This document shows, piece by piece, positions 1-49,198 of a stretch of 49,198 nucleotides of DNA. The notes under the pieces were generated by a model that saw only the letters and a program-made list of their open reading frames with translations, searched no databases and was not told the origin of the DNA. A program made the translations under genes and the position numbers. Every line of letters starts with the position of its first letter. Positions within the stretch are counted from its first letter, which is position 1. Source of the stretch: an uncultured Bacteroidota bacterium (GTDB taxonomy: Bacteria; Bacteroidota; Bacteroidia; B-17B0; Aurantibacillaceae); the NCBI GenBank assembly GCA_903834765.1, contig CAILKE010000070.1, positions 1-49,198 of the forward strand, read 5' to 3'.

Positions 1-1
1 A

Positions 2-73
2 TATACAGAAGAACTAAAAGAAACCATCTATGAAGTAGATAAAGAACAAAAAGTTATAAAAATAAAAAAATAA
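2..73 (+). CDS. C-terminal end of an unidentified CDS (5' end outside window)
   Basis: The second forward frame is open from the window edge and ends in TAA after 23 codons. The tail is rich in Lys and Glu and ends in KIKK. It would be convergent with the histidine kinase that ends 5 bases further on. Nothing in 23 residues identifies a family, and a short chance open frame is possible; the call rests only on an uninterrupted frame with ordinary codon use for this region. Confidence 0.35.
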   Translation, partial: YTEELKETIYEVDKEQKVIKIKK

Positions 74-78
74 AAATT

Positions 79-1356
79 CTATTTTTTTAAACCATTTTTT
101 ATATTTATAATAAATGTACTTCCTTTATTCTCTTTGCTAATAAAAGAAATATCGCCTCCAATAATAAATAACAATTTTCTAGTTATATTTAATCCTATTC
201 CTGTCCCTTTAGTATTTATAGCATTTTTGGCTCTAAAGAAATTTTCAAATATATGAAGTTCATCCTTTTTTGGTATTCCAATTCCTTTATCAATCACCTT
301 AAATAAAATATTTCCATTTTTTTTAATTTCTGAAACAATTTTAATTTCACCTCCATTTGGAGAATATTTATGGGCATTAATTATTAAATTATTTAAGCAA
401 GTTTTTACTATTTTTTTATCTAAGAAAACATCTATATTTTCGCCTAAATGATTATATTTAATAGAATGTATAGAATAAAACGATTTCGTTTCTTTAATTA
501 TAGATTCTATATATTCAGACAGATTAAATTCAGTAGGATTATTTTCAACTATACCATTTTCAATTTCTGTAGCAGACATAAAGTCCACTAAAATTTCTTT
601 TATTCGAGATACTGAATTTTTTATTTTCTTAAAATGATTTTCTTTCTTCTTTTCATCTCCCAAAAGATTATATTTTTCTATTAGTTCAGTGGACATTAAA
701 ATAGTTGATAATGGCGTTCTAAACTCATGAGATGCAATAGAAATAAATTGAGATTTAAGTTCGTTCAGCTCCTTCTCTTTGTTTAAAGCATATTCAAGTA
801 AATCTCTTCGAATTTCTCTAGACGTAATATCTATTATCGTAGTAATTATATATTTAAAATCATCACCTTCATCCTTTACCAATGAACTTTGTATTAAACC
901 ATTAAATACTGTACCATCTGATTTTTTAATATCGCATTCGAGGCGATGATTTTTACCGCCATCAATAACAAAATTTCTATGAAGATAAAACGCATCTTGA
1001 TGAGATTTTGAGTTTATAAAAAGAGACAAATGAGTGCCTAAAATTTGTTTTTTAGATTTACGCAATAATTCAATCGCTGAATCATTAACATTCAAAATAA
1101 CGCCATGTTTATCTAAAACAAAATAAGATGTTGGAGCATGTTTAAAAAAATCAAAATATTCTTCATTTATTTTTATTAATTGTTTTCGAATTGAAATAAG
1201 CTCATCATTTTGCATATCCAATTCAATTTTTTGAGCTTCTATTTCAATTTGTGTATCAGCCTGTAATATTTTTTTCGATTTTAATCGTTTAGATTTATTT
1301 TCACTTTCGTTATTATTACTTGACCCTACTTTGTCATTTTTTCCTGAAAACATCAT
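79..1356 (-). CDS. PAS-domain sensor histidine kinase
   Basis: 425 aa, no membrane segment, so a soluble sensor kinase. Residues about 30-65 look like a coiled coil and about 66-180 form a PAS domain. HisKA follows at about 198-265 with the phosphoacceptor H210 in the SHEFRTP box. The HATPase domain has an N box (N322/N327), a G1 box (D356-x-G-x-G), an F box (about 370-375) and a G2 box GTGIGL (384-389), so all catalytic elements are present. It starts 7 bases after the stop of the CheB-CheR fusion and is surely in the same operon. Many CheB-CheR-PAS proteins carry such a kinase as their own C-terminal domain; here it is a separate polypeptide. No response regulator is adjacent, so the phosphotransfer partner is unknown. 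The start is the first ATG of two consecutive ones. Confidence 0.9.
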   Translation of the reverse strand: MMFSGKNDKVGSSNNNESENKSKRLKSKKILQADTQIEIEAQKIELDMQNDELISIRKQLIKINEEYFDFFKHAPTSYFVLDKHGVILNVNDSAIELLRKSKKQILGTHLSLFINSKSHQDAFYLHRNFVIDGGKNHRLECDIKKSDGTVFNGLIQSSLVKDEGDDFKYIITTIIDITSREIRRDLLEYALNKEKELNELKSQFISIASHEFRTPLSTILMSTELIEKYNLLGDEKKKENHFKKIKNSVSRIKEILVDFMSATEIENGIVENNPTEFNLSEYIESIIKETKSFYSIHSIKYNHLGENIDVFLDKKIVKTCLNNLIINAHKYSPNGGEIKIVSEIKKNGNILFKVIDKGIGIPKKDELHIFENFFRAKNAINTKGTGIGLNITRKLLFIIGGDISFISKENKGSTFIINIKNGLKK

Positions 1357-1363
1357 ACTCCTT

Positions 1364-4339
1364 TTATTTTCTTAATTTTTTTTCTTCCATAATTTCCTTC
1401 CAAATACCAACAATATATGCTGAACGACCATTATCTGGGGCAAAATATCTTATAGAATTAACAAATTGTTTATACTTTCCATCATGACATTTCCATTTAA
1501 AAGGCAAATCAGAACTGCCTTTTTTTGAAATAGTTTCAAATGCATTTTTTATTTTCTTTTTATCTAGCGGATGAATTTTATCAAACCAAAATGATGATTT
1601 TTTAATAATCTGCTCAGGTAAAAAGCCCATTACTTTTTCAGAACTCTTTCCAACAAATGTAATTTTTATTTCAGAATCAAACACACAAGTATAAGGCACT
1701 GTGGGTAAATTTTCTAAAATCATATCTAAATGTTCATTTGTCTTTTTTAAAACTTCTTCGGTATTTTTTTTATCTGTAATATCCACAAACGTAACAAGTA
1801 CACCCTCTATAATGTTATTGGAAGTACGATAAGGAAGAATACGCATATGATACCAATTTCCATCAATAGCTTGAATATCATGTGCTTTAACCGCAAGAGT
1901 TTTAAGCGCAAGCTTAACGTCATCAGCAAGCGATTTATAAACAATATTACTAGTAAGATGAGTAACTGGCCGGTCAATATCTGATGCTATCAAATTAAAT
2001 ATTTTAGTAGCTTCGGGTGTAAATCGTTTTATATTTAAATCTTTATCAAGAAAAATAGTTGCAACTTCAATACTTGATAAGCGGTTATTCAAATCATCGT
2101 TAGCCTTAGACAATTGATCAATTTTACCAGATAATTCAGAATTAACAGTTATTAATTCTTCACTCAATGAATGGAGCTCCTCTCTGGAGGTTTCTAACTC
2201 TTCATTTGAACTTTGCAACTCCTCAATAGATGATTGATATTCTTCATTATTAGTTTGCAAATCATTATTTAATATCTCGAGCTCATTAATTGCTATTTGC
2301 AAATGTTCTCGTGTAATCTTCAATTCCTTTTCAACATCATTTATGTTGCTTTTAGAATTTTTACTTTTTATCACTGATTTTTTCTTATCAACTTTAACAG
2401 TATTTTCAACCGTTTCAAAAACAATCATCAAAGCGCCTAAATCAACATTTTTTGTAAGTATTGGTTTTACAATTAAACTTATTAATTGAAAATGATCATC
2501 AACTTTTACATTAATTGGTGTCGTCATCAACTCAGATTTAAGCATTCTCACTTTTTGAATGCTTGCTTCTAAATTAGATTTTAACCCTTTTATGGTCATT
2601 TCTATAATATTCAGATTAGCCTCTCCAGAAGAAAGTTTCGTGTATGGCCCAATATTACCAAACGAATATAATACCTTATTACTTTTATCAATAATTACGG
2701 CTGGTGACGCATAATTGTCAAGTAAATTTTTTTCTATAAGACTAGACATATTAATTTTATTTCTAACTCCAGTACTTAATATTGTTGAAGGTAACATTGG
2801 ATTTTTCCATTCATCTGACAATTCAAATTTTGTACTATATTTCTTAAAAATATCATCTGATTTCTTTTTATAAATCTTTATTTTCGAGTCAAATCCTGAA
2901 AACAAATTACTGAACTCATTAATACTCTCTGAAGTACCTAATAATAATATACCTTCTTTATTTAAACTGTAATGAAAAAGCGGAATGACTTTTTTCTGTA
3001 ATTCACTATTCATGTATATCAAAAGGTTACGACAGGTAATCAAATCAATCTTAGAAAAAGGTGGGTCCTTAATAACGTTATGGTGAGCAAATACAACCAT
3101 CTCCCTTATTTCTTTTTTTAGTTGAAACTCATTACCTGAGCGAATAAAGTGACGTGCTAATCTCTCTGCACCAACATTTACCATATTACTCACAGCATAT
3201 AAACCATTTCGAGCAATACTAATTGCCTCTTTATCAATATCAGAGGCAAAGATTACAACTTTAATATATTGTTTGTTTTTTTCAAGTGCTTCTCTAAATA
3301 AGATAGCTAAAGAGTAAGCTTCTTCACCCGTTGAGCAACCACATACCCAAACTCGTATTTCTTGCTTTTCCAGACAATTTTTTAATAAGTAGGGAATTAC
3401 TTTTTTTTCAATGCTATTAAAAACATCCGTATCTCTAAAAAATGAGGTAACTCCAATTAAAAAATCTTGATATAGCTTTTCAATTTCAATGGGATTATTT
3501 TCAAGAAAATCAATGTAACTTTCTAAAGTACTTATTTTATTGAGCGCCAATCTTTTTGTTATTCGGCGAATAATTGTATTTGTTTTGTAATTAGAAAAAT
3601 CATAACCAGTTTGATGACGAATCATCAAAAATATTTTATTAAAATTATCAGATAAAGTAATATTCGAAACGTCATCCGTTAAAGTGGATATTCCATTTAT
3701 TTTATTAATATATTTTATTATTTCTGCCGGCATTTTTTCAGGAGTCAAAATGTAATCGGATGCCTTGGCGGTAATAGCACTATTTGGCATGCTTTGAAAT
3801 TGAGCGGAATCAGGCTCTTGAGCTATCGTCATTCCACCTCCTGCTTTAATTTCCTTTAATCCTGCAGTACCATCTACGCCAGTTCCAGATAAGACAATGC
3901 CAATTGCTTTATCTTTTTGATCTTCTGCTAAAGAACTAAAAAAAGAGTCGATTGTTTTTTTATTAGTTCTAAACTTCTTAGGCTCAATTAATTGCAATTT
4001 TCCATCCAATATATTTAAATCTTTATTAGGAGGAATAATAAACACGCAATTAGGTTTTACAACCATTCCATCGCTTACCTCTGAAACATTCATTTTTGTA
4101 TGCCCACCTAATAACTCAGCTAATAAGCTTTTACGTGTTGGCTCCAAATGTTGTACAATTACAAAAGCTAATCCTGTATCACTTGGAGTATAATCAAAAA
4201 ACAATCTAAGCGCTTCTAATCCTCCTGCAGAAGCGCCTATACCAACAATAATTAAATCTTGTTTATGGCTTGGTAATGAAGTTTTTTTAGGCTTATTACT
4301 TTTTCTTTCTACACTCTTATTTAGACTATTTTTCTTCAC
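1364..4339 (-). CDS. CheB-CheR fusion with PAS domains (methylesterase/methyltransferase signalling protein)
   Basis: 991 aa. Residues about 28-210 are a CheB methylesterase domain with the catalytic triad in place: S37 in GASAGG, H64 in VQHLEP and D156 in GTGVDG. There is no CheB-type receiver domain in front. Residues about 225-495 are CheR, an SAM-dependent methyltransferase, with the CGCSTGEEAYS motif from 333 and CRNLLIYM from 436. About 665-755 is a Glu/Leu-rich coiled coil, then two PAS domains (about 755-855 and 868-985). The protein ends after the second PAS without a kinase, and a separate histidine kinase follows 7 bases downstream. Family knowledge: such fusions act in non-flagellar sensory pathways, often with unknown substrates. 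No chemoreceptor gene is in the window. An FNR-like dyad lies about 120 bases upstream. Confidence 0.92.
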   Translation of the reverse strand: MKKNSLNKSVERKSNKPKKTSLPSHKQDLIIVGIGASAGGLEALRLFFDYTPSDTGLAFVIVQHLEPTRKSLLAELLGGHTKMNVSEVSDGMVVKPNCVFIIPPNKDLNILDGKLQLIEPKKFRTNKKTIDSFFSSLAEDQKDKAIGIVLSGTGVDGTAGLKEIKAGGGMTIAQEPDSAQFQSMPNSAITAKASDYILTPEKMPAEIIKYINKINGISTLTDDVSNITLSDNFNKIFLMIRHQTGYDFSNYKTNTIIRRITKRLALNKISTLESYIDFLENNPIEIEKLYQDFLIGVTSFFRDTDVFNSIEKKVIPYLLKNCLEKQEIRVWVCGCSTGEEAYSLAILFREALEKNKQYIKVVIFASDIDKEAISIARNGLYAVSNMVNVGAERLARHFIRSGNEFQLKKEIREMVVFAHHNVIKDPPFSKIDLITCRNLLIYMNSELQKKVIPLFHYSLNKEGILLLGTSESINEFSNLFSGFDSKIKIYKKKSDDIFKKYSTKFELSDEWKNPMLPSTILSTGVRNKINMSSLIEKNLLDNYASPAVIIDKSNKVLYSFGNIGPYTKLSSGEANLNIIEMTIKGLKSNLEASIQKVRMLKSELMTTPINVKVDDHFQLISLIVKPILTKNVDLGALMIVFETVENTVKVDKKKSVIKSKNSKSNINDVEKELKITREHLQIAINELEILNNDLQTNNEEYQSSIEELQSSNEELETSREELHSLSEELITVNSELSGKIDQLSKANDDLNNRLSSIEVATIFLDKDLNIKRFTPEATKIFNLIASDIDRPVTHLTSNIVYKSLADDVKLALKTLAVKAHDIQAIDGNWYHMRILPYRTSNNIIEGVLVTFVDITDKKNTEEVLKKTNEHLDMILENLPTVPYTCVFDSEIKITFVGKSSEKVMGFLPEQIIKKSSFWFDKIHPLDKKKIKNAFETISKKGSSDLPFKWKCHDGKYKQFVNSIRYFAPDNGRSAYIVGIWKEIMEEKKLRK

Positions 4340-4456
4340 ATGATATTACTTTAAAGATACATTAATATTTTACATTTTTTTAGAAAAACATTAATAAAAT
4401 CAAAGTTAACTACCTATTATTTCTTACAAAGCTAATATTTCAAGTACATTTCGCAC

Positions 4457-4470
4457 ATGATAAAAATCAA
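4457..4470. promoter_or_regulatory. FNR-like dyad upstream of the CheB-CheR operon
   Basis: ATGATAAAAATCAA contains a perfect TGAT-N4-ATCA core. It lies about 118 bases before the CheB-CheR start and about 99 bases before the small ORF on the other strand. It is one of several such sites near regulatory and stress genes in the window. Binding is inferred, not shown. Confidence 0.4.
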
Positions 4471-4568
4471 TTTATAAAGTGTATTAATATTTGTTATTTT
4501 CCTTAAAAATAATATTAGTAACAATTATTGATTATTAAAACACATAATTGCATGATATTTAATTGATT

Positions 4569-4712
4569 ATGTCAATTATAAAATTTAAAAAGCCTAATAA
4601 TAGTATAAAAAGAATAAAGCTAAAAAAAGCAGTATTGTCTGCTGAAAGAGTTAGTAAAGTTGAAAATTATCTTGAAATTGAGGTTAAAGTATTTTCTTTT
4701 AAATACACATAA
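4569..4712 (+). CDS. 47-aa basic protein of unknown function
   Basis: ATG to TAA, 47 codons. The protein starts MSIIKFKK, is Lys-rich in its first half, and has a more acidic, valine-rich second half. No family recognised, no signal peptide or membrane segment. Support for a real gene is indirect: it fills an otherwise empty region between CheB-CheR and the CBS gene, and its stop is followed after 13 bases by a strong intrinsic terminator in the right orientation. That terminator also serves the convergent CBS gene, so it does not prove transcription of this ORF. No clear ribosome binding site is visible. Confidence 0.45.
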   Translation: MSIIKFKKPNNSIKRIKLKKAVLSAERVSKVENYLEIEVKVFSFKYT

Positions 4713-4725
4713 CATAAAAAGTTAC

Positions 4726-4755
4726 AAAAAAAGCTGGTATTACCAGCTTTTTTTT
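4726..4755. terminator. Bidirectional intrinsic terminator
   Basis: A perfect inverted repeat AAAAAAAGCTGGTA (4726-4739) pairs with TACCAGCTTTTTTT (4741-4754). It forms a GC-centred stem with a loop of about 5 bases and A/T tracts on both sides. It works for the convergent CBS gene (stop 4 bases away) and for the 47-codon ORF. Confidence 0.85.
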
Positions 4756-4758
4756 GTT

Positions 4759-5283
4759 TTATTCTTCGTCATACATTTCCATTTCATATTCCTCTTGTTC
4801 TATTTTTTCTTTAACCGAATTTTCTCTATCGAAAAGTGATTTAATGGTTTTTGCAAGATTTTCATCTTTTGATGAAACATTACCTAAATCTTCTTTTTCA
4901 TTTAAAGCATGCAAAAGAAGGGTATTAATAGAAATCATACCTTTTAATTTACCTTCATTATTTGTTACAGGCAAGCGGCTAATCTTGTTTTTTCTCATTT
5001 CTTTAAGAGCTTCAAGAATATTAATATCTGCCTTAATAGTATGAACCCTTTCTTTAGGCATTATTTCTTTTACCTTTAGTTCAGATAAATTTTTTGTGGT
5101 ATTATTTGCAAAAGAAAGGCAGATGTCGCGATCAGTAATTATTCCAAGTACTTTATCATCCTTATCAATAACTGGCAAAGCCCCCAAATTAGCGTATTTC
5201 ATGATTTTTGTGGCATTGGCTAATTTTGTTTCTGGAGAGCAGAACTCACCAATACCTTCTGTCATTAAGTCTTTAACTTTCAT
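4759..5283 (-). CDS. Two-CBS-domain protein
   Basis: 174 aa. Two CBS motifs at about residues 3-60 and 70-130 form a Bateman module, which in this family binds adenine nucleotides such as AMP, ATP or related ligands. The first CBS carries the typical GIITDRDI segment. The C-terminal tail (about 135-174) is charged and ends in an acidic run. There is no attached enzyme or transporter domain, so it is a stand-alone nucleotide sensor of unknown target. Such proteins often sit in universal-stress regulons. A perfect GTGA-N6-TCAC dyad lies about 93 bases before the start, suggesting control by a CRP/FNR-type regulator. It is monocistronic, with its own terminator. Confidence 0.85.
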   Translation of the reverse strand: MKVKDLMTEGIGEFCSPETKLANATKIMKYANLGALPVIDKDDKVLGIITDRDICLSFANNTTKNLSELKVKEIMPKERVHTIKADINILEALKEMRKNKISRLPVTNNEGKLKGMISINTLLLHALNEKEDLGNVSSKDENLAKTIKSLFDRENSVKEKIEQEEYEMEMYDEE

Positions 5284-5374
5284 AATAATAAATTTTAAGG
5301 TTTATATTAATTTTATCTTACATCAAAGTTCGTACAACTATATTTTTTATAAAATGAGGTTGCACATATTGCAT

Positions 5375-5390
5375 AGTGATAGAGATCACT
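5375..5390. promoter_or_regulatory. CRP/FNR-type dyad upstream of CBS gene
   Basis: AGTGATAGAGATCACT is a perfect 6-bp-arm palindrome with a 4-base spacer. It fits both GTGA-N6-TCAC (CRP type) and TGAT-N4-ATCA (FNR core). It is the best-formed site of the group and lies about 93 bases before the CBS start codon. Confidence 0.55.
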
Positions 5391-5448
5391 AATTATATAT
5401 GTTAAATTTGGTTAACTCATTTTTTTTATAATAAAAATATTTGCATAT

Positions 5449-5483
5449 AAAAAAAGCGTCCAGAGTTACCTGAACGCTTTTTT
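5449..5483 (-). terminator. Intrinsic terminator of the SprB-repeat adhesin
   Basis: AAAAAGCGTCCAG (5451-5463) pairs with CTGAACGCTTTTT (5470-5482) with a single C-A mismatch and a short loop, flanked by A and T runs. It lies 26 bases beyond the adhesin stop on the minus strand. Confidence 0.7.
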
Positions 5484-5508
5484 GTTTTTAAAACAAACAA
5501 ACAATTAA

Positions 5509-8500
5509 TTATTTACTGATATTAATCTTTTTAGTGATTGTGTTGTTGTTAATATAAACTTTAACAAAATACGTTCCATTTAAAAGATCTGAAGTATATA
5601 CTCTTGCAACAGAAGCGTTAACTTCACTTGCAAAAACTGTTTGACCAAGTAAGTTTACAAACTCAACTTTATCAATTTTATAGCCTAATGCTTCAATAGT
5701 AGCGAACTCATTAGCTGGATTAGGGTAAACTTTTACCTCACCAGCGTTAATTGTAACGTTTGCTATTCCTGCAGCAATACCTACATTAAATGTCATAGAT
5801 GATGTACATCCTTTCCAATCAGTAGTAGTTACCATATATGAACCAGGATTCAAACCAGAGATGTCTTGAGTTGTTGCACCATTTGACCAGATATAAGTAT
5901 AAGGATTAGTTCCACCAGTAGGAGTAATATCAATAGAACCATTTAATGATGATGATGATGAAGCATCATTAATAACACCATTAACAATTAATGGAGCTGA
6001 AGGCTGCGTAACTGTGAAAGTTTTAACGCCTGTACAACCATTAAAATCCGTTACTAATACAGAATAAACTCCAGCTGGAAGATTTCCAATTGATGAAGAA
6101 GTCTCTTCGGTTGACCAGTAAATAGAATATGGAGTAACACCACCTGTAAGATTAAGACTAATCATACCATTATTACCACCAGCACAAGACACGTTATTAA
6201 TACTAGAAGTTAAATTTAAAAGAGCTGGTTCTGAAATTAGATGATTTGTTGTAATGATGCAATTGTTAGCATCTTTCACATAAACAACATAATTCGTATT
6301 TCCTGTTAAACCAGTGAATGAATTTGCTGAAGAATAAGTTGTACCATTAATACTATATAAGTATGGGCTAGTTCCTCCAAAAGCGTTAACATGTATTTCT
6401 CCGTTATTTGCACCATAACAAGTTGAATTTAATGAACCTATAAGGGCAGTAATTTCAGTTGGTTGAACAATTGTAAATGTTGAAGAACCAACACAATTAG
6501 CAGCATCTTTAACTAATACTGTATAACTTCCATTAGATAATGAATTAAATACTGTTCCTGATTGGAAAGAAAAACCACCATTAAGGCTGTATGCTAAAAA
6601 TCCTGCTCCTCCAGAAGCTGCTATTGTTGCAGAACCCGAAGCGCCTCCATAACAAGAAACGCTAGTTGTAGATGGCGCAATTAAGAAAGCATTTGGCTGA
6701 GTAATTACTTTTGTAACTGAAGCAATACATCCGTTTGCATCTTTTACTTGAATAACATAAGTACCAGCAGATAAATCAGTTAATACATTAGATGTTTGGA
6801 AAGAAACACCATCAGTGCTATATAAAATAGTACCAGTTCCTCCTGATATAGTATTAATAGTTACTGATCCATCTTTACCTCCATGACAAGAAACATTTTG
6901 TGAAGATGAAGCTGTAATTGTTGGTCCACCTGCAGAAATAATTACTCCTGAAACTATTTTGTTACATCCTGAACCATCTTTTACCACTACAAAATGCACA
7001 CCAGCATTAAGTGATGAGAATGAACCGGTACCAGCAAAAGTTACTCCATCAATACTATATTGATATCCTGAACCTGAACCACCTGCTGCAACAACCATAA
7101 TTGAACCATTTGTAAAAGTACAAGTAGCATTAGTTGTATTTACAGTAGTAGTAATTGCTGGAGGTTGACTTACAGAAATTACAGAAGATAAACTACAATT
7201 ATTCATATCCATAATTGAAACAGTATATGATCCTGCAGGTAAATTATTAAATGTTCCTACACTAGAATAACCATCTCCTAAACTATAAGAATAACCACCA
7301 TTACCACCAGCAGCTAAAGCCGTGATAGATCCATTTTCCAAACTATTACAAGATGCAGCAACTGTTGATAATGATGCTGTTAACGCTGTAGGTGCAGTAA
7401 CTGCAACCGTTTGTGTTATAACACAGCTCGTTACATCTTTTACATATACCGTATATATACCAGCAGCTAAACCTGAAAAATTTGAACCTGATTGATAAGT
7501 AGTACCATTAAGACTATAATTACGAGTTCCTGTTCCACCTGTAGATGATACATTTATTTGTCCATTGCTTGCTCCATTACAAAGTGCTGGAATAGCAGAT
7601 GTTGTAAGCACTAAAGATGGTCCTTCATAAACATTTATATGTGTATGGTTCGTACAACCTGCATTGTCTTTTACGACACAAGTATATGAACCTGCAGTAA
7701 CACCTGTAAATATACCGATAGATTGGTAAGTAATACCACCGTTAATACTGTATTGAACAGATCCAGTTCCACCGAATGAAGTTAATGTAATAGAACCGTC
7801 ATTACCTCCAAAACAACTTACATTATTAATGTTTGGCAATAATAATATAGGGCCTGTAAGTGAATTGATAATTACTAATGTTGAAGTAGAACAGCCATTT
7901 GCATCTTTTACAGTTAATAAATGAGGACCAGCTGATAAACTTGAAAAAGTTCCACTTGTTAAAAAACTTCCACCATCTAATTTATAAGTTAATGGAGCAA
8001 CTCCTCCTGAAGAAGATGCTGTAAGTGCACCACTATTTGTACCACAACTAGCATTCGTTATTAATACTGGATTTATAGATATTCCTGCTGGTTCTGTGAT
8101 AGTTACAACAGTGCTATTTGTACAACCTTTAGCATCCTTAATATTTAATGTATAAGTCCCCGCTATTAAGCCAGTAAAATTTGGACTTGATTGCCAAGAT
8201 CCGCCATTCTTATTATAAGTATATGGAGCAGCACCAAAATGAGCGCTCGCAACAAAACTTCCGTTATTAGCTCCGTTACAATTTACATTAACAACAGATG
8301 TTGAAGTTACTGCTAATCCAACTGAAACACTACTAGTAAAAGTTTTTGTACAAACTCCTGACCAACCTTCAATTTTTGTTGTTAGAGTAGTAGTATATGC
8401 ACCTCCAGCTGTATATGTATGAGATGGATTCATTGCATTCGATACAGCAGATCCATCACCAAAATTCCAAGCATAATATGTATTTGTAGACATTGCTCTA

Positions 8501-9231
8501 GGCAAAGCTATTTTATTAAACATACTATCCTTTGTCATTTGAGTAGTGTTTGAAAATGTAATTGAACTACCAATACTATAACAAGATGAAGCTGTTGTAA
8601 AACTAGGACTATTTATATTTGACATATTTGGAACAATATAAAAATCTCCATCTTTGCCAAAGCTATTTTTAGCACTACTCCAATTGTTACCTGTAGAAGT
8701 TCCAGCCAACGAAGCTAAATCTTGTCCTCCACCCTCACCATTTCCAGTGTATTGAAGGTTGAAAACATTTCCAAATGGAAACCCGCTTGTAATTTCAACT
8801 GTAACAGCAAAACGATTATTGACAGTAACCCCACCAGGGAATGTTACATTTATATATCCAACACTATTATCAGGTATAGACCACCATGTGTGATTTGATG
8901 AAGCAATTAAAGTAGTTGGCTTGCCACTTGCATCAACGTTATAAACACCAAATTTTAAAGGTACACCAGCTAAAATACCAATACCAGGATAAGATCCATA
9001 AACCCTAACACTTGTTATTTTACCAGGCCCTGAATAATTATATGTTTGAGAAGCCTTTTCCTCAAAACCATTTTGTAATTGATATGCTCCTGTGCCTCCA
9101 ACGTTTTTAAAGCTTACAAAGCCATTTAAATCATCGTTACACGGGGGTGGAGAAACCAAAAGTGTTTGTGCCTGAACGCACGACAACCACAAGCATGCAC
9201 TCGCGGTAAGTAATGTAATTTTCGTTTTCAT
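5509..9231 (-). CDS. Large secreted adhesin with PKD and SprB-like repeats, T9SS type A sorting domain
   Basis: 1240 aa from the ATG at 9231. The open frame runs 31 codons further upstream, but only this ATG puts a signal peptide (MKTKITLLTASACLWLSCVQAQ, about 22 residues in two parts: basic start, hydrophobic core, AQ end) at the N-terminus. The upstream part would also overlap likely operator sites. About residues 25-215 are a secreted domain I do not recognise. A PKD-like domain follows at about 250-300, with the NFGDGS motif. Residues about 310-1155 are 11 SprB-like repeats of about 77 aa. The last 74 residues are a type A T9SS sorting domain starting KVYPNP. The protein should be exported by Sec, moved across the outer membrane by T9SS and anchored on the surface. 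SprB itself is the gliding adhesin, but these repeats also occur in non-gliding surface proteins. It appears monocistronic. Confidence 0.88.
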   Translation of the reverse strand: MKTKITLLTASACLWLSCVQAQTLLVSPPPCNDDLNGFVSFKNVGGTGAYQLQNGFEEKASQTYNYSGPGKITSVRVYGSYPGIGILAGVPLKFGVYNVDASGKPTTLIASSNHTWWSIPDNSVGYINVTFPGGVTVNNRFAVTVEITSGFPFGNVFNLQYTGNGEGGGQDLASLAGTSTGNNWSSAKNSFGKDGDFYIVPNMSNINSPSFTTASSCYSIGSSITFSNTTQMTKDSMFNKIALPRAMSTNTYYAWNFGDGSAVSNAMNPSHTYTAGGAYTTTLTTKIEGWSGVCTKTFTSSVSVGLAVTSTSVVNVNCNGANNGSFVASAHFGAAPYTYNKNGGSWQSSPNFTGLIAGTYTLNIKDAKGCTNSTVVTITEPAGISINPVLITNASCGTNSGALTASSSGGVAPLTYKLDGGSFLTSGTFSSLSAGPHLLTVKDANGCSTSTLVIINSLTGPILLLPNINNVSCFGGNDGSITLTSFGGTGSVQYSINGGITYQSIGIFTGVTAGSYTCVVKDNAGCTNHTHINVYEGPSLVLTTSAIPALCNGASNGQINVSSTGGTGTRNYSLNGTTYQSGSNFSGLAAGIYTVYVKDVTSCVITQTVAVTAPTALTASLSTVAASCNSLENGSITALAAGGNGGYSYSLGDGYSSVGTFNNLPAGSYTVSIMDMNNCSLSSVISVSQPPAITTTVNTTNATCTFTNGSIMVVAAGGSGSGYQYSIDGVTFAGTGSFSSLNAGVHFVVVKDGSGCNKIVSGVIISAGGPTITASSSQNVSCHGGKDGSVTINTISGGTGTILYSTDGVSFQTSNVLTDLSAGTYVIQVKDANGCIASVTKVITQPNAFLIAPSTTSVSCYGGASGSATIAASGGAGFLAYSLNGGFSFQSGTVFNSLSNGSYTVLVKDAANCVGSSTFTIVQPTEITALIGSLNSTCYGANNGEIHVNAFGGTSPYLYSINGTTYSSANSFTGLTGNTNYVVYVKDANNCIITTNHLISEPALLNLTSSINNVSCAGGNNGMISLNLTGGVTPYSIYWSTEETSSSIGNLPAGVYSVLVTDFNGCTGVKTFTVTQPSAPLIVNGVINDASSSSSLNGSIDITPTGGTNPYTYIWSNGATTQDISGLNPGSYMVTTTDWKGCTSSMTFNVGIAAGIANVTINAGEVKVYPNPANEFATIEALGYKIDKVEFVNLLGQTVFASEVNASVARVYTSDLLNGTYFVKVYINNNTITKKINISK
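5767..8304 (-). repeat. Eleven tandem SprB-like repeats in the adhesin gene
   Basis: Each unit is about 70-77 codons with the pattern C-x-G-(A/G)-x-x-G-x-I/V near its start, a YS-x-(N/D)G turn, AG-x-Y/H, then VKD-x-x-G/N-C at the end. Ten units keep both cysteines. The last unit, nearest the sorting domain, has lost the first cysteine, where a serine run occurs. The repeats are diverged in DNA, so this is an old array and not a recent duplication. Confidence 0.85.
5947..5961 (-). repeat. In-frame TCA microsatellite (five Ser codons)
   Basis: Five TGA units on the plus strand read as five consecutive TCA serine codons in the adhesin. They sit exactly where the first cysteine of the eleventh SprB-like repeat is expected. 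Slippage here would change the protein by single serines without breaking the frame. Confidence 0.6.
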
Positions 9232-9310
9232 TTTTTTTAAGTTTAATTTGTTACGATGCAAAAGAACAAAAGGTATGTGTTTGGCTAAATGTGAGAACTC
9301 ACAAGCATAA

Positions 9311-9340
9311 GTGAACTTAATCACAATTGATTATTGTCAT
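9311..9340. promoter_or_regulatory. Two adjacent CRP/FNR-like dyads upstream of the adhesin
   Basis: GTGAACTTAATCAC (9311-9324) fits GTGA-N6-TCAC exactly. TTGATTATTGTCAT (9327-9340) fits TGA-N6-TCA. They start 16 bases apart and lie 80-109 bases before the adhesin ATG, in the shared region with the divergent helicase gene. Confidence 0.4.
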
Positions 9341-9482
9341 AATTTGAGATTAATCTAAGTGTTTAGATTTTTTCTTAAATAATTAAATATTCTTAAAGGC
9401 TGTCAATAACTAATCTTATTTTTATATGATAATTTTTGCCTCTACATTAAAAAAAATATTAAGTTTATAGGCTTATTTTTTT

Positions 9483-10994
9483 GTGATTTTGGAAACAGAA
9501 CAAACTACATCAATCAGACAATTATATCCTTTTCAGCTAGAGGCTGTGAATACTATATTTAATAAGCTTAAAGAAGCTAAGCCTAATGATAATATTTTAT
9601 TTCAACTTCCTACAGGCGGAGGAAAAACCATTATTTTTTCGGAAATAGTAAAGAATTATGTTCAACATTTTAATCGAAAAGTTTTAATACTTACACATCG
9701 TATAGAATTAAGTAAACAAACGTCGGATGTGCTTGCTAGTATTGGCATCAAAAACAAAATAATAAACTCTGAGGTTAAGTCATTACCGCAGCAAAGCGAA
9801 TACCAAACATTCACAGCTTTAGTAGAAACTTTAAATAATCGCTTGCAAGAAGATGATCAATTTTTAGAAGATATTGGTTTAGTAATTGTCGATGAAGCGC
9901 ATTACAATTCTTTCAGGAAAATATTTCATTACTTCGAAAACGTTAATATACTTGGCGTTACAGCAACTCCACTTAGTAGTAATAAAAAACTACCATTATA
10001 TCAAACCTATAAAGAAATCATTGTTGGAGAAAGCATTTCAGCTCTTATATCGCAAGGTTATTTAGCAGAAGGTATTACCTATAACAATGATGTTAATATT
10101 AGCACGCTAAAAGTGGGCAATAATGGTGAGTTTACTACAGGTTCTCACGAATTGCTTTATACACAAGCAATAATGCAAGGTAAGTTACTAGATGCTTATG
10201 AAGAAATTGGTAAAGGCACTAAAACACTTATATTCAATGCCGGAATTTTAACAAGTATTGCTGTATATAATTTATTCAAATCTAAAGGATATCCTGTAAA
10301 ATATTTAGACAGTACATTTAGCGACAGAGATAGAGCCGAAACGTTAGATTGGTTTAAAAATACAAAGGATGCCATTTTAAGTTCTGTTAGTATTTTGACA
10401 ACTGGTTTTGATGAGCCTGAAGTAGAAACCATTATTTTAAATAGAGCTACAAAATCATTAACGCTTTATCATCAAATGATAGGTCGTGGATCGCGCGTAC
10501 TTCCTCATAAAAAACAATTTAATATTGTTGATTTAGGTAATAATTCTCGTCGTTTTAATTTATGGCAATTTCCAATCGATTGGAAACATGTATTTGTGGC
10601 ACCTCACCTTTATTTAGAGCAACGCTATAAAGATGAATGGGATTATGAATTAGAAAATGATTACGAATTACCTGAAGATATTAAAGCCCGTTTTTTAAAT
10701 TCATCTGCAGAAGCCTTTATTGTGAGAGAACGCTATTTACAGTGCTTGCGCAAAGGATTAAAACCTCAAACAGTTTTGGATCAATCGCTTGATGATCACT
10801 TTGGACGAATTAAAGATAATGCCGCTGATTTTGATGAGGCCTTCGAGTTATTTGATTTACTGAGCGAAGAGGTAAAATACAGAGTAAAACAATTCTCGAA
10901 ATGTATTAATGCAACTAATAACTATACCGATTATCAAGCTCAATCATATAGTTCAAAGCTTCGTCGTAGATTGATAGGCTGGTTTGTGGAATAA
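9483..10994 (+). CDS. DEAD/DEAH-box (superfamily 2) helicase
   Basis: 503 aa. RecA-like domain 1 has a Q-type motif (about 15-22), Walker A PTGGGKT (43-49), motif II DEAH (137-140) and motif III TAT (160-162). RecA-like domain 2 has LTTGFDEP (about 306-312) and motif VI QMIGRGSR (331-338). The C-terminal 130 residues are helical and I do not recognise them. The overall plan resembles RadD/YejH-like and type III restriction-type helicases, but there is no nuclease or methylase nearby, so a DNA repair role is only a guess. The start is GTG; the first in-frame ATG is far inside the helicase domain, so a non-ATG start is needed. The gene stands alone. Confidence 0.88.
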   Translation: MILETEQTTSIRQLYPFQLEAVNTIFNKLKEAKPNDNILFQLPTGGGKTIIFSEIVKNYVQHFNRKVLILTHRIELSKQTSDVLASIGIKNKIINSEVKSLPQQSEYQTFTALVETLNNRLQEDDQFLEDIGLVIVDEAHYNSFRKIFHYFENVNILGVTATPLSSNKKLPLYQTYKEIIVGESISALISQGYLAEGITYNNDVNISTLKVGNNGEFTTGSHELLYTQAIMQGKLLDAYEEIGKGTKTLIFNAGILTSIAVYNLFKSKGYPVKYLDSTFSDRDRAETLDWFKNTKDAILSSVSILTTGFDEPEVETIILNRATKSLTLYHQMIGRGSRVLPHKKQFNIVDLGNNSRRFNLWQFPIDWKHVFVAPHLYLEQRYKDEWDYELENDYELPEDIKARFLNSSAEAFIVRERYLQCLRKGLKPQTVLDQSLDDHFGRIKDNAADFDEAFELFDLLSEEVKYRVKQFSKCINATNNYTDYQAQSYSSKLRRRLIGWFVE

Positions 10995-11042
10995 TTTTTT
11001 TTTATCATTTGCTTTTTAGTAAATTTGATAGAAATAATTATA

Positions 11043-11825
11043 ATGAAAAATTTACTATTTATATTATTAGTTTCAGTTGTTGCATTTTCTTGTAAAAAAA
11101 CAGATGCTCCAGCTCCAGAACCTTTACCTCCGGCAACTCCAGCGGTTGATACCACAGGAACGTTAAATATAGACATCTCGCATGTTGTAAATAACAACCC
11201 CTTACTATTAAGCAGCACATCATATACAAACGCTCATACCGATACTTTTAAAGTCGATCTATTAAAATATTATATTAGCAATGTTCAGCTTATCACAGCA
11301 ACCGGTTATACCTATACTGAAGCAGTAAGTTATTATTTGGTAGATCATTCAAATCCAAGTAGTTTACAATTATCTATTAAAAAAGTCCCAAGAGCAAATT
11401 ATAACTCTGTAAAGTTTTTAATTGGAATTGATAGCCTCCATAATGTTTCAGGAGCACAATCAGGAGCTTTAGATCCTGCAAATGCCATGTTTTGGACTTG
11501 GAATTCGGGATATATTATGGCTAAATTAGAAGGAACTTCTAATCAGTCTGGTGATCCAACAAAAAAAATAACGTTTCATTTAGGTGGCTTTTACGGTACT
11601 AATAGTTCAGTTAAAACTGTTTATTTAACGTTTCCAAACGCTGCAATTGTTTCTGAAAGTCATACACCTATCGTTAACACAAAAGCAGAAATAGCTCAAT
11701 GGTTTTCAAATCCAAATGTCATTAATTTCGCTACAACTTATGCTGTTACAACAACTAATAGTTCATCTAAGGCAATAGCTGATAATTACGCATCTATGTT
11801 TTCCATTACCTCTGTAGTTAATTAA
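11043..11825 (+). CDS. MbnP-like copper-binding lipoprotein
   Basis: 260 aa from the ATG at 11043; the six codons upstream are not needed for the signal. A lipoprotein signal peptide ends at C17 (VAFSC), followed by a Pro/Ala-rich linker. The body matches the MbnP family, with LKYYISNVQL (about 74-83), VKFLIGIDSLHNVSG (about 123-137) and the WxW motif FWTWNSGY with W151 and W153. In the family, a Trp of this motif is oxidised to kynurenine by the partner di-heme enzyme MbnH, creating a copper site. The next gene, directly abutting (TAAATG), is a MauG/MbnH-type di-heme protein, which strongly supports the assignment. A TAAATTTG element at 11020, similar to the Bacteroidota -7 box, lies just upstream, but no -33 element was found. 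Confidence 0.85.
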   Translation: MKNLLFILLVSVVAFSCKKTDAPAPEPLPPATPAVDTTGTLNIDISHVVNNNPLLLSSTSYTNAHTDTFKVDLLKYYISNVQLITATGYTYTEAVSYYLVDHSNPSSLQLSIKKVPRANYNSVKFLIGIDSLHNVSGAQSGALDPANAMFWTWNSGYIMAKLEGTSNQSGDPTKKITFHLGGFYGTNSSVKTVYLTFPNAAIVSESHTPIVNTKAEIAQWFSNPNVINFATTYAVTTTNSSSKAIADNYASMFSITSVVN

Positions 11826-12854
11826 ATGAGATTAGTATTTACCATATTGCTTTTATCCATAATTTCAGGCTGTTCGGTAGATCCTGAAATTAAACCAATT
11901 ATCGCAGCAGATAATATTAAAGAAATTATTCCTGATGGTTGGCCTACACCCTATTATAATTTTAGTAATAATCCCTTAACTCCAGATGGATTTATTTTAG
12001 GTAGAACACTTTTTTACGATCCTATTTTTTCATCTGATAATACTATATCGTGTGGCTCTTGCCATCAACAATTTGCTGCCTTTGCTAATTTAGCTCATGA
12101 TGTAAGTCACGGCGTAAATGGCTTATTAGGAAAACGAAATACACCAGCTCTTCAAAACTTAAATTGGAATACTAGCTTTGCTCATGATGGCGGTGTAACT
12201 AATTTAGAGTTCTTCCCATCGGTACCAATTACTCTTCCTTACGAAATGAATGAAACAATTAATCATGTGGTTTTAAAAATTAGTAATAGTTCTAAATATA
12301 AACCTCTATTAATTGCGGCTTTTGGCAATGATACGGTAACCTCTCAACGTTTGTTTAAAGCCTTAGCTCAATTTACAGGAACCATGTATTCATTTAATAG
12401 TAAATATGATCAAGTAAAAAAAGGCAAAGACACATATACTCCTCAAGAGCAAATCGGTTATAATTTATTTGTTCAAAAATGTGCAACCTGTCATAAAGAA
12501 CCATTGTTTAGTGATTATCTATTTAGGAACATAGGACTAAGTATTAACCCAGCGTATAACGATAGTGGTAGAGCGCACATTACAGGAAATGCCTCAGACA
12601 GATTTAAATTTAAAACACCTTCACTAAGAAATATTGAAAAAAGCGCTCCCTATGCGCACGATGGACGATACTCTTCCCTTACTCAACTGCTTAGTAATCA
12701 TTTTACAGGAACTGGAGGGTATGCCCCTACGCTTGACGCACAAATACAAGCAGGAATATCATTAACAACACAAGAGATGAATGACATTATTACATTTCTG
12801 AATACATTAACAGATCCTACTTTCTTAACAGATAAACGCTTTTCGGAAAATTAA
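11826..12854 (+). CDS. Di-heme cytochrome c peroxidase family protein (MbnH/MauG-like)
   Basis: 342 aa lipoprotein with lipobox cysteine C16. Two c-type heme sites are visible: CGSCH (C76, C79, H80) and CATCH (C219, C222, H223). The LGKRNTPAL segment (about 101-109), FAHDGG (about 118-123) and the C-terminal KTPSLRN...PYAHDGR pattern are typical of the CcpA/MauG family. The start codon directly follows the stop of the MbnP-like gene, so the two are translationally linked. In MbnH this enzyme forms a bis-Fe(IV) state and converts a Trp of MbnP to kynurenine. It would sit in the periplasm, or on the membrane as a lipoprotein. A plain H2O2-detoxifying peroxidase is the alternative, but the gene pair argues against it. 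Confidence 0.87.
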   Translation: MRLVFTILLLSIISGCSVDPEIKPIIAADNIKEIIPDGWPTPYYNFSNNPLTPDGFILGRTLFYDPIFSSDNTISCGSCHQQFAAFANLAHDVSHGVNGLLGKRNTPALQNLNWNTSFAHDGGVTNLEFFPSVPITLPYEMNETINHVVLKISNSSKYKPLLIAAFGNDTVTSQRLFKALAQFTGTMYSFNSKYDQVKKGKDTYTPQEQIGYNLFVQKCATCHKEPLFSDYLFRNIGLSINPAYNDSGRAHITGNASDRFKFKTPSLRNIEKSAPYAHDGRYSSLTQLLSNHFTGTGGYAPTLDAQIQAGISLTTQEMNDIITFLNTLTDPTFLTDKRFSEN

Positions 12855-12870
12855 TTATAACATAAATAGA

Positions 12871-13245
12871 ATGAACAAAATTTTTAAATACAGCTTCATT
12901 GCATTATTATTTTTTAGCTTAGTATCATGTACAAAAAACCAAGTGGGTGGTAGTGCCACTGTAAATGGAGTTGTATCTCATCATGGAAAAGCCATAGCAG
13001 ATGCATACGTATATATTAAATATGATGCTACAGAATTTCCAGGTGATGATTATACATTATACAACACCTTTGTAAAAGTAGATGGAAGTGGCAATTACAG
13101 CATTCCATTGTATAAAGGCAATTATTATATTTATGCTCGTGGCTACGATTATGCTATACCTGCGCCCTATATTGTTAAGGGTGGTTTATCGCTTACTGCT
13201 CGTAGTAGTGAAAACCTATCTAAAGACATTGCTGTAAGTGAGTAG
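12871..13245 (+). CDS. Small lipoprotein with carboxypeptidase-regulatory-like fold
   Basis: 124 aa. A signal peptide ends in a lipobox with C20 (SLVSC). The remaining 100 residues begin with a G-x-V-x-x-x-G-K-A-I-A-D-A-Y-V segment and have DGSGNYSIPL in the middle, as in beta-sandwich CarboxypepD_reg or transthyretin-like domains. It starts 16 bases after the di-heme gene and ends 28 bases before GH31, so it is in the same transcription unit. A role with the MbnP/MbnH pair is possible by position only. Confidence 0.75.
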   Translation: MNKIFKYSFIALLFFSLVSCTKNQVGGSATVNGVVSHHGKAIADAYVYIKYDATEFPGDDYTLYNTFVKVDGSGNYSIPLYKGNYYIYARGYDYAIPAPYIVKGGLSLTARSSENLSKDIAVSE

Positions 13246-13273
13246 ATAGGGGCAATCTTTAAAAAGGAAAGAC

Positions 13274-15913
13274 ATGAAAAGAATATTTACAAAATTGACT
13301 TTGGCTTTAAGTATTACACTTACAAGTTTAAGTAGCATTTATTCACAAACATTATTGCATCAAATAAACAGAGGGGACATCAATTTCCAACTTTACGATG
13401 ATGGATTTAAAATTAATAGTATTAGTTCAGGTAATACATTACTTGAAACCTATAAATTAGGCCCAGAATTACCAATTGGATTAGCGAGTTATCCATTTTC
13501 TGATGTCAATTATGCTAATTACATTCATCTTGTTGTTAAGGATAATGCTTTGTTTAATCAATGGATGACAAACAGCATAACTTCTTGGACAGCCAATGAT
13601 CCCTTGTATAAATTAGATGCAGTTTTTCAAAACACCATTCTTGGCGAAGGCTTTAATTTGCATATGGAGATATTATCTAACGATAAAATTAAAATCGACA
13701 TACAAAAAACAGCAAACCTTTCCCAATCATGGAAATACAGAACTAAACTAAGATTGAAGCTCTTCCCGAACGAATACTTTATGGGTTTTGGCGAGCGTTT
13801 AGAAGGCATAGCCTTTAGAGGAAAAAAAATGTTGAACTGGATTAGTGAGGGACAAGCAGATACCGTTCCAACTCCAAATCCCGAAAATCAAGGAAACTAC
13901 CGAGTGCCATTTTATTTATCTACTCGAGGTTATGGTTTATTATTAAACGAGAACTCATGTAGTTCGTTTGATTTGGGCGAAACGAATATTAACATCAATG
14001 AAATTGCAGTATGGGATCAAAAATTAAGCTTCACCGTTTATACTGGAGCTAATCCATCTGAAATCATTCAAAATTATACAGGAGATGCTGGAAGAATTCT
14101 TCGCACACCAGAACCTTGGGTGTTGGGGAATTGGATGATGGCAAAAAACAGAAACGGTTTTCAAACAGAAACAGATCGATCGAATCAAGTTGCAAATCTT
14201 TTAAGAACTGACAGTGTGCCTTGCAGCGCCATATGGCATCACTATTGGTCAGAAAAAATTAATGATATTTTGGGAGTAGGAAAAAAATGGGATTTAGATG
14301 TAGCAAAATATCCTAATTATTCAACCTTAGTTAACAATCATCATGCGGATGGTTTTAAAGTGTTACATTATTATTGGCCTTATATTTTTAATAATGATTA
14401 TGATTATAATACAGGAAATGCAAACGGCTATTTTATGAAAAATGCCTCAAACCAAACCTATTTAAATCAGTGGCTTTCCTTTTTTGCTCAAGTTGCTGAA
14501 CCTGATTTATCCAGACAAACAGTTCGCAATTGGTATAAAAACAATATTTTGATTAATGCATACAACTTGGGTAGTAGTGGTGGAATGATTGATTTTGGAG
14601 AGCATCACCGCATTGAAATGGTTGATTCGGCTAATGGTAATCCTTATGCGGTGCACAATGAATATCCTTTATGGTGGGCAAAAACTAATCAAGAATTTTG
14701 GGAACAAAAGCAGCCCAATGGAGATTATACATATTGGATGCGCGGCGGTTGGACTGGTATACAAAAATATTCACCTTTAATGTGGATTGGTGATCCGCAA
14801 TTTGATTGGTCTGATAAAGATGGCATTAAAACAATCATTCCAGCCATACTTTCAGCAGGTATATCTGGTCATCCGTTAGTGTCTTCTCATATCGGAGGCT
14901 ATGAGTATAATACGCTTCCAACAAATTCCGAAGAACTTTGGATTAGATGGTTACAAACATGCGCACTATTCCCTGTGATGTGGACACATGAAGGCAGTGA
15001 ATTGTTTTTCGGAACACATCTTGTATTTGATCAATCGGCACAAACTAAAGCCATGTATAAAAAATATTCAAAGCTACATTTGAAATTCTTTCCCTATTTC
15101 TACACACTAACTCAAGAAGCAAAGGAAAAAGGTATTCCAGTGGCGCGCTCACTTTACTTTCATTATCCTAACGATGCTAACACCATCGCTATCAAAGACC
15201 AATTTTTATTGGGAGACCGTGTAATGGTAGCGCCAGTTTTAAATTCGGGGGCAACAAGTAGAAGTGTTTATTTTCCATCTGGCGTTTGGTATGATTACTG
15301 GACAGGAGCTTTAGCAGCGGCTGGGCCAAGTACACAAAATGTAACGGCGGCTTTAGATAAACTTCCAATTTATGTAAAAGAAGGAACCATATTACCTTTG
15401 TATAATCAAGCGCATATTGAAACATTAGTAAAAAATGTCCCTGGTGTAAATGATTTTGGTTATGCCAATAGCAAAATGGAATTTAGATTTTATGGTTGTG
15501 GAACCGATCAATTGCAATTATGGGATAGTACCATCGTTCAAATGCACTATTATAATGGAGATTCAGCAACAACCATATCAGGAGGGCCAATTAGACAATA
15601 TACATCAACGTACATTCATAACACCACAAATTGTTATGTTGGACTTTATGAGCAAACACAAGAAACAAGTTTGAACGTTTATCCAAATCCAACAACAGGT
15701 GTTACCACAGTAGACGTTGAAATTTTATTAAACACTGAAAGTAAAATTGAAATTTATAATTTATCAGGTTCGTTGGTACATAGCGAAAAATTAACTAAAA
15801 AATCCGGAAACACTAAATTCCAAATTGATCTTAATAATTTGCCAAACGGTTTATATTTAATCAAAGTAAGTTCTAATAATGAATATAAGACCGTGAAATT
15901 AGTTAAACATTGA
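13274..15913 (+). CDS. Secreted GH31-family glycosidase with altered acid/base residue, T9SS type A
   Basis: 879 aa: signal peptide (about 1-25), GH31 N-terminal beta domain (about 30-275), TIM barrel (about 280-620), C-terminal beta domains and a T9SS type A sorting domain (about 800-879, starting NVYPNP). The nucleophile motif MIDFGE has D440, as in the sulfoquinovosidase/alpha-glucosidase branch. The region MRGGWTGIQKYSPLMWIGD (about 489-507) also matches that branch. At the acid/base motif, where the family has S-D-I-G-G or H-D-I-G-G, this protein has SSHIGGY: His at 539 (codon CAT, 14888-14890) replaces Asp. It may therefore be inactive, work on activated substrates, or use another residue. 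The ATG is preceded by AAAGGAAAG, an unusually good ribosome binding site for this genome. It follows the MbnP/MbnH/lipoprotein genes but shares no obvious function with them. Confidence 0.87.
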   Translation: MKRIFTKLTLALSITLTSLSSIYSQTLLHQINRGDINFQLYDDGFKINSISSGNTLLETYKLGPELPIGLASYPFSDVNYANYIHLVVKDNALFNQWMTNSITSWTANDPLYKLDAVFQNTILGEGFNLHMEILSNDKIKIDIQKTANLSQSWKYRTKLRLKLFPNEYFMGFGERLEGIAFRGKKMLNWISEGQADTVPTPNPENQGNYRVPFYLSTRGYGLLLNENSCSSFDLGETNININEIAVWDQKLSFTVYTGANPSEIIQNYTGDAGRILRTPEPWVLGNWMMAKNRNGFQTETDRSNQVANLLRTDSVPCSAIWHHYWSEKINDILGVGKKWDLDVAKYPNYSTLVNNHHADGFKVLHYYWPYIFNNDYDYNTGNANGYFMKNASNQTYLNQWLSFFAQVAEPDLSRQTVRNWYKNNILINAYNLGSSGGMIDFGEHHRIEMVDSANGNPYAVHNEYPLWWAKTNQEFWEQKQPNGDYTYWMRGGWTGIQKYSPLMWIGDPQFDWSDKDGIKTIIPAILSAGISGHPLVSSHIGGYEYNTLPTNSEELWIRWLQTCALFPVMWTHEGSELFFGTHLVFDQSAQTKAMYKKYSKLHLKFFPYFYTLTQEAKEKGIPVARSLYFHYPNDANTIAIKDQFLLGDRVMVAPVLNSGATSRSVYFPSGVWYDYWTGALAAAGPSTQNVTAALDKLPIYVKEGTILPLYNQAHIETLVKNVPGVNDFGYANSKMEFRFYGCGTDQLQLWDSTIVQMHYYNGDSATTISGGPIRQYTSTYIHNTTNCYVGLYEQTQETSLNVYPNPTTGVTTVDVEILLNTESKIEIYNLSGSLVHSEKLTKKSGNTKFQIDLNNLPNGLYLIKVSSNNEYKTVKLVKH

Positions 15914-16013
15914 CAGGACAATTAGAAAGTTGATGCTTCGAAATCCTTACTGCTGTTAGCTATTAAACGTTAATATAAAACCTCATATCTTAAAAATAAC
16001 TTCTTAAAAAAAA

Positions 16014-16178
16014 ATGAGAATTTTCGGAGGCTTTATACTAATACTTACCTATTTACTTTGGGTACTTTATAGACTTATAATTAAAAAAGATTTGAAAAAA
16101 AATCTCACAGCACTTTACGCCTATTCTTCATTTATATTTGTTTGGATCATTATATATTTATGTATGATTTATTTCTAA
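16014..16178 (+). CDS. 54-aa protein with two predicted membrane helices
   Basis: ATG to TAA, 54 codons. Residues about 4-19 and 36-53 are strongly hydrophobic and are joined by a short basic loop (KKDLKKN). No family recognised. It is the only reasonable coding stretch in the 400-base gap after the GH31 gene. AT-rich DNA readily gives Phe/Ile/Leu-rich open frames, so this is uncertain. Confidence 0.35.
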   Translation: MRIFGGFILILTYLLWVLYRLIIKKDLKKNLTALYAYSSFIFVWIIIYLCMIYF

Positions 16179-16332
16179 TTAATAAATACTGAATTGTATT
16201 TATTTAAAACATGCTACGCTTAAATAAAACATACATTAAATTCTACAAAAATTATAAATCTGATTGCCAAAGAATAATTAAAAAAACTAAAAAAGCATAA
16301 ACGATATAACACATAATGGTTGTTTAATAATT

Positions 16333-16488
16333 TTATCTTTTACTTCTCCCCTTAATAACACTTGTTAATGCTAATATAAGTGCTAATACAAATAAAACAT
16401 GAATGATGTTACCTACATTGTAAACAAAAAAACCTAACATCCAAAAAATAAATAAAATTACAGCGATGGTATACATTAAATTGCTCAT
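16333..16488 (-). CDS. Lmo0937-type small membrane protein
   Basis: 51 aa from the ATG at 16488; the frame opens 11 codons earlier but the family begins close to this Met. Two hydrophobic helices (about 5-22 and 26-43) flank a short VYNVGNIIHV turn and end in a basic tail KGRSKR. The pattern MYTIAVILFIFWMLGFF...HVLFVLALI is that of the Lmo0937/DUF5670 family of small stress-associated membrane proteins. It lies in a group of stress-type genes (esterase, UspA, nitroreductase). No FNR-like site was found in front of it. Confidence 0.75.
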   Translation of the reverse strand: MSNLMYTIAVILFIFWMLGFFVYNVGNIIHVLFVLALILALTSVIKGRSKR

Positions 16489-16636
16489 AGTGGTTATATT
16501 TAATTGATAACAAAAAAACAAAAAGGATATATCAACTTAAATAAAAAAAATCACAGAATTAAATGATATTAAACATAGTGTAGAATTCTCATAAAAATAA
16601 AAACTAAGTGCTCACTTATTTTTGATTGCATAAATA

Positions 16637-17974
16637 TTAAAAACCAAATGGATATGTTTCAGGAATCTGATGATTGTTTGATTCAACATGAAGAGGATAT
16701 AAGGCTTTTGTTTTATCAAGAAATATAAATGCATCATACCTCATAGGCATAATACTAGGTACGTAATTTCCAAGCTGATCCCGCATAGGATTATAAACTA
16801 CTCCAATTGCTCGATGTCCTATATGAGTTGAAAGACAAGAGATATCCTTAATATGATGCATCATTAATAATTTATTTTTTCCATTTGCAGCTTGATGAAA
16901 CAATTGTTCCCAGCTACCAACCTTTGCTTGCGGAATGGTAACTTTCCTAATAGCATCTCCCCAATTATTTCCTGCAATTACAGTTCCTTGATAAGACCCA
17001 AAACCTATAGCTACTACTCCATCCTTAGCATATTTCTCAGTTAAGAGTTGGCCTACATTTACCATTCCATCACCTATCATATCAGTAGCTCTAGCATCAC
17101 CAATATGAGTGTTGTGTTCCCAAATAATAATCTTTGCTTTATCTCCATGAAATTTCATTAAACGATCAATTGTAGATACCATATGATTATCTCTAATATT
17201 CCATGATCTTGGTCCACCCTGTATCATAGCACGATAATATCTTTCGGCATTAACTGCTATGATTGCATTTTGCTCGGTACTAAACACATTTTCAACATCA
17301 GAATTATAATTAGAAATTTTACTTCTAATTTCAATAAGAAGATCTAATACTGCTTGCTCGCACATTTCAGGGATAAATGCTGATGCTCTTGCATAAGACT
17401 GTCCTTCATCATCACCATAAGATTCAAAACAATTTAAAACCTTTTTAGCGGTATTAAAAGCATGTATATCATATTTTTTTAAATAAACCATCATAGCTTC
17501 CAAGGATTCTCGAAAACTATAAACATCTAATCCATAGAATCCAATTTTTTTATTGTTTGCCAAACTTGAATTAAATTTTTTTAGCCAATCAATAAAAGCA
17601 ACCATTTCCCAATTACCCCACATCCATGTTGGCCAACGATTAAAGGATTGTAGCACCTCATGTGAGCTATTACCTGATTGAGGATAATGTTTAACATATC
17701 TATTAACACGTGAGCAATCTGGCCAATCACCTTCAACTGAAATAAAAGAAAAGTTTTTTTCTTTTATTAAGCGTTGTGTAATTTTCATTCTCCATGTATA
17801 ATATTCATGGGTTCCATGTGATGCCTCTCCAATCAATACATATTTAGCATCTCCAATATATTCTATTAAAGGATCCAAGTCATCAATAGTTTCAAGTGGT
17901 TGCGCATGATGGCGTAAAGCATTGACAGCCTCTTCCGCATCAAATTTCGAAAATATGTTATTATCTATTCTCAT
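16637..17974 (-). CDS. Erythromycin-esterase-family protein
   Basis: 445 aa. The family signature GEASHGTHEYY has E50 and H53, which match the catalytic Glu and His of EreB. A second conserved acidic site is VEGDWPD (E81), and WEHNTHIGDAR (285-295) is near the C-terminal half. Members in environmental Bacteroidota are usually not macrolide resistance enzymes. Many lie in stress or oxygen-limitation gene sets, as here, and the substrate is unknown. No signal peptide, so cytoplasmic. An FNR-like dyad (ATGATAAAATTCAC) lies 45-58 bases upstream of the ATG. It is transcribed divergently from the response regulator. Confidence 0.88.
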   Translation of the reverse strand: MRIDNNIFSKFDAEEAVNALRHHAQPLETIDDLDPLIEYIGDAKYVLIGEASHGTHEYYTWRMKITQRLIKEKNFSFISVEGDWPDCSRVNRYVKHYPQSGNSSHEVLQSFNRWPTWMWGNWEMVAFIDWLKKFNSSLANNKKIGFYGLDVYSFRESLEAMMVYLKKYDIHAFNTAKKVLNCFESYGDDEGQSYARASAFIPEMCEQAVLDLLIEIRSKISNYNSDVENVFSTEQNAIIAVNAERYYRAMIQGGPRSWNIRDNHMVSTIDRLMKFHGDKAKIIIWEHNTHIGDARATDMIGDGMVNVGQLLTEKYAKDGVVAIGFGSYQGTVIAGNNWGDAIRKVTIPQAKVGSWEQLFHQAANGKNKLLMMHHIKDISCLSTHIGHRAIGVVYNPMRDQLGNYVPSIMPMRYDAFIFLDKTKALYPLHVESNNHQIPETYPFGF

Positions 17975-18018
17975 ATCTTAGTTTTTTACAAAAAAAGAAA
18001 TTATAGATTTTATTTTCA

Positions 18019-18032
18019 ATGATAAAATTCAC
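18019..18032. promoter_or_regulatory. FNR-like dyad upstream of the esterase gene
   Basis: ATGATAAAATTCAC fits TGA-N6-TCAC and differs from TGAT-N4-ATCA at one base. It is centred about 51 bases upstream of the esterase start codon, a position usual for class I or II activation. Confidence 0.4.
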
Positions 18033-18185
18033 ATTATATTATAGTTACTCTCATTATAAAAAATAGAAATATAAAATACGTTTGTACTATAACAATTTAT
18101 GTTAAAAAACAAAATGAACAGACAGATAAATTTTATATTAAACGATTAAGTTCTAATTTATCTTTAAAACAAAGGAATATAAAGA

Positions 18186-18333
18186 TTAGCATAATTAGCA
18201 TAATACCTAGCCTTTATGGATTTAGAATCAAATAAACTGGAAAGTAGTGATTAAACTCACACACTTTAAGATTAAAATCACACATTAAGATGAATATATA
18301 GCATAACTTAGCATAATAATAAAATTAACATAA
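18186..18333. promoter_or_regulatory. Iterated TTAGCATAA motif in front of the response regulator
   Basis: An exact tandem pair TTAGCATAA occurs at 18186-18194 and 18195-18203. A third exact copy is at 18308-18316. Variants are ATAGCATAA at 18298-18306 and TTAACATAA at 18325-18333. The last lies 17 bases before the start codon. The copies flank the FNR-like dyads and could be sites for a second regulator or part of the promoter. Confidence 0.4.
18246..18290. promoter_or_regulatory. Tandem FNR/CRP-like dyads, probable autoregulatory site
   Basis: AGTGATTAAACTCACA (18246-18261) fits GTGA-N6-TCAC. A weaker copy AGATTAAAATCACA lies exactly 21 bases (two helical turns) further on. The 20-base stretches from 18251 and 18272 are recognisable direct repeats. 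Both are 60-104 bases before the response-regulator ATG. Confidence 0.45.
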
Positions 18334-18349
18334 TATTAAAAAACATAGT

Positions 18350-19414
18350 ATGACAAAAAATGTATTAATAATTGAGGATAGTGATGATGTTAGAGAGAAC
18401 ATGAAAGAAATACTCGAACTTTCAAGCTACAAGGTTCATACAGCTTGTAATGGTATAGAAGGATTAGAAATGGTTCGTAAAAATTCTCCAGATATTATCC
18501 TTTGTGATGTTATGATGCCAGAGTTAGATGGATATGGCGTTTTGAGAGGTCTATCAAATAATCCAAAAACTAAAAATATCCCATTTATCTTTGTTACTGC
18601 TAAATCTGAGAAACAAGATTTTAGAACAGGTATGGATCTTGGTGCCGACGATTATCTTACGAAACCCTTTAATGGCAATGACTTACTAAGTTTAGTGAGC
18701 GCAAGATTAAAAAAAGCGGAAATAATAAGCGAATTATTAAAATATAATAGTAATGATTTAGAAGACTTTTTATTAAATCCAGATATTTCAATTGATAACA
18801 TTTATAACATTAGTGATAAAATCATTCCGAAAAAAATAAAAAAGAAAGAAATTCTTTTTTTAGAAGGAGATTCAGCTAAATACTTGTACTTCCTTGTTTC
18901 AGGTAAAATAAAAACATTCAAAACCAATGAACAAGGTAAAGAATATATAACCCAAGTTCATAAAGAAAAAGATTTTTTTGGCTATTCATCATTGCTTGAA
19001 ACTAACATCTATCAAGATACAGCTATTGCCATTGAAGAATCTGAAGTAGCATCCATTACTAAACAAGATTTTCATCAGTTACTCTTGTCTAACAATGAAC
19101 TATATACGAAGTTTATTAAATTCATAACTTCAGATCTTACTGAAACACACGAAAAATTAATTAAGTTAGCATACGATTCTGCGCGCAAAAGAGTAGCTGA
19201 ATCAATATTATACTTAGCTAAAAAATACCATCCTATTTTAGAAAATAATATTTCATTTTCAGTATGCAGAGATGATATATCTTCTATTTCTGGGGTTTCA
19301 CCTGAATCTGTAAGTAGAAATTTAACAGACTTACGTTCAGAAAAATTAATTGAGTTACAAAATGGAAAAGTAAAAATCCTTGATGTAAAAAAGTTAGCAA
19401 ACCTAAAGAATTAA
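18350..19414 (+). CDS. Response regulator with CRP/FNR-type output (REC-cNMP-HTH fusion)
   Basis: 354 aa. Receiver domain (about 1-120) with the acidic pair D10/D12-13, phosphoacceptor D53, T83 and K105 all present. A cyclic-nucleotide-binding-type beta barrel follows (about 155-260), then a long helix and a Crp-type winged helix (about 275-350). The recognition helix reads SPESVSRNL, with E319, S322 and R323 in the spacing of FNR (E-x-x-S-R), which reads TTGAT half sites. There is no N-terminal cysteine cluster, so input is by phosphorylation and not by an Fe-S centre. No histidine kinase is adjacent. FNR-like dyads occur in its own promoter and in front of several neighbours, so it is the best candidate to control this island. 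Confidence 0.9.
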   Translation: MTKNVLIIEDSDDVRENMKEILELSSYKVHTACNGIEGLEMVRKNSPDIILCDVMMPELDGYGVLRGLSNNPKTKNIPFIFVTAKSEKQDFRTGMDLGADDYLTKPFNGNDLLSLVSARLKKAEIISELLKYNSNDLEDFLLNPDISIDNIYNISDKIIPKKIKKKEILFLEGDSAKYLYFLVSGKIKTFKTNEQGKEYITQVHKEKDFFGYSSLLETNIYQDTAIAIEESEVASITKQDFHQLLLSNNELYTKFIKFITSDLTETHEKLIKLAYDSARKRVAESILYLAKKYHPILENNISFSVCRDDISSISGVSPESVSRNLTDLRSEKLIELQNGKVKILDVKKLANLKN

Positions 19415-19432
19415 ACATTCATTCAGATTACC

Positions 19433-19651
19433 ATGAGCTTTCCGAAACAAAAACCAGACATTGAGACTATCCCTCGGACTAATCCTGTGAAACCAATTGA
19501 ACCTGAAATTATTCCAGAGCCAGCAAAAACAGAACCAAATCCACATATACCTGAAATTAAACCAAATCCTATACCTGAAATCGAACCATTAAATATACCT
19601 GAAATCAATCCAGAACCTTCGCCAGGAATAGAACCAGATAAAGAAGAATAA
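19433..19651 (+). CDS. Pro/Glu-rich small protein with PEI repeats
   Basis: 72 aa. After MSFPKQKPD the protein is made almost wholly of short Pro-Glu-Ile/Pro-Asn units such as IPEIKPNPIPEIEP and ends in an acidic tail. It should be extended or disordered. It starts 18 bases after the response regulator stop, so is very likely cotranscribed. Similar Pro-rich small proteins occur in other Bacteroidota, but I know of no function. The antisense frame is also open because of the repeats but would encode an unlikely Gly/Ser/Ile polymer. Confidence 0.65.
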   Translation: MSFPKQKPDIETIPRTNPVKPIEPEIIPEPAKTEPNPHIPEIKPNPIPEIEPLNIPEINPEPSPGIEPDKEE

Positions 19652-19690
19652 ATTTACTATACTAAACAGTTAGACTTAAATAAAAATTCT

Positions 19691-20098
19691 ATGAAAATAT
19701 TTTTGACAATAATTCTTGCCTTGTCAATATGCAATGCAAATGCACAAGATACCATTAGTAATATTAGTGGCCCTCATGGAGGAAGAATAAAATCTATTCA
19801 AAATTACAACATAGAAGTATTAGGAACCTATCACAGAGTTATTACTTATTTATTTGATAAAGATTTAAAGCCAATTTCAAACAAAGGTATTAATGGAAAT
19901 ATATTATTTTTTTATGCTGATAATGCCAGCTTAAATATAAAATTAAAACCATACGAAATTAATGGTTTCTATGCTGAAATATCTGCGACCGATTATTATT
20001 ATTGCGTAGTAAATTTAAGTATTTATGGGAAGACAATATCTTCAAAATTTGATAATTTATCGCAATTAGCAGAAAAAGAAAATAAAATAAAAAAATAG
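19691..20098 (+). CDS. Small secreted protein with GPHGG motif, unknown function
   Basis: 135 aa. Cleavable signal peptide of about 19 residues ending NANAQ. The mature protein begins with an SGPHGG segment (about 26-31), followed by beta-rich stretches with YLFDKDLKPISNKGI and a C-terminal Lys/Glu tail. The fold looks like a small periplasmic beta-sandwich. I have the impression that short GPHGG proteins recur in Bacteroidota beside metal or stress genes, but I cannot name a family. It follows the Pro-rich gene by 39 bases, so may be part of the response-regulator transcript. Confidence 0.65.
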   Translation: MKIFLTIILALSICNANAQDTISNISGPHGGRIKSIQNYNIEVLGTYHRVITYLFDKDLKPISNKGINGNILFFYADNASLNIKLKPYEINGFYAEISATDYYYCVVNLSIYGKTISSKFDNLSQLAEKENKIKK

Positions 20099-20120
20099 CA
20101 TTTAATAAACTGTAAAATAA

Positions 20121-20381
20121 TTAAAAGCATTTGATGGGGTTTCCATATAAATCAAAACCAATGCCGTCCATATCAGAATATACATCCTCGTCTATTACTG
20201 AATAATCATTCAAATAATTATATGGCTCTGGTAGGCATTTATTCATTTCATTATTATTTTGAAATTCACTTTCCATAAAATTATTTATTTTTTGACGAAG
20301 TTTATTGAAAGATGAATATATCATATCTGATAATCTACGTTTACGTATTTCGGAAATTCTTAATTGCTTTTTCATAATCAA
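20121..20381 (-). CDS. Hypothetical protein, 86 aa
   Basis: No family recognised. The N-terminal half is basic and helical (RISEIRKRRLSDMIYSSFNK), and the C-terminal half is acidic with a DMDGIGFDLYGNPIKCF end. Mixed composition and few rare codons make it look like a real protein and not an AT-rich artefact. Start may be the first ATG or the one two codons later. It is convergent with the GPHGG gene and divergent from the nitroreductase. Confidence 0.5.
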   Translation of the reverse strand: MIMKKQLRISEIRKRRLSDMIYSSFNKLRQKINNFMESEFQNNNEMNKCLPEPYNYLNDYSVIDEDVYSDMDGIGFDLYGNPIKCF

Positions 20382-20690
20382 ATTATTTAATACGTTTTTA
20401 TTGTTTTATGTAAAGTACTTTATAGATAAATAATTCTATTGAGAATAAGTCATTTATCAATTCAAGTAATTGTAATTCATCATTTTATTCTTTATTACTA
20501 ATTTATTTCATAACAATATTAAACAAGAAATAAAGCTAATACTAAGTCAATCATCACATTAAGGCGTGATAGAAATCAAATTTGAAAAAACACAAAGAGA
20601 GTTCACTTATAATAATGAGAAGCATCATTTAATAATGTTACTTGGGTAATTAACTTCGTGGATAATAGAAACTGTATAGCAAATAATATT
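20382..20690. other. 309-base divergent intergenic region
   Basis: Between the 86-aa gene and the nitroreductase. It contains an FNR-like dyad at 20566-20579, and ATCAC/GTGAT arms around it at 20553-20570. Otherwise AT-rich with no gene or terminator that I can support. Confidence 0.5.
20566..20579. promoter_or_regulatory. FNR-like dyad upstream of nitroreductase
   Basis: GTGATAGAAATCAA holds a perfect TGAT-N4-ATCA core and differs from the site before the CBS gene in only a few bases. It is about 112 bases upstream of the chosen nitroreductase start. Confidence 0.45.
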
Positions 20691-21338
20691 ATGAATAACA
20701 ATATATCAGAATTAGTTGAAATAAAACAAACAGATAAAATTTGTATAAGCGATGTTTTAAAAAAAATATTTGAAAGGAGATCTGTCAGAAAATATAGCAC
20801 CAAAGAAGTAACGAAAGATTTGATAGAACAAATACTAGCTGCAGGTAAAATGGCACCTTCAGCAATGAATAAACAACCTTGGAGATTTTATGTTATGTTA
20901 AATAAAGAGGATATTAATTTATTTTCAAAAGAAATCCTTAAAGCCGGATTAAAAAGTATTCCTCAAATGGGAATCAAAAATTTAATCAATACTATAGTTT
21001 CTGGCATTAGTCAATTATCACATGGGATTGATTTTTTTAAAGATAAAGATCCTATTTTTCATGGAGCGCCAGTAGTTATTTTCATCACAGCTCCAAAATA
21101 TGACGAATGGGCAAGTTTAGATATAGGTATGTGTTCTCAAAATATGATGCTAGCAGCAAAATCTTTAGGTATAGATAGCTGTCCGATTGGATTTGGAAAA
21201 TTCGTTGAAAAAACTCCACATTACAGTAAATTAGGAATTCCCTTAAGTGAACAAGTGCATCTAGCAATCATTTTTGGTTATGGAGAAGAATCTCCATTAA
21301 ATCCTAAAAGAACTAATCATAACGTTTTTTATAAATAA
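20691..21338 (+). CDS. Nitroreductase-family FMN oxidoreductase
   Basis: 215 aa from the ATG at 20691; a GTG 11 codons earlier is possible but adds only unconserved residues. The FMN-binding signature RRSVRKY (29-35) and APSAMNKQPWRF (about 55-66) are clear. SCPIGFG and the C-terminal FGYGEE segment match the flavin-binding C-terminal half. The family uses NAD(P)H to reduce nitroaromatics, quinones or flavins; the natural substrate cannot be read from the sequence. It lies in the stress island with an FNR-like site upstream, which fits control by low oxygen or redox state. Confidence 0.9.
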   Translation: MNNNISELVEIKQTDKICISDVLKKIFERRSVRKYSTKEVTKDLIEQILAAGKMAPSAMNKQPWRFYVMLNKEDINLFSKEILKAGLKSIPQMGIKNLINTIVSGISQLSHGIDFFKDKDPIFHGAPVVIFITAPKYDEWASLDIGMCSQNMMLAAKSLGIDSCPIGFGKFVEKTPHYSKLGIPLSEQVHLAIIFGYGEESPLNPKRTNHNVFYK

Positions 21339-21349
21339 CATATATTTTT

Positions 21350-21363
21350 TTGATTAGAATCAT
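21350..21363. promoter_or_regulatory. FNR-like dyad upstream of coiled-coil lipoprotein
   Basis: TTGATTAGAATCAT holds a perfect TGAT-N4-ATCA core with a TTGAT left half like the FNR consensus. It is 77 bases before the lipoprotein ATG and 12 bases after the nitroreductase stop. Confidence 0.45.
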
Positions 21364-21439
21364 TTTGGCCAATGAGATTACACATGGTTTTGCCTAACAT
21401 TTATCTGTTTTTTTGTCCTAAATTTTATAAACATAAAAG

Positions 21440-22303
21440 ATGAAAAATAATGTATTTATAATTATGATAGCACTTTCAATTGTTGCTTGTAATACAAAAC
21501 CACAAACAGATAATGTAGCCGAACGAGAAAGAGATTCCCTTCAAATTATGGTCAATCAGCGCGATTCAAAAATACGGGAATTCTTAGCTTCATTTGTAGA
21601 CATTGAGCATACATTAGATTCCATAAATATAAAACAAAAAAATATTTACTTAAAAACAGAAAAGCCAAGTGATGTCAAAGCTGGAATTGTTGATGATATT
21701 AATAGAGAAATTTCAGCTATTAATTCCTTAATGGATAAAAATAGAAAAAAAATATCTGACTTAAATTCTCGGTTAAAAAATTCTGGTGGTAAAAATAAAG
21801 AATTGGAAGATGCTATAAAAACATTGAATCAGCAATTATCTCAAAAACAAGAAGAGATAGTTGAGATGAATTCAAAGTTAAACATTTTAAATGCTGAAAT
21901 CATGCAACTTCAAGCTTCAGTAGGATTTCTAAGTGTAGAAAATGCAACGCAAACTGACATGATTGTAACAGAAACTGCAGAACTTCATAAAGCCTTTTAC
22001 ATTATTGGTACCTCTAAAGATCTTGAAAACGAAAATATTATTGATAAAAAAGGAGGATTACTAGGGATTGGGAAAACGAAAGATCTAAGTAATAATTTCG
22101 ATGCGAAAAAATTTACACAAATTGATTATACACAACTTATTTCGATTGAAATTAATAGCAAAAAAGCAGAAATTATTACTACACATCCTACAAGTTCTTA
22201 TCGTTTAGAAAAAGATAAAAACCTTATTAAAAACTTAATTATACTAGATGCCAAAGAGTTTTGGAGCGCTTCAAAATACCTTGTAATAATTAAAGGTTCT
22301 TAA
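21440..22303 (+). CDS. Coiled-coil lipoprotein
   Basis: 287 aa. Lipobox with C17 (SIVAC) after a short hydrophobic segment. Residues about 25-165 are a heptad-rich coiled coil containing Asn/Gln/Lys-rich stretches, and the last 110 residues are a globular domain with GGLLGIGKTKDL and THPTSSYRLEK. The general plan matches Bacteroidota periplasmic lipoproteins often annotated only as hypothetical, sometimes found near stress genes. Preceded by an FNR-like dyad; probably the first gene of a unit with the next lipoprotein (39-base gap). Confidence 0.7.
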   Translation: MKNNVFIIMIALSIVACNTKPQTDNVAERERDSLQIMVNQRDSKIREFLASFVDIEHTLDSINIKQKNIYLKTEKPSDVKAGIVDDINREISAINSLMDKNRKKISDLNSRLKNSGGKNKELEDAIKTLNQQLSQKQEEIVEMNSKLNILNAEIMQLQASVGFLSVENATQTDMIVTETAELHKAFYIIGTSKDLENENIIDKKGGLLGIGKTKDLSNNFDAKKFTQIDYTQLISIEINSKKAEIITTHPTSSYRLEKDKNLIKNLIILDAKEFWSASKYLVIIKGS

Positions 22304-22342
22304 TTGTATAAATAATACCATATTCAAAATATATTCTAAAAT

Positions 22343-22843
22343 ATGAGAAAAATTTTAAAATTAATCGCACTGATTTCATCAACAGCTATCATAATTTCAT
22401 GCAACACCCAAAACAAAGAAAAGGAGCATGATTTAAAAATGGTTAGATCTGAAAAAACAGTAGGCATAAACCCTCAAACAAAAACTAAAGTAAACAAGCA
22501 ATTAGATTCTAAAGGAAATATTGTTAAGTTTGACTCTACATACTCTTATTATTATACATCAAAGGGTGTTGATTCATCGAAAGTTAAACTTGATACAATT
22601 ATTAAAGAATTCAAATCGTTTTATTCTTACAATATCGCATTTGGATTTAATAAACGCATGAACGATATATTTTTAGCAGATACTTTATTCAAATATGATT
22701 TTTTAAATCATGACTATTTCATAAAACGTTTTGAATTAAATGCAATTAAATTGAAAGAATTATTCCGTGAAATGGATTCACTTAAATCTAATTATTTGAA
22801 ACTAATTCATACTGAAAAGCACTCACATAAGAGGAAAAACTAA
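22343..22843 (+). CDS. Small lipoprotein, unknown function
   Basis: 166 aa with a lipobox ending at C20 (IIISC). The mature part is polar, with the segment LDSKGNIVKFDSTYSYYYTSKG and a FLADTLFKYDF block, then a helical C-terminus. No family recognised. It follows the coiled-coil lipoprotein closely on the same strand and precedes the UspA gene by about 106 bases. Confidence 0.65.
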   Translation: MRKILKLIALISSTAIIISCNTQNKEKEHDLKMVRSEKTVGINPQTKTKVNKQLDSKGNIVKFDSTYSYYYTSKGVDSSKVKLDTIIKEFKSFYSYNIAFGFNKRMNDIFLADTLFKYDFLNHDYFIKRFELNAIKLKELFREMDSLKSNYLKLIHTEKHSHKRKN

Positions 22844-22949
22844 AACAAGGCATCATCGTAATTATGAGTTATGTAAAATTATCTTATGACTCGCTTCTTA
22901 AATAAGCCACTTTGCAGTTTATACACTAGTATATTTTAAATACATTTAA

Positions 22950-23789
22950 ATGAAAACTATTCTTGTCCCAACTGATTTCTCAGTAAATGCAGAGAATGCC
23001 TTACACTTTGCTATTATATTAGCCAAGCAACAAAAAGCAACATTAATCTTGCTTCATGTTTATCAAATGCCCATAGCAGTTTCACCTGTACCTTTTAATT
23101 TATTAATCCTCGAAAAAGAAGAAGCTAAAGAGAATGCTACAACTAAACTAAGAACACTTAGCGCCCAAATTGATCATGCTGGTGGAATTTCATATGAGTA
23201 CCTTCTTGAAGAAGGAGAAACCGTTGAAGCTATATCAAATATTGTTAAAGTTAAAAATGTTGATTTAATTGTTATGGGAACAAAAGGTGCAAGCGGTTTA
23301 GCTGGCGTTATTTTTGGGAGTATTGCAACAAGTGTTATTGAAAAAGTAACTTGCCCTGTAATGTCTATACCAGAAAGAACTTCCTTGATAAAACCTATCA
23401 AAAAAATAACTTATGCAACTGATTATAATACAAATGATAATCTTATCATAGGAAAAATAATTGAAATAGCCGAACCCATAAATGCACAGGTAACTATTAT
23501 TCATATTTCCGGATCTGAAATTTCACCTAATGAAGAATCTAAATTAAGGAGCAGTTTTATGAAAAAAGTAAATGACGTTATTAGTTATAACAACATATCG
23601 TTTCAAATGCTTCATGGACAAGACGTGGAAGAGCAGTTAGAAAAATATATAGCAGATGAATCAACAGACATCCTAATTTTAGCTACTCATCACCGAAGCT
23701 TTTTTGATCGTCTTTTCGAAAAAAGTATTACCAAGGATCTTGCACTTAAGGCAACTATTCCTTTGGTAGCCTTTCACTATAATAATTAA
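22950..23789 (+). CDS. Tandem universal stress protein (UspA family)
   Basis: 279 aa with two Usp domains (about 1-142 and 150-279). The first has the ATP-binding motif G-x2-G-x9-G-S (G110, G113, G123, S124), so it should bind ATP. In the second the loop is altered (THHRSFFDRLFEKS), so it probably does not bind in the same way. Tandem Usps are common in Bacteroidota stress and anaerobic regulons, often with CRP/FNR-type regulators as here. No FNR-like site was found directly upstream; readthrough from the lipoprotein genes is possible. Confidence 0.9.
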   Translation: MKTILVPTDFSVNAENALHFAIILAKQQKATLILLHVYQMPIAVSPVPFNLLILEKEEAKENATTKLRTLSAQIDHAGGISYEYLLEEGETVEAISNIVKVKNVDLIVMGTKGASGLAGVIFGSIATSVIEKVTCPVMSIPERTSLIKPIKKITYATDYNTNDNLIIGKIIEIAEPINAQVTIIHISGSEISPNEESKLRSSFMKKVNDVISYNNISFQMLHGQDVEEQLEKYIADESTDILILATHHRSFFDRLFEKSITKDLALKATIPLVAFHYNN

Positions 23790-23795
23790 CCATTG

Positions 23796-23831
23796 ATAAA
23801 GTTTATTAATTATCAATAAACTTTATTTTTA
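23796..23831. terminator. Intrinsic terminator between UspA and the convergent 78-aa gene
   Basis: ATAAAGTTTATT (23796-23807) pairs perfectly with AATAAACTTTAT (23815-23826) around a 7-base loop and is followed by five T. The stem is AT-rich but 12 bp long. It may serve both convergent genes. Confidence 0.6.
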
Positions 23832-23832
23832 A

Positions 23833-24069
23833 TTAATTTTCCCACCACTTTATAGTGAGTTTTGTATGTTTTTCTAAAACAGGATTAACCACATTGTAGC
23901 TTAGTTTCATTTCTGTGGATTGCTCTAGCCAACTATCTGCCAAAAGTTTATGATCAGGCTTATTAAATTTATTAAGCAATGCTTGAACATCTTTATTTAA
24001 AGTAATGTTGTTGCGAACGATTAAATGCTTATTTGCTTTAGTTTTTTTATTTTTAGACTGAATTTTCAT
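23833..24069 (-). CDS. Hypothetical protein, 78 aa
   Basis: Start taken at the ATG at 24069 (MKIQSK); five more codons are open upstream. The protein is basic at the N-terminus and contains LNKDVQALLNKFNKPDHKLLADSWLEQST and a TIKWWEN end. No family recognised. It is convergent with UspA and shares its terminator. Composition looks protein-like. Confidence 0.5.
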   Translation of the reverse strand: MKIQSKNKKTKANKHLIVRNNITLNKDVQALLNKFNKPDHKLLADSWLEQSTEMKLSYNVVNPVLEKHTKLTIKWWEN

Positions 24070-24173
24070 ATAATAGATTAACAATTATTATAGCACAAAA
24101 TTAAACTTCATAACTTCAACTAATAATTCCTAAGTATTACCAAATCATTAAATATTAAAAGTCCCATTTATAA

Positions 24174-24569
24174 TTAGAGATCACTATTTATGCTTTCTAT
24201 TTGACTGCAAAGCCTTTCTATGAGCATACTAATAATGCGTTTATTCATTTCTTTTTTATTTTGAGTATAAAATTGAAATTCATTTATAGAAAATAACGCT
24301 ACGATTATACCCAAATAAAATTGTTTGAATTGAATATTGGTTTTAAATAAATTATTGATTTGAGCGACTTTTAAATGATGCTTAAGCAATACAAATTCGA
24401 TTTTGTTTTCGATGATAAACTGCTCAAAATATTGAAGAATAATCTCATTTTGAAACTTAAGTATAGGTCGTAAAGTTACATTTTGAAAAGTTTCGTTTAA
24501 TGAAGCACTAGTATTATCACTTTGTATCTTAGGTAATATGCTTTTTATTTGTTTATCTCGAGTATCCAT
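24174..24569 (-). CDS. Small helical protein of a Bacteroidota family sometimes labelled glyoxalase
   Basis: 131 aa, all-helical by composition. Segments TLRPILKFQNEIILQYF, LGIIVALFSINEFQFY and NKRIISMLIERL match, as I remember it, a short family common in Bacteroidota which databases sometimes call glyoxalase. No glyoxalase metal site (His/Glu set) is visible, so I would not use that name. Function unknown. No signal peptide. It stands alone between the 78-aa gene and the DUF5686 gene. Confidence 0.6.
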   Translation of the reverse strand: MDTRDKQIKSILPKIQSDNTSASLNETFQNVTLRPILKFQNEIILQYFEQFIIENKIEFVLLKHHLKVAQINNLFKTNIQFKQFYLGIIVALFSINEFQFYTQNKKEMNKRIISMLIERLCSQIESINSDL

Positions 24570-24670
24570 AGTAATTTATTGAATTCCGTTTTTATAAAGG
24601 AGGAAGGCCATTCCCATTATTAATGTTTGTTGAAAATAAAACAACCTACACTTAGGTTATTGTAAGCGCA

Positions 24671-27139
24671 CTAAAATTCTAATCCTAATCCAATTAAAAA
24701 CCCCTGATGAAAGGCACTATTAGGACCATAGCCTAATACATAATCTACTCTAATAATTTGCAGTATATGTTCTAATCCAAAATTCACTTCAACATATTTA
24801 TCAGCTTTATCATTAAATAAGGCGTGTCCACCAACAACTTCCTGTATGCGTGTTTTTTTAAGTATAGGTATTTTATTAAATATGAATCCATTAAAATGAT
24901 GTTCAGCATGAGCCTCTACATACCATTTATTAGTGCTATAGGTATAGTATGGTAATATCTTAAATGAGTTTAAATAATCATTATTAGCCAATATAGTTTG
25001 GTTACCATCAAAGTGCTTATAATCCATAAAGTCCATGTATTTATTCGACAAAAAATAACCGCCTTTTAGCTTGTAAACAAAAGTTCCAACTAAACCAAGT
25101 TTAATATTATCATCAATGCTAACACGAGCTAAATCATAATCTGCTTTGGTATTTAAGCCTGCAATGGCTTTGGTATATAACACATTAATGATAGGGAATT
25201 TACTGCCAGTGATTCTTTTCTCATTTGGACGAGTAATGTATTTTTGTTTGAAGCGGATAGAAAATCCTAATTCTACGACAAAGGAATTATTAATTGTAAA
25301 GCTCGAATCGTCCGTTAATGGTTTTTGTGGATTATTACTCGTAAATAATTTATTTTTGTCGTCTATCCATAAATAATTGGCTTTATTCTTTAAAGGCGAA
25401 CGTTCCGCATACTCAGCATTCACATAAGTTACAAGGCCATTAATCAATTCTTTTTTATAACCAACAGCTGCATACGTTTTTTTGTATAGCTTCATGAAAT
25501 TATCATTACTAAATAGAGTGTAATAGGTATTCATAGAAGCGTTAATCGGATCAGAGCTATTAAACTGAACTGCACTTGTTCCAATTTTCACATTAATAGC
25601 TTCAAACTTTTTAGGATTCTTGAGATAGGTCCAATTAAGTGTGCCTCCCCATAAATAATTTGAAAAACCATAACGCGCCGTTGCTATTAAATTATGCGAT
25701 CTGTTATCTTCATACTTTTTAGTGAGTCCAACTTTAATGGATGCATTAACGCCTTCTACTGTATTATATTGGACTCCCGAGGTAAGTAATCCAGATGTAA
25801 TCAAATGAAATTGTTTAGCTGTTTTAAAATAATTATATCCCATTAAGAGAGACCCTAGTTTAAACTTATTGTATTTTCTATCCACACTATCTTTGTACCT
25901 ATCAGTACTTGTGATTTTTTGCACGCTGTCTTTTTTGGTGTAATCACGTTGCTCTTCGCTTGTTAGCGGCACAGGACGAGATTTCATCCAGTAAGCAGAA
26001 TCTTTTTTGTTCGAGCCGTCCTCTACTTTTAAAACTTCATTCTTAAAAAAGTTTTTTGGAAAAACCGGATGTAAATCATACTCCGAAAAAATAGCATTGA
26101 AATAACCTTCTCCTACAAAGCCAAATACTTTATAATTAAATAATAAATTCAAACTCGTAGTCATCCATGTTGTATCATTTACAGGTGAGTTTAATTCTTT
26201 GATTCTAAGTGTGTCTACAAAATCAATTTTGGCTTCTTTGGTTAAATATACATCCACACTATGTACTCGCCAAGTATTTTCCTGAATATAAATGACACCT
26301 CTAAAACAGGGGTCTGTGGCTCGTTTTGGAGTAATGGCAATTTTATTGATCATTTTACCGTCTTCAAAAGTTGTCCCTAACAATTTATAACGGTAAGACA
26401 ATAAAGCCGTTTCGCTGATTGGAGAAATAAAAGGACGATCGCTCAACCCTTCTAATAAGATCAGGTTTTGATAGATATTAAATCTCATATCGCTGACCTG
26501 ATTAAAACTAAATGAATTATTTTTACCACTCACTCTGCTTGAATACATGATTTCTTTTTCATCATTCGGTTTTCTAAAATGATATTTCGTTTCACTTTCG
26601 CTCAAATAAACAACACCTAATAAGGATGAATCTATTTTATTTTCTGTATTGCCACTCATAGCATTAATCAACTTTGCCATTTTTGGTGGAAAATCTTTTA
26701 AGCGCTGCAATCCTTTGATATATACCTTACACGTGTATGCATCCACTTCGCGCGCATAATATTTGCGTTTTTTAATGGCTGCTCTAATAACAGCATAAGC
26801 AGGATCTTCCCCATCTTTTACAACCACTTCTTTTAACTCGTAGCTCACCGGATTGAGAATTATATTTTTTGTGTCATTAGCATTAACAACTATTTTTTCC
26901 ACCTGCTTTTTATAACCGATGTATTGAAAAATTAACTCGTACGAACCTGCTTGTAGTTTCAACGAATAAAATCCATCAGCATTCGCGTTCGTTCCTTGTG
27001 AAGTGCCTTTTACTTGAACAGAAGAAAATGGTAACCCCTGATTATTTCCATCGGTTATTTTACCTGAAATAATAAAATATTGCGAAATTAAATTACCCGA
27101 AGAAGTAAAAAGTAATATGAAATAAATGATTCTTATCAT
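24671..27139 (-). CDS. DUF5686 / carboxypeptidase-regulatory-like outer membrane protein
   Basis: 822 aa. Signal peptide about 1-20, then a carboxypeptidase-regulatory-like domain (about 23-105; GKITDGNNQGLPFSSVQVKG pattern). The rest is the DUF5686 domain, with the AVIRAAIKKRKYY segment near 115 and a C-terminal barrel-like half with alternating aromatic strands ending in LGLEF. Expected to be an outer membrane protein. The role of the family is not known to me. It is divergent from a cytochrome c peroxidase, with only 70 bases between the two start codons. Confidence 0.85.
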   Translation of the reverse strand: MIRIIYFILLFTSSGNLISQYFIISGKITDGNNQGLPFSSVQVKGTSQGTNANADGFYSLKLQAGSYELIFQYIGYKKQVEKIVVNANDTKNIILNPVSYELKEVVVKDGEDPAYAVIRAAIKKRKYYAREVDAYTCKVYIKGLQRLKDFPPKMAKLINAMSGNTENKIDSSLLGVVYLSESETKYHFRKPNDEKEIMYSSRVSGKNNSFSFNQVSDMRFNIYQNLILLEGLSDRPFISPISETALLSYRYKLLGTTFEDGKMINKIAITPKRATDPCFRGVIYIQENTWRVHSVDVYLTKEAKIDFVDTLRIKELNSPVNDTTWMTTSLNLLFNYKVFGFVGEGYFNAIFSEYDLHPVFPKNFFKNEVLKVEDGSNKKDSAYWMKSRPVPLTSEEQRDYTKKDSVQKITSTDRYKDSVDRKYNKFKLGSLLMGYNYFKTAKQFHLITSGLLTSGVQYNTVEGVNASIKVGLTKKYEDNRSHNLIATARYGFSNYLWGGTLNWTYLKNPKKFEAINVKIGTSAVQFNSSDPINASMNTYYTLFSNDNFMKLYKKTYAAVGYKKELINGLVTYVNAEYAERSPLKNKANYLWIDDKNKLFTSNNPQKPLTDDSSFTINNSFVVELGFSIRFKQKYITRPNEKRITGSKFPIINVLYTKAIAGLNTKADYDLARVSIDDNIKLGLVGTFVYKLKGGYFLSNKYMDFMDYKHFDGNQTILANNDYLNSFKILPYYTYSTNKWYVEAHAEHHFNGFIFNKIPILKKTRIQEVVGGHALFNDKADKYVEVNFGLEHILQIIRVDYVLGYGPNSAFHQGFLIGLGLEF

Positions 27140-27209
27140 AAATATAATTGACGCTTAAATTAGTAAAAAAGTCAGAGTATCTTAGTAAAAAATCTTATAC
27201 ATTTACAAT

Positions 27210-28172
27210 ATGATTAAGCTACTATTCTTCGGCTCTTTTTTAAGCATAACACTTACATTTAGTTCTTGTTCAGAAAATAAATCTACTATTAAACCATTAA
27301 AAAAACCAAATTCCATCGAGGAATTAGGCGAATTATTATTCAACGATTCTTTATTATCACGAGGAAGCCAAGTAAGTTGCGCCTCTTGCCATAAGGCTCA
27401 GTTCGCCTTTGCAGATAACACACCTGTGAGCTTTGGTGTTGACAGCGCTAAAGGAGGAAGAAATACGCCAAGCGCGATGAATTTAGCTGGACATAGTTTC
27501 TTTTTTTGGGATGGACGATCCGAAACCTTGGAAGAGCAAACGGTTGGACCAATAGAAAACCCTGTAGAAATGGATATTCCCTTATCCGAAGTGGTTCGCA
27601 GACTTAATGCTCATCCTCAATACCAAGAATTTTTTGTAAGTTTATTTGGACATCAAGCTGATAAACAATCGATAGTAGCGGCCATATCAGCCTACGAAAA
27701 CTCTTTATCTACTATCAATACAGCCTTTGACAATTATATGAACGGAAAAGACACGACTCAATTTACAGCTGCTGCTAAGCGTGGAAGAAAAATTTTTAAT
27801 GTGAAGGGAAAATGTTTCGATTGCCATTTTGGTCCTGATTTTACAGCAGACCAGTTTAAAAATATCGGCATCTTTAATGGAAAAGACATCAATGATAGCG
27901 GACGTTTTGTAGTGACTCGCAACCCAAATGATATTGGCCGTTTTAAAGTTCCTGGTTTAAGAAACATCGCTGTAACCGCTCCATATATGCATGATGGGAG
28001 ATTTAAAACCTTAAAAGAAGTGATTGATTATTATGATGAACCTGATAAATTCATCCCTAATTATGTAAACAGAGATACACTTTTAAAGAAACCCTTAGCT
28101 CTTACTCCCCAAGAAAAGCAAGACTTAGAAGAATTTTTAGTATCACTTACTGATAAGCAATTTATTAAATAA
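27210..28172 (+). CDS. Di-heme cytochrome c peroxidase (CcpA/MauG family), lipoprotein
   Basis: 320 aa. Lipobox cysteine C20 (TFSSC). Heme sites CASCH (C57, C60, H61) and CFDCH (C202, C205, H206). GGRNTPSAMN (82-91), FFWDGRSETLEEQ (98-110) and a C-terminal FKVPGLRNIAVTAPYMHDGRF segment are typical of bacterial cytochrome c peroxidases, which reduce H2O2 in the periplasm. Unlike the di-heme gene at 11826, there is no MbnP-like partner here, so a classical peroxidase is more likely. Single gene, ending 2 bases before the convergent STAS gene. Confidence 0.9.
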   Translation: MIKLLFFGSFLSITLTFSSCSENKSTIKPLKKPNSIEELGELLFNDSLLSRGSQVSCASCHKAQFAFADNTPVSFGVDSAKGGRNTPSAMNLAGHSFFFWDGRSETLEEQTVGPIENPVEMDIPLSEVVRRLNAHPQYQEFFVSLFGHQADKQSIVAAISAYENSLSTINTAFDNYMNGKDTTQFTAAAKRGRKIFNVKGKCFDCHFGPDFTADQFKNIGIFNGKDINDSGRFVVTRNPNDIGRFKVPGLRNIAVTAPYMHDGRFKTLKEVIDYYDEPDKFIPNYVNRDTLLKKPLALTPQEKQDLEEFLVSLTDKQFIK

Positions 28173-28173
28173 A

Positions 28174-28518
28174 TTATCCCAACAAAGCAACCGCTTCTTC
28201 TTTGGTACTAGCCACTTTAAAAAGTGTATTTAATTTAGTGATAATTAATAGTTCGTTTACTTTTTTATTCACGTTATAAATAACGCTTTCTCCACCCTTG
28301 GTGCGGGTTTTAGTTAATAACTGTATTAATACATTTAAACCACTGCTATTCATGTATTTTAAATCCGTTAAATCAATTATTAATTTTGATTTACCTAATT
28401 CTAATAATTCATCAACAGCGATCATCAATTCTGTTGCCTGATTTTTATCAATTAATTCACCACCTAATTTAAGTAATTGAATACTATTTTCTTCTGTAAT
28501 ATTAAATGTAAGTACCAT
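28174..28518 (-). CDS. STAS-domain anti-sigma-factor antagonist-like protein
   Basis: 114 aa single STAS domain. The phosphorylation loop is YMNSSGLNVL with S58/S59, as in SpoIIAA-like antagonists. No anti-sigma kinase is adjacent. It lies 11 bases after the Fur-family gene and is cotranscribed with it. Confidence 0.85.
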   Translation of the reverse strand: MVLTFNITEENSIQLLKLGGELIDKNQATELMIAVDELLELGKSKLIIDLTDLKYMNSSGLNVLIQLLTKTRTKGGESVIYNVNKKVNELLIITKLNTLFKVASTKEEAVALLG

Positions 28519-28529
28519 ATTGCTAAAAA

Positions 28530-29024
28530 TTAATTTGATTTTGATTCTATTTTTTGTTTTTTATGTTCGCAAACACCATTTTCCTTTAATCCACGGCATT
28601 TTGCAAAGAAATTGAGCGAATGATGGAACACATCGAAATTAAGCATATCCTCTGCCATACGCTGTATTTGCATAATGCGAGGATCGCAAAACTCAAATAC
28701 CTTTTCGCAATCACTGCAAATTAAATGATCGTGTTGTTTAAATTTATAGGCCTTTTCGAATTGAGCTAAGTTTTTTCCGAATTGATGTTTCACTACTAAA
28801 CCTGCATCTAGAAGTAATTCAATGTTATTATACAAAGTAGCACGACTCACGCGATACTTCTTATTTTTCATCATCACATACAAACCTTCAATATCAAAGT
28901 GTCCATCGTGAGAGTATATTTCGTTAAGTATAGCAAAGCGTTCAGAGGTTTTCCGATGTTTATTTTTTTCGAGGTAATCGATTAAAATTTTCTCTACAGC
29001 TTCTTTCGTTTCTTGAGTCATCAT
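28530..29024 (-). CDS. Fur-family transcriptional repressor
   Basis: 164 aa. N-terminal winged helix (about 1-85) with the YRVSRATLYNNIELL recognition region. C-terminal dimer domain (about 90-164) with the metal motif KQHDHLICSDCEKV and a second Cys pair CRGLKENGVCEH. The exact metal cannot be decided; Fur, PerR and Zur are all possible. A neighbouring peroxidase and the typical PerR-like His/Asp residues make an oxidative stress role possible but not shown. The next gene, a STAS protein 11 bases on, is an unusual partner. Start may be either of two consecutive Met codons. Confidence 0.85.
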   Translation of the reverse strand: MMTQETKEAVEKILIDYLEKNKHRKTSERFAILNEIYSHDGHFDIEGLYVMMKNKKYRVSRATLYNNIELLLDAGLVVKHQFGKNLAQFEKAYKFKQHDHLICSDCEKVFEFCDPRIMQIQRMAEDMLNFDVFHHSLNFFAKCRGLKENGVCEHKKQKIESKSN

Positions 29025-29100
29025 TACATTATCTCCTATAAAGGTACAATTATCTTCAATTATTCTACATTAATTATTAAACTCATTCATAAAAAAATGG

Positions 29101-29370
29101 TACCGATAGCTATCGGTATTATTTTTTTATTTTCTTTTGCTTGACCAAAAGAAAAAATAACGCCTTGGCGTGACAAGAACTAACGCCAACTCCAATTCTT
29201 TTATTCATTTCTTTTAGTTTATACTTTTTATATTCATGAGTGCTTCGCAATTCTCGCACAAAAGTCTTCGCAATACCTCCGAAAAAATTGTAGTTCACAC
29301 CGTTCGTCCACGCCTGCCGCACAATTACCAATGTATGCGTTAACTTATAAAAAATGTATCCAATAGTTAT
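29101..29370. repeat. Interspersed palindrome-rich repeat element (non-coding)
   Basis: Three hairpins in a row: the perfect 18-base palindrome TACCGATAGCTATCGGTA (29101-29118), TTTTCTTTTG/CAAAAGAAAA (29130-29155) and ACGCC-TT-GGCGT (29160-29171). A degenerate copy of the first palindrome core (CCAATAGTTATCGG) lies at 29357-29370 and may be the other end. A 93-codon antisense frame crosses the element but reads like the low-complexity junk frames seen in such repeats (Lys-rich tail, no start signal), so I do not call it a gene. CCGATAGCTATCGG-type palindromes are a repeated intergenic feature in some Bacteroidota as I recall. It lies upstream of the Fur gene promoter. The remaining 29025-29100 is the likely Fur promoter region. 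Confidence 0.55.
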
Positions 29371-29420
29371 CGGATTCACTAAAAAATGTTGAGGAGCCAA
29401 TTATTACTTCTAAAAAATGC

Positions 29421-29544
29421 AGTGTCAGATAAGAAAATTTCAAGTTCGAGGCTTGCGAAGACTTACATAATGGGAGTTTGCTTTTCGCAAATGACCATTT
29501 TTAAGACGAGCATAACGATGAAATTGGAATTTTATACTGACACT
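29421..29544. repeat. 124-base element with terminal inverted repeats (MITE/REP-like)
   Basis: Ends are AGTGTCAG-ATAA (29421-29432) and TTATACTGACACT (29532-29544), inverted copies that differ by one missing base. Inside are a short TTTGC-ttttc-GCAAA hairpin and a distinctive TAAGACGAGCATAACGATG block. No transposase. The right end supplies the TAG stop codon of the rel gene. Confidence 0.5.
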
Positions 29545-31741
29545 AATTGTTATCAATCCTGATAACACTCGTCACGCCCTTCACCTTCATTAAATTATCT
29601 ATTAAGTGGCTCAAATGCTTAGCATCATGCACAAAAACCATGATCGTCCCCTCAAAAATACCGTCCTCTGTATCAAAACTAATGGAGCGCATATTTATGT
29701 TTAATTGACTAGAAATAATTTTAGTAATATTATTTACCAAACCAATCTCGTCAGTACCCATAATTTTAATACCTGCCAAAAACGAAATTAAATGATCATT
29801 ATTCCATTTTGCTTTTACTACCCGATATGCATAATTAGATAATAGCTTAACCGCATTAGGGCAATTAACACGGTGTATTTTGATTCCCTCGTTTACAGTG
29901 ATAAATCCAAAAACATCATCTCCTGGAATTGGAGTACAACAAGGCGACAAACCATAATCTAGTTTTTGCATATCATCACCAATAACCAATAAATCGGTAC
30001 TTCCACGAACATTAGTGACTAGTTCCTCTATTTTCTTTTCTATTTTTTTAGGTTTGGACTTTTCAGGGTGAGTTTTAAACTCATAAAATTCCTTTATTTC
30101 TTTAACATCAATATTACCTAAAGCTGTACGATAAAATAATTCTCCAGGGGATGGTAGTCTTAAAAAATTAACAAATTCATTAACATTTTGTATAGTATAA
30201 TCTAATTTACATTTGTGAAATTTCTTTTCTAAAATTTCTTTTCCATTTTCTGCTATTTTCCTACGACTTTCTTTTAAAGCCGATTTAATTTTTGATTTAG
30301 CGCGAGCTGTTACTACGTAGTTAATCCAATCTTCTTTAGGTGATTGTTTGGACGACGTTAATATTTCAACTTGATCGCCGCTTTTTAACTGATAGCTTAA
30401 CGGAACTAATTTATGATTCACTTTGGCACCTATACATTGTTCTCCAACCTTCGTGTGAATTTCAAATGCAAAATCGAGCGCCGTAGCAGTCGTTGGCAAA
30501 CTCTTCATATCACCTTTTGGGGTGAAAATAAAAATTTCATCAGCAAATAAATTTAATTTAAAATCATCAATAAACTCTAAAGCATTAGGGTCAGGATTAT
30601 CTAGCATCTCACGAATACGATGCAACCAATTTTCTAAATTACTTTCTTTTTCAGCTGCAGAATCTTTATACTTCCAATGCGCCGCATAACCCATTTCAGC
30701 TAATTCATCCATACGTACCGAGCGTATTTGCACTTCTACCCATTTACCTTCAGGACCCATAACCGTAGTATGCAAACTTTCGTAGCCATTACTTTTAGGT
30801 GTCGAAATCCAATCGCGCAAACGGTCAGGGTTCGGGTGGTAAAAATCGGTGATGATCGAATATATTTTCCAGCAATCTGCTTTTTCACTTTCAAGCGGCG
30901 TATCAATCACTATACGAATAGCGAACAAATCATAGATCTCTTCAAAAGGTACACCTTTGTTTTTAATTTTATGATAAATAGAGTAGATAGATTTAGGTCT
31001 TCCAAATATTTTAAACTTAAATCCTTGTTCCTTTAAAATCTCATTTAACGGATCAATAAAGTTTTTGATGTATTTTTTACGAGCAACCTCTGTCTCTTCT
31101 AATTTATGAGCAACAGTATTATACCAATCTTCATTGGTATATTTTAATCCTAAATCTTCTAATTCAGATTTAATCGTATTTAAGCCTAAGCGATGAGCTA
31201 ATGGTGCGTATAGATATAATGTTTCACTCGCAATTTTCATTTGCTTGTCACGTTTCATATGATCAAGCGTGCGCATATTATGCAATCGATCAGCAAGTTT
31301 AATTAAGATAACACGCACATCTTCAGATAGCGTCAATAACATCTTTCTGAAATTTTCGGCCTGTATAGATGATGTATGATCAAATACGCCTGATATCTTA
31401 GTTAACCCATCAATAATTTGAGCTACTTTTTCGCCAAACATACCTTTCACATCATCCAACGTTAAATCGGTATCTTCAACCGTATCGTGTAAAAGTGCAC
31501 ATACAATCGCTGTAGTTCCTAAGCCAATTTCTTCGGCACAAATTTGAGCTACGGCTATTGGATGATAAATATAAGGCTCTCCAGATTTACGACGCATTTC
31601 TTTATGCGCCTCTACTGATACTTCAAAAGCTTTACGAATTATATCTTTGTCGCCTTTCTCCAATCGACGCTTACAAGCCTGCATTAAAGCTTTATAGCGA
31701 TTTAATATTTCTTTCTTTTCTGCCTCTATATCAATTTGCAT
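29543..31741 (-). CDS. rel: Bifunctional (p)ppGpp synthetase/hydrolase, RelA/SpoT family
   Basis: 732 aa. HD hydrolase domain with H60 and H85-D86 plus E89/D90 (HDTVED); synthetase domain about 240-350 with the KSNGYESLHTTV and EVQIRS motifs; TGS domain about 400-460; C-terminal ACT domain about 660-732. Both hydrolase and synthetase motifs are complete, so it is probably the only long Rel enzyme, making and degrading (p)ppGpp in the cytoplasm. Start MQIDIEAEKKE is preceded by a 170-base divergent region with the methyltransferase. The stop codon lies inside the terminal repeat of the 124-base element downstream. Confidence 0.95.
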   Translation of the reverse strand: MQIDIEAEKKEILNRYKALMQACKRRLEKGDKDIIRKAFEVSVEAHKEMRRKSGEPYIYHPIAVAQICAEEIGLGTTAIVCALLHDTVEDTDLTLDDVKGMFGEKVAQIIDGLTKISGVFDHTSSIQAENFRKMLLTLSEDVRVILIKLADRLHNMRTLDHMKRDKQMKIASETLYLYAPLAHRLGLNTIKSELEDLGLKYTNEDWYNTVAHKLEETEVARKKYIKNFIDPLNEILKEQGFKFKIFGRPKSIYSIYHKIKNKGVPFEEIYDLFAIRIVIDTPLESEKADCWKIYSIITDFYHPNPDRLRDWISTPKSNGYESLHTTVMGPEGKWVEVQIRSVRMDELAEMGYAAHWKYKDSAAEKESNLENWLHRIREMLDNPDPNALEFIDDFKLNLFADEIFIFTPKGDMKSLPTTATALDFAFEIHTKVGEQCIGAKVNHKLVPLSYQLKSGDQVEILTSSKQSPKEDWINYVVTARAKSKIKSALKESRRKIAENGKEILEKKFHKCKLDYTIQNVNEFVNFLRLPSPGELFYRTALGNIDVKEIKEFYEFKTHPEKSKPKKIEKKIEELVTNVRGSTDLLVIGDDMQKLDYGLSPCCTPIPGDDVFGFITVNEGIKIHRVNCPNAVKLLSNYAYRVVKAKWNNDHLISFLAGIKIMGTDEIGLVNNITKIISSQLNINMRSISFDTEDGIFEGTIMVFVHDAKHLSHLIDNLMKVKGVTSVIRIDNN

Positions 31742-31911
31742 AAGATCATTTTATGTGTTGAAGGTAATTTTTTTTTGTTGCAGATGCAAGAATTACCGTC
31801 TAATTTTAAAGGAATTATACTAATCCATTTTAGTAATTGATGAAAGACTTATTATTGTTTACTAATCGCCTTTTAGTAGATTTACATGTTAATCAATAAT
31901 TGTTTTAACTC

Positions 31912-32583
31912 ATGAAATTATTTCAATATATCTACTACTTTTTTCGTTCACTGTATTATAGAGGAGCTGTCAATACATTTAAATTACTTACCTACGAAGG
32001 ACAGTACGAAAAAAAATTAGGCATCAATACACACAGTATTGTTAACCTTGACAGCTTGACCCTTGCGGGTGATAGCTCCGAACAAAATCACCATTACCAA
32101 GGTGCCAGTTATTACATTTTATTTTCCTTATTCAATAAATTACCTCCCGAAATAAAACAAAACCCCTTTATTGATTACGGTTGTGGAAAAGGCAGAGCCT
32201 TGTTTGTAGCCGAGCAGTGCGGTTTCACAAAATTAATTGGTGTTGATATTGCAAAGGAATTAATTGATGATGCTAACGCTAATTTATTGATCTACAAGAA
32301 AAAAAATGCAGATAGTAAGATTACCTTTTTATTTAATGATGCCACCAAATATCAAATACCAAGCAATGCAAGCGTATTTTATTTTTTTAACCCCTTTGGT
32401 CCTGATATTATTCAAAAAGTAATTCATGCAATAAAGGAAAGCGTTATGCTTCACCCCCGCCCTATTTACTGCTTATATTTGAACCCTAAATACAAATCAG
32501 TTTTTGAAGAAAATGGTTTTACGGTTATGTTCGAAGAAAAAAACAAGCGCTATTTAGAAGCAGTGGTTTATACTTTGAAGTAA
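31912..32583 (+). CDS. Class I SAM-dependent methyltransferase-like protein
   Basis: 223 aa. SAM-binding motif I FIDYGCGKGRALFVAEQCGF (about 86-105) and motif II GVDIAKELI are clear. FYFFNPFGPD occupies the catalytic-motif position. N-terminal helices (about 1-30) are aromatic. Substrate unknown. Single gene. Confidence 0.82.
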   Translation: MKLFQYIYYFFRSLYYRGAVNTFKLLTYEGQYEKKLGINTHSIVNLDSLTLAGDSSEQNHHYQGASYYILFSLFNKLPPEIKQNPFIDYGCGKGRALFVAEQCGFTKLIGVDIAKELIDDANANLLIYKKKNADSKITFLFNDATKYQIPSNASVFYFFNPFGPDIIQKVIHAIKESVMLHPRPIYCLYLNPKYKSVFEENGFTVMFEEKNKRYLEAVVYTLK

Positions 32584-32761
32584 ATGAACTAGCGTCAAAC
32601 GCATCTTTAATTATCAGAATTTGAACTAAATTGACTTTAATTGAACTAAAGTTAATGAAGTTCAAGTCTTAATCATTTTATTCAACTAGATTTTTTTGTA
32701 CATTTATATATAACAATAGTGTAGTTGCTTAGAAAAAATTAATAATTTTAAATAACATGTT

Positions 32762-33652
32762 ATGAGAAAAATTTATTTAATTGCCATTTTATTTGTTTTC
32801 AAATTTGGCATGACGCAATCTCTGCTTACTGTTGGAGAAATTTACAATTATAATATTGGGGATGTTTTTATTACGCAAATGGGGGGGATATCTAATCCTC
32901 CAATGTATATAAAACAAGCTATAACAAATAAATATTATAGTCCCTCACTTGATACTATTTTCTATACTTGGAATGGTTATTCGTATACATCCCCAGGTTG
33001 TCCTTCGTGTTCGCCTACGTATAGCGCAATTGCTGGCGCTACTATGTCTGTTTCAAATTTGGACTATACTGTTGGTTTGGGTTTGGGTTCAAAAATTCAC
33101 TATTTGAGCAATAATTGCATTGATACTGCGGGTTATACTGGCACTTGGGTTGATACAATATTTACCTCTAATTGCAATATATCTTCTATCAAAATAAGTA
33201 ACATGGGCAACGGTCCTCAACTTTTGGACTCATGTTACTCTTATTTTGAGCCATATTATGGTTATGATATTTATGGAAAAGGAATTGGACAGGTAAGTCA
33301 TTATTATAACACCTGTTCTAATGGATTTACAAATTGTGAAATAAGTAGAACGCTTATATATTTTAAAAAAGGAATGATTACGTGCGGTTCGGAACCTGTG
33401 ATAGAAAGTATTGATGAGTTGAAGTTAATGGAATCATTAGCTATTTTCCCTAACCCCACCAACTCTCTCTTAACACTCCAAACAGAAGAAGAATTTGAGT
33501 CCATAGCAATATATAATACAATAGGAGAAACATGTAGCTACAAACCATTAGGTTCAAAAAGTATTGAAATTAGTGATTTACCAGATGGTATTTATTATTT
33601 GAAAGTAAAAACAACTAAGGGTTTGGTGCGAAAAAAGTTTGTGAAGGAGTAA
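32762..33652 (+). CDS. Secreted protein with T9SS type A sorting domain
   Basis: 296 aa. Signal peptide about 1-19 ending MTQS. The mature region is Cys- and Tyr-rich with a CPSCSP motif (about 79-84), and has no family I recognise. The last 70 residues are a type A sorting domain starting IFPNPTNS. It should be moved to the surface or outside by T9SS. Two TTGAACTAAA copies 20 bases apart at 32621 and 32641 lie about 120 bases upstream; this could be a regulatory repeat. Confidence 0.8.
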   Translation: MRKIYLIAILFVFKFGMTQSLLTVGEIYNYNIGDVFITQMGGISNPPMYIKQAITNKYYSPSLDTIFYTWNGYSYTSPGCPSCSPTYSAIAGATMSVSNLDYTVGLGLGSKIHYLSNNCIDTAGYTGTWVDTIFTSNCNISSIKISNMGNGPQLLDSCYSYFEPYYGYDIYGKGIGQVSHYYNTCSNGFTNCEISRTLIYFKKGMITCGSEPVIESIDELKLMESLAIFPNPTNSLLTLQTEEEFESIAIYNTIGETCSYKPLGSKSIEISDLPDGIYYLKVKTTKGLVRKKFVKE

Positions 33653-33668
33653 TTAATCCTAAAATAAT

Positions 33669-34892
33669 TTACTCACTTAAATGAACCAAATCATTTTTAG
33701 TAAAAATACGAACGGGATAAATGGCAGCAACAAAGCCTATTCCCATCACTACGCTTAATATCCAAACAAAATCTTTTACTTCCATTTTAATAGGGTAATA
33801 AGGGATCACGTATTGATCATCAAAGGTAATGAAATGAAAGTGCTGCTGTAAAATACAAACACCTAAGCCTATTAAAAGTCCGCTAATGGCGCCAACAGCA
33901 GTAATTAAAAAACCTTCCTTCATAAAAATAAGTTGTATGAATTGTTGATCGGCTCCTAAATTATATAAGGTTTTAATATCCTTTTTCTTTTCAATAATCA
34001 ACATCGTCAAGGCACCTATGATATTAAACGTAGCGATCACTAAAATAAATGCTAAAATCAAAAACGTCCATAACTTCTCTGTTTCCAAGGTTTTAAAGAG
34101 CACATCATTTATTTGGTATCTGTTCTTTATTTGATAATTAGTGCCTAATACTTTTTGCAATTGAGTTTGTATAGCCTTGATATTATCTTTATCATTTACA
34201 CTTAATTCAATTAAAGAAATGAAATTTTTACAATCAAATAATTCTTGAGCTGCTTTTAAATCGATTAACACATATTTAAAATCAAAATCATCATTTAATG
34301 AAAACACACCAGCCGGACTAACCGCTATTTTAGTAAAGGCGTCTTCTGGATTGATCCCTTCAACCTTTCCTCGTGTTGGTGCATAAATAGAAATAGGAGA
34401 AATAAAATCATGGACATTTACGCCTAATTTATTAGCAATGCCTCTCCCAAATACTCCGTAATACTGCCCTTTGTAATTAAAGCGATAGGTTCCATCTATA
34501 ATAACGGTATCAAAATGAGTCAGATTTTTAAAATGTTCATCTACACCTTTAATGGTAACAACCGCCTGTTTATCGTCTAGTTTAATCAAAGCATTTTCTT
34601 CGAGCGAATAAGACACTTCCTTAACGCCTTCAATCGCTTTTATTTTTTTAGCGAGTTCATCCGCATTGGTAATATATTTTGAATGAATGGCGGTTATTTT
34701 CAGATCTGGCTCAATGGCATGGTATAAATCAGCAACAACACCTGTTAAGCCATTCATGGCCGATAAAATAACCACTAAGGCAGCAGTTGTAACAGCGATA
34801 GCAATTATGCTAATCCATGAAATAACATTAATAGCGTTATTCGATTTTTTGGAAATTAAATACCGCTTGGCTATGAAAAAGGATAAATTCAA
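33669..34892 (-). CDS. FtsX/LolC-type ABC permease
   Basis: 407 aa. One N-terminal membrane helix (about 22-45), a periplasmic MacB-like domain (about 50-265) and three C-terminal helices (about 270-400), the topology of LolC/LolE/FtsX permeases. Family role: extraction of lipoproteins or efflux together with an ATPase. No ATP-binding partner is adjacent. The start lies 3 bases after the rbfA stop, a conserved order in Bacteroidota as I recall it. Confidence 0.85.
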   Translation of the reverse strand: MNLSFFIAKRYLISKKSNNAINVISWISIIAIAVTTAALVVILSAMNGLTGVVADLYHAIEPDLKITAIHSKYITNADELAKKIKAIEGVKEVSYSLEENALIKLDDKQAVVTIKGVDEHFKNLTHFDTVIIDGTYRFNYKGQYYGVFGRGIANKLGVNVHDFISPISIYAPTRGKVEGINPEDAFTKIAVSPAGVFSLNDDFDFKYVLIDLKAAQELFDCKNFISLIELSVNDKDNIKAIQTQLQKVLGTNYQIKNRYQINDVLFKTLETEKLWTFLILAFILVIATFNIIGALTMLIIEKKKDIKTLYNLGADQQFIQLIFMKEGFLITAVGAISGLLIGLGVCILQQHFHFITFDDQYVIPYYPIKMEVKDFVWILSVVMGIGFVAAIYPVRIFTKNDLVHLSE

Positions 34893-34895
34893 AAA

Positions 34896-35240
34896 TTAAA
34901 CAGGCTTATTAAATAACTTATTTATTTTTTCAGCATAATCATAAGAATCATCAATAAAAAATGAAAGTTCCGGAATGATTCGCACTTGCTTCCCAATAGC
35001 GTTTCCTAATATTTTACGTATATGAACTTTTTGATCATTAATTGATTTGAAGGTAGCATTCACATCTTTATTAGCCATGATGCTCAAATATATTTTTGAA
35101 GAACTCAAATCGGAACTGACGCGCACAACAGTAACAGTAACAAAAGCACCATCAAACATGGTTTTGGCATTTGCTCTAAAAATTTCGGCTAATTCTTTTT
35201 GTAGCAATTTAGCTACTTTACTTTGTCTCACACTTTCCAT
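34896..35240 (-). CDS. rbfA: Ribosome-binding factor A
   Basis: 114 aa with start at the ATG at 35240 (MESVRQSKVAKL); nine upstream codons are not conserved. The KH-like fold segments KLLQKELAEIF, VTVTVVRVSSDLSSSKIYLS and IRKILGNAIGKQVRIIPELSFFIDDS match RbfA, a 30S maturation factor. It is followed after 3 bases by the FtsX/LolC permease. Confidence 0.92.
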   Translation of the reverse strand: MESVRQSKVAKLLQKELAEIFRANAKTMFDGAFVTVTVVRVSSDLSSSKIYLSIMANKDVNATFKSINDQKVHIRKILGNAIGKQVRIIPELSFFIDDSYDYAEKINKLFNKPV

Positions 35241-35292
35241 AGGGTAAAAATACAAAAAATCTGTCACTCTTTTGAACTCAACGATTCATAAT

Positions 35293-35315
35293 GAAAAAAT
35301 GGTTTTCCTTTTTTC
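35293..35315 (-). terminator. Hairpin terminator of rhomboid-GNAT gene
   Basis: GAAAAAATGG (35293-35302) pairs with CCTTTTTTC (35307-35315) with one bulged base and a TTTT loop. It is directly downstream of the stop of the rhomboid-GNAT gene on the minus strand. Mostly A-T pairs, so moderate. Confidence 0.5.
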
Positions 35316-35317
35316 AG

Positions 35318-36643
35318 TTATTTAAGTATTAATTTCATCATGATGTCTGTTTGATCATCATCACCTAATTTAAAAATATGTTTGTTAAATTCTACAAAAC
35401 CATTTTTTTTATAAAAATTTATGGCTCGATGGTTTTTCTCCCAAACACCTAACCATAAATAGTCTGCACCTTTATATTTAGCAAGTGATAGTGCTTTGTT
35501 GTATAAAAATTGCCCGACATCTTTTCCGTGATATTCTTTTAATACATAAATACGTTCTACTTCAATTGATTTGCTTTCTTTAATTTCTGTTTGAGCCACT
35601 CCGAAATTAATTTTTAAATAGCCAATAACATCATTGTTGATCTTGGCAAAATAAAATTCAGAATATGGGTTTGTTAGTTCATTCATAAGCTTATCAATGT
35701 TAAACTCATTTTCTAAATATTTCTGCATATTTTCTTCAGAATTTAGATCTGCAAAAGTTTCAAAAAAAGTTTGTTTAGCAATGGCCTGTAATTGCTCAAT
35801 ATCTTTTAATTCAATTTTAATGATTTCTATATTGTTCTTAATTACGCTGTTCATTGGCACTTCACTAGAATTAGTTTTCTTATCAATTGTATTTATTACA
35901 GTTGGCTTAAAATGATAAACAATCTGAAAGGGATCTAAGGATTGTTTCCAAAAAGTATCATCATATTTATATTCTTCTTTATTAAATGATAGTGGAGCAA
36001 TTTCTACATCATCGTCTAAATGTTCTAAATCTATTTCTTCCTCCGGCCAATGATATTCTTGCTTTTGCGGTCCTTCCTTACGGTAATTATACGCTACTAA
36101 TATACCTGAAATAGCACCGAACAAGTGCCCTTCCCACGACATTGTTCTGTCAAAAGGAAATATACCCCAGGTTATACTTCCATACAAAAACACCACTAAG
36201 GCCGAAACTACCATTAATTGCTTGTGTTTACGAAATACACCACTAAAAAACAAGAATGTAGAAAAACCATAAATTAAAGTACTAGCTCCAAAATGATAAT
36301 TAGGAATATGATCGTTATTACGACCGCCAACCCAAAGCCAAATGCCACTAATAACAAAAATCCAAAGAATAGCAGGCCAAGCAATAGGTTTATAAAAATA
36401 AAAAATAAGTGAACTTAAGATAAATACAGGAAAGCTATTATTAGCAATATGGTTAAAATCAGCATGAATAAATGGACTAAACAGTATACCTTTTAATCCA
36501 CTCATGGTTCGCGGACTTACTCCAAAATTATATAAATCTAAATGAAATACGTTATCAGCCCAAAAAACAGCCCAGCATAGCATTAAAAACAATGCAGGAT
36601 AGAGTATTACCGAAACTAATTCTTTAAAGACAGATTGACGCAT
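35318..36643 (-). CDS. Rhomboid protease fused to a GNAT acetyltransferase
   Basis: 441 aa. Residues about 1-190 are a rhomboid intramembrane serine protease: several hydrophobic helices, an H65-x3-N69 motif, catalytic S121 in GASTLIYGF and catalytic H173 in GHLFGAISG. A polar linker (about 190-265) follows, and residues about 270-441 are a complete GNAT N-acetyltransferase with the acetyl-CoA loop near HGKDVG (372-377) and the NHRAINFYKKNGF motif (404-416). I know rhomboid and GNAT as separate proteins; this pairing is unusual. The rhomboid part ends in DPFQIVYHFKP, which looks like a natural C-terminus, and M264 (codon 35852-35854) could be a start for a separate GNAT product. A recent loss of a stop codon is therefore possible. 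Confidence 0.85.
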   Translation of the reverse strand: MRQSVFKELVSVILYPALFLMLCWAVFWADNVFHLDLYNFGVSPRTMSGLKGILFSPFIHADFNHIANNSFPVFILSSLIFYFYKPIAWPAILWIFVISGIWLWVGGRNNDHIPNYHFGASTLIYGFSTFLFFSGVFRKHKQLMVVSALVVFLYGSITWGIFPFDRTMSWEGHLFGAISGILVAYNYRKEGPQKQEYHWPEEEIDLEHLDDDVEIAPLSFNKEEYKYDDTFWKQSLDPFQIVYHFKPTVINTIDKKTNSSEVPMNSVIKNNIEIIKIELKDIEQLQAIAKQTFFETFADLNSEENMQKYLENEFNIDKLMNELTNPYSEFYFAKINNDVIGYLKINFGVAQTEIKESKSIEVERIYVLKEYHGKDVGQFLYNKALSLAKYKGADYLWLGVWEKNHRAINFYKKNGFVEFNKHIFKLGDDDQTDIMMKLILK

Positions 36644-36855
36644 GTAATTTGAACTGTAGGCTCACTTAGTCTAAAAACATACCAGACCTAAAATGCTGAC
36701 AATTTCTGATGTTAAAAGACAGGTTGACATAGAGAAGTGAATTAAGGGATTAAAGAGACTTAAGGAATTGAAGGTGTTGATTAGATTTGAAAAAAAATAT
36801 TCCAACTAAATCAACATTTAAATTTACAAATAAAAACGTCAACAAATTATATGTA

Positions 36856-36888
36856 AAAAAAAAGCTCCGCTGGTTAGCAGAGCTTTTA
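36856..36888 (-). terminator. Intrinsic terminator of the SusCD operon
   Basis: AAAAGCTC(C)GC pairs with GC(A)GAGCTTTT around a TGGTTA loop, with a single C-A mismatch, and A/T runs on both sides. It lies 25 bases beyond the SusD stop. Confidence 0.7.
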
Positions 36889-36912
36889 AAGAATTTGTTT
36901 TAGGAGAAAATA

Positions 36913-38313
36913 TTATTGGTCCCACCAAACTTTTTGTAAGATATTAGAAACGATAATGGCATTTGGATTATAATTACGTTCTTCTTGAGATGTAGGTAAA
37001 ATACGTGGAATTCCACTAACTACACCACTAGGATTTGGAGCTAATACAGGTAGACCTGTTCTTCTCCAATCAGCCCAAGTTTCTGCTTGAGTAAATAAAG
37101 CAACGTATTTTTCTGTCATAATTTTTGTAAGATCAATTGATCCTGATGTTTCTGAAGCGTGAGCTGCTTCATAAGTAGGATCTGAAGCTCCTGTTACATA
37201 TAAAATAGATTCTTTTACAGCTGCATTATAAGCGTTTGCTGCGCCAGAATTATTCACAATTCTTAATTTACATTCTGCTTCAATAAATTTAGCTTCTACA
37301 TAAGTAACCATAGGCGCTTTAGATGCAGGACTTCCATAAAAAGATCCAAGTCCAGATTCGTCAAATGTAGCATTTGCAGGATCTACATCAGCACCAGTAA
37401 ATGTGCTACCACTAGCATCAGTAGTTGCAAAATATGGTAAACGAGGGTCTGTATTCGTATTCATTAGATCAACAAAAAACGCACCCATTTTAATGTAACC
37501 ACGTTGATTTTCAAATGCATACCATTGATTATTTTCATTACCACTTTGTCCAAAAACAGCATTAGCATCAGATGCTGATGACAAATATCCGTGAGCATAA
37601 GCCGAGTCTAAATACATAATTGCATCAGTTGCCGATTGGCTAGGATTTAATTTACTTAAACGGTTAGCATAACGTGCTTTTAAAACATAGGCAGTACCTA
37701 ACCATTTTTCTGCATCACCTTGAAATATATAATCATAAGTACTAGGAGTAAATAAATTAGCAGAAGCTGAGTTTTTTAAATTAGCAACAGCATCAGACAA
37801 CATACTTTGCATATCGGCATAAATTTTTTGCTGACTGTCATATGTTGGAGTATAATTTTGCGATAATCCTTTTAAAGCGTCGCTGTTAGGAACATCTCCC
37901 CACATATCAGTGGCTAATCCTAAATTCATTACATACAACACTTTCGCTATGCCACTGAATACGGGACTTTTTGTTCCAAGAGTGTCAATTAATATTTTAC
38001 AATTAATTAATGCCCCAGAGTAAATCGTTCTCCATTCATTAGTAACATCCCCTTCATTAATTTTATAATTTGCTACCCCTACATATTGTCCATCAATACC
38101 AGCTATATGCTGAGTAAATACCGATGAGCGGCGATTTAAGTTTCCATTATAGTTTGAGAATGTTGCCAATTCAATTTCTGAAAGCAAAGCATTTGGAGAT
38201 ACTTTTAATGGGTCATTAGGGTTTATTGAAACATCATCTAAATATTTCTTACACGATGTAAATCCTGTTAGTGTTACTGCAAAAACTAGGATGTAATATT
38301 TTATATTTTTCAT
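36913..38313 (-). CDS. SusD/RagB-like outer membrane lipoprotein
   Basis: 466 aa, lipobox C21 (GFTSC), then KKYLDDVSINPNDP, typical of the SusD-like_2 group. The TPR-type helices and the C-terminal EKYVALFTQAETWADWRRTGLP segment also match. It forms a lid on the SusC channel and binds a glycan, peptide or other nutrient. It starts 24 bases after SusC and is cotranscribed. No glycosidase or peptidase is adjacent, so the nutrient is unknown. Confidence 0.93.
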   Translation of the reverse strand: MKNIKYYILVFAVTLTGFTSCKKYLDDVSINPNDPLKVSPNALLSEIELATFSNYNGNLNRRSSVFTQHIAGIDGQYVGVANYKINEGDVTNEWRTIYSGALINCKILIDTLGTKSPVFSGIAKVLYVMNLGLATDMWGDVPNSDALKGLSQNYTPTYDSQQKIYADMQSMLSDAVANLKNSASANLFTPSTYDYIFQGDAEKWLGTAYVLKARYANRLSKLNPSQSATDAIMYLDSAYAHGYLSSASDANAVFGQSGNENNQWYAFENQRGYIKMGAFFVDLMNTNTDPRLPYFATTDASGSTFTGADVDPANATFDESGLGSFYGSPASKAPMVTYVEAKFIEAECKLRIVNNSGAANAYNAAVKESILYVTGASDPTYEAAHASETSGSIDLTKIMTEKYVALFTQAETWADWRRTGLPVLAPNPSGVVSGIPRILPTSQEERNYNPNAIIVSNILQKVWWDQ

Positions 38314-38337
38314 ATTCTTAATTTTAATGTGTTAAAC

Positions 38338-41300
38338 TTAGATTCCGATTTTTAATCCAAAAAATACTGATTTGGTTCCTGGATTATTAAAGTAATCATA
38401 ACCTTGGATGTTAGAACCTGCACCTGTTAAACTTGTTTCAGGATCAACGCCTTTGTAATTAGTAAATAATAATAGATTTCTTGCAGATATTGATAAATCA
38501 ATATATTGAAGGATTTTTTTATTTTTCATATTAATACGATATGATAAAGCTACTTCGCGTAATCTCACCCAGCTACCATCTTCAATAACGGTAGATGTTA
38601 CACCTCCAAACGCTGGATCTCCTTGATAAATACGGTAATAATCTTTTGCAGTAATTGAAGTTGTATTAGCTGCAGAACCATAAGAAGCAGTTCCATCAGC
38701 ATTTACACCTGTGGCATAAACACCATCAATTGTGTAAGAATGTTCTCTATCTTCAGATTCTTTAGATGTTCCTAATGAATTTAGACGAGCTCTAGTACCA
38801 TTCCAAATTTTGCCACCTTTTCTAATATCCCATAAGAAAGTAAACGAAACGTTTTTATACGTAAATGAATTACGAATACCTGATAACCAATCTGGTTGAG
38901 CATTTCCTAAGTTTTGGTTTTTAGGATCCATTATTGGCAATCCTGTACTTGGGTCAATGATTAATTTTCCATCACTAGTTTTTTGCCAAGTTGTTCCATA
39001 AAATGCACCAAAAGGTTGTCCTACGATAGCATAAGCTCCAATTCCATCAAAGCCACTTTCAATATTAAATTCAGTCACACCATCAGTTAACTTAAGCACA
39101 TTAGAAACGTTTCTATACCAAGTAATGTTAATATCCCATTTAAAGTTTGGCTTTTCGATTGGTGTTGCAGAAAAAGCAACTTCCCAACCTTTATTAGAAA
39201 TTTCTGCTGAATTGGTATATACCTCATTTGCTCCTGATGATGGGGCAATTGGACGATATAACAATACATCTGACGATTTTTGATCGTAATATGTTACATC
39301 TAAGTTTAAACGGCCATTAAAAAATTTAAGTTCCGCACCAACTTCATAACCCCTTTGTTTTTCTGGTTTTAGGTTACTACTACCTAAAGAATTATTAATA
39401 CCATATCCTACATTTCCCAAATAAGGAAAAGTATTACCATTAGTAAATCCGTCAGTTAAAGCATTTTGTACATAATATGTTTTATTTTGATATGAAGCCG
39501 GAGCTAAACCTACCTCAGCATAAGCTCCTCTTACTTTTGCAAAACTAAACCACTTAGGTAATTTTATTAATTCGCTGATTACAATGGATGTATTAACGGC
39601 TGGATAAAAATTACTACGTTTATTTTGATCATAAGCTGAAGACCATTCATTACGACCAGTTAAGCCTAAAAAGATAGCACTTTTATAATCAATAGCCGCA
39701 TCAAAGAAAGCTGCATAGGTTCTTGAAGCTGTTATAACATTACTAGCATAACGCTCAGAAGTATTATTCAAGTTATATAAACCCGGTACTGCCATGTTTC
39801 TACCACGCGAAAAATCATCCGTATTTTTAGTATGCCAAATATTATTACCTAAGGTTAAGCTAGTATTCCATTTTTCCTTAAATGTTTTCTTTGCAGTTAA
39901 TAATAAATCAGAATAAATTTGAAAATGAGTTAAGTTATCAATATTCATTTGGCCGTAACGAGCACTGTTATCATCACCCGTAGAAGAAACGGCATAAACT
40001 TGAGTACTACGTTGAGAATATTGATCAAGTCCTAATTTATAATTAATATCCAACCAAGTTGCAGCTTTATAATTAATATAAGTGTTACCAAACACACGAT
40101 TTACATTATCATTGTATGTGTTTTTATTTACAGAATATAAAGGATTGTCATACAAACCGAAATATGTTTTATTATTTCCTGTTTCAGCATATTGGTAATC
40201 TCTAATATCAAAACTTGTTGGCATTCGCAATAATCCTAACATAACTCCCGCTAAATTACTACCATTTTGAGGCTTTTGAGTTTGAGTATTAGCATAACTA
40301 ATATTAGTTCCTACACTTAATTTTTCAGATAATTTATGTTCTGCATTTAATCGCACTGTATTACGTTTCATCCAAGTATTTGGAATCACACCATCATTTT
40401 TATAATTAGAATATGAAAAACGATACATCGTTTTATCTGTCCCACCATCTATTGCTAAATTATTATTATAAGTAACACCAGTCTTAAAAAAATTATCAGT
40501 GTTACTATAGGGCGTCAATCCTTTGCTTTCTAATGTTGGTCCCCATGATTGGTTTGAACCATTAGAAACATCATCAGCCGTTCCATACAATTGATCAGGA
40601 CCAGGGTCTGATGTTACATATGTAATACCATTAGAGCCTTGAGCATACTTATTTTGAAGTTCAGGTAGTTTATTAACTTGTGATAATTCAACAGACGTCG
40701 AGAAAGAAATTCCTAATCCTTTTTTATATTTTCCTTTTTTAGTAGTATATAAAATAGCGCCATGCCCTGCACGCGCACCATATAATGCTGCAGCTGAAGG
40801 TCCTTTCAAAATAGAAACAGATTCTATATCATCAGGATTAATATCCAAGGCTCTATTAGAATTAGAAACACCTTGTAAATTAGCATTAAATGGATTATCA
40901 CCTGCAGAGGCAGATGGTGTTTCATTATCAACCGGAACTCCATCAATAACAACTAATGGCTGATTTTCTCCAAATGTTGAATTTCCACGAATTAATATTT
41001 TACTAGAAGCACCTGGTGTACCTGATGAACTTATAACTTGTATACCAGAAGCTTTAGATGCCAACCCTTGAATAACGTTGGATTCACCAGAACGAGATAA
41101 ATCAGCCCCACTTACTTCTGATACATTATATCCTAAAGATTTTTTTTCCTTACTAACACCCAATGCTGTAACAACCATTTCTTTTAAGAGTATGCCATCA
41201 GCATCTAACGTAATGTTTAAGCTTTCTCCTGAAATAGTTACAACCTTCGTTGTAAAACCTAAGGAAGAAACAACTACATTTTTAATAGAATCTGGAACTG

Positions 41301-41496
41301 TAATGGTAAAATTACCATTTTCATCAGATGCAACACCAATAGTAGTTTTTGGAACCACAATTGTAACACCTGGTAGATTTTCTTTTGTTTTACTATCCTT
41401 TACTGAGCCCTTGATCACTTTTGTCTGAGCCTGTATTTGGAGCGATGAAACGACAATAGTGGCTGCCGTAAGAGTTAATTTAAATAAATAATTCAT
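38338..41496 (-). CDS. SusC/RagA-family TonB-dependent outer membrane transporter
   Basis: 1052 aa. Signal peptide about 1-24 (ends IQAQ); carboxypeptidase-regulatory-like domain about 25-105; TonB box and plug about 105-250 with the SusC signature IRGNSTFGENQPLVVIDGVP and ILKGPSAAALYGARA; beta-barrel to the C-terminal SVFFGLKIGI. It imports a substrate delivered by SusD, energised by TonB. Promoter region of about 140 bases upstream; no regulator (anti-sigma or hybrid kinase) is adjacent. Confidence 0.95.
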   Translation of the reverse strand: MNYLFKLTLTAATIVVSSLQIQAQTKVIKGSVKDSKTKENLPGVTIVVPKTTIGVASDENGNFTITVPDSIKNVVVSSLGFTTKVVTISGESLNITLDADGILLKEMVVTALGVSKEKKSLGYNVSEVSGADLSRSGESNVIQGLASKASGIQVISSSGTPGASSKILIRGNSTFGENQPLVVIDGVPVDNETPSASAGDNPFNANLQGVSNSNRALDINPDDIESVSILKGPSAAALYGARAGHGAILYTTKKGKYKKGLGISFSTSVELSQVNKLPELQNKYAQGSNGITYVTSDPGPDQLYGTADDVSNGSNQSWGPTLESKGLTPYSNTDNFFKTGVTYNNNLAIDGGTDKTMYRFSYSNYKNDGVIPNTWMKRNTVRLNAEHKLSEKLSVGTNISYANTQTQKPQNGSNLAGVMLGLLRMPTSFDIRDYQYAETGNNKTYFGLYDNPLYSVNKNTYNDNVNRVFGNTYINYKAATWLDINYKLGLDQYSQRSTQVYAVSSTGDDNSARYGQMNIDNLTHFQIYSDLLLTAKKTFKEKWNTSLTLGNNIWHTKNTDDFSRGRNMAVPGLYNLNNTSERYASNVITASRTYAAFFDAAIDYKSAIFLGLTGRNEWSSAYDQNKRSNFYPAVNTSIVISELIKLPKWFSFAKVRGAYAEVGLAPASYQNKTYYVQNALTDGFTNGNTFPYLGNVGYGINNSLGSSNLKPEKQRGYEVGAELKFFNGRLNLDVTYYDQKSSDVLLYRPIAPSSGANEVYTNSAEISNKGWEVAFSATPIEKPNFKWDINITWYRNVSNVLKLTDGVTEFNIESGFDGIGAYAIVGQPFGAFYGTTWQKTSDGKLIIDPSTGLPIMDPKNQNLGNAQPDWLSGIRNSFTYKNVSFTFLWDIRKGGKIWNGTRARLNSLGTSKESEDREHSYTIDGVYATGVNADGTASYGSAANTTSITAKDYYRIYQGDPAFGGVTSTVIEDGSWVRLREVALSYRINMKNKKILQYIDLSISARNLLLFTNYKGVDPETSLTGAGSNIQGYDYFNNPGTKSVFFGLKIGI

Positions 41497-41636
41497 AGAT
41501 TTTAGTATTTTTTATGGGACTAATCTAATACTAAATAATGTTAAAATCGATTTTTTCAAAAAATTAACAGAATTGAACATCTATAATTATTTTAAATATC
41601 TTTAAAATAAGAGGGGGTATATTGATTTACAGACTG

Positions 41637-41921
41637 TTACTTGTTAACAAAAACAAAAACGTCTTCATTGTCTTTCTTCATGTAATATTTTTCTCGAGCA
41701 AAGGTTTCCAAACTTTTGGTATTATGCTGTAATTCAAAAATTTCTTTTTTATTATTTTCTATTTCCGAAATGTAATATTCTTTTTCAGCTTTCAATTTAT
41801 TGCACCTATTTACCATCTCTAATTGAGTAAATAAATCATTTTTATCAAAATATAACAGCCAAACACCAAGTGCGACAACAACAATTAAATATTTGTTTTT
41901 TAACAACTTTAGAAATAACAT
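41637..41921 (-). CDS. DivIC/FtsB-like septum formation initiator protein
   Basis: 94 aa with start at the ATG at 41921 (MLFLKLLKNKYL). The longer open frame would overlap the divergent L,D-transpeptidase, and lacks a better start. One membrane helix (about 10-27) precedes a coiled coil (about 30-75) and a conserved end LETFAREKYYMKKDNEDVFVF, the signature of DivIC/FtsB-type division proteins. Divergent from the L,D-transpeptidase, with 57 bases between starts. Confidence 0.85.
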   Translation of the reverse strand: MLFLKLLKNKYLIVVVALGVWLLYFDKNDLFTQLEMVNRCNKLKAEKEYYISEIENNKKEIFELQHNTKSLETFAREKYYMKKDNEDVFVFVNK

Positions 41922-41978
41922 CTCAATTATATGACTAATTTTATAAATCAAATTTAATAATAATACATCGTAAATCCT

Positions 41979-42740
41979 GTGAGAATTATAAATGTTATAC
42001 ATAGTGTATTGTTAGTTGTAGTCGTAACCTCTTTTTGTACTTCCCAAGAAAAAGCAAGCGCTCTTAAAATTAGTCAGCTAAAAAACTTACGTGTAAATGA
42101 TGCTTATGATTCAAAATGGGGTTCCTTAAAAATAGAATTAAAAGCAGCTAAAATTAATCCGAATGAATTTGATATATACTTGCGTGCTTTAAAAAAAGAT
42201 GCCATTGTTGAAGTTTGGATTAAAAGCAAGGGCGAAACTAAATACCAGCTTTTTAAAACTTACAATATTTGCGCCAGCAGTGGTTCTTTAGGCCCTAAAC
42301 GTAAGGAAGGTGACGGGCAAGTTCCCGAAGGGTTTTATCAAATTGATTTATTTAATCCTAACAGCAATTACTATTTGAGTATGCGTATAAACTATCCAAA
42401 TAACAGCGATGTTATTCTTAAAGAAGGCACAAATGCAGGTGGTGCCATTATGATGCATGGCGATTGCGTCACTATTGGCTGTTTACCAATGACAAACGAC
42501 AAAATTAAAGAGTTATATGTATTGTGTTTAGAGGCAAAAAATCGTAATACTCCTGTTTACATTGATATTTTCCCTACAAAACTAACTGATGCTAACTTAA
42601 AAATGCTTGAATCAAACTACCCTAAAAGTAAAGTGGATTTTTGGAATACCTTAAAGCCAGCTTACGATTATTTTGAAGAACATCACTCGCTTCCAAAAGT
42701 AATTATTGATAAAAAAGGAAAGTACTTTTTCAAAGAGTAA
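41979..42740 (+). CDS. L,D-transpeptidase (YkuD family), secreted
   Basis: 253 aa starting at GTG, which gives a signal peptide MRIINVIHSVLLVVVVTSF (about 1-20) followed by a Cys (C20) that could be a lipobox. The YkuD catalytic motif MMHGDCVTIGCLPM has H160 and C168. The family forms 3-3 crosslinks or links proteins to peptidoglycan in the periplasm. It lies head to head with a division protein, both being cell-envelope genes. Confidence 0.88.
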   Translation: MRIINVIHSVLLVVVVTSFCTSQEKASALKISQLKNLRVNDAYDSKWGSLKIELKAAKINPNEFDIYLRALKKDAIVEVWIKSKGETKYQLFKTYNICASSGSLGPKRKEGDGQVPEGFYQIDLFNPNSNYYLSMRINYPNNSDVILKEGTNAGGAIMMHGDCVTIGCLPMTNDKIKELYVLCLEAKNRNTPVYIDIFPTKLTDANLKMLESNYPKSKVDFWNTLKPAYDYFEEHHSLPKVIIDKKGKYFFKE

Positions 42741-42838
42741 TGTCATCGTAATAAACCAACTATCGAAATAATAGTGATTACAATTTATTTATGAATGCTG
42801 ATACTAAAAAATAATTGTGCATAACATTACCATTATTG

Positions 42839-42868
42839 AAGAGATAGCAGTGTCTCTTTTTTTATTTT
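42839..42868 (+). terminator. Weak hairpin terminator after the L,D-transpeptidase
   Basis: AAGAGA (42839-42844) pairs with TCTCTT (42853-42858), and a long T-rich run follows. The stem is only 6 bp, so efficiency is unsure. Confidence 0.4.
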
Positions 42869-42896
42869 TAAGAAGTTTATTATTCAAAAAATAACC

Positions 42897-44024
42897 ATGC
42901 GCATACCTCAACGTTTACAACTCATTAAATTAACTATACTCATTGGTATTTTTATATCAGTAGTATTGAGTTTCAATTTATGGGCAGGACAACGTTGGTT
43001 CCCTAAATCACCGCTATTTATAGATTTCATTGGTATTCCTGCTCCATATGATTATATCAATTTTGGTTTATTTATTACCCTTATTATTTTTGTATTTATG
43101 TCAGCCTCCAGAATGCCTGCCATATTGCTCATTCTATTTTCGATTTATTTATGTATAGAAGATCAGAATCGATTACAACCTTGGTTTTTTAATTATATGT
43201 TAATCTTGGGCGTTCTATTATTTTACAAACAACGTGTAGATGAACCTAATAATTATACCATGGTATTTATTTCAATACAAGTATTAGTAGCATTAATATA
43301 TGTATTTAGTGGTTTACAAAAAATGAATTCTCATTTTATTACAGATACTTATACATGGATGATTAGTCCATTAAATCATATATTAAATACTCGACAAATG
43401 CAACTCACTCTTCATTTTGGAAAAATTGTTCCATACTTAGAATTAGCCATTGGTATAGGATTGCTAATCAAACCTGCACGCTATATCATATTGCCTATGG
43501 TTATTGCTATGCATATTTTTATTTTATTGTTGCTTGGTCCTATTGGTAATTCATATAATTACGTTGTTTGGCCATGGAACATCATTATGATTATGCTAAA
43601 CATATTATTATTTGCAAACGTAGAACGCGAACGTTTTTTTGACATCGCCATTTTATTTAAAGGTCTCTGTTTTTATATTGTAATTACATTGATGCTTATT
43701 TTCCCATTTTTTAGTTTCCAAAATAAATACGATTCTTATTTATCTAGCTCACTATATTCTGGTAATACACATGATTGTAAACTTATTTTATCAGACAATG
43801 CCTACAAAAAATTACCTTATTACATAAAAAACTTCGTAACCACTAATGCCGATTATAATATTCTAAATATTAAAAAATGGGCACTAACCGAACTTAACGC
43901 ACCTTGTGTTCCTGAATACCGTATTTTTAAATCAGCGCAACGATACGTCATACATATCACTAAAACTAATTCACAAGATGTGAAAATGGAAATTACAGAG
44001 CGAGAAAAATTATTTAATCTTTAA
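42897..44024 (+). CDS. Polytopic membrane protein, HTTM-like
   Basis: 375 aa. About eight to nine hydrophobic helices in residues 10-275 and a soluble C-terminal tail (about 280-375). Segments such as YVFSGLQKMNSHF and PYLELAIGIGLLIKPAR recall HTTM/vitamin-K-carboxylase-like membrane proteins and DoxX-like proteins, but I cannot assign it. Single gene, convergent with the OmpA-family gene. Confidence 0.7.
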   Translation: MRIPQRLQLIKLTILIGIFISVVLSFNLWAGQRWFPKSPLFIDFIGIPAPYDYINFGLFITLIIFVFMSASRMPAILLILFSIYLCIEDQNRLQPWFFNYMLILGVLLFYKQRVDEPNNYTMVFISIQVLVALIYVFSGLQKMNSHFITDTYTWMISPLNHILNTRQMQLTLHFGKIVPYLELAIGIGLLIKPARYIILPMVIAMHIFILLLLGPIGNSYNYVVWPWNIIMIMLNILLFANVERERFFDIAILFKGLCFYIVITLMLIFPFFSFQNKYDSYLSSSLYSGNTHDCKLILSDNAYKKLPYYIKNFVTTNADYNILNIKKWALTELNAPCVPEYRIFKSAQRYVIHITKTNSQDVKMEITEREKLFNL

Positions 44025-44091
44025 TGCTAAAACAAACTTCCCAAACTCGATTATAATCAATCTTACTATTATCAATAATGAGATGAAAGCT

Positions 44092-46281
44092 TTATTCAGT
44101 TTTTAAGATGATGAACTCCGTTCGTCTATTTTGTTGATGTTCTTCTTCAGTGCATGTTGATTTAACAGCACCTTCACAAGCACATCCGTTTTTTAATTTC
44201 GACTCCCCATAACCTTTACCATTAATTCGTTCAGGCTTTGTAATAGATTTTTTAATATACTCTGCAGAAGCCTTTGCTCGATTTCCAGATAGCTTTTCAT
44301 TGAAAATAGCAGTTGCTCTGCAATCTGTATGAGATCCTAATTCAACTTCCATATTAGGATACTCATTCATAACTTTAACAATTTTATCTAATTCAATAGC
44401 AGCATCTTTTCTGATAATAAATTTACCTAAATCAAAATAAATAGGCTTAATATCAATCATTTTTGATAAATCGGCACCAATTTCCAATTTACTTAAGGTA
44501 ATATCTAACGCTTCGTGAACATTGATATCGCCCGTTTTTGAAATGAGATAATTAAAATCTACTTCCTTAGTTAAATAGCCAGATTTTTCTATTTTAATTT
44601 TGTAATTTAATTTATCACCTACTTTATTATTTGGTAAGGTTTTTCTGTAACCTTGATCTGCTTTTGTTACAAAATTATCAAACGGCTGATTTCCGTTTTC
44701 CAGAATCGTAACTTTCGCTCCATCCAATGCTTTTTTAGTTACACCATCCGTAATAATGGCAACTAATGATAAGCCAGGATCTTTTTCAAGAATGACGTTG
44801 GCCTCAGCAAATTCTTGTTCTTCGGAAATACTCACATTATTTTTACCATAAACATAACTTTCTTTTTGTCCGGATAATTTATAAGCCCCTGCATTTTCAA
44901 CATCAAAACTATAGGCTCCATTTATGTCTGTAACCAACGTGTTTATCAGTTTTCCATTGTCATCTACTAATTCAACTTTTACATTTGCTAAAATCTCACC
45001 ACCTTTATCTAAAGCCACACCTTTAATTGTTTTTCCAAATTGAAATGGCTTTAATAAATTAAAACTATACAAATCATCATTTCCCTTTCCTCCTTCTCTA
45101 TTAGATGCAAAATAACCCTTTGTTTTTTCTGCATTCAATACAAAAGTAAAATCGTCTTTTGGACCATTAACAGGCGTTCCAACATTAATTGTTTTTGAAA
45201 TTTTATCATTTGACATTTGTGTTACAAAAACATCTAATCCTCCTAAGCCCGGTCGACCATCAGAAGAAAAGAAAAACAATCCACTTTCGTGAATAAACGG
45301 AAACATTTCATTACCCTCAGTATTAATTTTATCACCTAAATTTTCAGCAGTTCCCCAAGTACCATCTGTTTTTCGAAGTACTTTATAAATATCAACTCCT
45401 CCTATTCCTCCTGGCATATCTGAAGAGAAGTATAAGGTATTTCCATCAGAACTTAAGGAAGGATGGCCAACAGAATACTCTTTATTATTTAAAGAGAAAG
45501 CTATTTTTTCACTCCACTTACCGTCCTTAAATCTAGCTTCCATCATTTCTAATTTTCTGACGCCATCTGTACTTTTTGATTTATAATTATCTTGGGTGTA
45601 CATAACAATACTTCCATCTTTACTATAACTAGCTGGACCTTCATGGTATTTTTTATTTAGACTACTTATTTTTTTTGAATTAGTAATTTCTCCATTCTCC
45701 TCTAATTTACCGATATATAAATCTAAGAATGACAAACTATTTCCATTCCAACTAAAATTTGCTGCATTTATATCGTGTTTAGAAGATGTATATACAAGTT
45801 CGTTTTTAAAATATGCTACTCCAAAATCTTGTTCAGGTGAATTAACTGCTAAATTTTTGATTTCAAATTGCCCCTTATCTTTTAATAAATCAACAGTATA
45901 TGTTTTATTTAAATTAAATAATTTAGTTCTACTATCCGAAGCATTTAAAGATGAATAATTATCCATTTGCTTATTAGCCTCCGCATATTTAGAATTCATT
46001 TTTAATATTTGCGCATATTCATAGATGTCTTGTGTCGTTTTATCAGGTGCTTCAATAATTTTTGAATAAATTGAATCGGCAGCTAAAAAATTACCCATGA
46101 TTTTATAGCTTTCTGCTAGTTTTCTCTGATCATCTGTAGATATTTTTTTATCACCTTCAAGTTTTTCAATAACTTTAGAATAGCTATAATTATTATAATA
46201 ATTACTAGCTTTTTTGAGAGAAGACTGACCAAAAAAACTTATTGGTAAAATGAAACAGTAAAGTATAAATGCTTTTTTCAT
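44092..46281 (-). CDS. OmpA-family protein with TPR, PD40 and CarboxypepD-like domains (PorE-like)
   Basis: 729 aa. Signal peptide about 1-19; TPR-like helices about 20-125; WD40-like PD40 beta-propeller about 150-410 with repeated YFSSD, FFSSDGRPG and YFASNREGG motifs; one or two CarboxypepD_reg-like domains about 420-590; OmpA peptidoglycan-binding domain about 615-729, with a Cys-rich insertion (NGCACEGAVKSTC) before the NRRTEF end. This is the plan of T9SS-associated PorE and related proteins. It is the last gene of an operon after PorP/SprF and a type B secreted adhesin, and probably anchors that system to the cell wall. Confidence 0.9.
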   Translation of the reverse strand: MKKAFILYCFILPISFFGQSSLKKASNYYNNYSYSKVIEKLEGDKKISTDDQRKLAESYKIMGNFLAADSIYSKIIEAPDKTTQDIYEYAQILKMNSKYAEANKQMDNYSSLNASDSRTKLFNLNKTYTVDLLKDKGQFEIKNLAVNSPEQDFGVAYFKNELVYTSSKHDINAANFSWNGNSLSFLDLYIGKLEENGEITNSKKISSLNKKYHEGPASYSKDGSIVMYTQDNYKSKSTDGVRKLEMMEARFKDGKWSEKIAFSLNNKEYSVGHPSLSSDGNTLYFSSDMPGGIGGVDIYKVLRKTDGTWGTAENLGDKINTEGNEMFPFIHESGLFFFSSDGRPGLGGLDVFVTQMSNDKISKTINVGTPVNGPKDDFTFVLNAEKTKGYFASNREGGKGNDDLYSFNLLKPFQFGKTIKGVALDKGGEILANVKVELVDDNGKLINTLVTDINGAYSFDVENAGAYKLSGQKESYVYGKNNVSISEEQEFAEANVILEKDPGLSLVAIITDGVTKKALDGAKVTILENGNQPFDNFVTKADQGYRKTLPNNKVGDKLNYKIKIEKSGYLTKEVDFNYLISKTGDINVHEALDITLSKLEIGADLSKMIDIKPIYFDLGKFIIRKDAAIELDKIVKVMNEYPNMEVELGSHTDCRATAIFNEKLSGNRAKASAEYIKKSITKPERINGKGYGESKLKNGCACEGAVKSTCTEEEHQQNRRTEFIILKTE

Positions 46282-46305
46282 TGAAATAATTGATTATTAA
46301 ATAAA

Positions 46306-47223
46306 TTAGAAAAATCTTGGTGATTTAATTTTAGCTTTTGATTTTGATATTAGATCATATCTTAACATGATTTCATGACTACCATTGTTGTATTTACCAG
46401 TTGTATTTGCCATTGACCAATCAAATGAATAACCAACAGTAAATTGATCTGTAAAATTATACCCCAACAATATACCCATAGCATCTCCAGTTCTATACAT
46501 AGCACCAGCCGTAAATTTATCTTTTATAATAAAATTAGCAGTAACATCGCCTTGTAAAGGAGCTCCTTGAGTTGCTTTCACAAAACAAGTTGGTTTTAAT
46601 TTTAAATCTTTACTTAAATTAAATACAGTTCCCATAATAAAAAAATAGTGACGTTGCTCTACTGATTTTGAAGAAGCACCTCCATTTAAAATATTTTCAA
46701 ATAATTTAGGGGTTGAAAAACCAACATAAAAACGTTCTCGGTAATAATAAATTCCAGCACCTGCATTTGGCAATACTTTACTGAAGTTTTGAGAAAACGA
46801 TCCATCATTTTGATTATCTAATTTTAATGAACTTAAACTATTAGAATACATATTCACAATACCTTTCAATCCAAAACTTAATTTACTTTTCTCATTCAAT
46901 CTAACTTGATAAGATAAATCTAAAGCCACTAAGGTGCTTTTTGTAGGACCTATTTTATCATTCAACAAACTTAAACCAATACCCATTTTTCCTTTAAATA
47001 ATGGAGAGTGAATTGTTAATGTTTGATCAATTGGAGCCCCATCAAAACCAACCCACTGAGAACGATGAATTCCAGTGACAGTTAATGCATCTCTTGTACC
47101 AGCATACGCTGGATTTAACCATAATGTATTATACATATAATGGGTAAACATCGCGTCTTGTTGCGCTTTCAATGAAGTTGCTAACGTGATAAATGCAATT
47201 ATTGCTAAAATTATTTTTTTCAT
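46306..47223 (-). CDS. PorP/SprF-family type IX secretion outer membrane protein
   Basis: 305 aa. Signal peptide about 1-20 (LKAQ), then the family start QQDAMFTHYMYNTLWLNPAYAGTRD and repeated strands of a barrel, including GFDGAPIDQTLTIHSP. PorP/SprF proteins act with type B CTD cargo in secretion or surface attachment; the adjacent gene is such a cargo. It lies 58 bases after the adhesin and 24 bases before the OmpA-family gene. Confidence 0.93.
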   Translation of the reverse strand: MKKIILAIIAFITLATSLKAQQDAMFTHYMYNTLWLNPAYAGTRDALTVTGIHRSQWVGFDGAPIDQTLTIHSPLFKGKMGIGLSLLNDKIGPTKSTLVALDLSYQVRLNEKSKLSFGLKGIVNMYSNSLSSLKLDNQNDGSFSQNFSKVLPNAGAGIYYYRERFYVGFSTPKLFENILNGGASSKSVEQRHYFFIMGTVFNLSKDLKLKPTCFVKATQGAPLQGDVTANFIIKDKFTAGAMYRTGDAMGILLGYNFTDQFTVGYSFDWSMANTTGKYNNGSHEIMLRYDLISKSKAKIKSPRFF

Positions 47224-47245
47224 TTTCTATCTTTTTAAAAACAAA

Positions 47246-47260
47246 AGCGTTATTAATGCT
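47246..47260 (-). terminator. Weak hairpin between adhesin and PorP genes
   Basis: AGCGTT (47246-47251) and AATGCT (47255-47260) can pair with one mismatch, and on the minus strand are followed by TTTGTTTTT. It may lower transcription into porP, but is too weak to call with confidence. Confidence 0.25.
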
Positions 47261-47281
47261 TAATGTTTATTATACCTTTTA

Positions 47282-49198
47282 TTACTTAATTGTTTTACTT
47301 AAATAAATATATCCTTTATATGGTTTTTCATCAATGCCTAAATCTAAAATATAGAAGTAAGTACCTTCTGGTAAATCATCTCCACCAAATCTCAATCCTT
47401 CACTTGATTTTCCGTTCCATGTGTTATCGTAGCCATTCATTTTAAAAACTACATTACCCCAACGATTTAAAATAGTTAACGTGTTATTAGGATATGCTAA
47501 TATTCCTTTAATAACTAACAAATCGTTTACACCATCTCCATTTGGAGAGAATCCTTGAGGAATATTAAATGATGCATCAATTGTATCAACAGCTGGATGA
47601 AAGCTTGTTGGCTGATTTTCTCCTGGTTCATTTGGATTTCCATTTCCATTAGGATCACTATTATTACCTGCATTTGTTGTATCAGTACTTGTAACCCCTG
47701 TTGAACTAGTAATTGTTGCAACTCCCGAATTATAAAGTGTTGTTAAATCACTTCCGTTCATATTGTAATTTACAATTAAGGTTACTGTTTCTGATGCTCC
47801 AACAGATAATATGTTACTTAAAGATAACATTGTAACAACATTGTTTCCATTGTAAGAAGTATTTGTGGTTAAACTAGGACTTGATGTTAAACTACTAACA
47901 GTGTAGGTAATAGGAGATGGGAAAGTTCCATTTAAATTATCTACTAATTGAACATTAGTTGCTGGAACTACTCCTAAATTTTGTAATGTAAACATAAACG
48001 TTGTTTGACTTGTACCATTTCCTAATGAAATCGAAGACAATACTGATTTTGCCACACCAATTTGTTGACCAAATTCTGTTGGTGTATTTTCTCCTGGTTC
48101 ATTTGGATTTCCATCTTCATCCGGATCAGGGTTAGTTCCTGTGTTAGTTGTATCTGATGATGTATGAGTTCCATTCCCATTAGGATCAGGAAAATTAGAA
48201 GATGATGCAATTCCAATATTATGCAATGAATTAGTTATTGCATTGTTCATATTAAAGTTCACCGTCAAAGTTACGATTGCGCTTTGATAAACATTTAATG
48301 CATCTATTCCTGATAAAAGGGCAATGTTTGTATTTCCATTATATCCAGAATTAATTGTTAAAGGAGAACTGGCATTTAAACCTACTACTGTGTAAGATAT
48401 TGGAGACGGTAATGCATTATTCAAATTATCGGTTAATTGAATATTATTAGCCACAACAGGCCCAACGTTTGATACATTGAATGTAAACACCGTTTGATAA
48501 GTATTTGCATCCACTTTTATTAAAGATGAAGCAGTTTTAGAAGCTCCCACTTGTGGCCCTAAAGTTGTTGGCGTATTTTCTCCTGGTTCATTCGGATTTC
48601 CATCGCCATCTGGATCAGGGTTAGTTCCTGTGTTAGTTGTATCTGATGAAGTATGCGGACCATTTCCTATTGGGTCAGGTAAATTGGAAGTTGATCCTAC
48701 ACCTGAGTTATTAATAACTGTTAACGTTGTTGTGTTAGGTGTAAAATTAACTGTTAATGTTACTACTGCGCTTTGCGTAGGATTTAATGAATTAGTTCCT
48801 GACAACATAGCAATAGTTGAATTTCCATTATACGTTGGATTGATAGTTAAAGGAGAACTTGCATTCAGTCCAACAACTGTATATGTAATTGGTAACGGAA
48901 ATGTATTATTTAAATTATCCACCAATTGCACATTAGTTCCAACAGTGTTTCCTAAATTAGAAACGTTAAATAAAAATACTGTTTGAAATGAAGTAGAATT
49001 AATTTTAGTTTTAGATATGACCGTTTTTGCTACAGCTATTTGAGGTGCACCTACAAAAATTGTTATCGTGGTTGAACTACAAACTATTGGATTAACTGAA
49101 GTATTACAAATGGTATACGTTGTTGTAGTTGAACCAGTATATGTTGGGTTAGGCGTAAACGTATACTGACCTGTTGAAGGATCAACAGTAATTGTTCC
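47282..49198 (-). CDS. Large secreted adhesin, T9SS type B (gliding-motility-associated CTD), 5' end missing
   Basis: 638 codons in the window. The frame stays open to the window edge, so the real start lies beyond 49198; the GTG at 48931 is not a start. It contains three diverged modules of about 160 codons of DUF11/conserved-repeat type. Each has a FNVSNLG-like strand, a VQLVDNLN segment and a VTLTVNF strand, and ends in an acidic loop DPDGDGNPNEPGENTPT that resembles calcium-binding loops. The last about 95 residues, from FSPNGDGVNDLL, are the type B sorting domain (gliding motility-associated C-terminal domain). It is the first visible gene of the adhesin-PorP/SprF-OmpA operon. Confidence 0.92.
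   Translation of the reverse strand, partial: GTITVDPSTGQYTFTPNPTYTGSTTTTYTICNTSVNPIVCSSTTITIFVGAPQIAVAKTVISKTKINSTSFQTVFLFNVSNLGNTVGTNVQLVDNLNNTFPLPITYTVVGLNASSPLTINPTYNGNSTIAMLSGTNSLNPTQSAVVTLTVNFTPNTTTLTVINNSGVGSTSNLPDPIGNGPHTSSDTTNTGTNPDPDGDGNPNEPGENTPTTLGPQVGASKTASSLIKVDANTYQTVFTFNVSNVGPVVANNIQLTDNLNNALPSPISYTVVGLNASSPLTINSGYNGNTNIALLSGIDALNVYQSAIVTLTVNFNMNNAITNSLHNIGIASSSNFPDPNGNGTHTSSDTTNTGTNPDPDEDGNPNEPGENTPTEFGQQIGVAKSVLSSISLGNGTSQTTFMFTLQNLGVVPATNVQLVDNLNGTFPSPITYTVSSLTSSPSLTTNTSYNGNNVVTMLSLSNILSVGASETVTLIVNYNMNGSDLTTLYNSGVATITSSTGVTSTDTTNAGNNSDPNGNGNPNEPGENQPTSFHPAVDTIDASFNIPQGFSPNGDGVNDLLVIKGILAYPNNTLTILNRWGNVVFKMNGYDNTWNGKSSEGLRFGGDDLPEGTYFYILDLGIDEKPYKGYIYLSKTIK
47607..48690 (-). 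repeat. Conserved linker DNA in the type B adhesin modules
   Basis: A block of about 110 bases coding for the DPDxDGNPNEPGENxPT loop recurs at 48567, 48078 and (less well) 47607. Spacing is 489 bases (163 codons) and 471 bases (157 codons). The first two copies share long near-identical stretches around GTTAGTTCCTGTGTTAGTTG, much closer than the rest of the module. Confidence 0.65.

Follow-up and report, generated by a model that had tools for sequence, protein, structure and literature searches.

The window is the whole stretch of DNA analysed (49,198 nt of a Bacteroidota genome). It holds a gene for a response regulator that carries a receiver (PF00072, 9.7e-30) followed by a cNMP-binding-fold domain (PF00027, 3.4e-22) and a Crp-type HTH (PF13545, 1.9e-13). 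The receiver has the two-component residues E9, D10, D53, T83 and K105, and the latter two domains place the protein in the CRP/FNR superfamily. Genes and predicted sites of the window are listed below. Scores are from an ungapped composite model, while bits are from the R1 sequence model, which is gapped and local and therefore ranks the sites differently.

79-1356: PAS histidine kinase, after CheB-CheR-PAS (Pfam)
1364-4339, minus: CheB-CheR-PAS protein, possible target (Pfam)
4458-4469, minus: single good dyad with degenerate far dyad, score 2.9 (R1 15.1 bits); perfect -7 box TAGCTTTG at 4427-4434
4759-5283, minus: CBS-domain protein, predicted target (Pfam)
5355-5388, minus: tandem operator of the CBS gene, TGATCTCTATCA + TGTGCAACCTCA, 1 mismatch, score 23.8, best in the window; -7-like box GAACTTTG at 5324-5331
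5509-9231, minus: SprB-repeat/PKD protein with type IX secretion tail, predicted target (Pfam)
9290-9323, minus: tandem operator of the SprB-repeat gene, TGATTAAGTTCA + TGAGTTCTCACA, 1 mismatch, score 22.1; -7-like box TTCTTTTG at 9259-9266
16637-17974, minus: erythromycin-esterase family protein, predicted target (Pfam, operator)
18020-18053, facing both ways: operator shared by esterase and regulator, TGATAAAATTCA + TAGTTACTCTCA, spacing 22, scores 21.8 (plus) and 13.8 (minus); -7 boxes TACGTTTG at 18077-18084 (plus) and TTTTTTTG at 17989-17996 (minus)
18248-18280, plus: near tandem operator of the regulator, TGATTAAACTCA (18248-18259) and AGATTAAAATCA (18269-18280), spacing 21; -7-like box TAACTTAG at 18304-18311, predicted start site near 18316
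18350-19414, plus: the response regulator (Pfam, residues)
20121-20381, minus: small protein of 84-86 aa without Pfam hit, predicted target
20545-20578, minus: tandem operator facing gene 20121-20381, score 20.05; -7-like box TAATATTG at 20514-20521
20594-20627, plus: weaker tandem operator facing the nitroreductase, AAAGAGAGTTCA and TGAGAAGCATCA, score 14.7 (R1 20.4 bits, E 2.4e-5 in the window); -7-like box TAACTTCG at 20651-20658
20658-21338, plus, ATG at 20691: nitroreductase, predicted target (Pfam)
21351-21384, plus: tandem operator of the lipoprotein gene, TGATTAGAATCA + TGAGATTACACA, 1 mismatch to the exact pair, score 22.2; -7-like box TTTTTTTG at 21408-21415
21440-22303, plus: predicted lipoprotein, predicted target
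22865-22898, plus: weak operator of the Usp gene, TGAGTTATGTAA and TGACTCGCTTCT, score 13.3; -7-like box TACACTAG at 22922-22929
22950-23789, plus: universal stress protein with two Usp domains, possible target (Pfam)

The first-pass annotation had proposed an FNR-type regulon around this regulator from six dyads. All six were found within about one base of the positions it gave: TGATAAAAATCA at 4458 (CheB-CheR), TGATAGAGATCA at 5377 (CBS gene), TGATAAAATTCA at 18020 (esterase/regulator), TGATTAAACTCA at 18248 (regulator), TGATAGAAATCA at 20567 (noted at 20566) and TGATTAGAATCA at 21351 (lipoprotein). Its counts, a perfect TGAT-N4-ATCA core in four and TGAT in all six, are right. Within the window, TGAT-N4-ATCA occurs 7 times versus 1.89 expected (0/100 shuffles reach 7) and GTGA-N6-TCAC 3 times versus 0.34. 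Three of the seven cores (27127, 28439, 35352) lie inside likely genes, and the core at 5377 falls within a listed ORF antisense to the CBS gene (5096-5392), which is probably spurious. The whole genome (3.63 Mb) contains 152 TGAT-N4-ATCA (reversed pattern, 97) versus ~139 from the scaled-up shuffle rate of the window. The bare core thus shows no clear enrichment on the genome scale, and enrichment of single dyads was rejected as the signal.

Judged from the sequences, the operator is not a single TGAT-N4-ATCA but two TGA-N6-TCA dyads 22 bp, or two helical turns, apart, with a consensus of roughly [A/C]TGA[T/C]N4[A/G]TCA[T/G] in each. The spacing was taken from loci picked by protein, because a larger tally (73 pairs at 22 bp) includes loci chosen by the pattern. 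Eighteen loci (292 kb), chosen by protein alone before the pair was known, gave 28 pairs with a spacing of 22, no more than two with any other, and a Markov control mean of 0.03; 23 of the 28 lie between ORFs, and such intergenic sequence makes up 11% of this DNA. From other families, 29 protein-picked loci (117 kb) gave 17 pairs at 22 and at most one at any other spacing. Exact pairs numbered 377 in 87 genomes of the family, versus 6 control hits; it is the pair with its -7 box in register, and not the bare core, that far exceeds chance. Allowing up to two mismatches was too loose a criterion (229 versus 138 in the control). The window contains no exact pair, and a scan of it with a model built from other genomes only found five places scoring at least 16, with none in 40 Markov windows.

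The pair keeps a fixed distance to the Bacteroidota -7 box, TAnnTTTG, which begins 24 nt after it at 46 of 110 sites. When all 220 orientations were tallied by offset, the box was found at +24 in 48, at +23 in 6 and at any other offset in at most 2; a perfect box in register is absent from more than half of the sites. In other families, the box is in register at 13 of 23 sites from 36 loci, seven of which (L181-L187) were chosen by pattern, and at 10 of 17 sites in protein-picked loci. The six dyads noted at first agree with this register with a sum of 26, more than at any other of 60 offsets, the next best giving 22. None of 20,000 random placements attained this value, and 3 did among 20,000 confined to intergenic DNA. 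In F. psychrophilum, TAnnTTTG covers -12 to -5, according to passages of PMC9723704. Because the box starts 24 nt after the pair, the dyads would be centred near -41.5 and -63.5, the layout expected of an activator. Passages of PMC5957442 place E. coli CRP at -41.5 in class II and -61.5 in class I promoters. The near dyad has the class II position and the second lies near that of class I, but unlike in the class I, II and III promoters of E. coli CRP, the second dyad here keeps to about -63.5 in every pair.

Within the window, operators are predicted for the CBS, lipoprotein, SprB-repeat and regulator/esterase genes and gene 20121-20381, with weak ones for the nitroreductase and Usp genes. The sites earlier placed before the CBS, lipoprotein and esterase genes are all upheld as tandem operators, and the one before the SprB-repeat gene was absent from the first list. 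The 20567 dyad had been assigned to the nitroreductase; with its partner and -7 box it faces the minus-strand gene instead, and the nitroreductase has the separate, weaker operator given above. Before the CheB-CheR operon, the good dyad and its -7 box stand, but they form half an operator. A site before the regulator itself is present as a near tandem operator, which scores only -1.4 in the spacing-22 model (locus L016); this pair, the closest to the regulator, is spaced 21. The orthologues at L017, L018 and L019 carry an operator of spacing 22 in the matching position. Relatives likewise keep the operator before homologues of the lipoprotein (L047:1622-2482, 56% identical, score 25.6; L049:3020-3895, 34%, 17.9), Usp (L048:8177-9073, 45%, 30.7) and SprB-repeat protein (L050:10622-14275, 47%, 27.8).

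The recognition residues E319, S322 and R323 of the window regulator had been named correctly and form the E..SR of FNR. FNR carries a [4Fe-4S] cluster on cysteines that are mostly N-terminal, and binds TTGAT-N4-ATCAA. The window regulator shares with E. coli-type FNR this HTH, the TGA-N6-TCA dyads and a near site at about -41.5, but it has a receiver and lacks the Fe-S cysteine set: its only cysteines are C33 and C52, both within the receiver, and C306. Its sites are tandem, and the base preceding the first TGA is mostly A (0.48) or C (0.31) and rarely T (0.10; 110 sites, both directions). FNR proper was therefore rejected, as was a single FNR box; in its logic the protein comes nearer to FixJ plus FixK. 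Residues 221-225 are YQDTA, where CRP has a conserved Arg, and cAMP binding, unlike in E. coli CRP, is not expected.

No FixL-type kinase lies adjacent to the window regulator, and the PAS domain of the window kinase (79-1356) matches nothing in the PDB at 1e-5. Scanning contigs with the regulator protein yielded 22 loci, but just three of them hold close relatives over the full length. By gene context, the window regulator is a paralogue without an adjacent kinase inside a block of target-type genes, and the widespread form is a kinase-linked paralogue (contig C79 in this genome), whose gene comes after a kinase with a FixL-like PAS domain. A linked FixL-type kinase was found in 39 of 58 scored regulator loci; within flanks of only 1.5 kb, 8 of 23 other-family loci had none. 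The recognition helix is E..IR in five f1 kinase-linked paralogues and E..SR in f5 and f2 examples. Of 35 family loci, 22 score at least 14 in the promoter of the regulator gene, compared with 0.0086% of shuffles, although some of these promoters were themselves among the family sites used to train the weights; scores were below 14 in the other 13 and in 22 of 23 other-family loci. These 58 loci exclude L029, L191, L194, L196, L206, L210, L214 and repeats, all omitted beforehand.

In the fix cluster, exact pairs lie 36 bp ahead of a fixI-like gene and 39 bp ahead of fixS; genes for COX1-FixO, FixP, FixG and FixH come after fixS. FixS has a poor -7 box (AATTTTAC), and the cbb3 oxidase genes are predicted to be under operator control. 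Genes found downstream of operators include those for cbb3 oxidase, Usp, Hsp20, BON, CsbD, DoxX and CBS proteins. There were 69, of which 68 entered the Pfam tally (L127:19812-20000, incomplete, was omitted); this genome contributed 3 of the 68, and what is called alignment A1 is a list rather than a real alignment.

With a probability of roughly three in four, we read the tandem operator and the receiver-CRP regulator as a low-oxygen regulon of FixL/FixJ/FixK type in which FixJ and FixK are fused. The strongest competitor, though an unlikely one, keeps the regulon and changes the signal: the kinase would sense NO, redox or general stress, making this a stress switch. Heme-PAS kinases can answer to ligands besides O2, and stress functions are common among the downstream genes (Usp, BON, CsbD, Hsp20, CBS). 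The arginine that has a role in the FixL pocket is missing at the aligned position from the f1 kinases of an alignment of 42 (40 linked kinases plus those of L022 and the window, both of another type). The aligned His is kept in 39 of the 40 linked kinases. The operator is, however, present at the cbb3 oxidase and fix assembly genes, which are standard microaerobic targets. The PAS domain of the L056 kinase also matches FixL best in the PDB (2e-17), with a multi-sensor kinase and DosP behind; for the linked kinase of this genome, entry 10jx comes first (1e-14) and FixL second (1e-11).

Somewhat less probable again is that the operator is real and bound by another CRP/FNR-family protein, with the receiver-CRP genes mere targets. 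A candidate is the third HTH_Crp_2 protein of this genome, a stand-alone protein on contig C28 whose recognition helix is likewise E..SR, and sites before the receiver-CRP gene in themselves show only that it is a target. Across genomes, the pairs track the receiver-CRP gene, with exceptions, and often precede it. In the family, 70 genomes have a regulator hit at E < 1e-35 when fragments are included, and the pair occurs in 65 of these versus 7 of the 17 without. In other families of the class, counting full-length hits, it occurs in 43 of 55 with the regulator versus 12 of 42 without (p = 6e-8, uncorrected for kinship). The sole comparison corrected for relatedness is within one genus, where 7 of 7 genomes with the gene have the pair and 14 of 16 without it have none (2/16, p = 1.5e-4). 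Pairs also crowd around the gene itself: in genome G003, 18 of 21 lie within 125 kb around two regulator genes, and in G004, all 15 lie in two stretches around its two. Against this, a full regulator went undetected in some genomes with pairs (G018, 10 pairs; G067, G236 and G469, 6 each; G359, 4; G103, 3), and five family genomes with a hit and 12 of the 55 in other families have no pair. Because the C28 protein also has E..SR and binding by the regulator is argued from sequence, the link between site and protein is one that we still infer, on better grounds than before.

Chance dyads in AT-rich intergenic DNA would fit the genome-wide count of the bare core, but for the pair this reading is refuted by spacing, -7 register, placement and co-occurrence together; single dyads with neither partner nor -7 box may be chance.

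The part of the original proposal that survives, a regulon in which FNR-like sites are linked with a response regulator of receiver-CRP type, is thus supported by spacing, promoter register, intergenic placement, conservation before homologous genes, sites in the regulator promoter and gene co-occurrence. From these, with the downstream genes and the kinase linkage, we infer the following for the low-oxygen regulon. Low oxygen would switch a kinase with a FixL-like heme-PAS domain; the kinase would phosphorylate the receiver, upon which the CRP part would bind cooperatively. The regulator would occupy the pair as two dimers on the same DNA face and recruit RNA polymerase from -63.5 and -41.5. 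Besides its own gene, it would target the cbb3 oxidase/fix cluster and genes of the Usp, Hsp20, BON, CsbD, DoxX, CBS and similar kinds. The paired switch probably lets the fused regulator activate low-oxygen respiration and stress genes in many Bacteroidota.

In rhizobia, the FixL-FixJ-FixK cascade has a separate FixJ that activates fixK. The system proposed here resembles it in its FixL-type PAS kinase, response regulator, CRP/FNR-fold activator and cbb3 (fixNOP-GHIS) targets. It differs in that receiver and CRP output are joined in one chain with no separate FixJ HTH step, in the operator paired at 22 bp with a Bacteroidota -7 promoter, and in its many Usp/BON/Hsp20 stress targets. The further proposal of a one-step pathway, spread over a large part of the class, from FixL to a FixJ-FixK fusion acting on a rigid double box is evenly balanced: once phosphorylated, the receivers would tie together two CRP-fold dimers bound on neighbouring turns, and the resulting activating unit would take the place of the -33 element, serving low-oxygen respiration and dormancy-like stress genes. 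If true, such a unit would be a new promoter architecture for Bacteroidota. A literature search, with subscription papers mostly outside its scope, found no description of a receiver-CRP regulon with a tandem operator, and the word 'receiver' does not occur in passages of PMC8510549; this silence is weak evidence of novelty.

The analysis defines exactly both the operator and its place in the promoter for a regulator family found in several families of the class, so targets in Bacteroidota can be called by sequence. It predicts how, at low oxygen, such bacteria switch on the high-affinity oxidase together with stress genes, and, if the model is true, shifting one dyad by half a turn should collapse activation. 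It also raises the questions of how a CRP-fold dimer comes under the control of a receiver domain and why target genes of this kind surround a kinase-less paralogue as well. Further composite-model hits in the window lie at 16542 (12.6), 33660 (11.7) and 40592 (12.6).

The window regulator (18350-19414, + strand) consists of a receiver, a cNMP-fold domain and a Crp-type HTH (Pfam). The first-pass annotation had placed an FNR-type regulon around it, citing six FNR-like dyads and residues E319, S322 and R323 of the protein. All six dyads were present in the sequence and the residues were correct as stated. FNR proper was ruled out for the regulator by the absence of Fe-S cysteines and by the base 5' of TGA, mostly A or C.

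Dyad enrichment held in the window, with 7 TGAT-N4-ATCA cores (3 of them within likely genes) against 1.89 expected from shuffles, but not clearly in the whole genome (3.63 Mb, 79 contigs), with 152 against ~139 predicted from the window's shuffle rate. With the genome-wide count this close to the shuffle prediction, single dyads are no basis for defining a regulon in this genome. The real unit of the site is a pair of dyads. In related genomes, TGA-N6-TCA was found doubled ahead of homologous regulator genes, at 22 bp start to start. Spacings were counted in 18 loci (292 kb), fetched earlier for a homologue of the window regulator or a stand-alone HTH protein: 28 pairs had spacing 22, 2 had spacing 23, and any other spacing from 12 to 60 occurred at most once, while first-order Markov copies gave 0.03 pairs at spacing 22. 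Twenty-three of the 28 pairs lay between ORFs, in DNA making up 11% of the set. The 29 protein-picked loci of other families gave 17 pairs at spacing 22 and at most 1 at any other, and in 87 family genomes the exact pair occurred 377 times, versus 6 for the pattern read backwards.

The pair also has a fixed place relative to the -7 box. When 110 distinct sites were each scanned in either orientation, the Bacteroidota -7 box TAnnTTTG started exactly 24 nt past the pair in 48 of 220 cases (46 sites), at offset 23 in 6, and at any remaining offset in at most 2; for other families the figures were 13 of 23 sites at offset 24 and at most 1 elsewhere. According to the excerpted text of PMC9723704, mapped start sites in Flavobacterium psychrophilum put TAnnTTTG at -12 to -5. 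With the 24-nt register, the centres would then fall at -41.5 for the near dyad, which would span -47 to -36, and at -63.5 for the far one. E. coli CRP sites are centred at -41.5 in class II and -61.5 in class I (PMC5957442, in excerpt); the predicted near dyad coincides with class II, and the far dyad lies near the class I position. No -33 element shows in the 110 sites, since no column between pair and -7 box exceeds 0.06 bit. Two dimers on one DNA face would activate transcription from the tandem dyads.

Window operators, by score with the composite matrix, which covers both the pair and the -7 box and was built from 56 sites, all in other genomes
CBS gene: 23.8, the top of the window
Lipoprotein gene: 22.2
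SprB-repeat protein: 22.1, absent from the first-pass list
Esterase/regulator intergenic region: 21.8 facing the regulator, 13.8 facing the esterase
20545-20578, facing gene 20121-20381: 20.05
20594-20627, the nitroreductase's own weaker operator: 14.7 (E 2.4e-5 with R1, a gapped local model)
Usp gene, weak: 13.3
CheB-CheR operon: 2.9, one good dyad with a perfect -7 box in register, far dyad poor

None of 40 shuffled windows reached a score of 16. The dyad at 20566, assigned earlier to the nitroreductase, exists, but its operator faces gene 20121-20381. The pair nearest the regulator gene has spacing 21, with TAACTTAG in register. The six dyads had been picked without regard to any -7 box; their register score of 26 was the top of 60 offsets, matched by 0 of 20,000 random and 3 of 20,000 intergenic placements. 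Of the genome's 6 exact pairs none lies in the window, and of the 20 pairs listed for the genome with one mismatch allowed, 3 do; sites outside the window are closer to the perfect pattern. The genome is taken as Bacteroidota on the evidence of its -7 boxes and of proteins with SprB repeats and type IX secretion tails; the three close orthologues of the regulator come from metagenome assemblies.

When the same promoters were compared in related genomes, the pair recurred before homologues of the regulator, the lipoprotein (56 and 34% identical, two loci), the SprB-type protein (47%) and Usp (45%). Three regulator orthologues (80, 77 and 67% identical; L017, L018 and L019) carry a -7-like box along with a pair that ends 71-78 bp upstream of the start codons. 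Composite scores of at least 14 were found upstream of the regulator or kinase-regulator operon in 22 of 35 family loci, some of whose promoters were in the training set, versus 0.0086% of shuffled upstream regions. The other 13, and 22 of 23 other-family loci, scored below 14, several still with clear pairs.

Pairs occurred in 65 of 70 family genomes with a receiver-CRP match versus 7 of 17 without, in 43 of 55 versus 12 of 42 in the class's other families (97 genomes, p = 6e-8), and in 7 of 7 versus 2 of 16 within a single genus (p = 1.5e-4). A stand-alone CRP protein on contig C28 is a possible binder or competitor at the same dyads, as its recognition helix also carries E..SR; however, pairs track the receiver-CRP gene across genomes and crowd around it in G003 (18 of 21 within 125 kb around its two regulator genes) and G004 (15 of 15 in two stretches around its two). 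The C28 gene (locus L060, 3863 bases, 1595-2227) adjoins rhodanese- and thioredoxin-like genes. Pairs without a detected full-length regulator were found in G018 (10), G067 (6), G236 (6) and G469 (6). In the last two, both of genus g38, all six are exact and may serve a regulator that has diverged or a different protein of CRP type. The recognition helix reads E..IR in five kinase-linked family regulators and E..SR in the window clade and in f5 and f2 examples; half-site preference may differ between paralogues. Pair spacing, -7 register, conservation and co-occurrence with the gene together support the proposed regulon around the receiver-CRP regulator.

In 39 of 58 scored loci, the gene of the common paralogue follows that of a histidine kinase. 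Against solved structures, the PAS domain of one linked kinase matched FixL best (2e-17), then a multi-sensor kinase and DosP; that of the genome's own kinase matched entry 10jx (1e-14), then FixL (1e-11). The histidine that aligns with the heme-ligand histidine of FixL is retained in 39 of 40 linked kinases. The aligned FixL pocket arginine is absent from the family's kinases and present in several of other families. No FixL-type kinase adjoins the window regulator or its closest orthologues. On the window's minus strand, a CheB-CheR-PAS gene is followed by a kinase gene:
1364-4339 (-), CheB-CheR-PAS protein
79-1356 (-), histidine kinase with a PAS domain, lacking the FixL-type histidine
The orphan regulator might have this kinase as an alternative partner. 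In locus L051 a CheB-CheR homologue (67%) and a similar kinase adjoin the regulator.

In the window's genome, exact pairs lie 36 bp upstream of a FixI-like gene, and 39 bp upstream of FixS (with a poor -7 box); after FixS come a COX1-FixO fusion, FixP, FixG and FixH. Another exact pair precedes the gene of a 110-aa protein, located behind a radical-SAM protein that, judged by its start, looks like HemN. A one-mismatch pair lies between beta-CASP nuclease and Usp genes, and elsewhere further operators were seen ahead of CsbD, BON and Usp genes. For 68 downstream genes (65 from relatives), Pfam gave 9 kinases, 7 DoxX, 4 Usp, 3 Hsp20, 3 FixI-type ATPases, 2 FixS, 1 COX1 and 1 FixO. Cbb3/fix-type genes are characteristic of FixK/FNR-type microaerobic regulons, and the predicted targets have the content of such a regulon, widened by stress genes. 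The results support a regulon that resembles FixL-FixJ-FixK in its way of working and differs in having FixJ and FixK as a single protein acting through a rigid double box. For this regulon we infer binding, phosphorylation, heme, oxygen dependence and direction of control.

Pfam also assigns two window proteins (11826-12854 and 27210-28172) to the di-haem cytochrome c peroxidase/MauG family; no operator stood out before either of them in the composite-matrix list. The FixI-like copper ATPase (L121, contig C46 of the same genome, 4090-6509) occupies two ORFs, reflecting either a gene split or an assembly error:
4090-4632, metal-binding domains
4662-6509, ATPase domains
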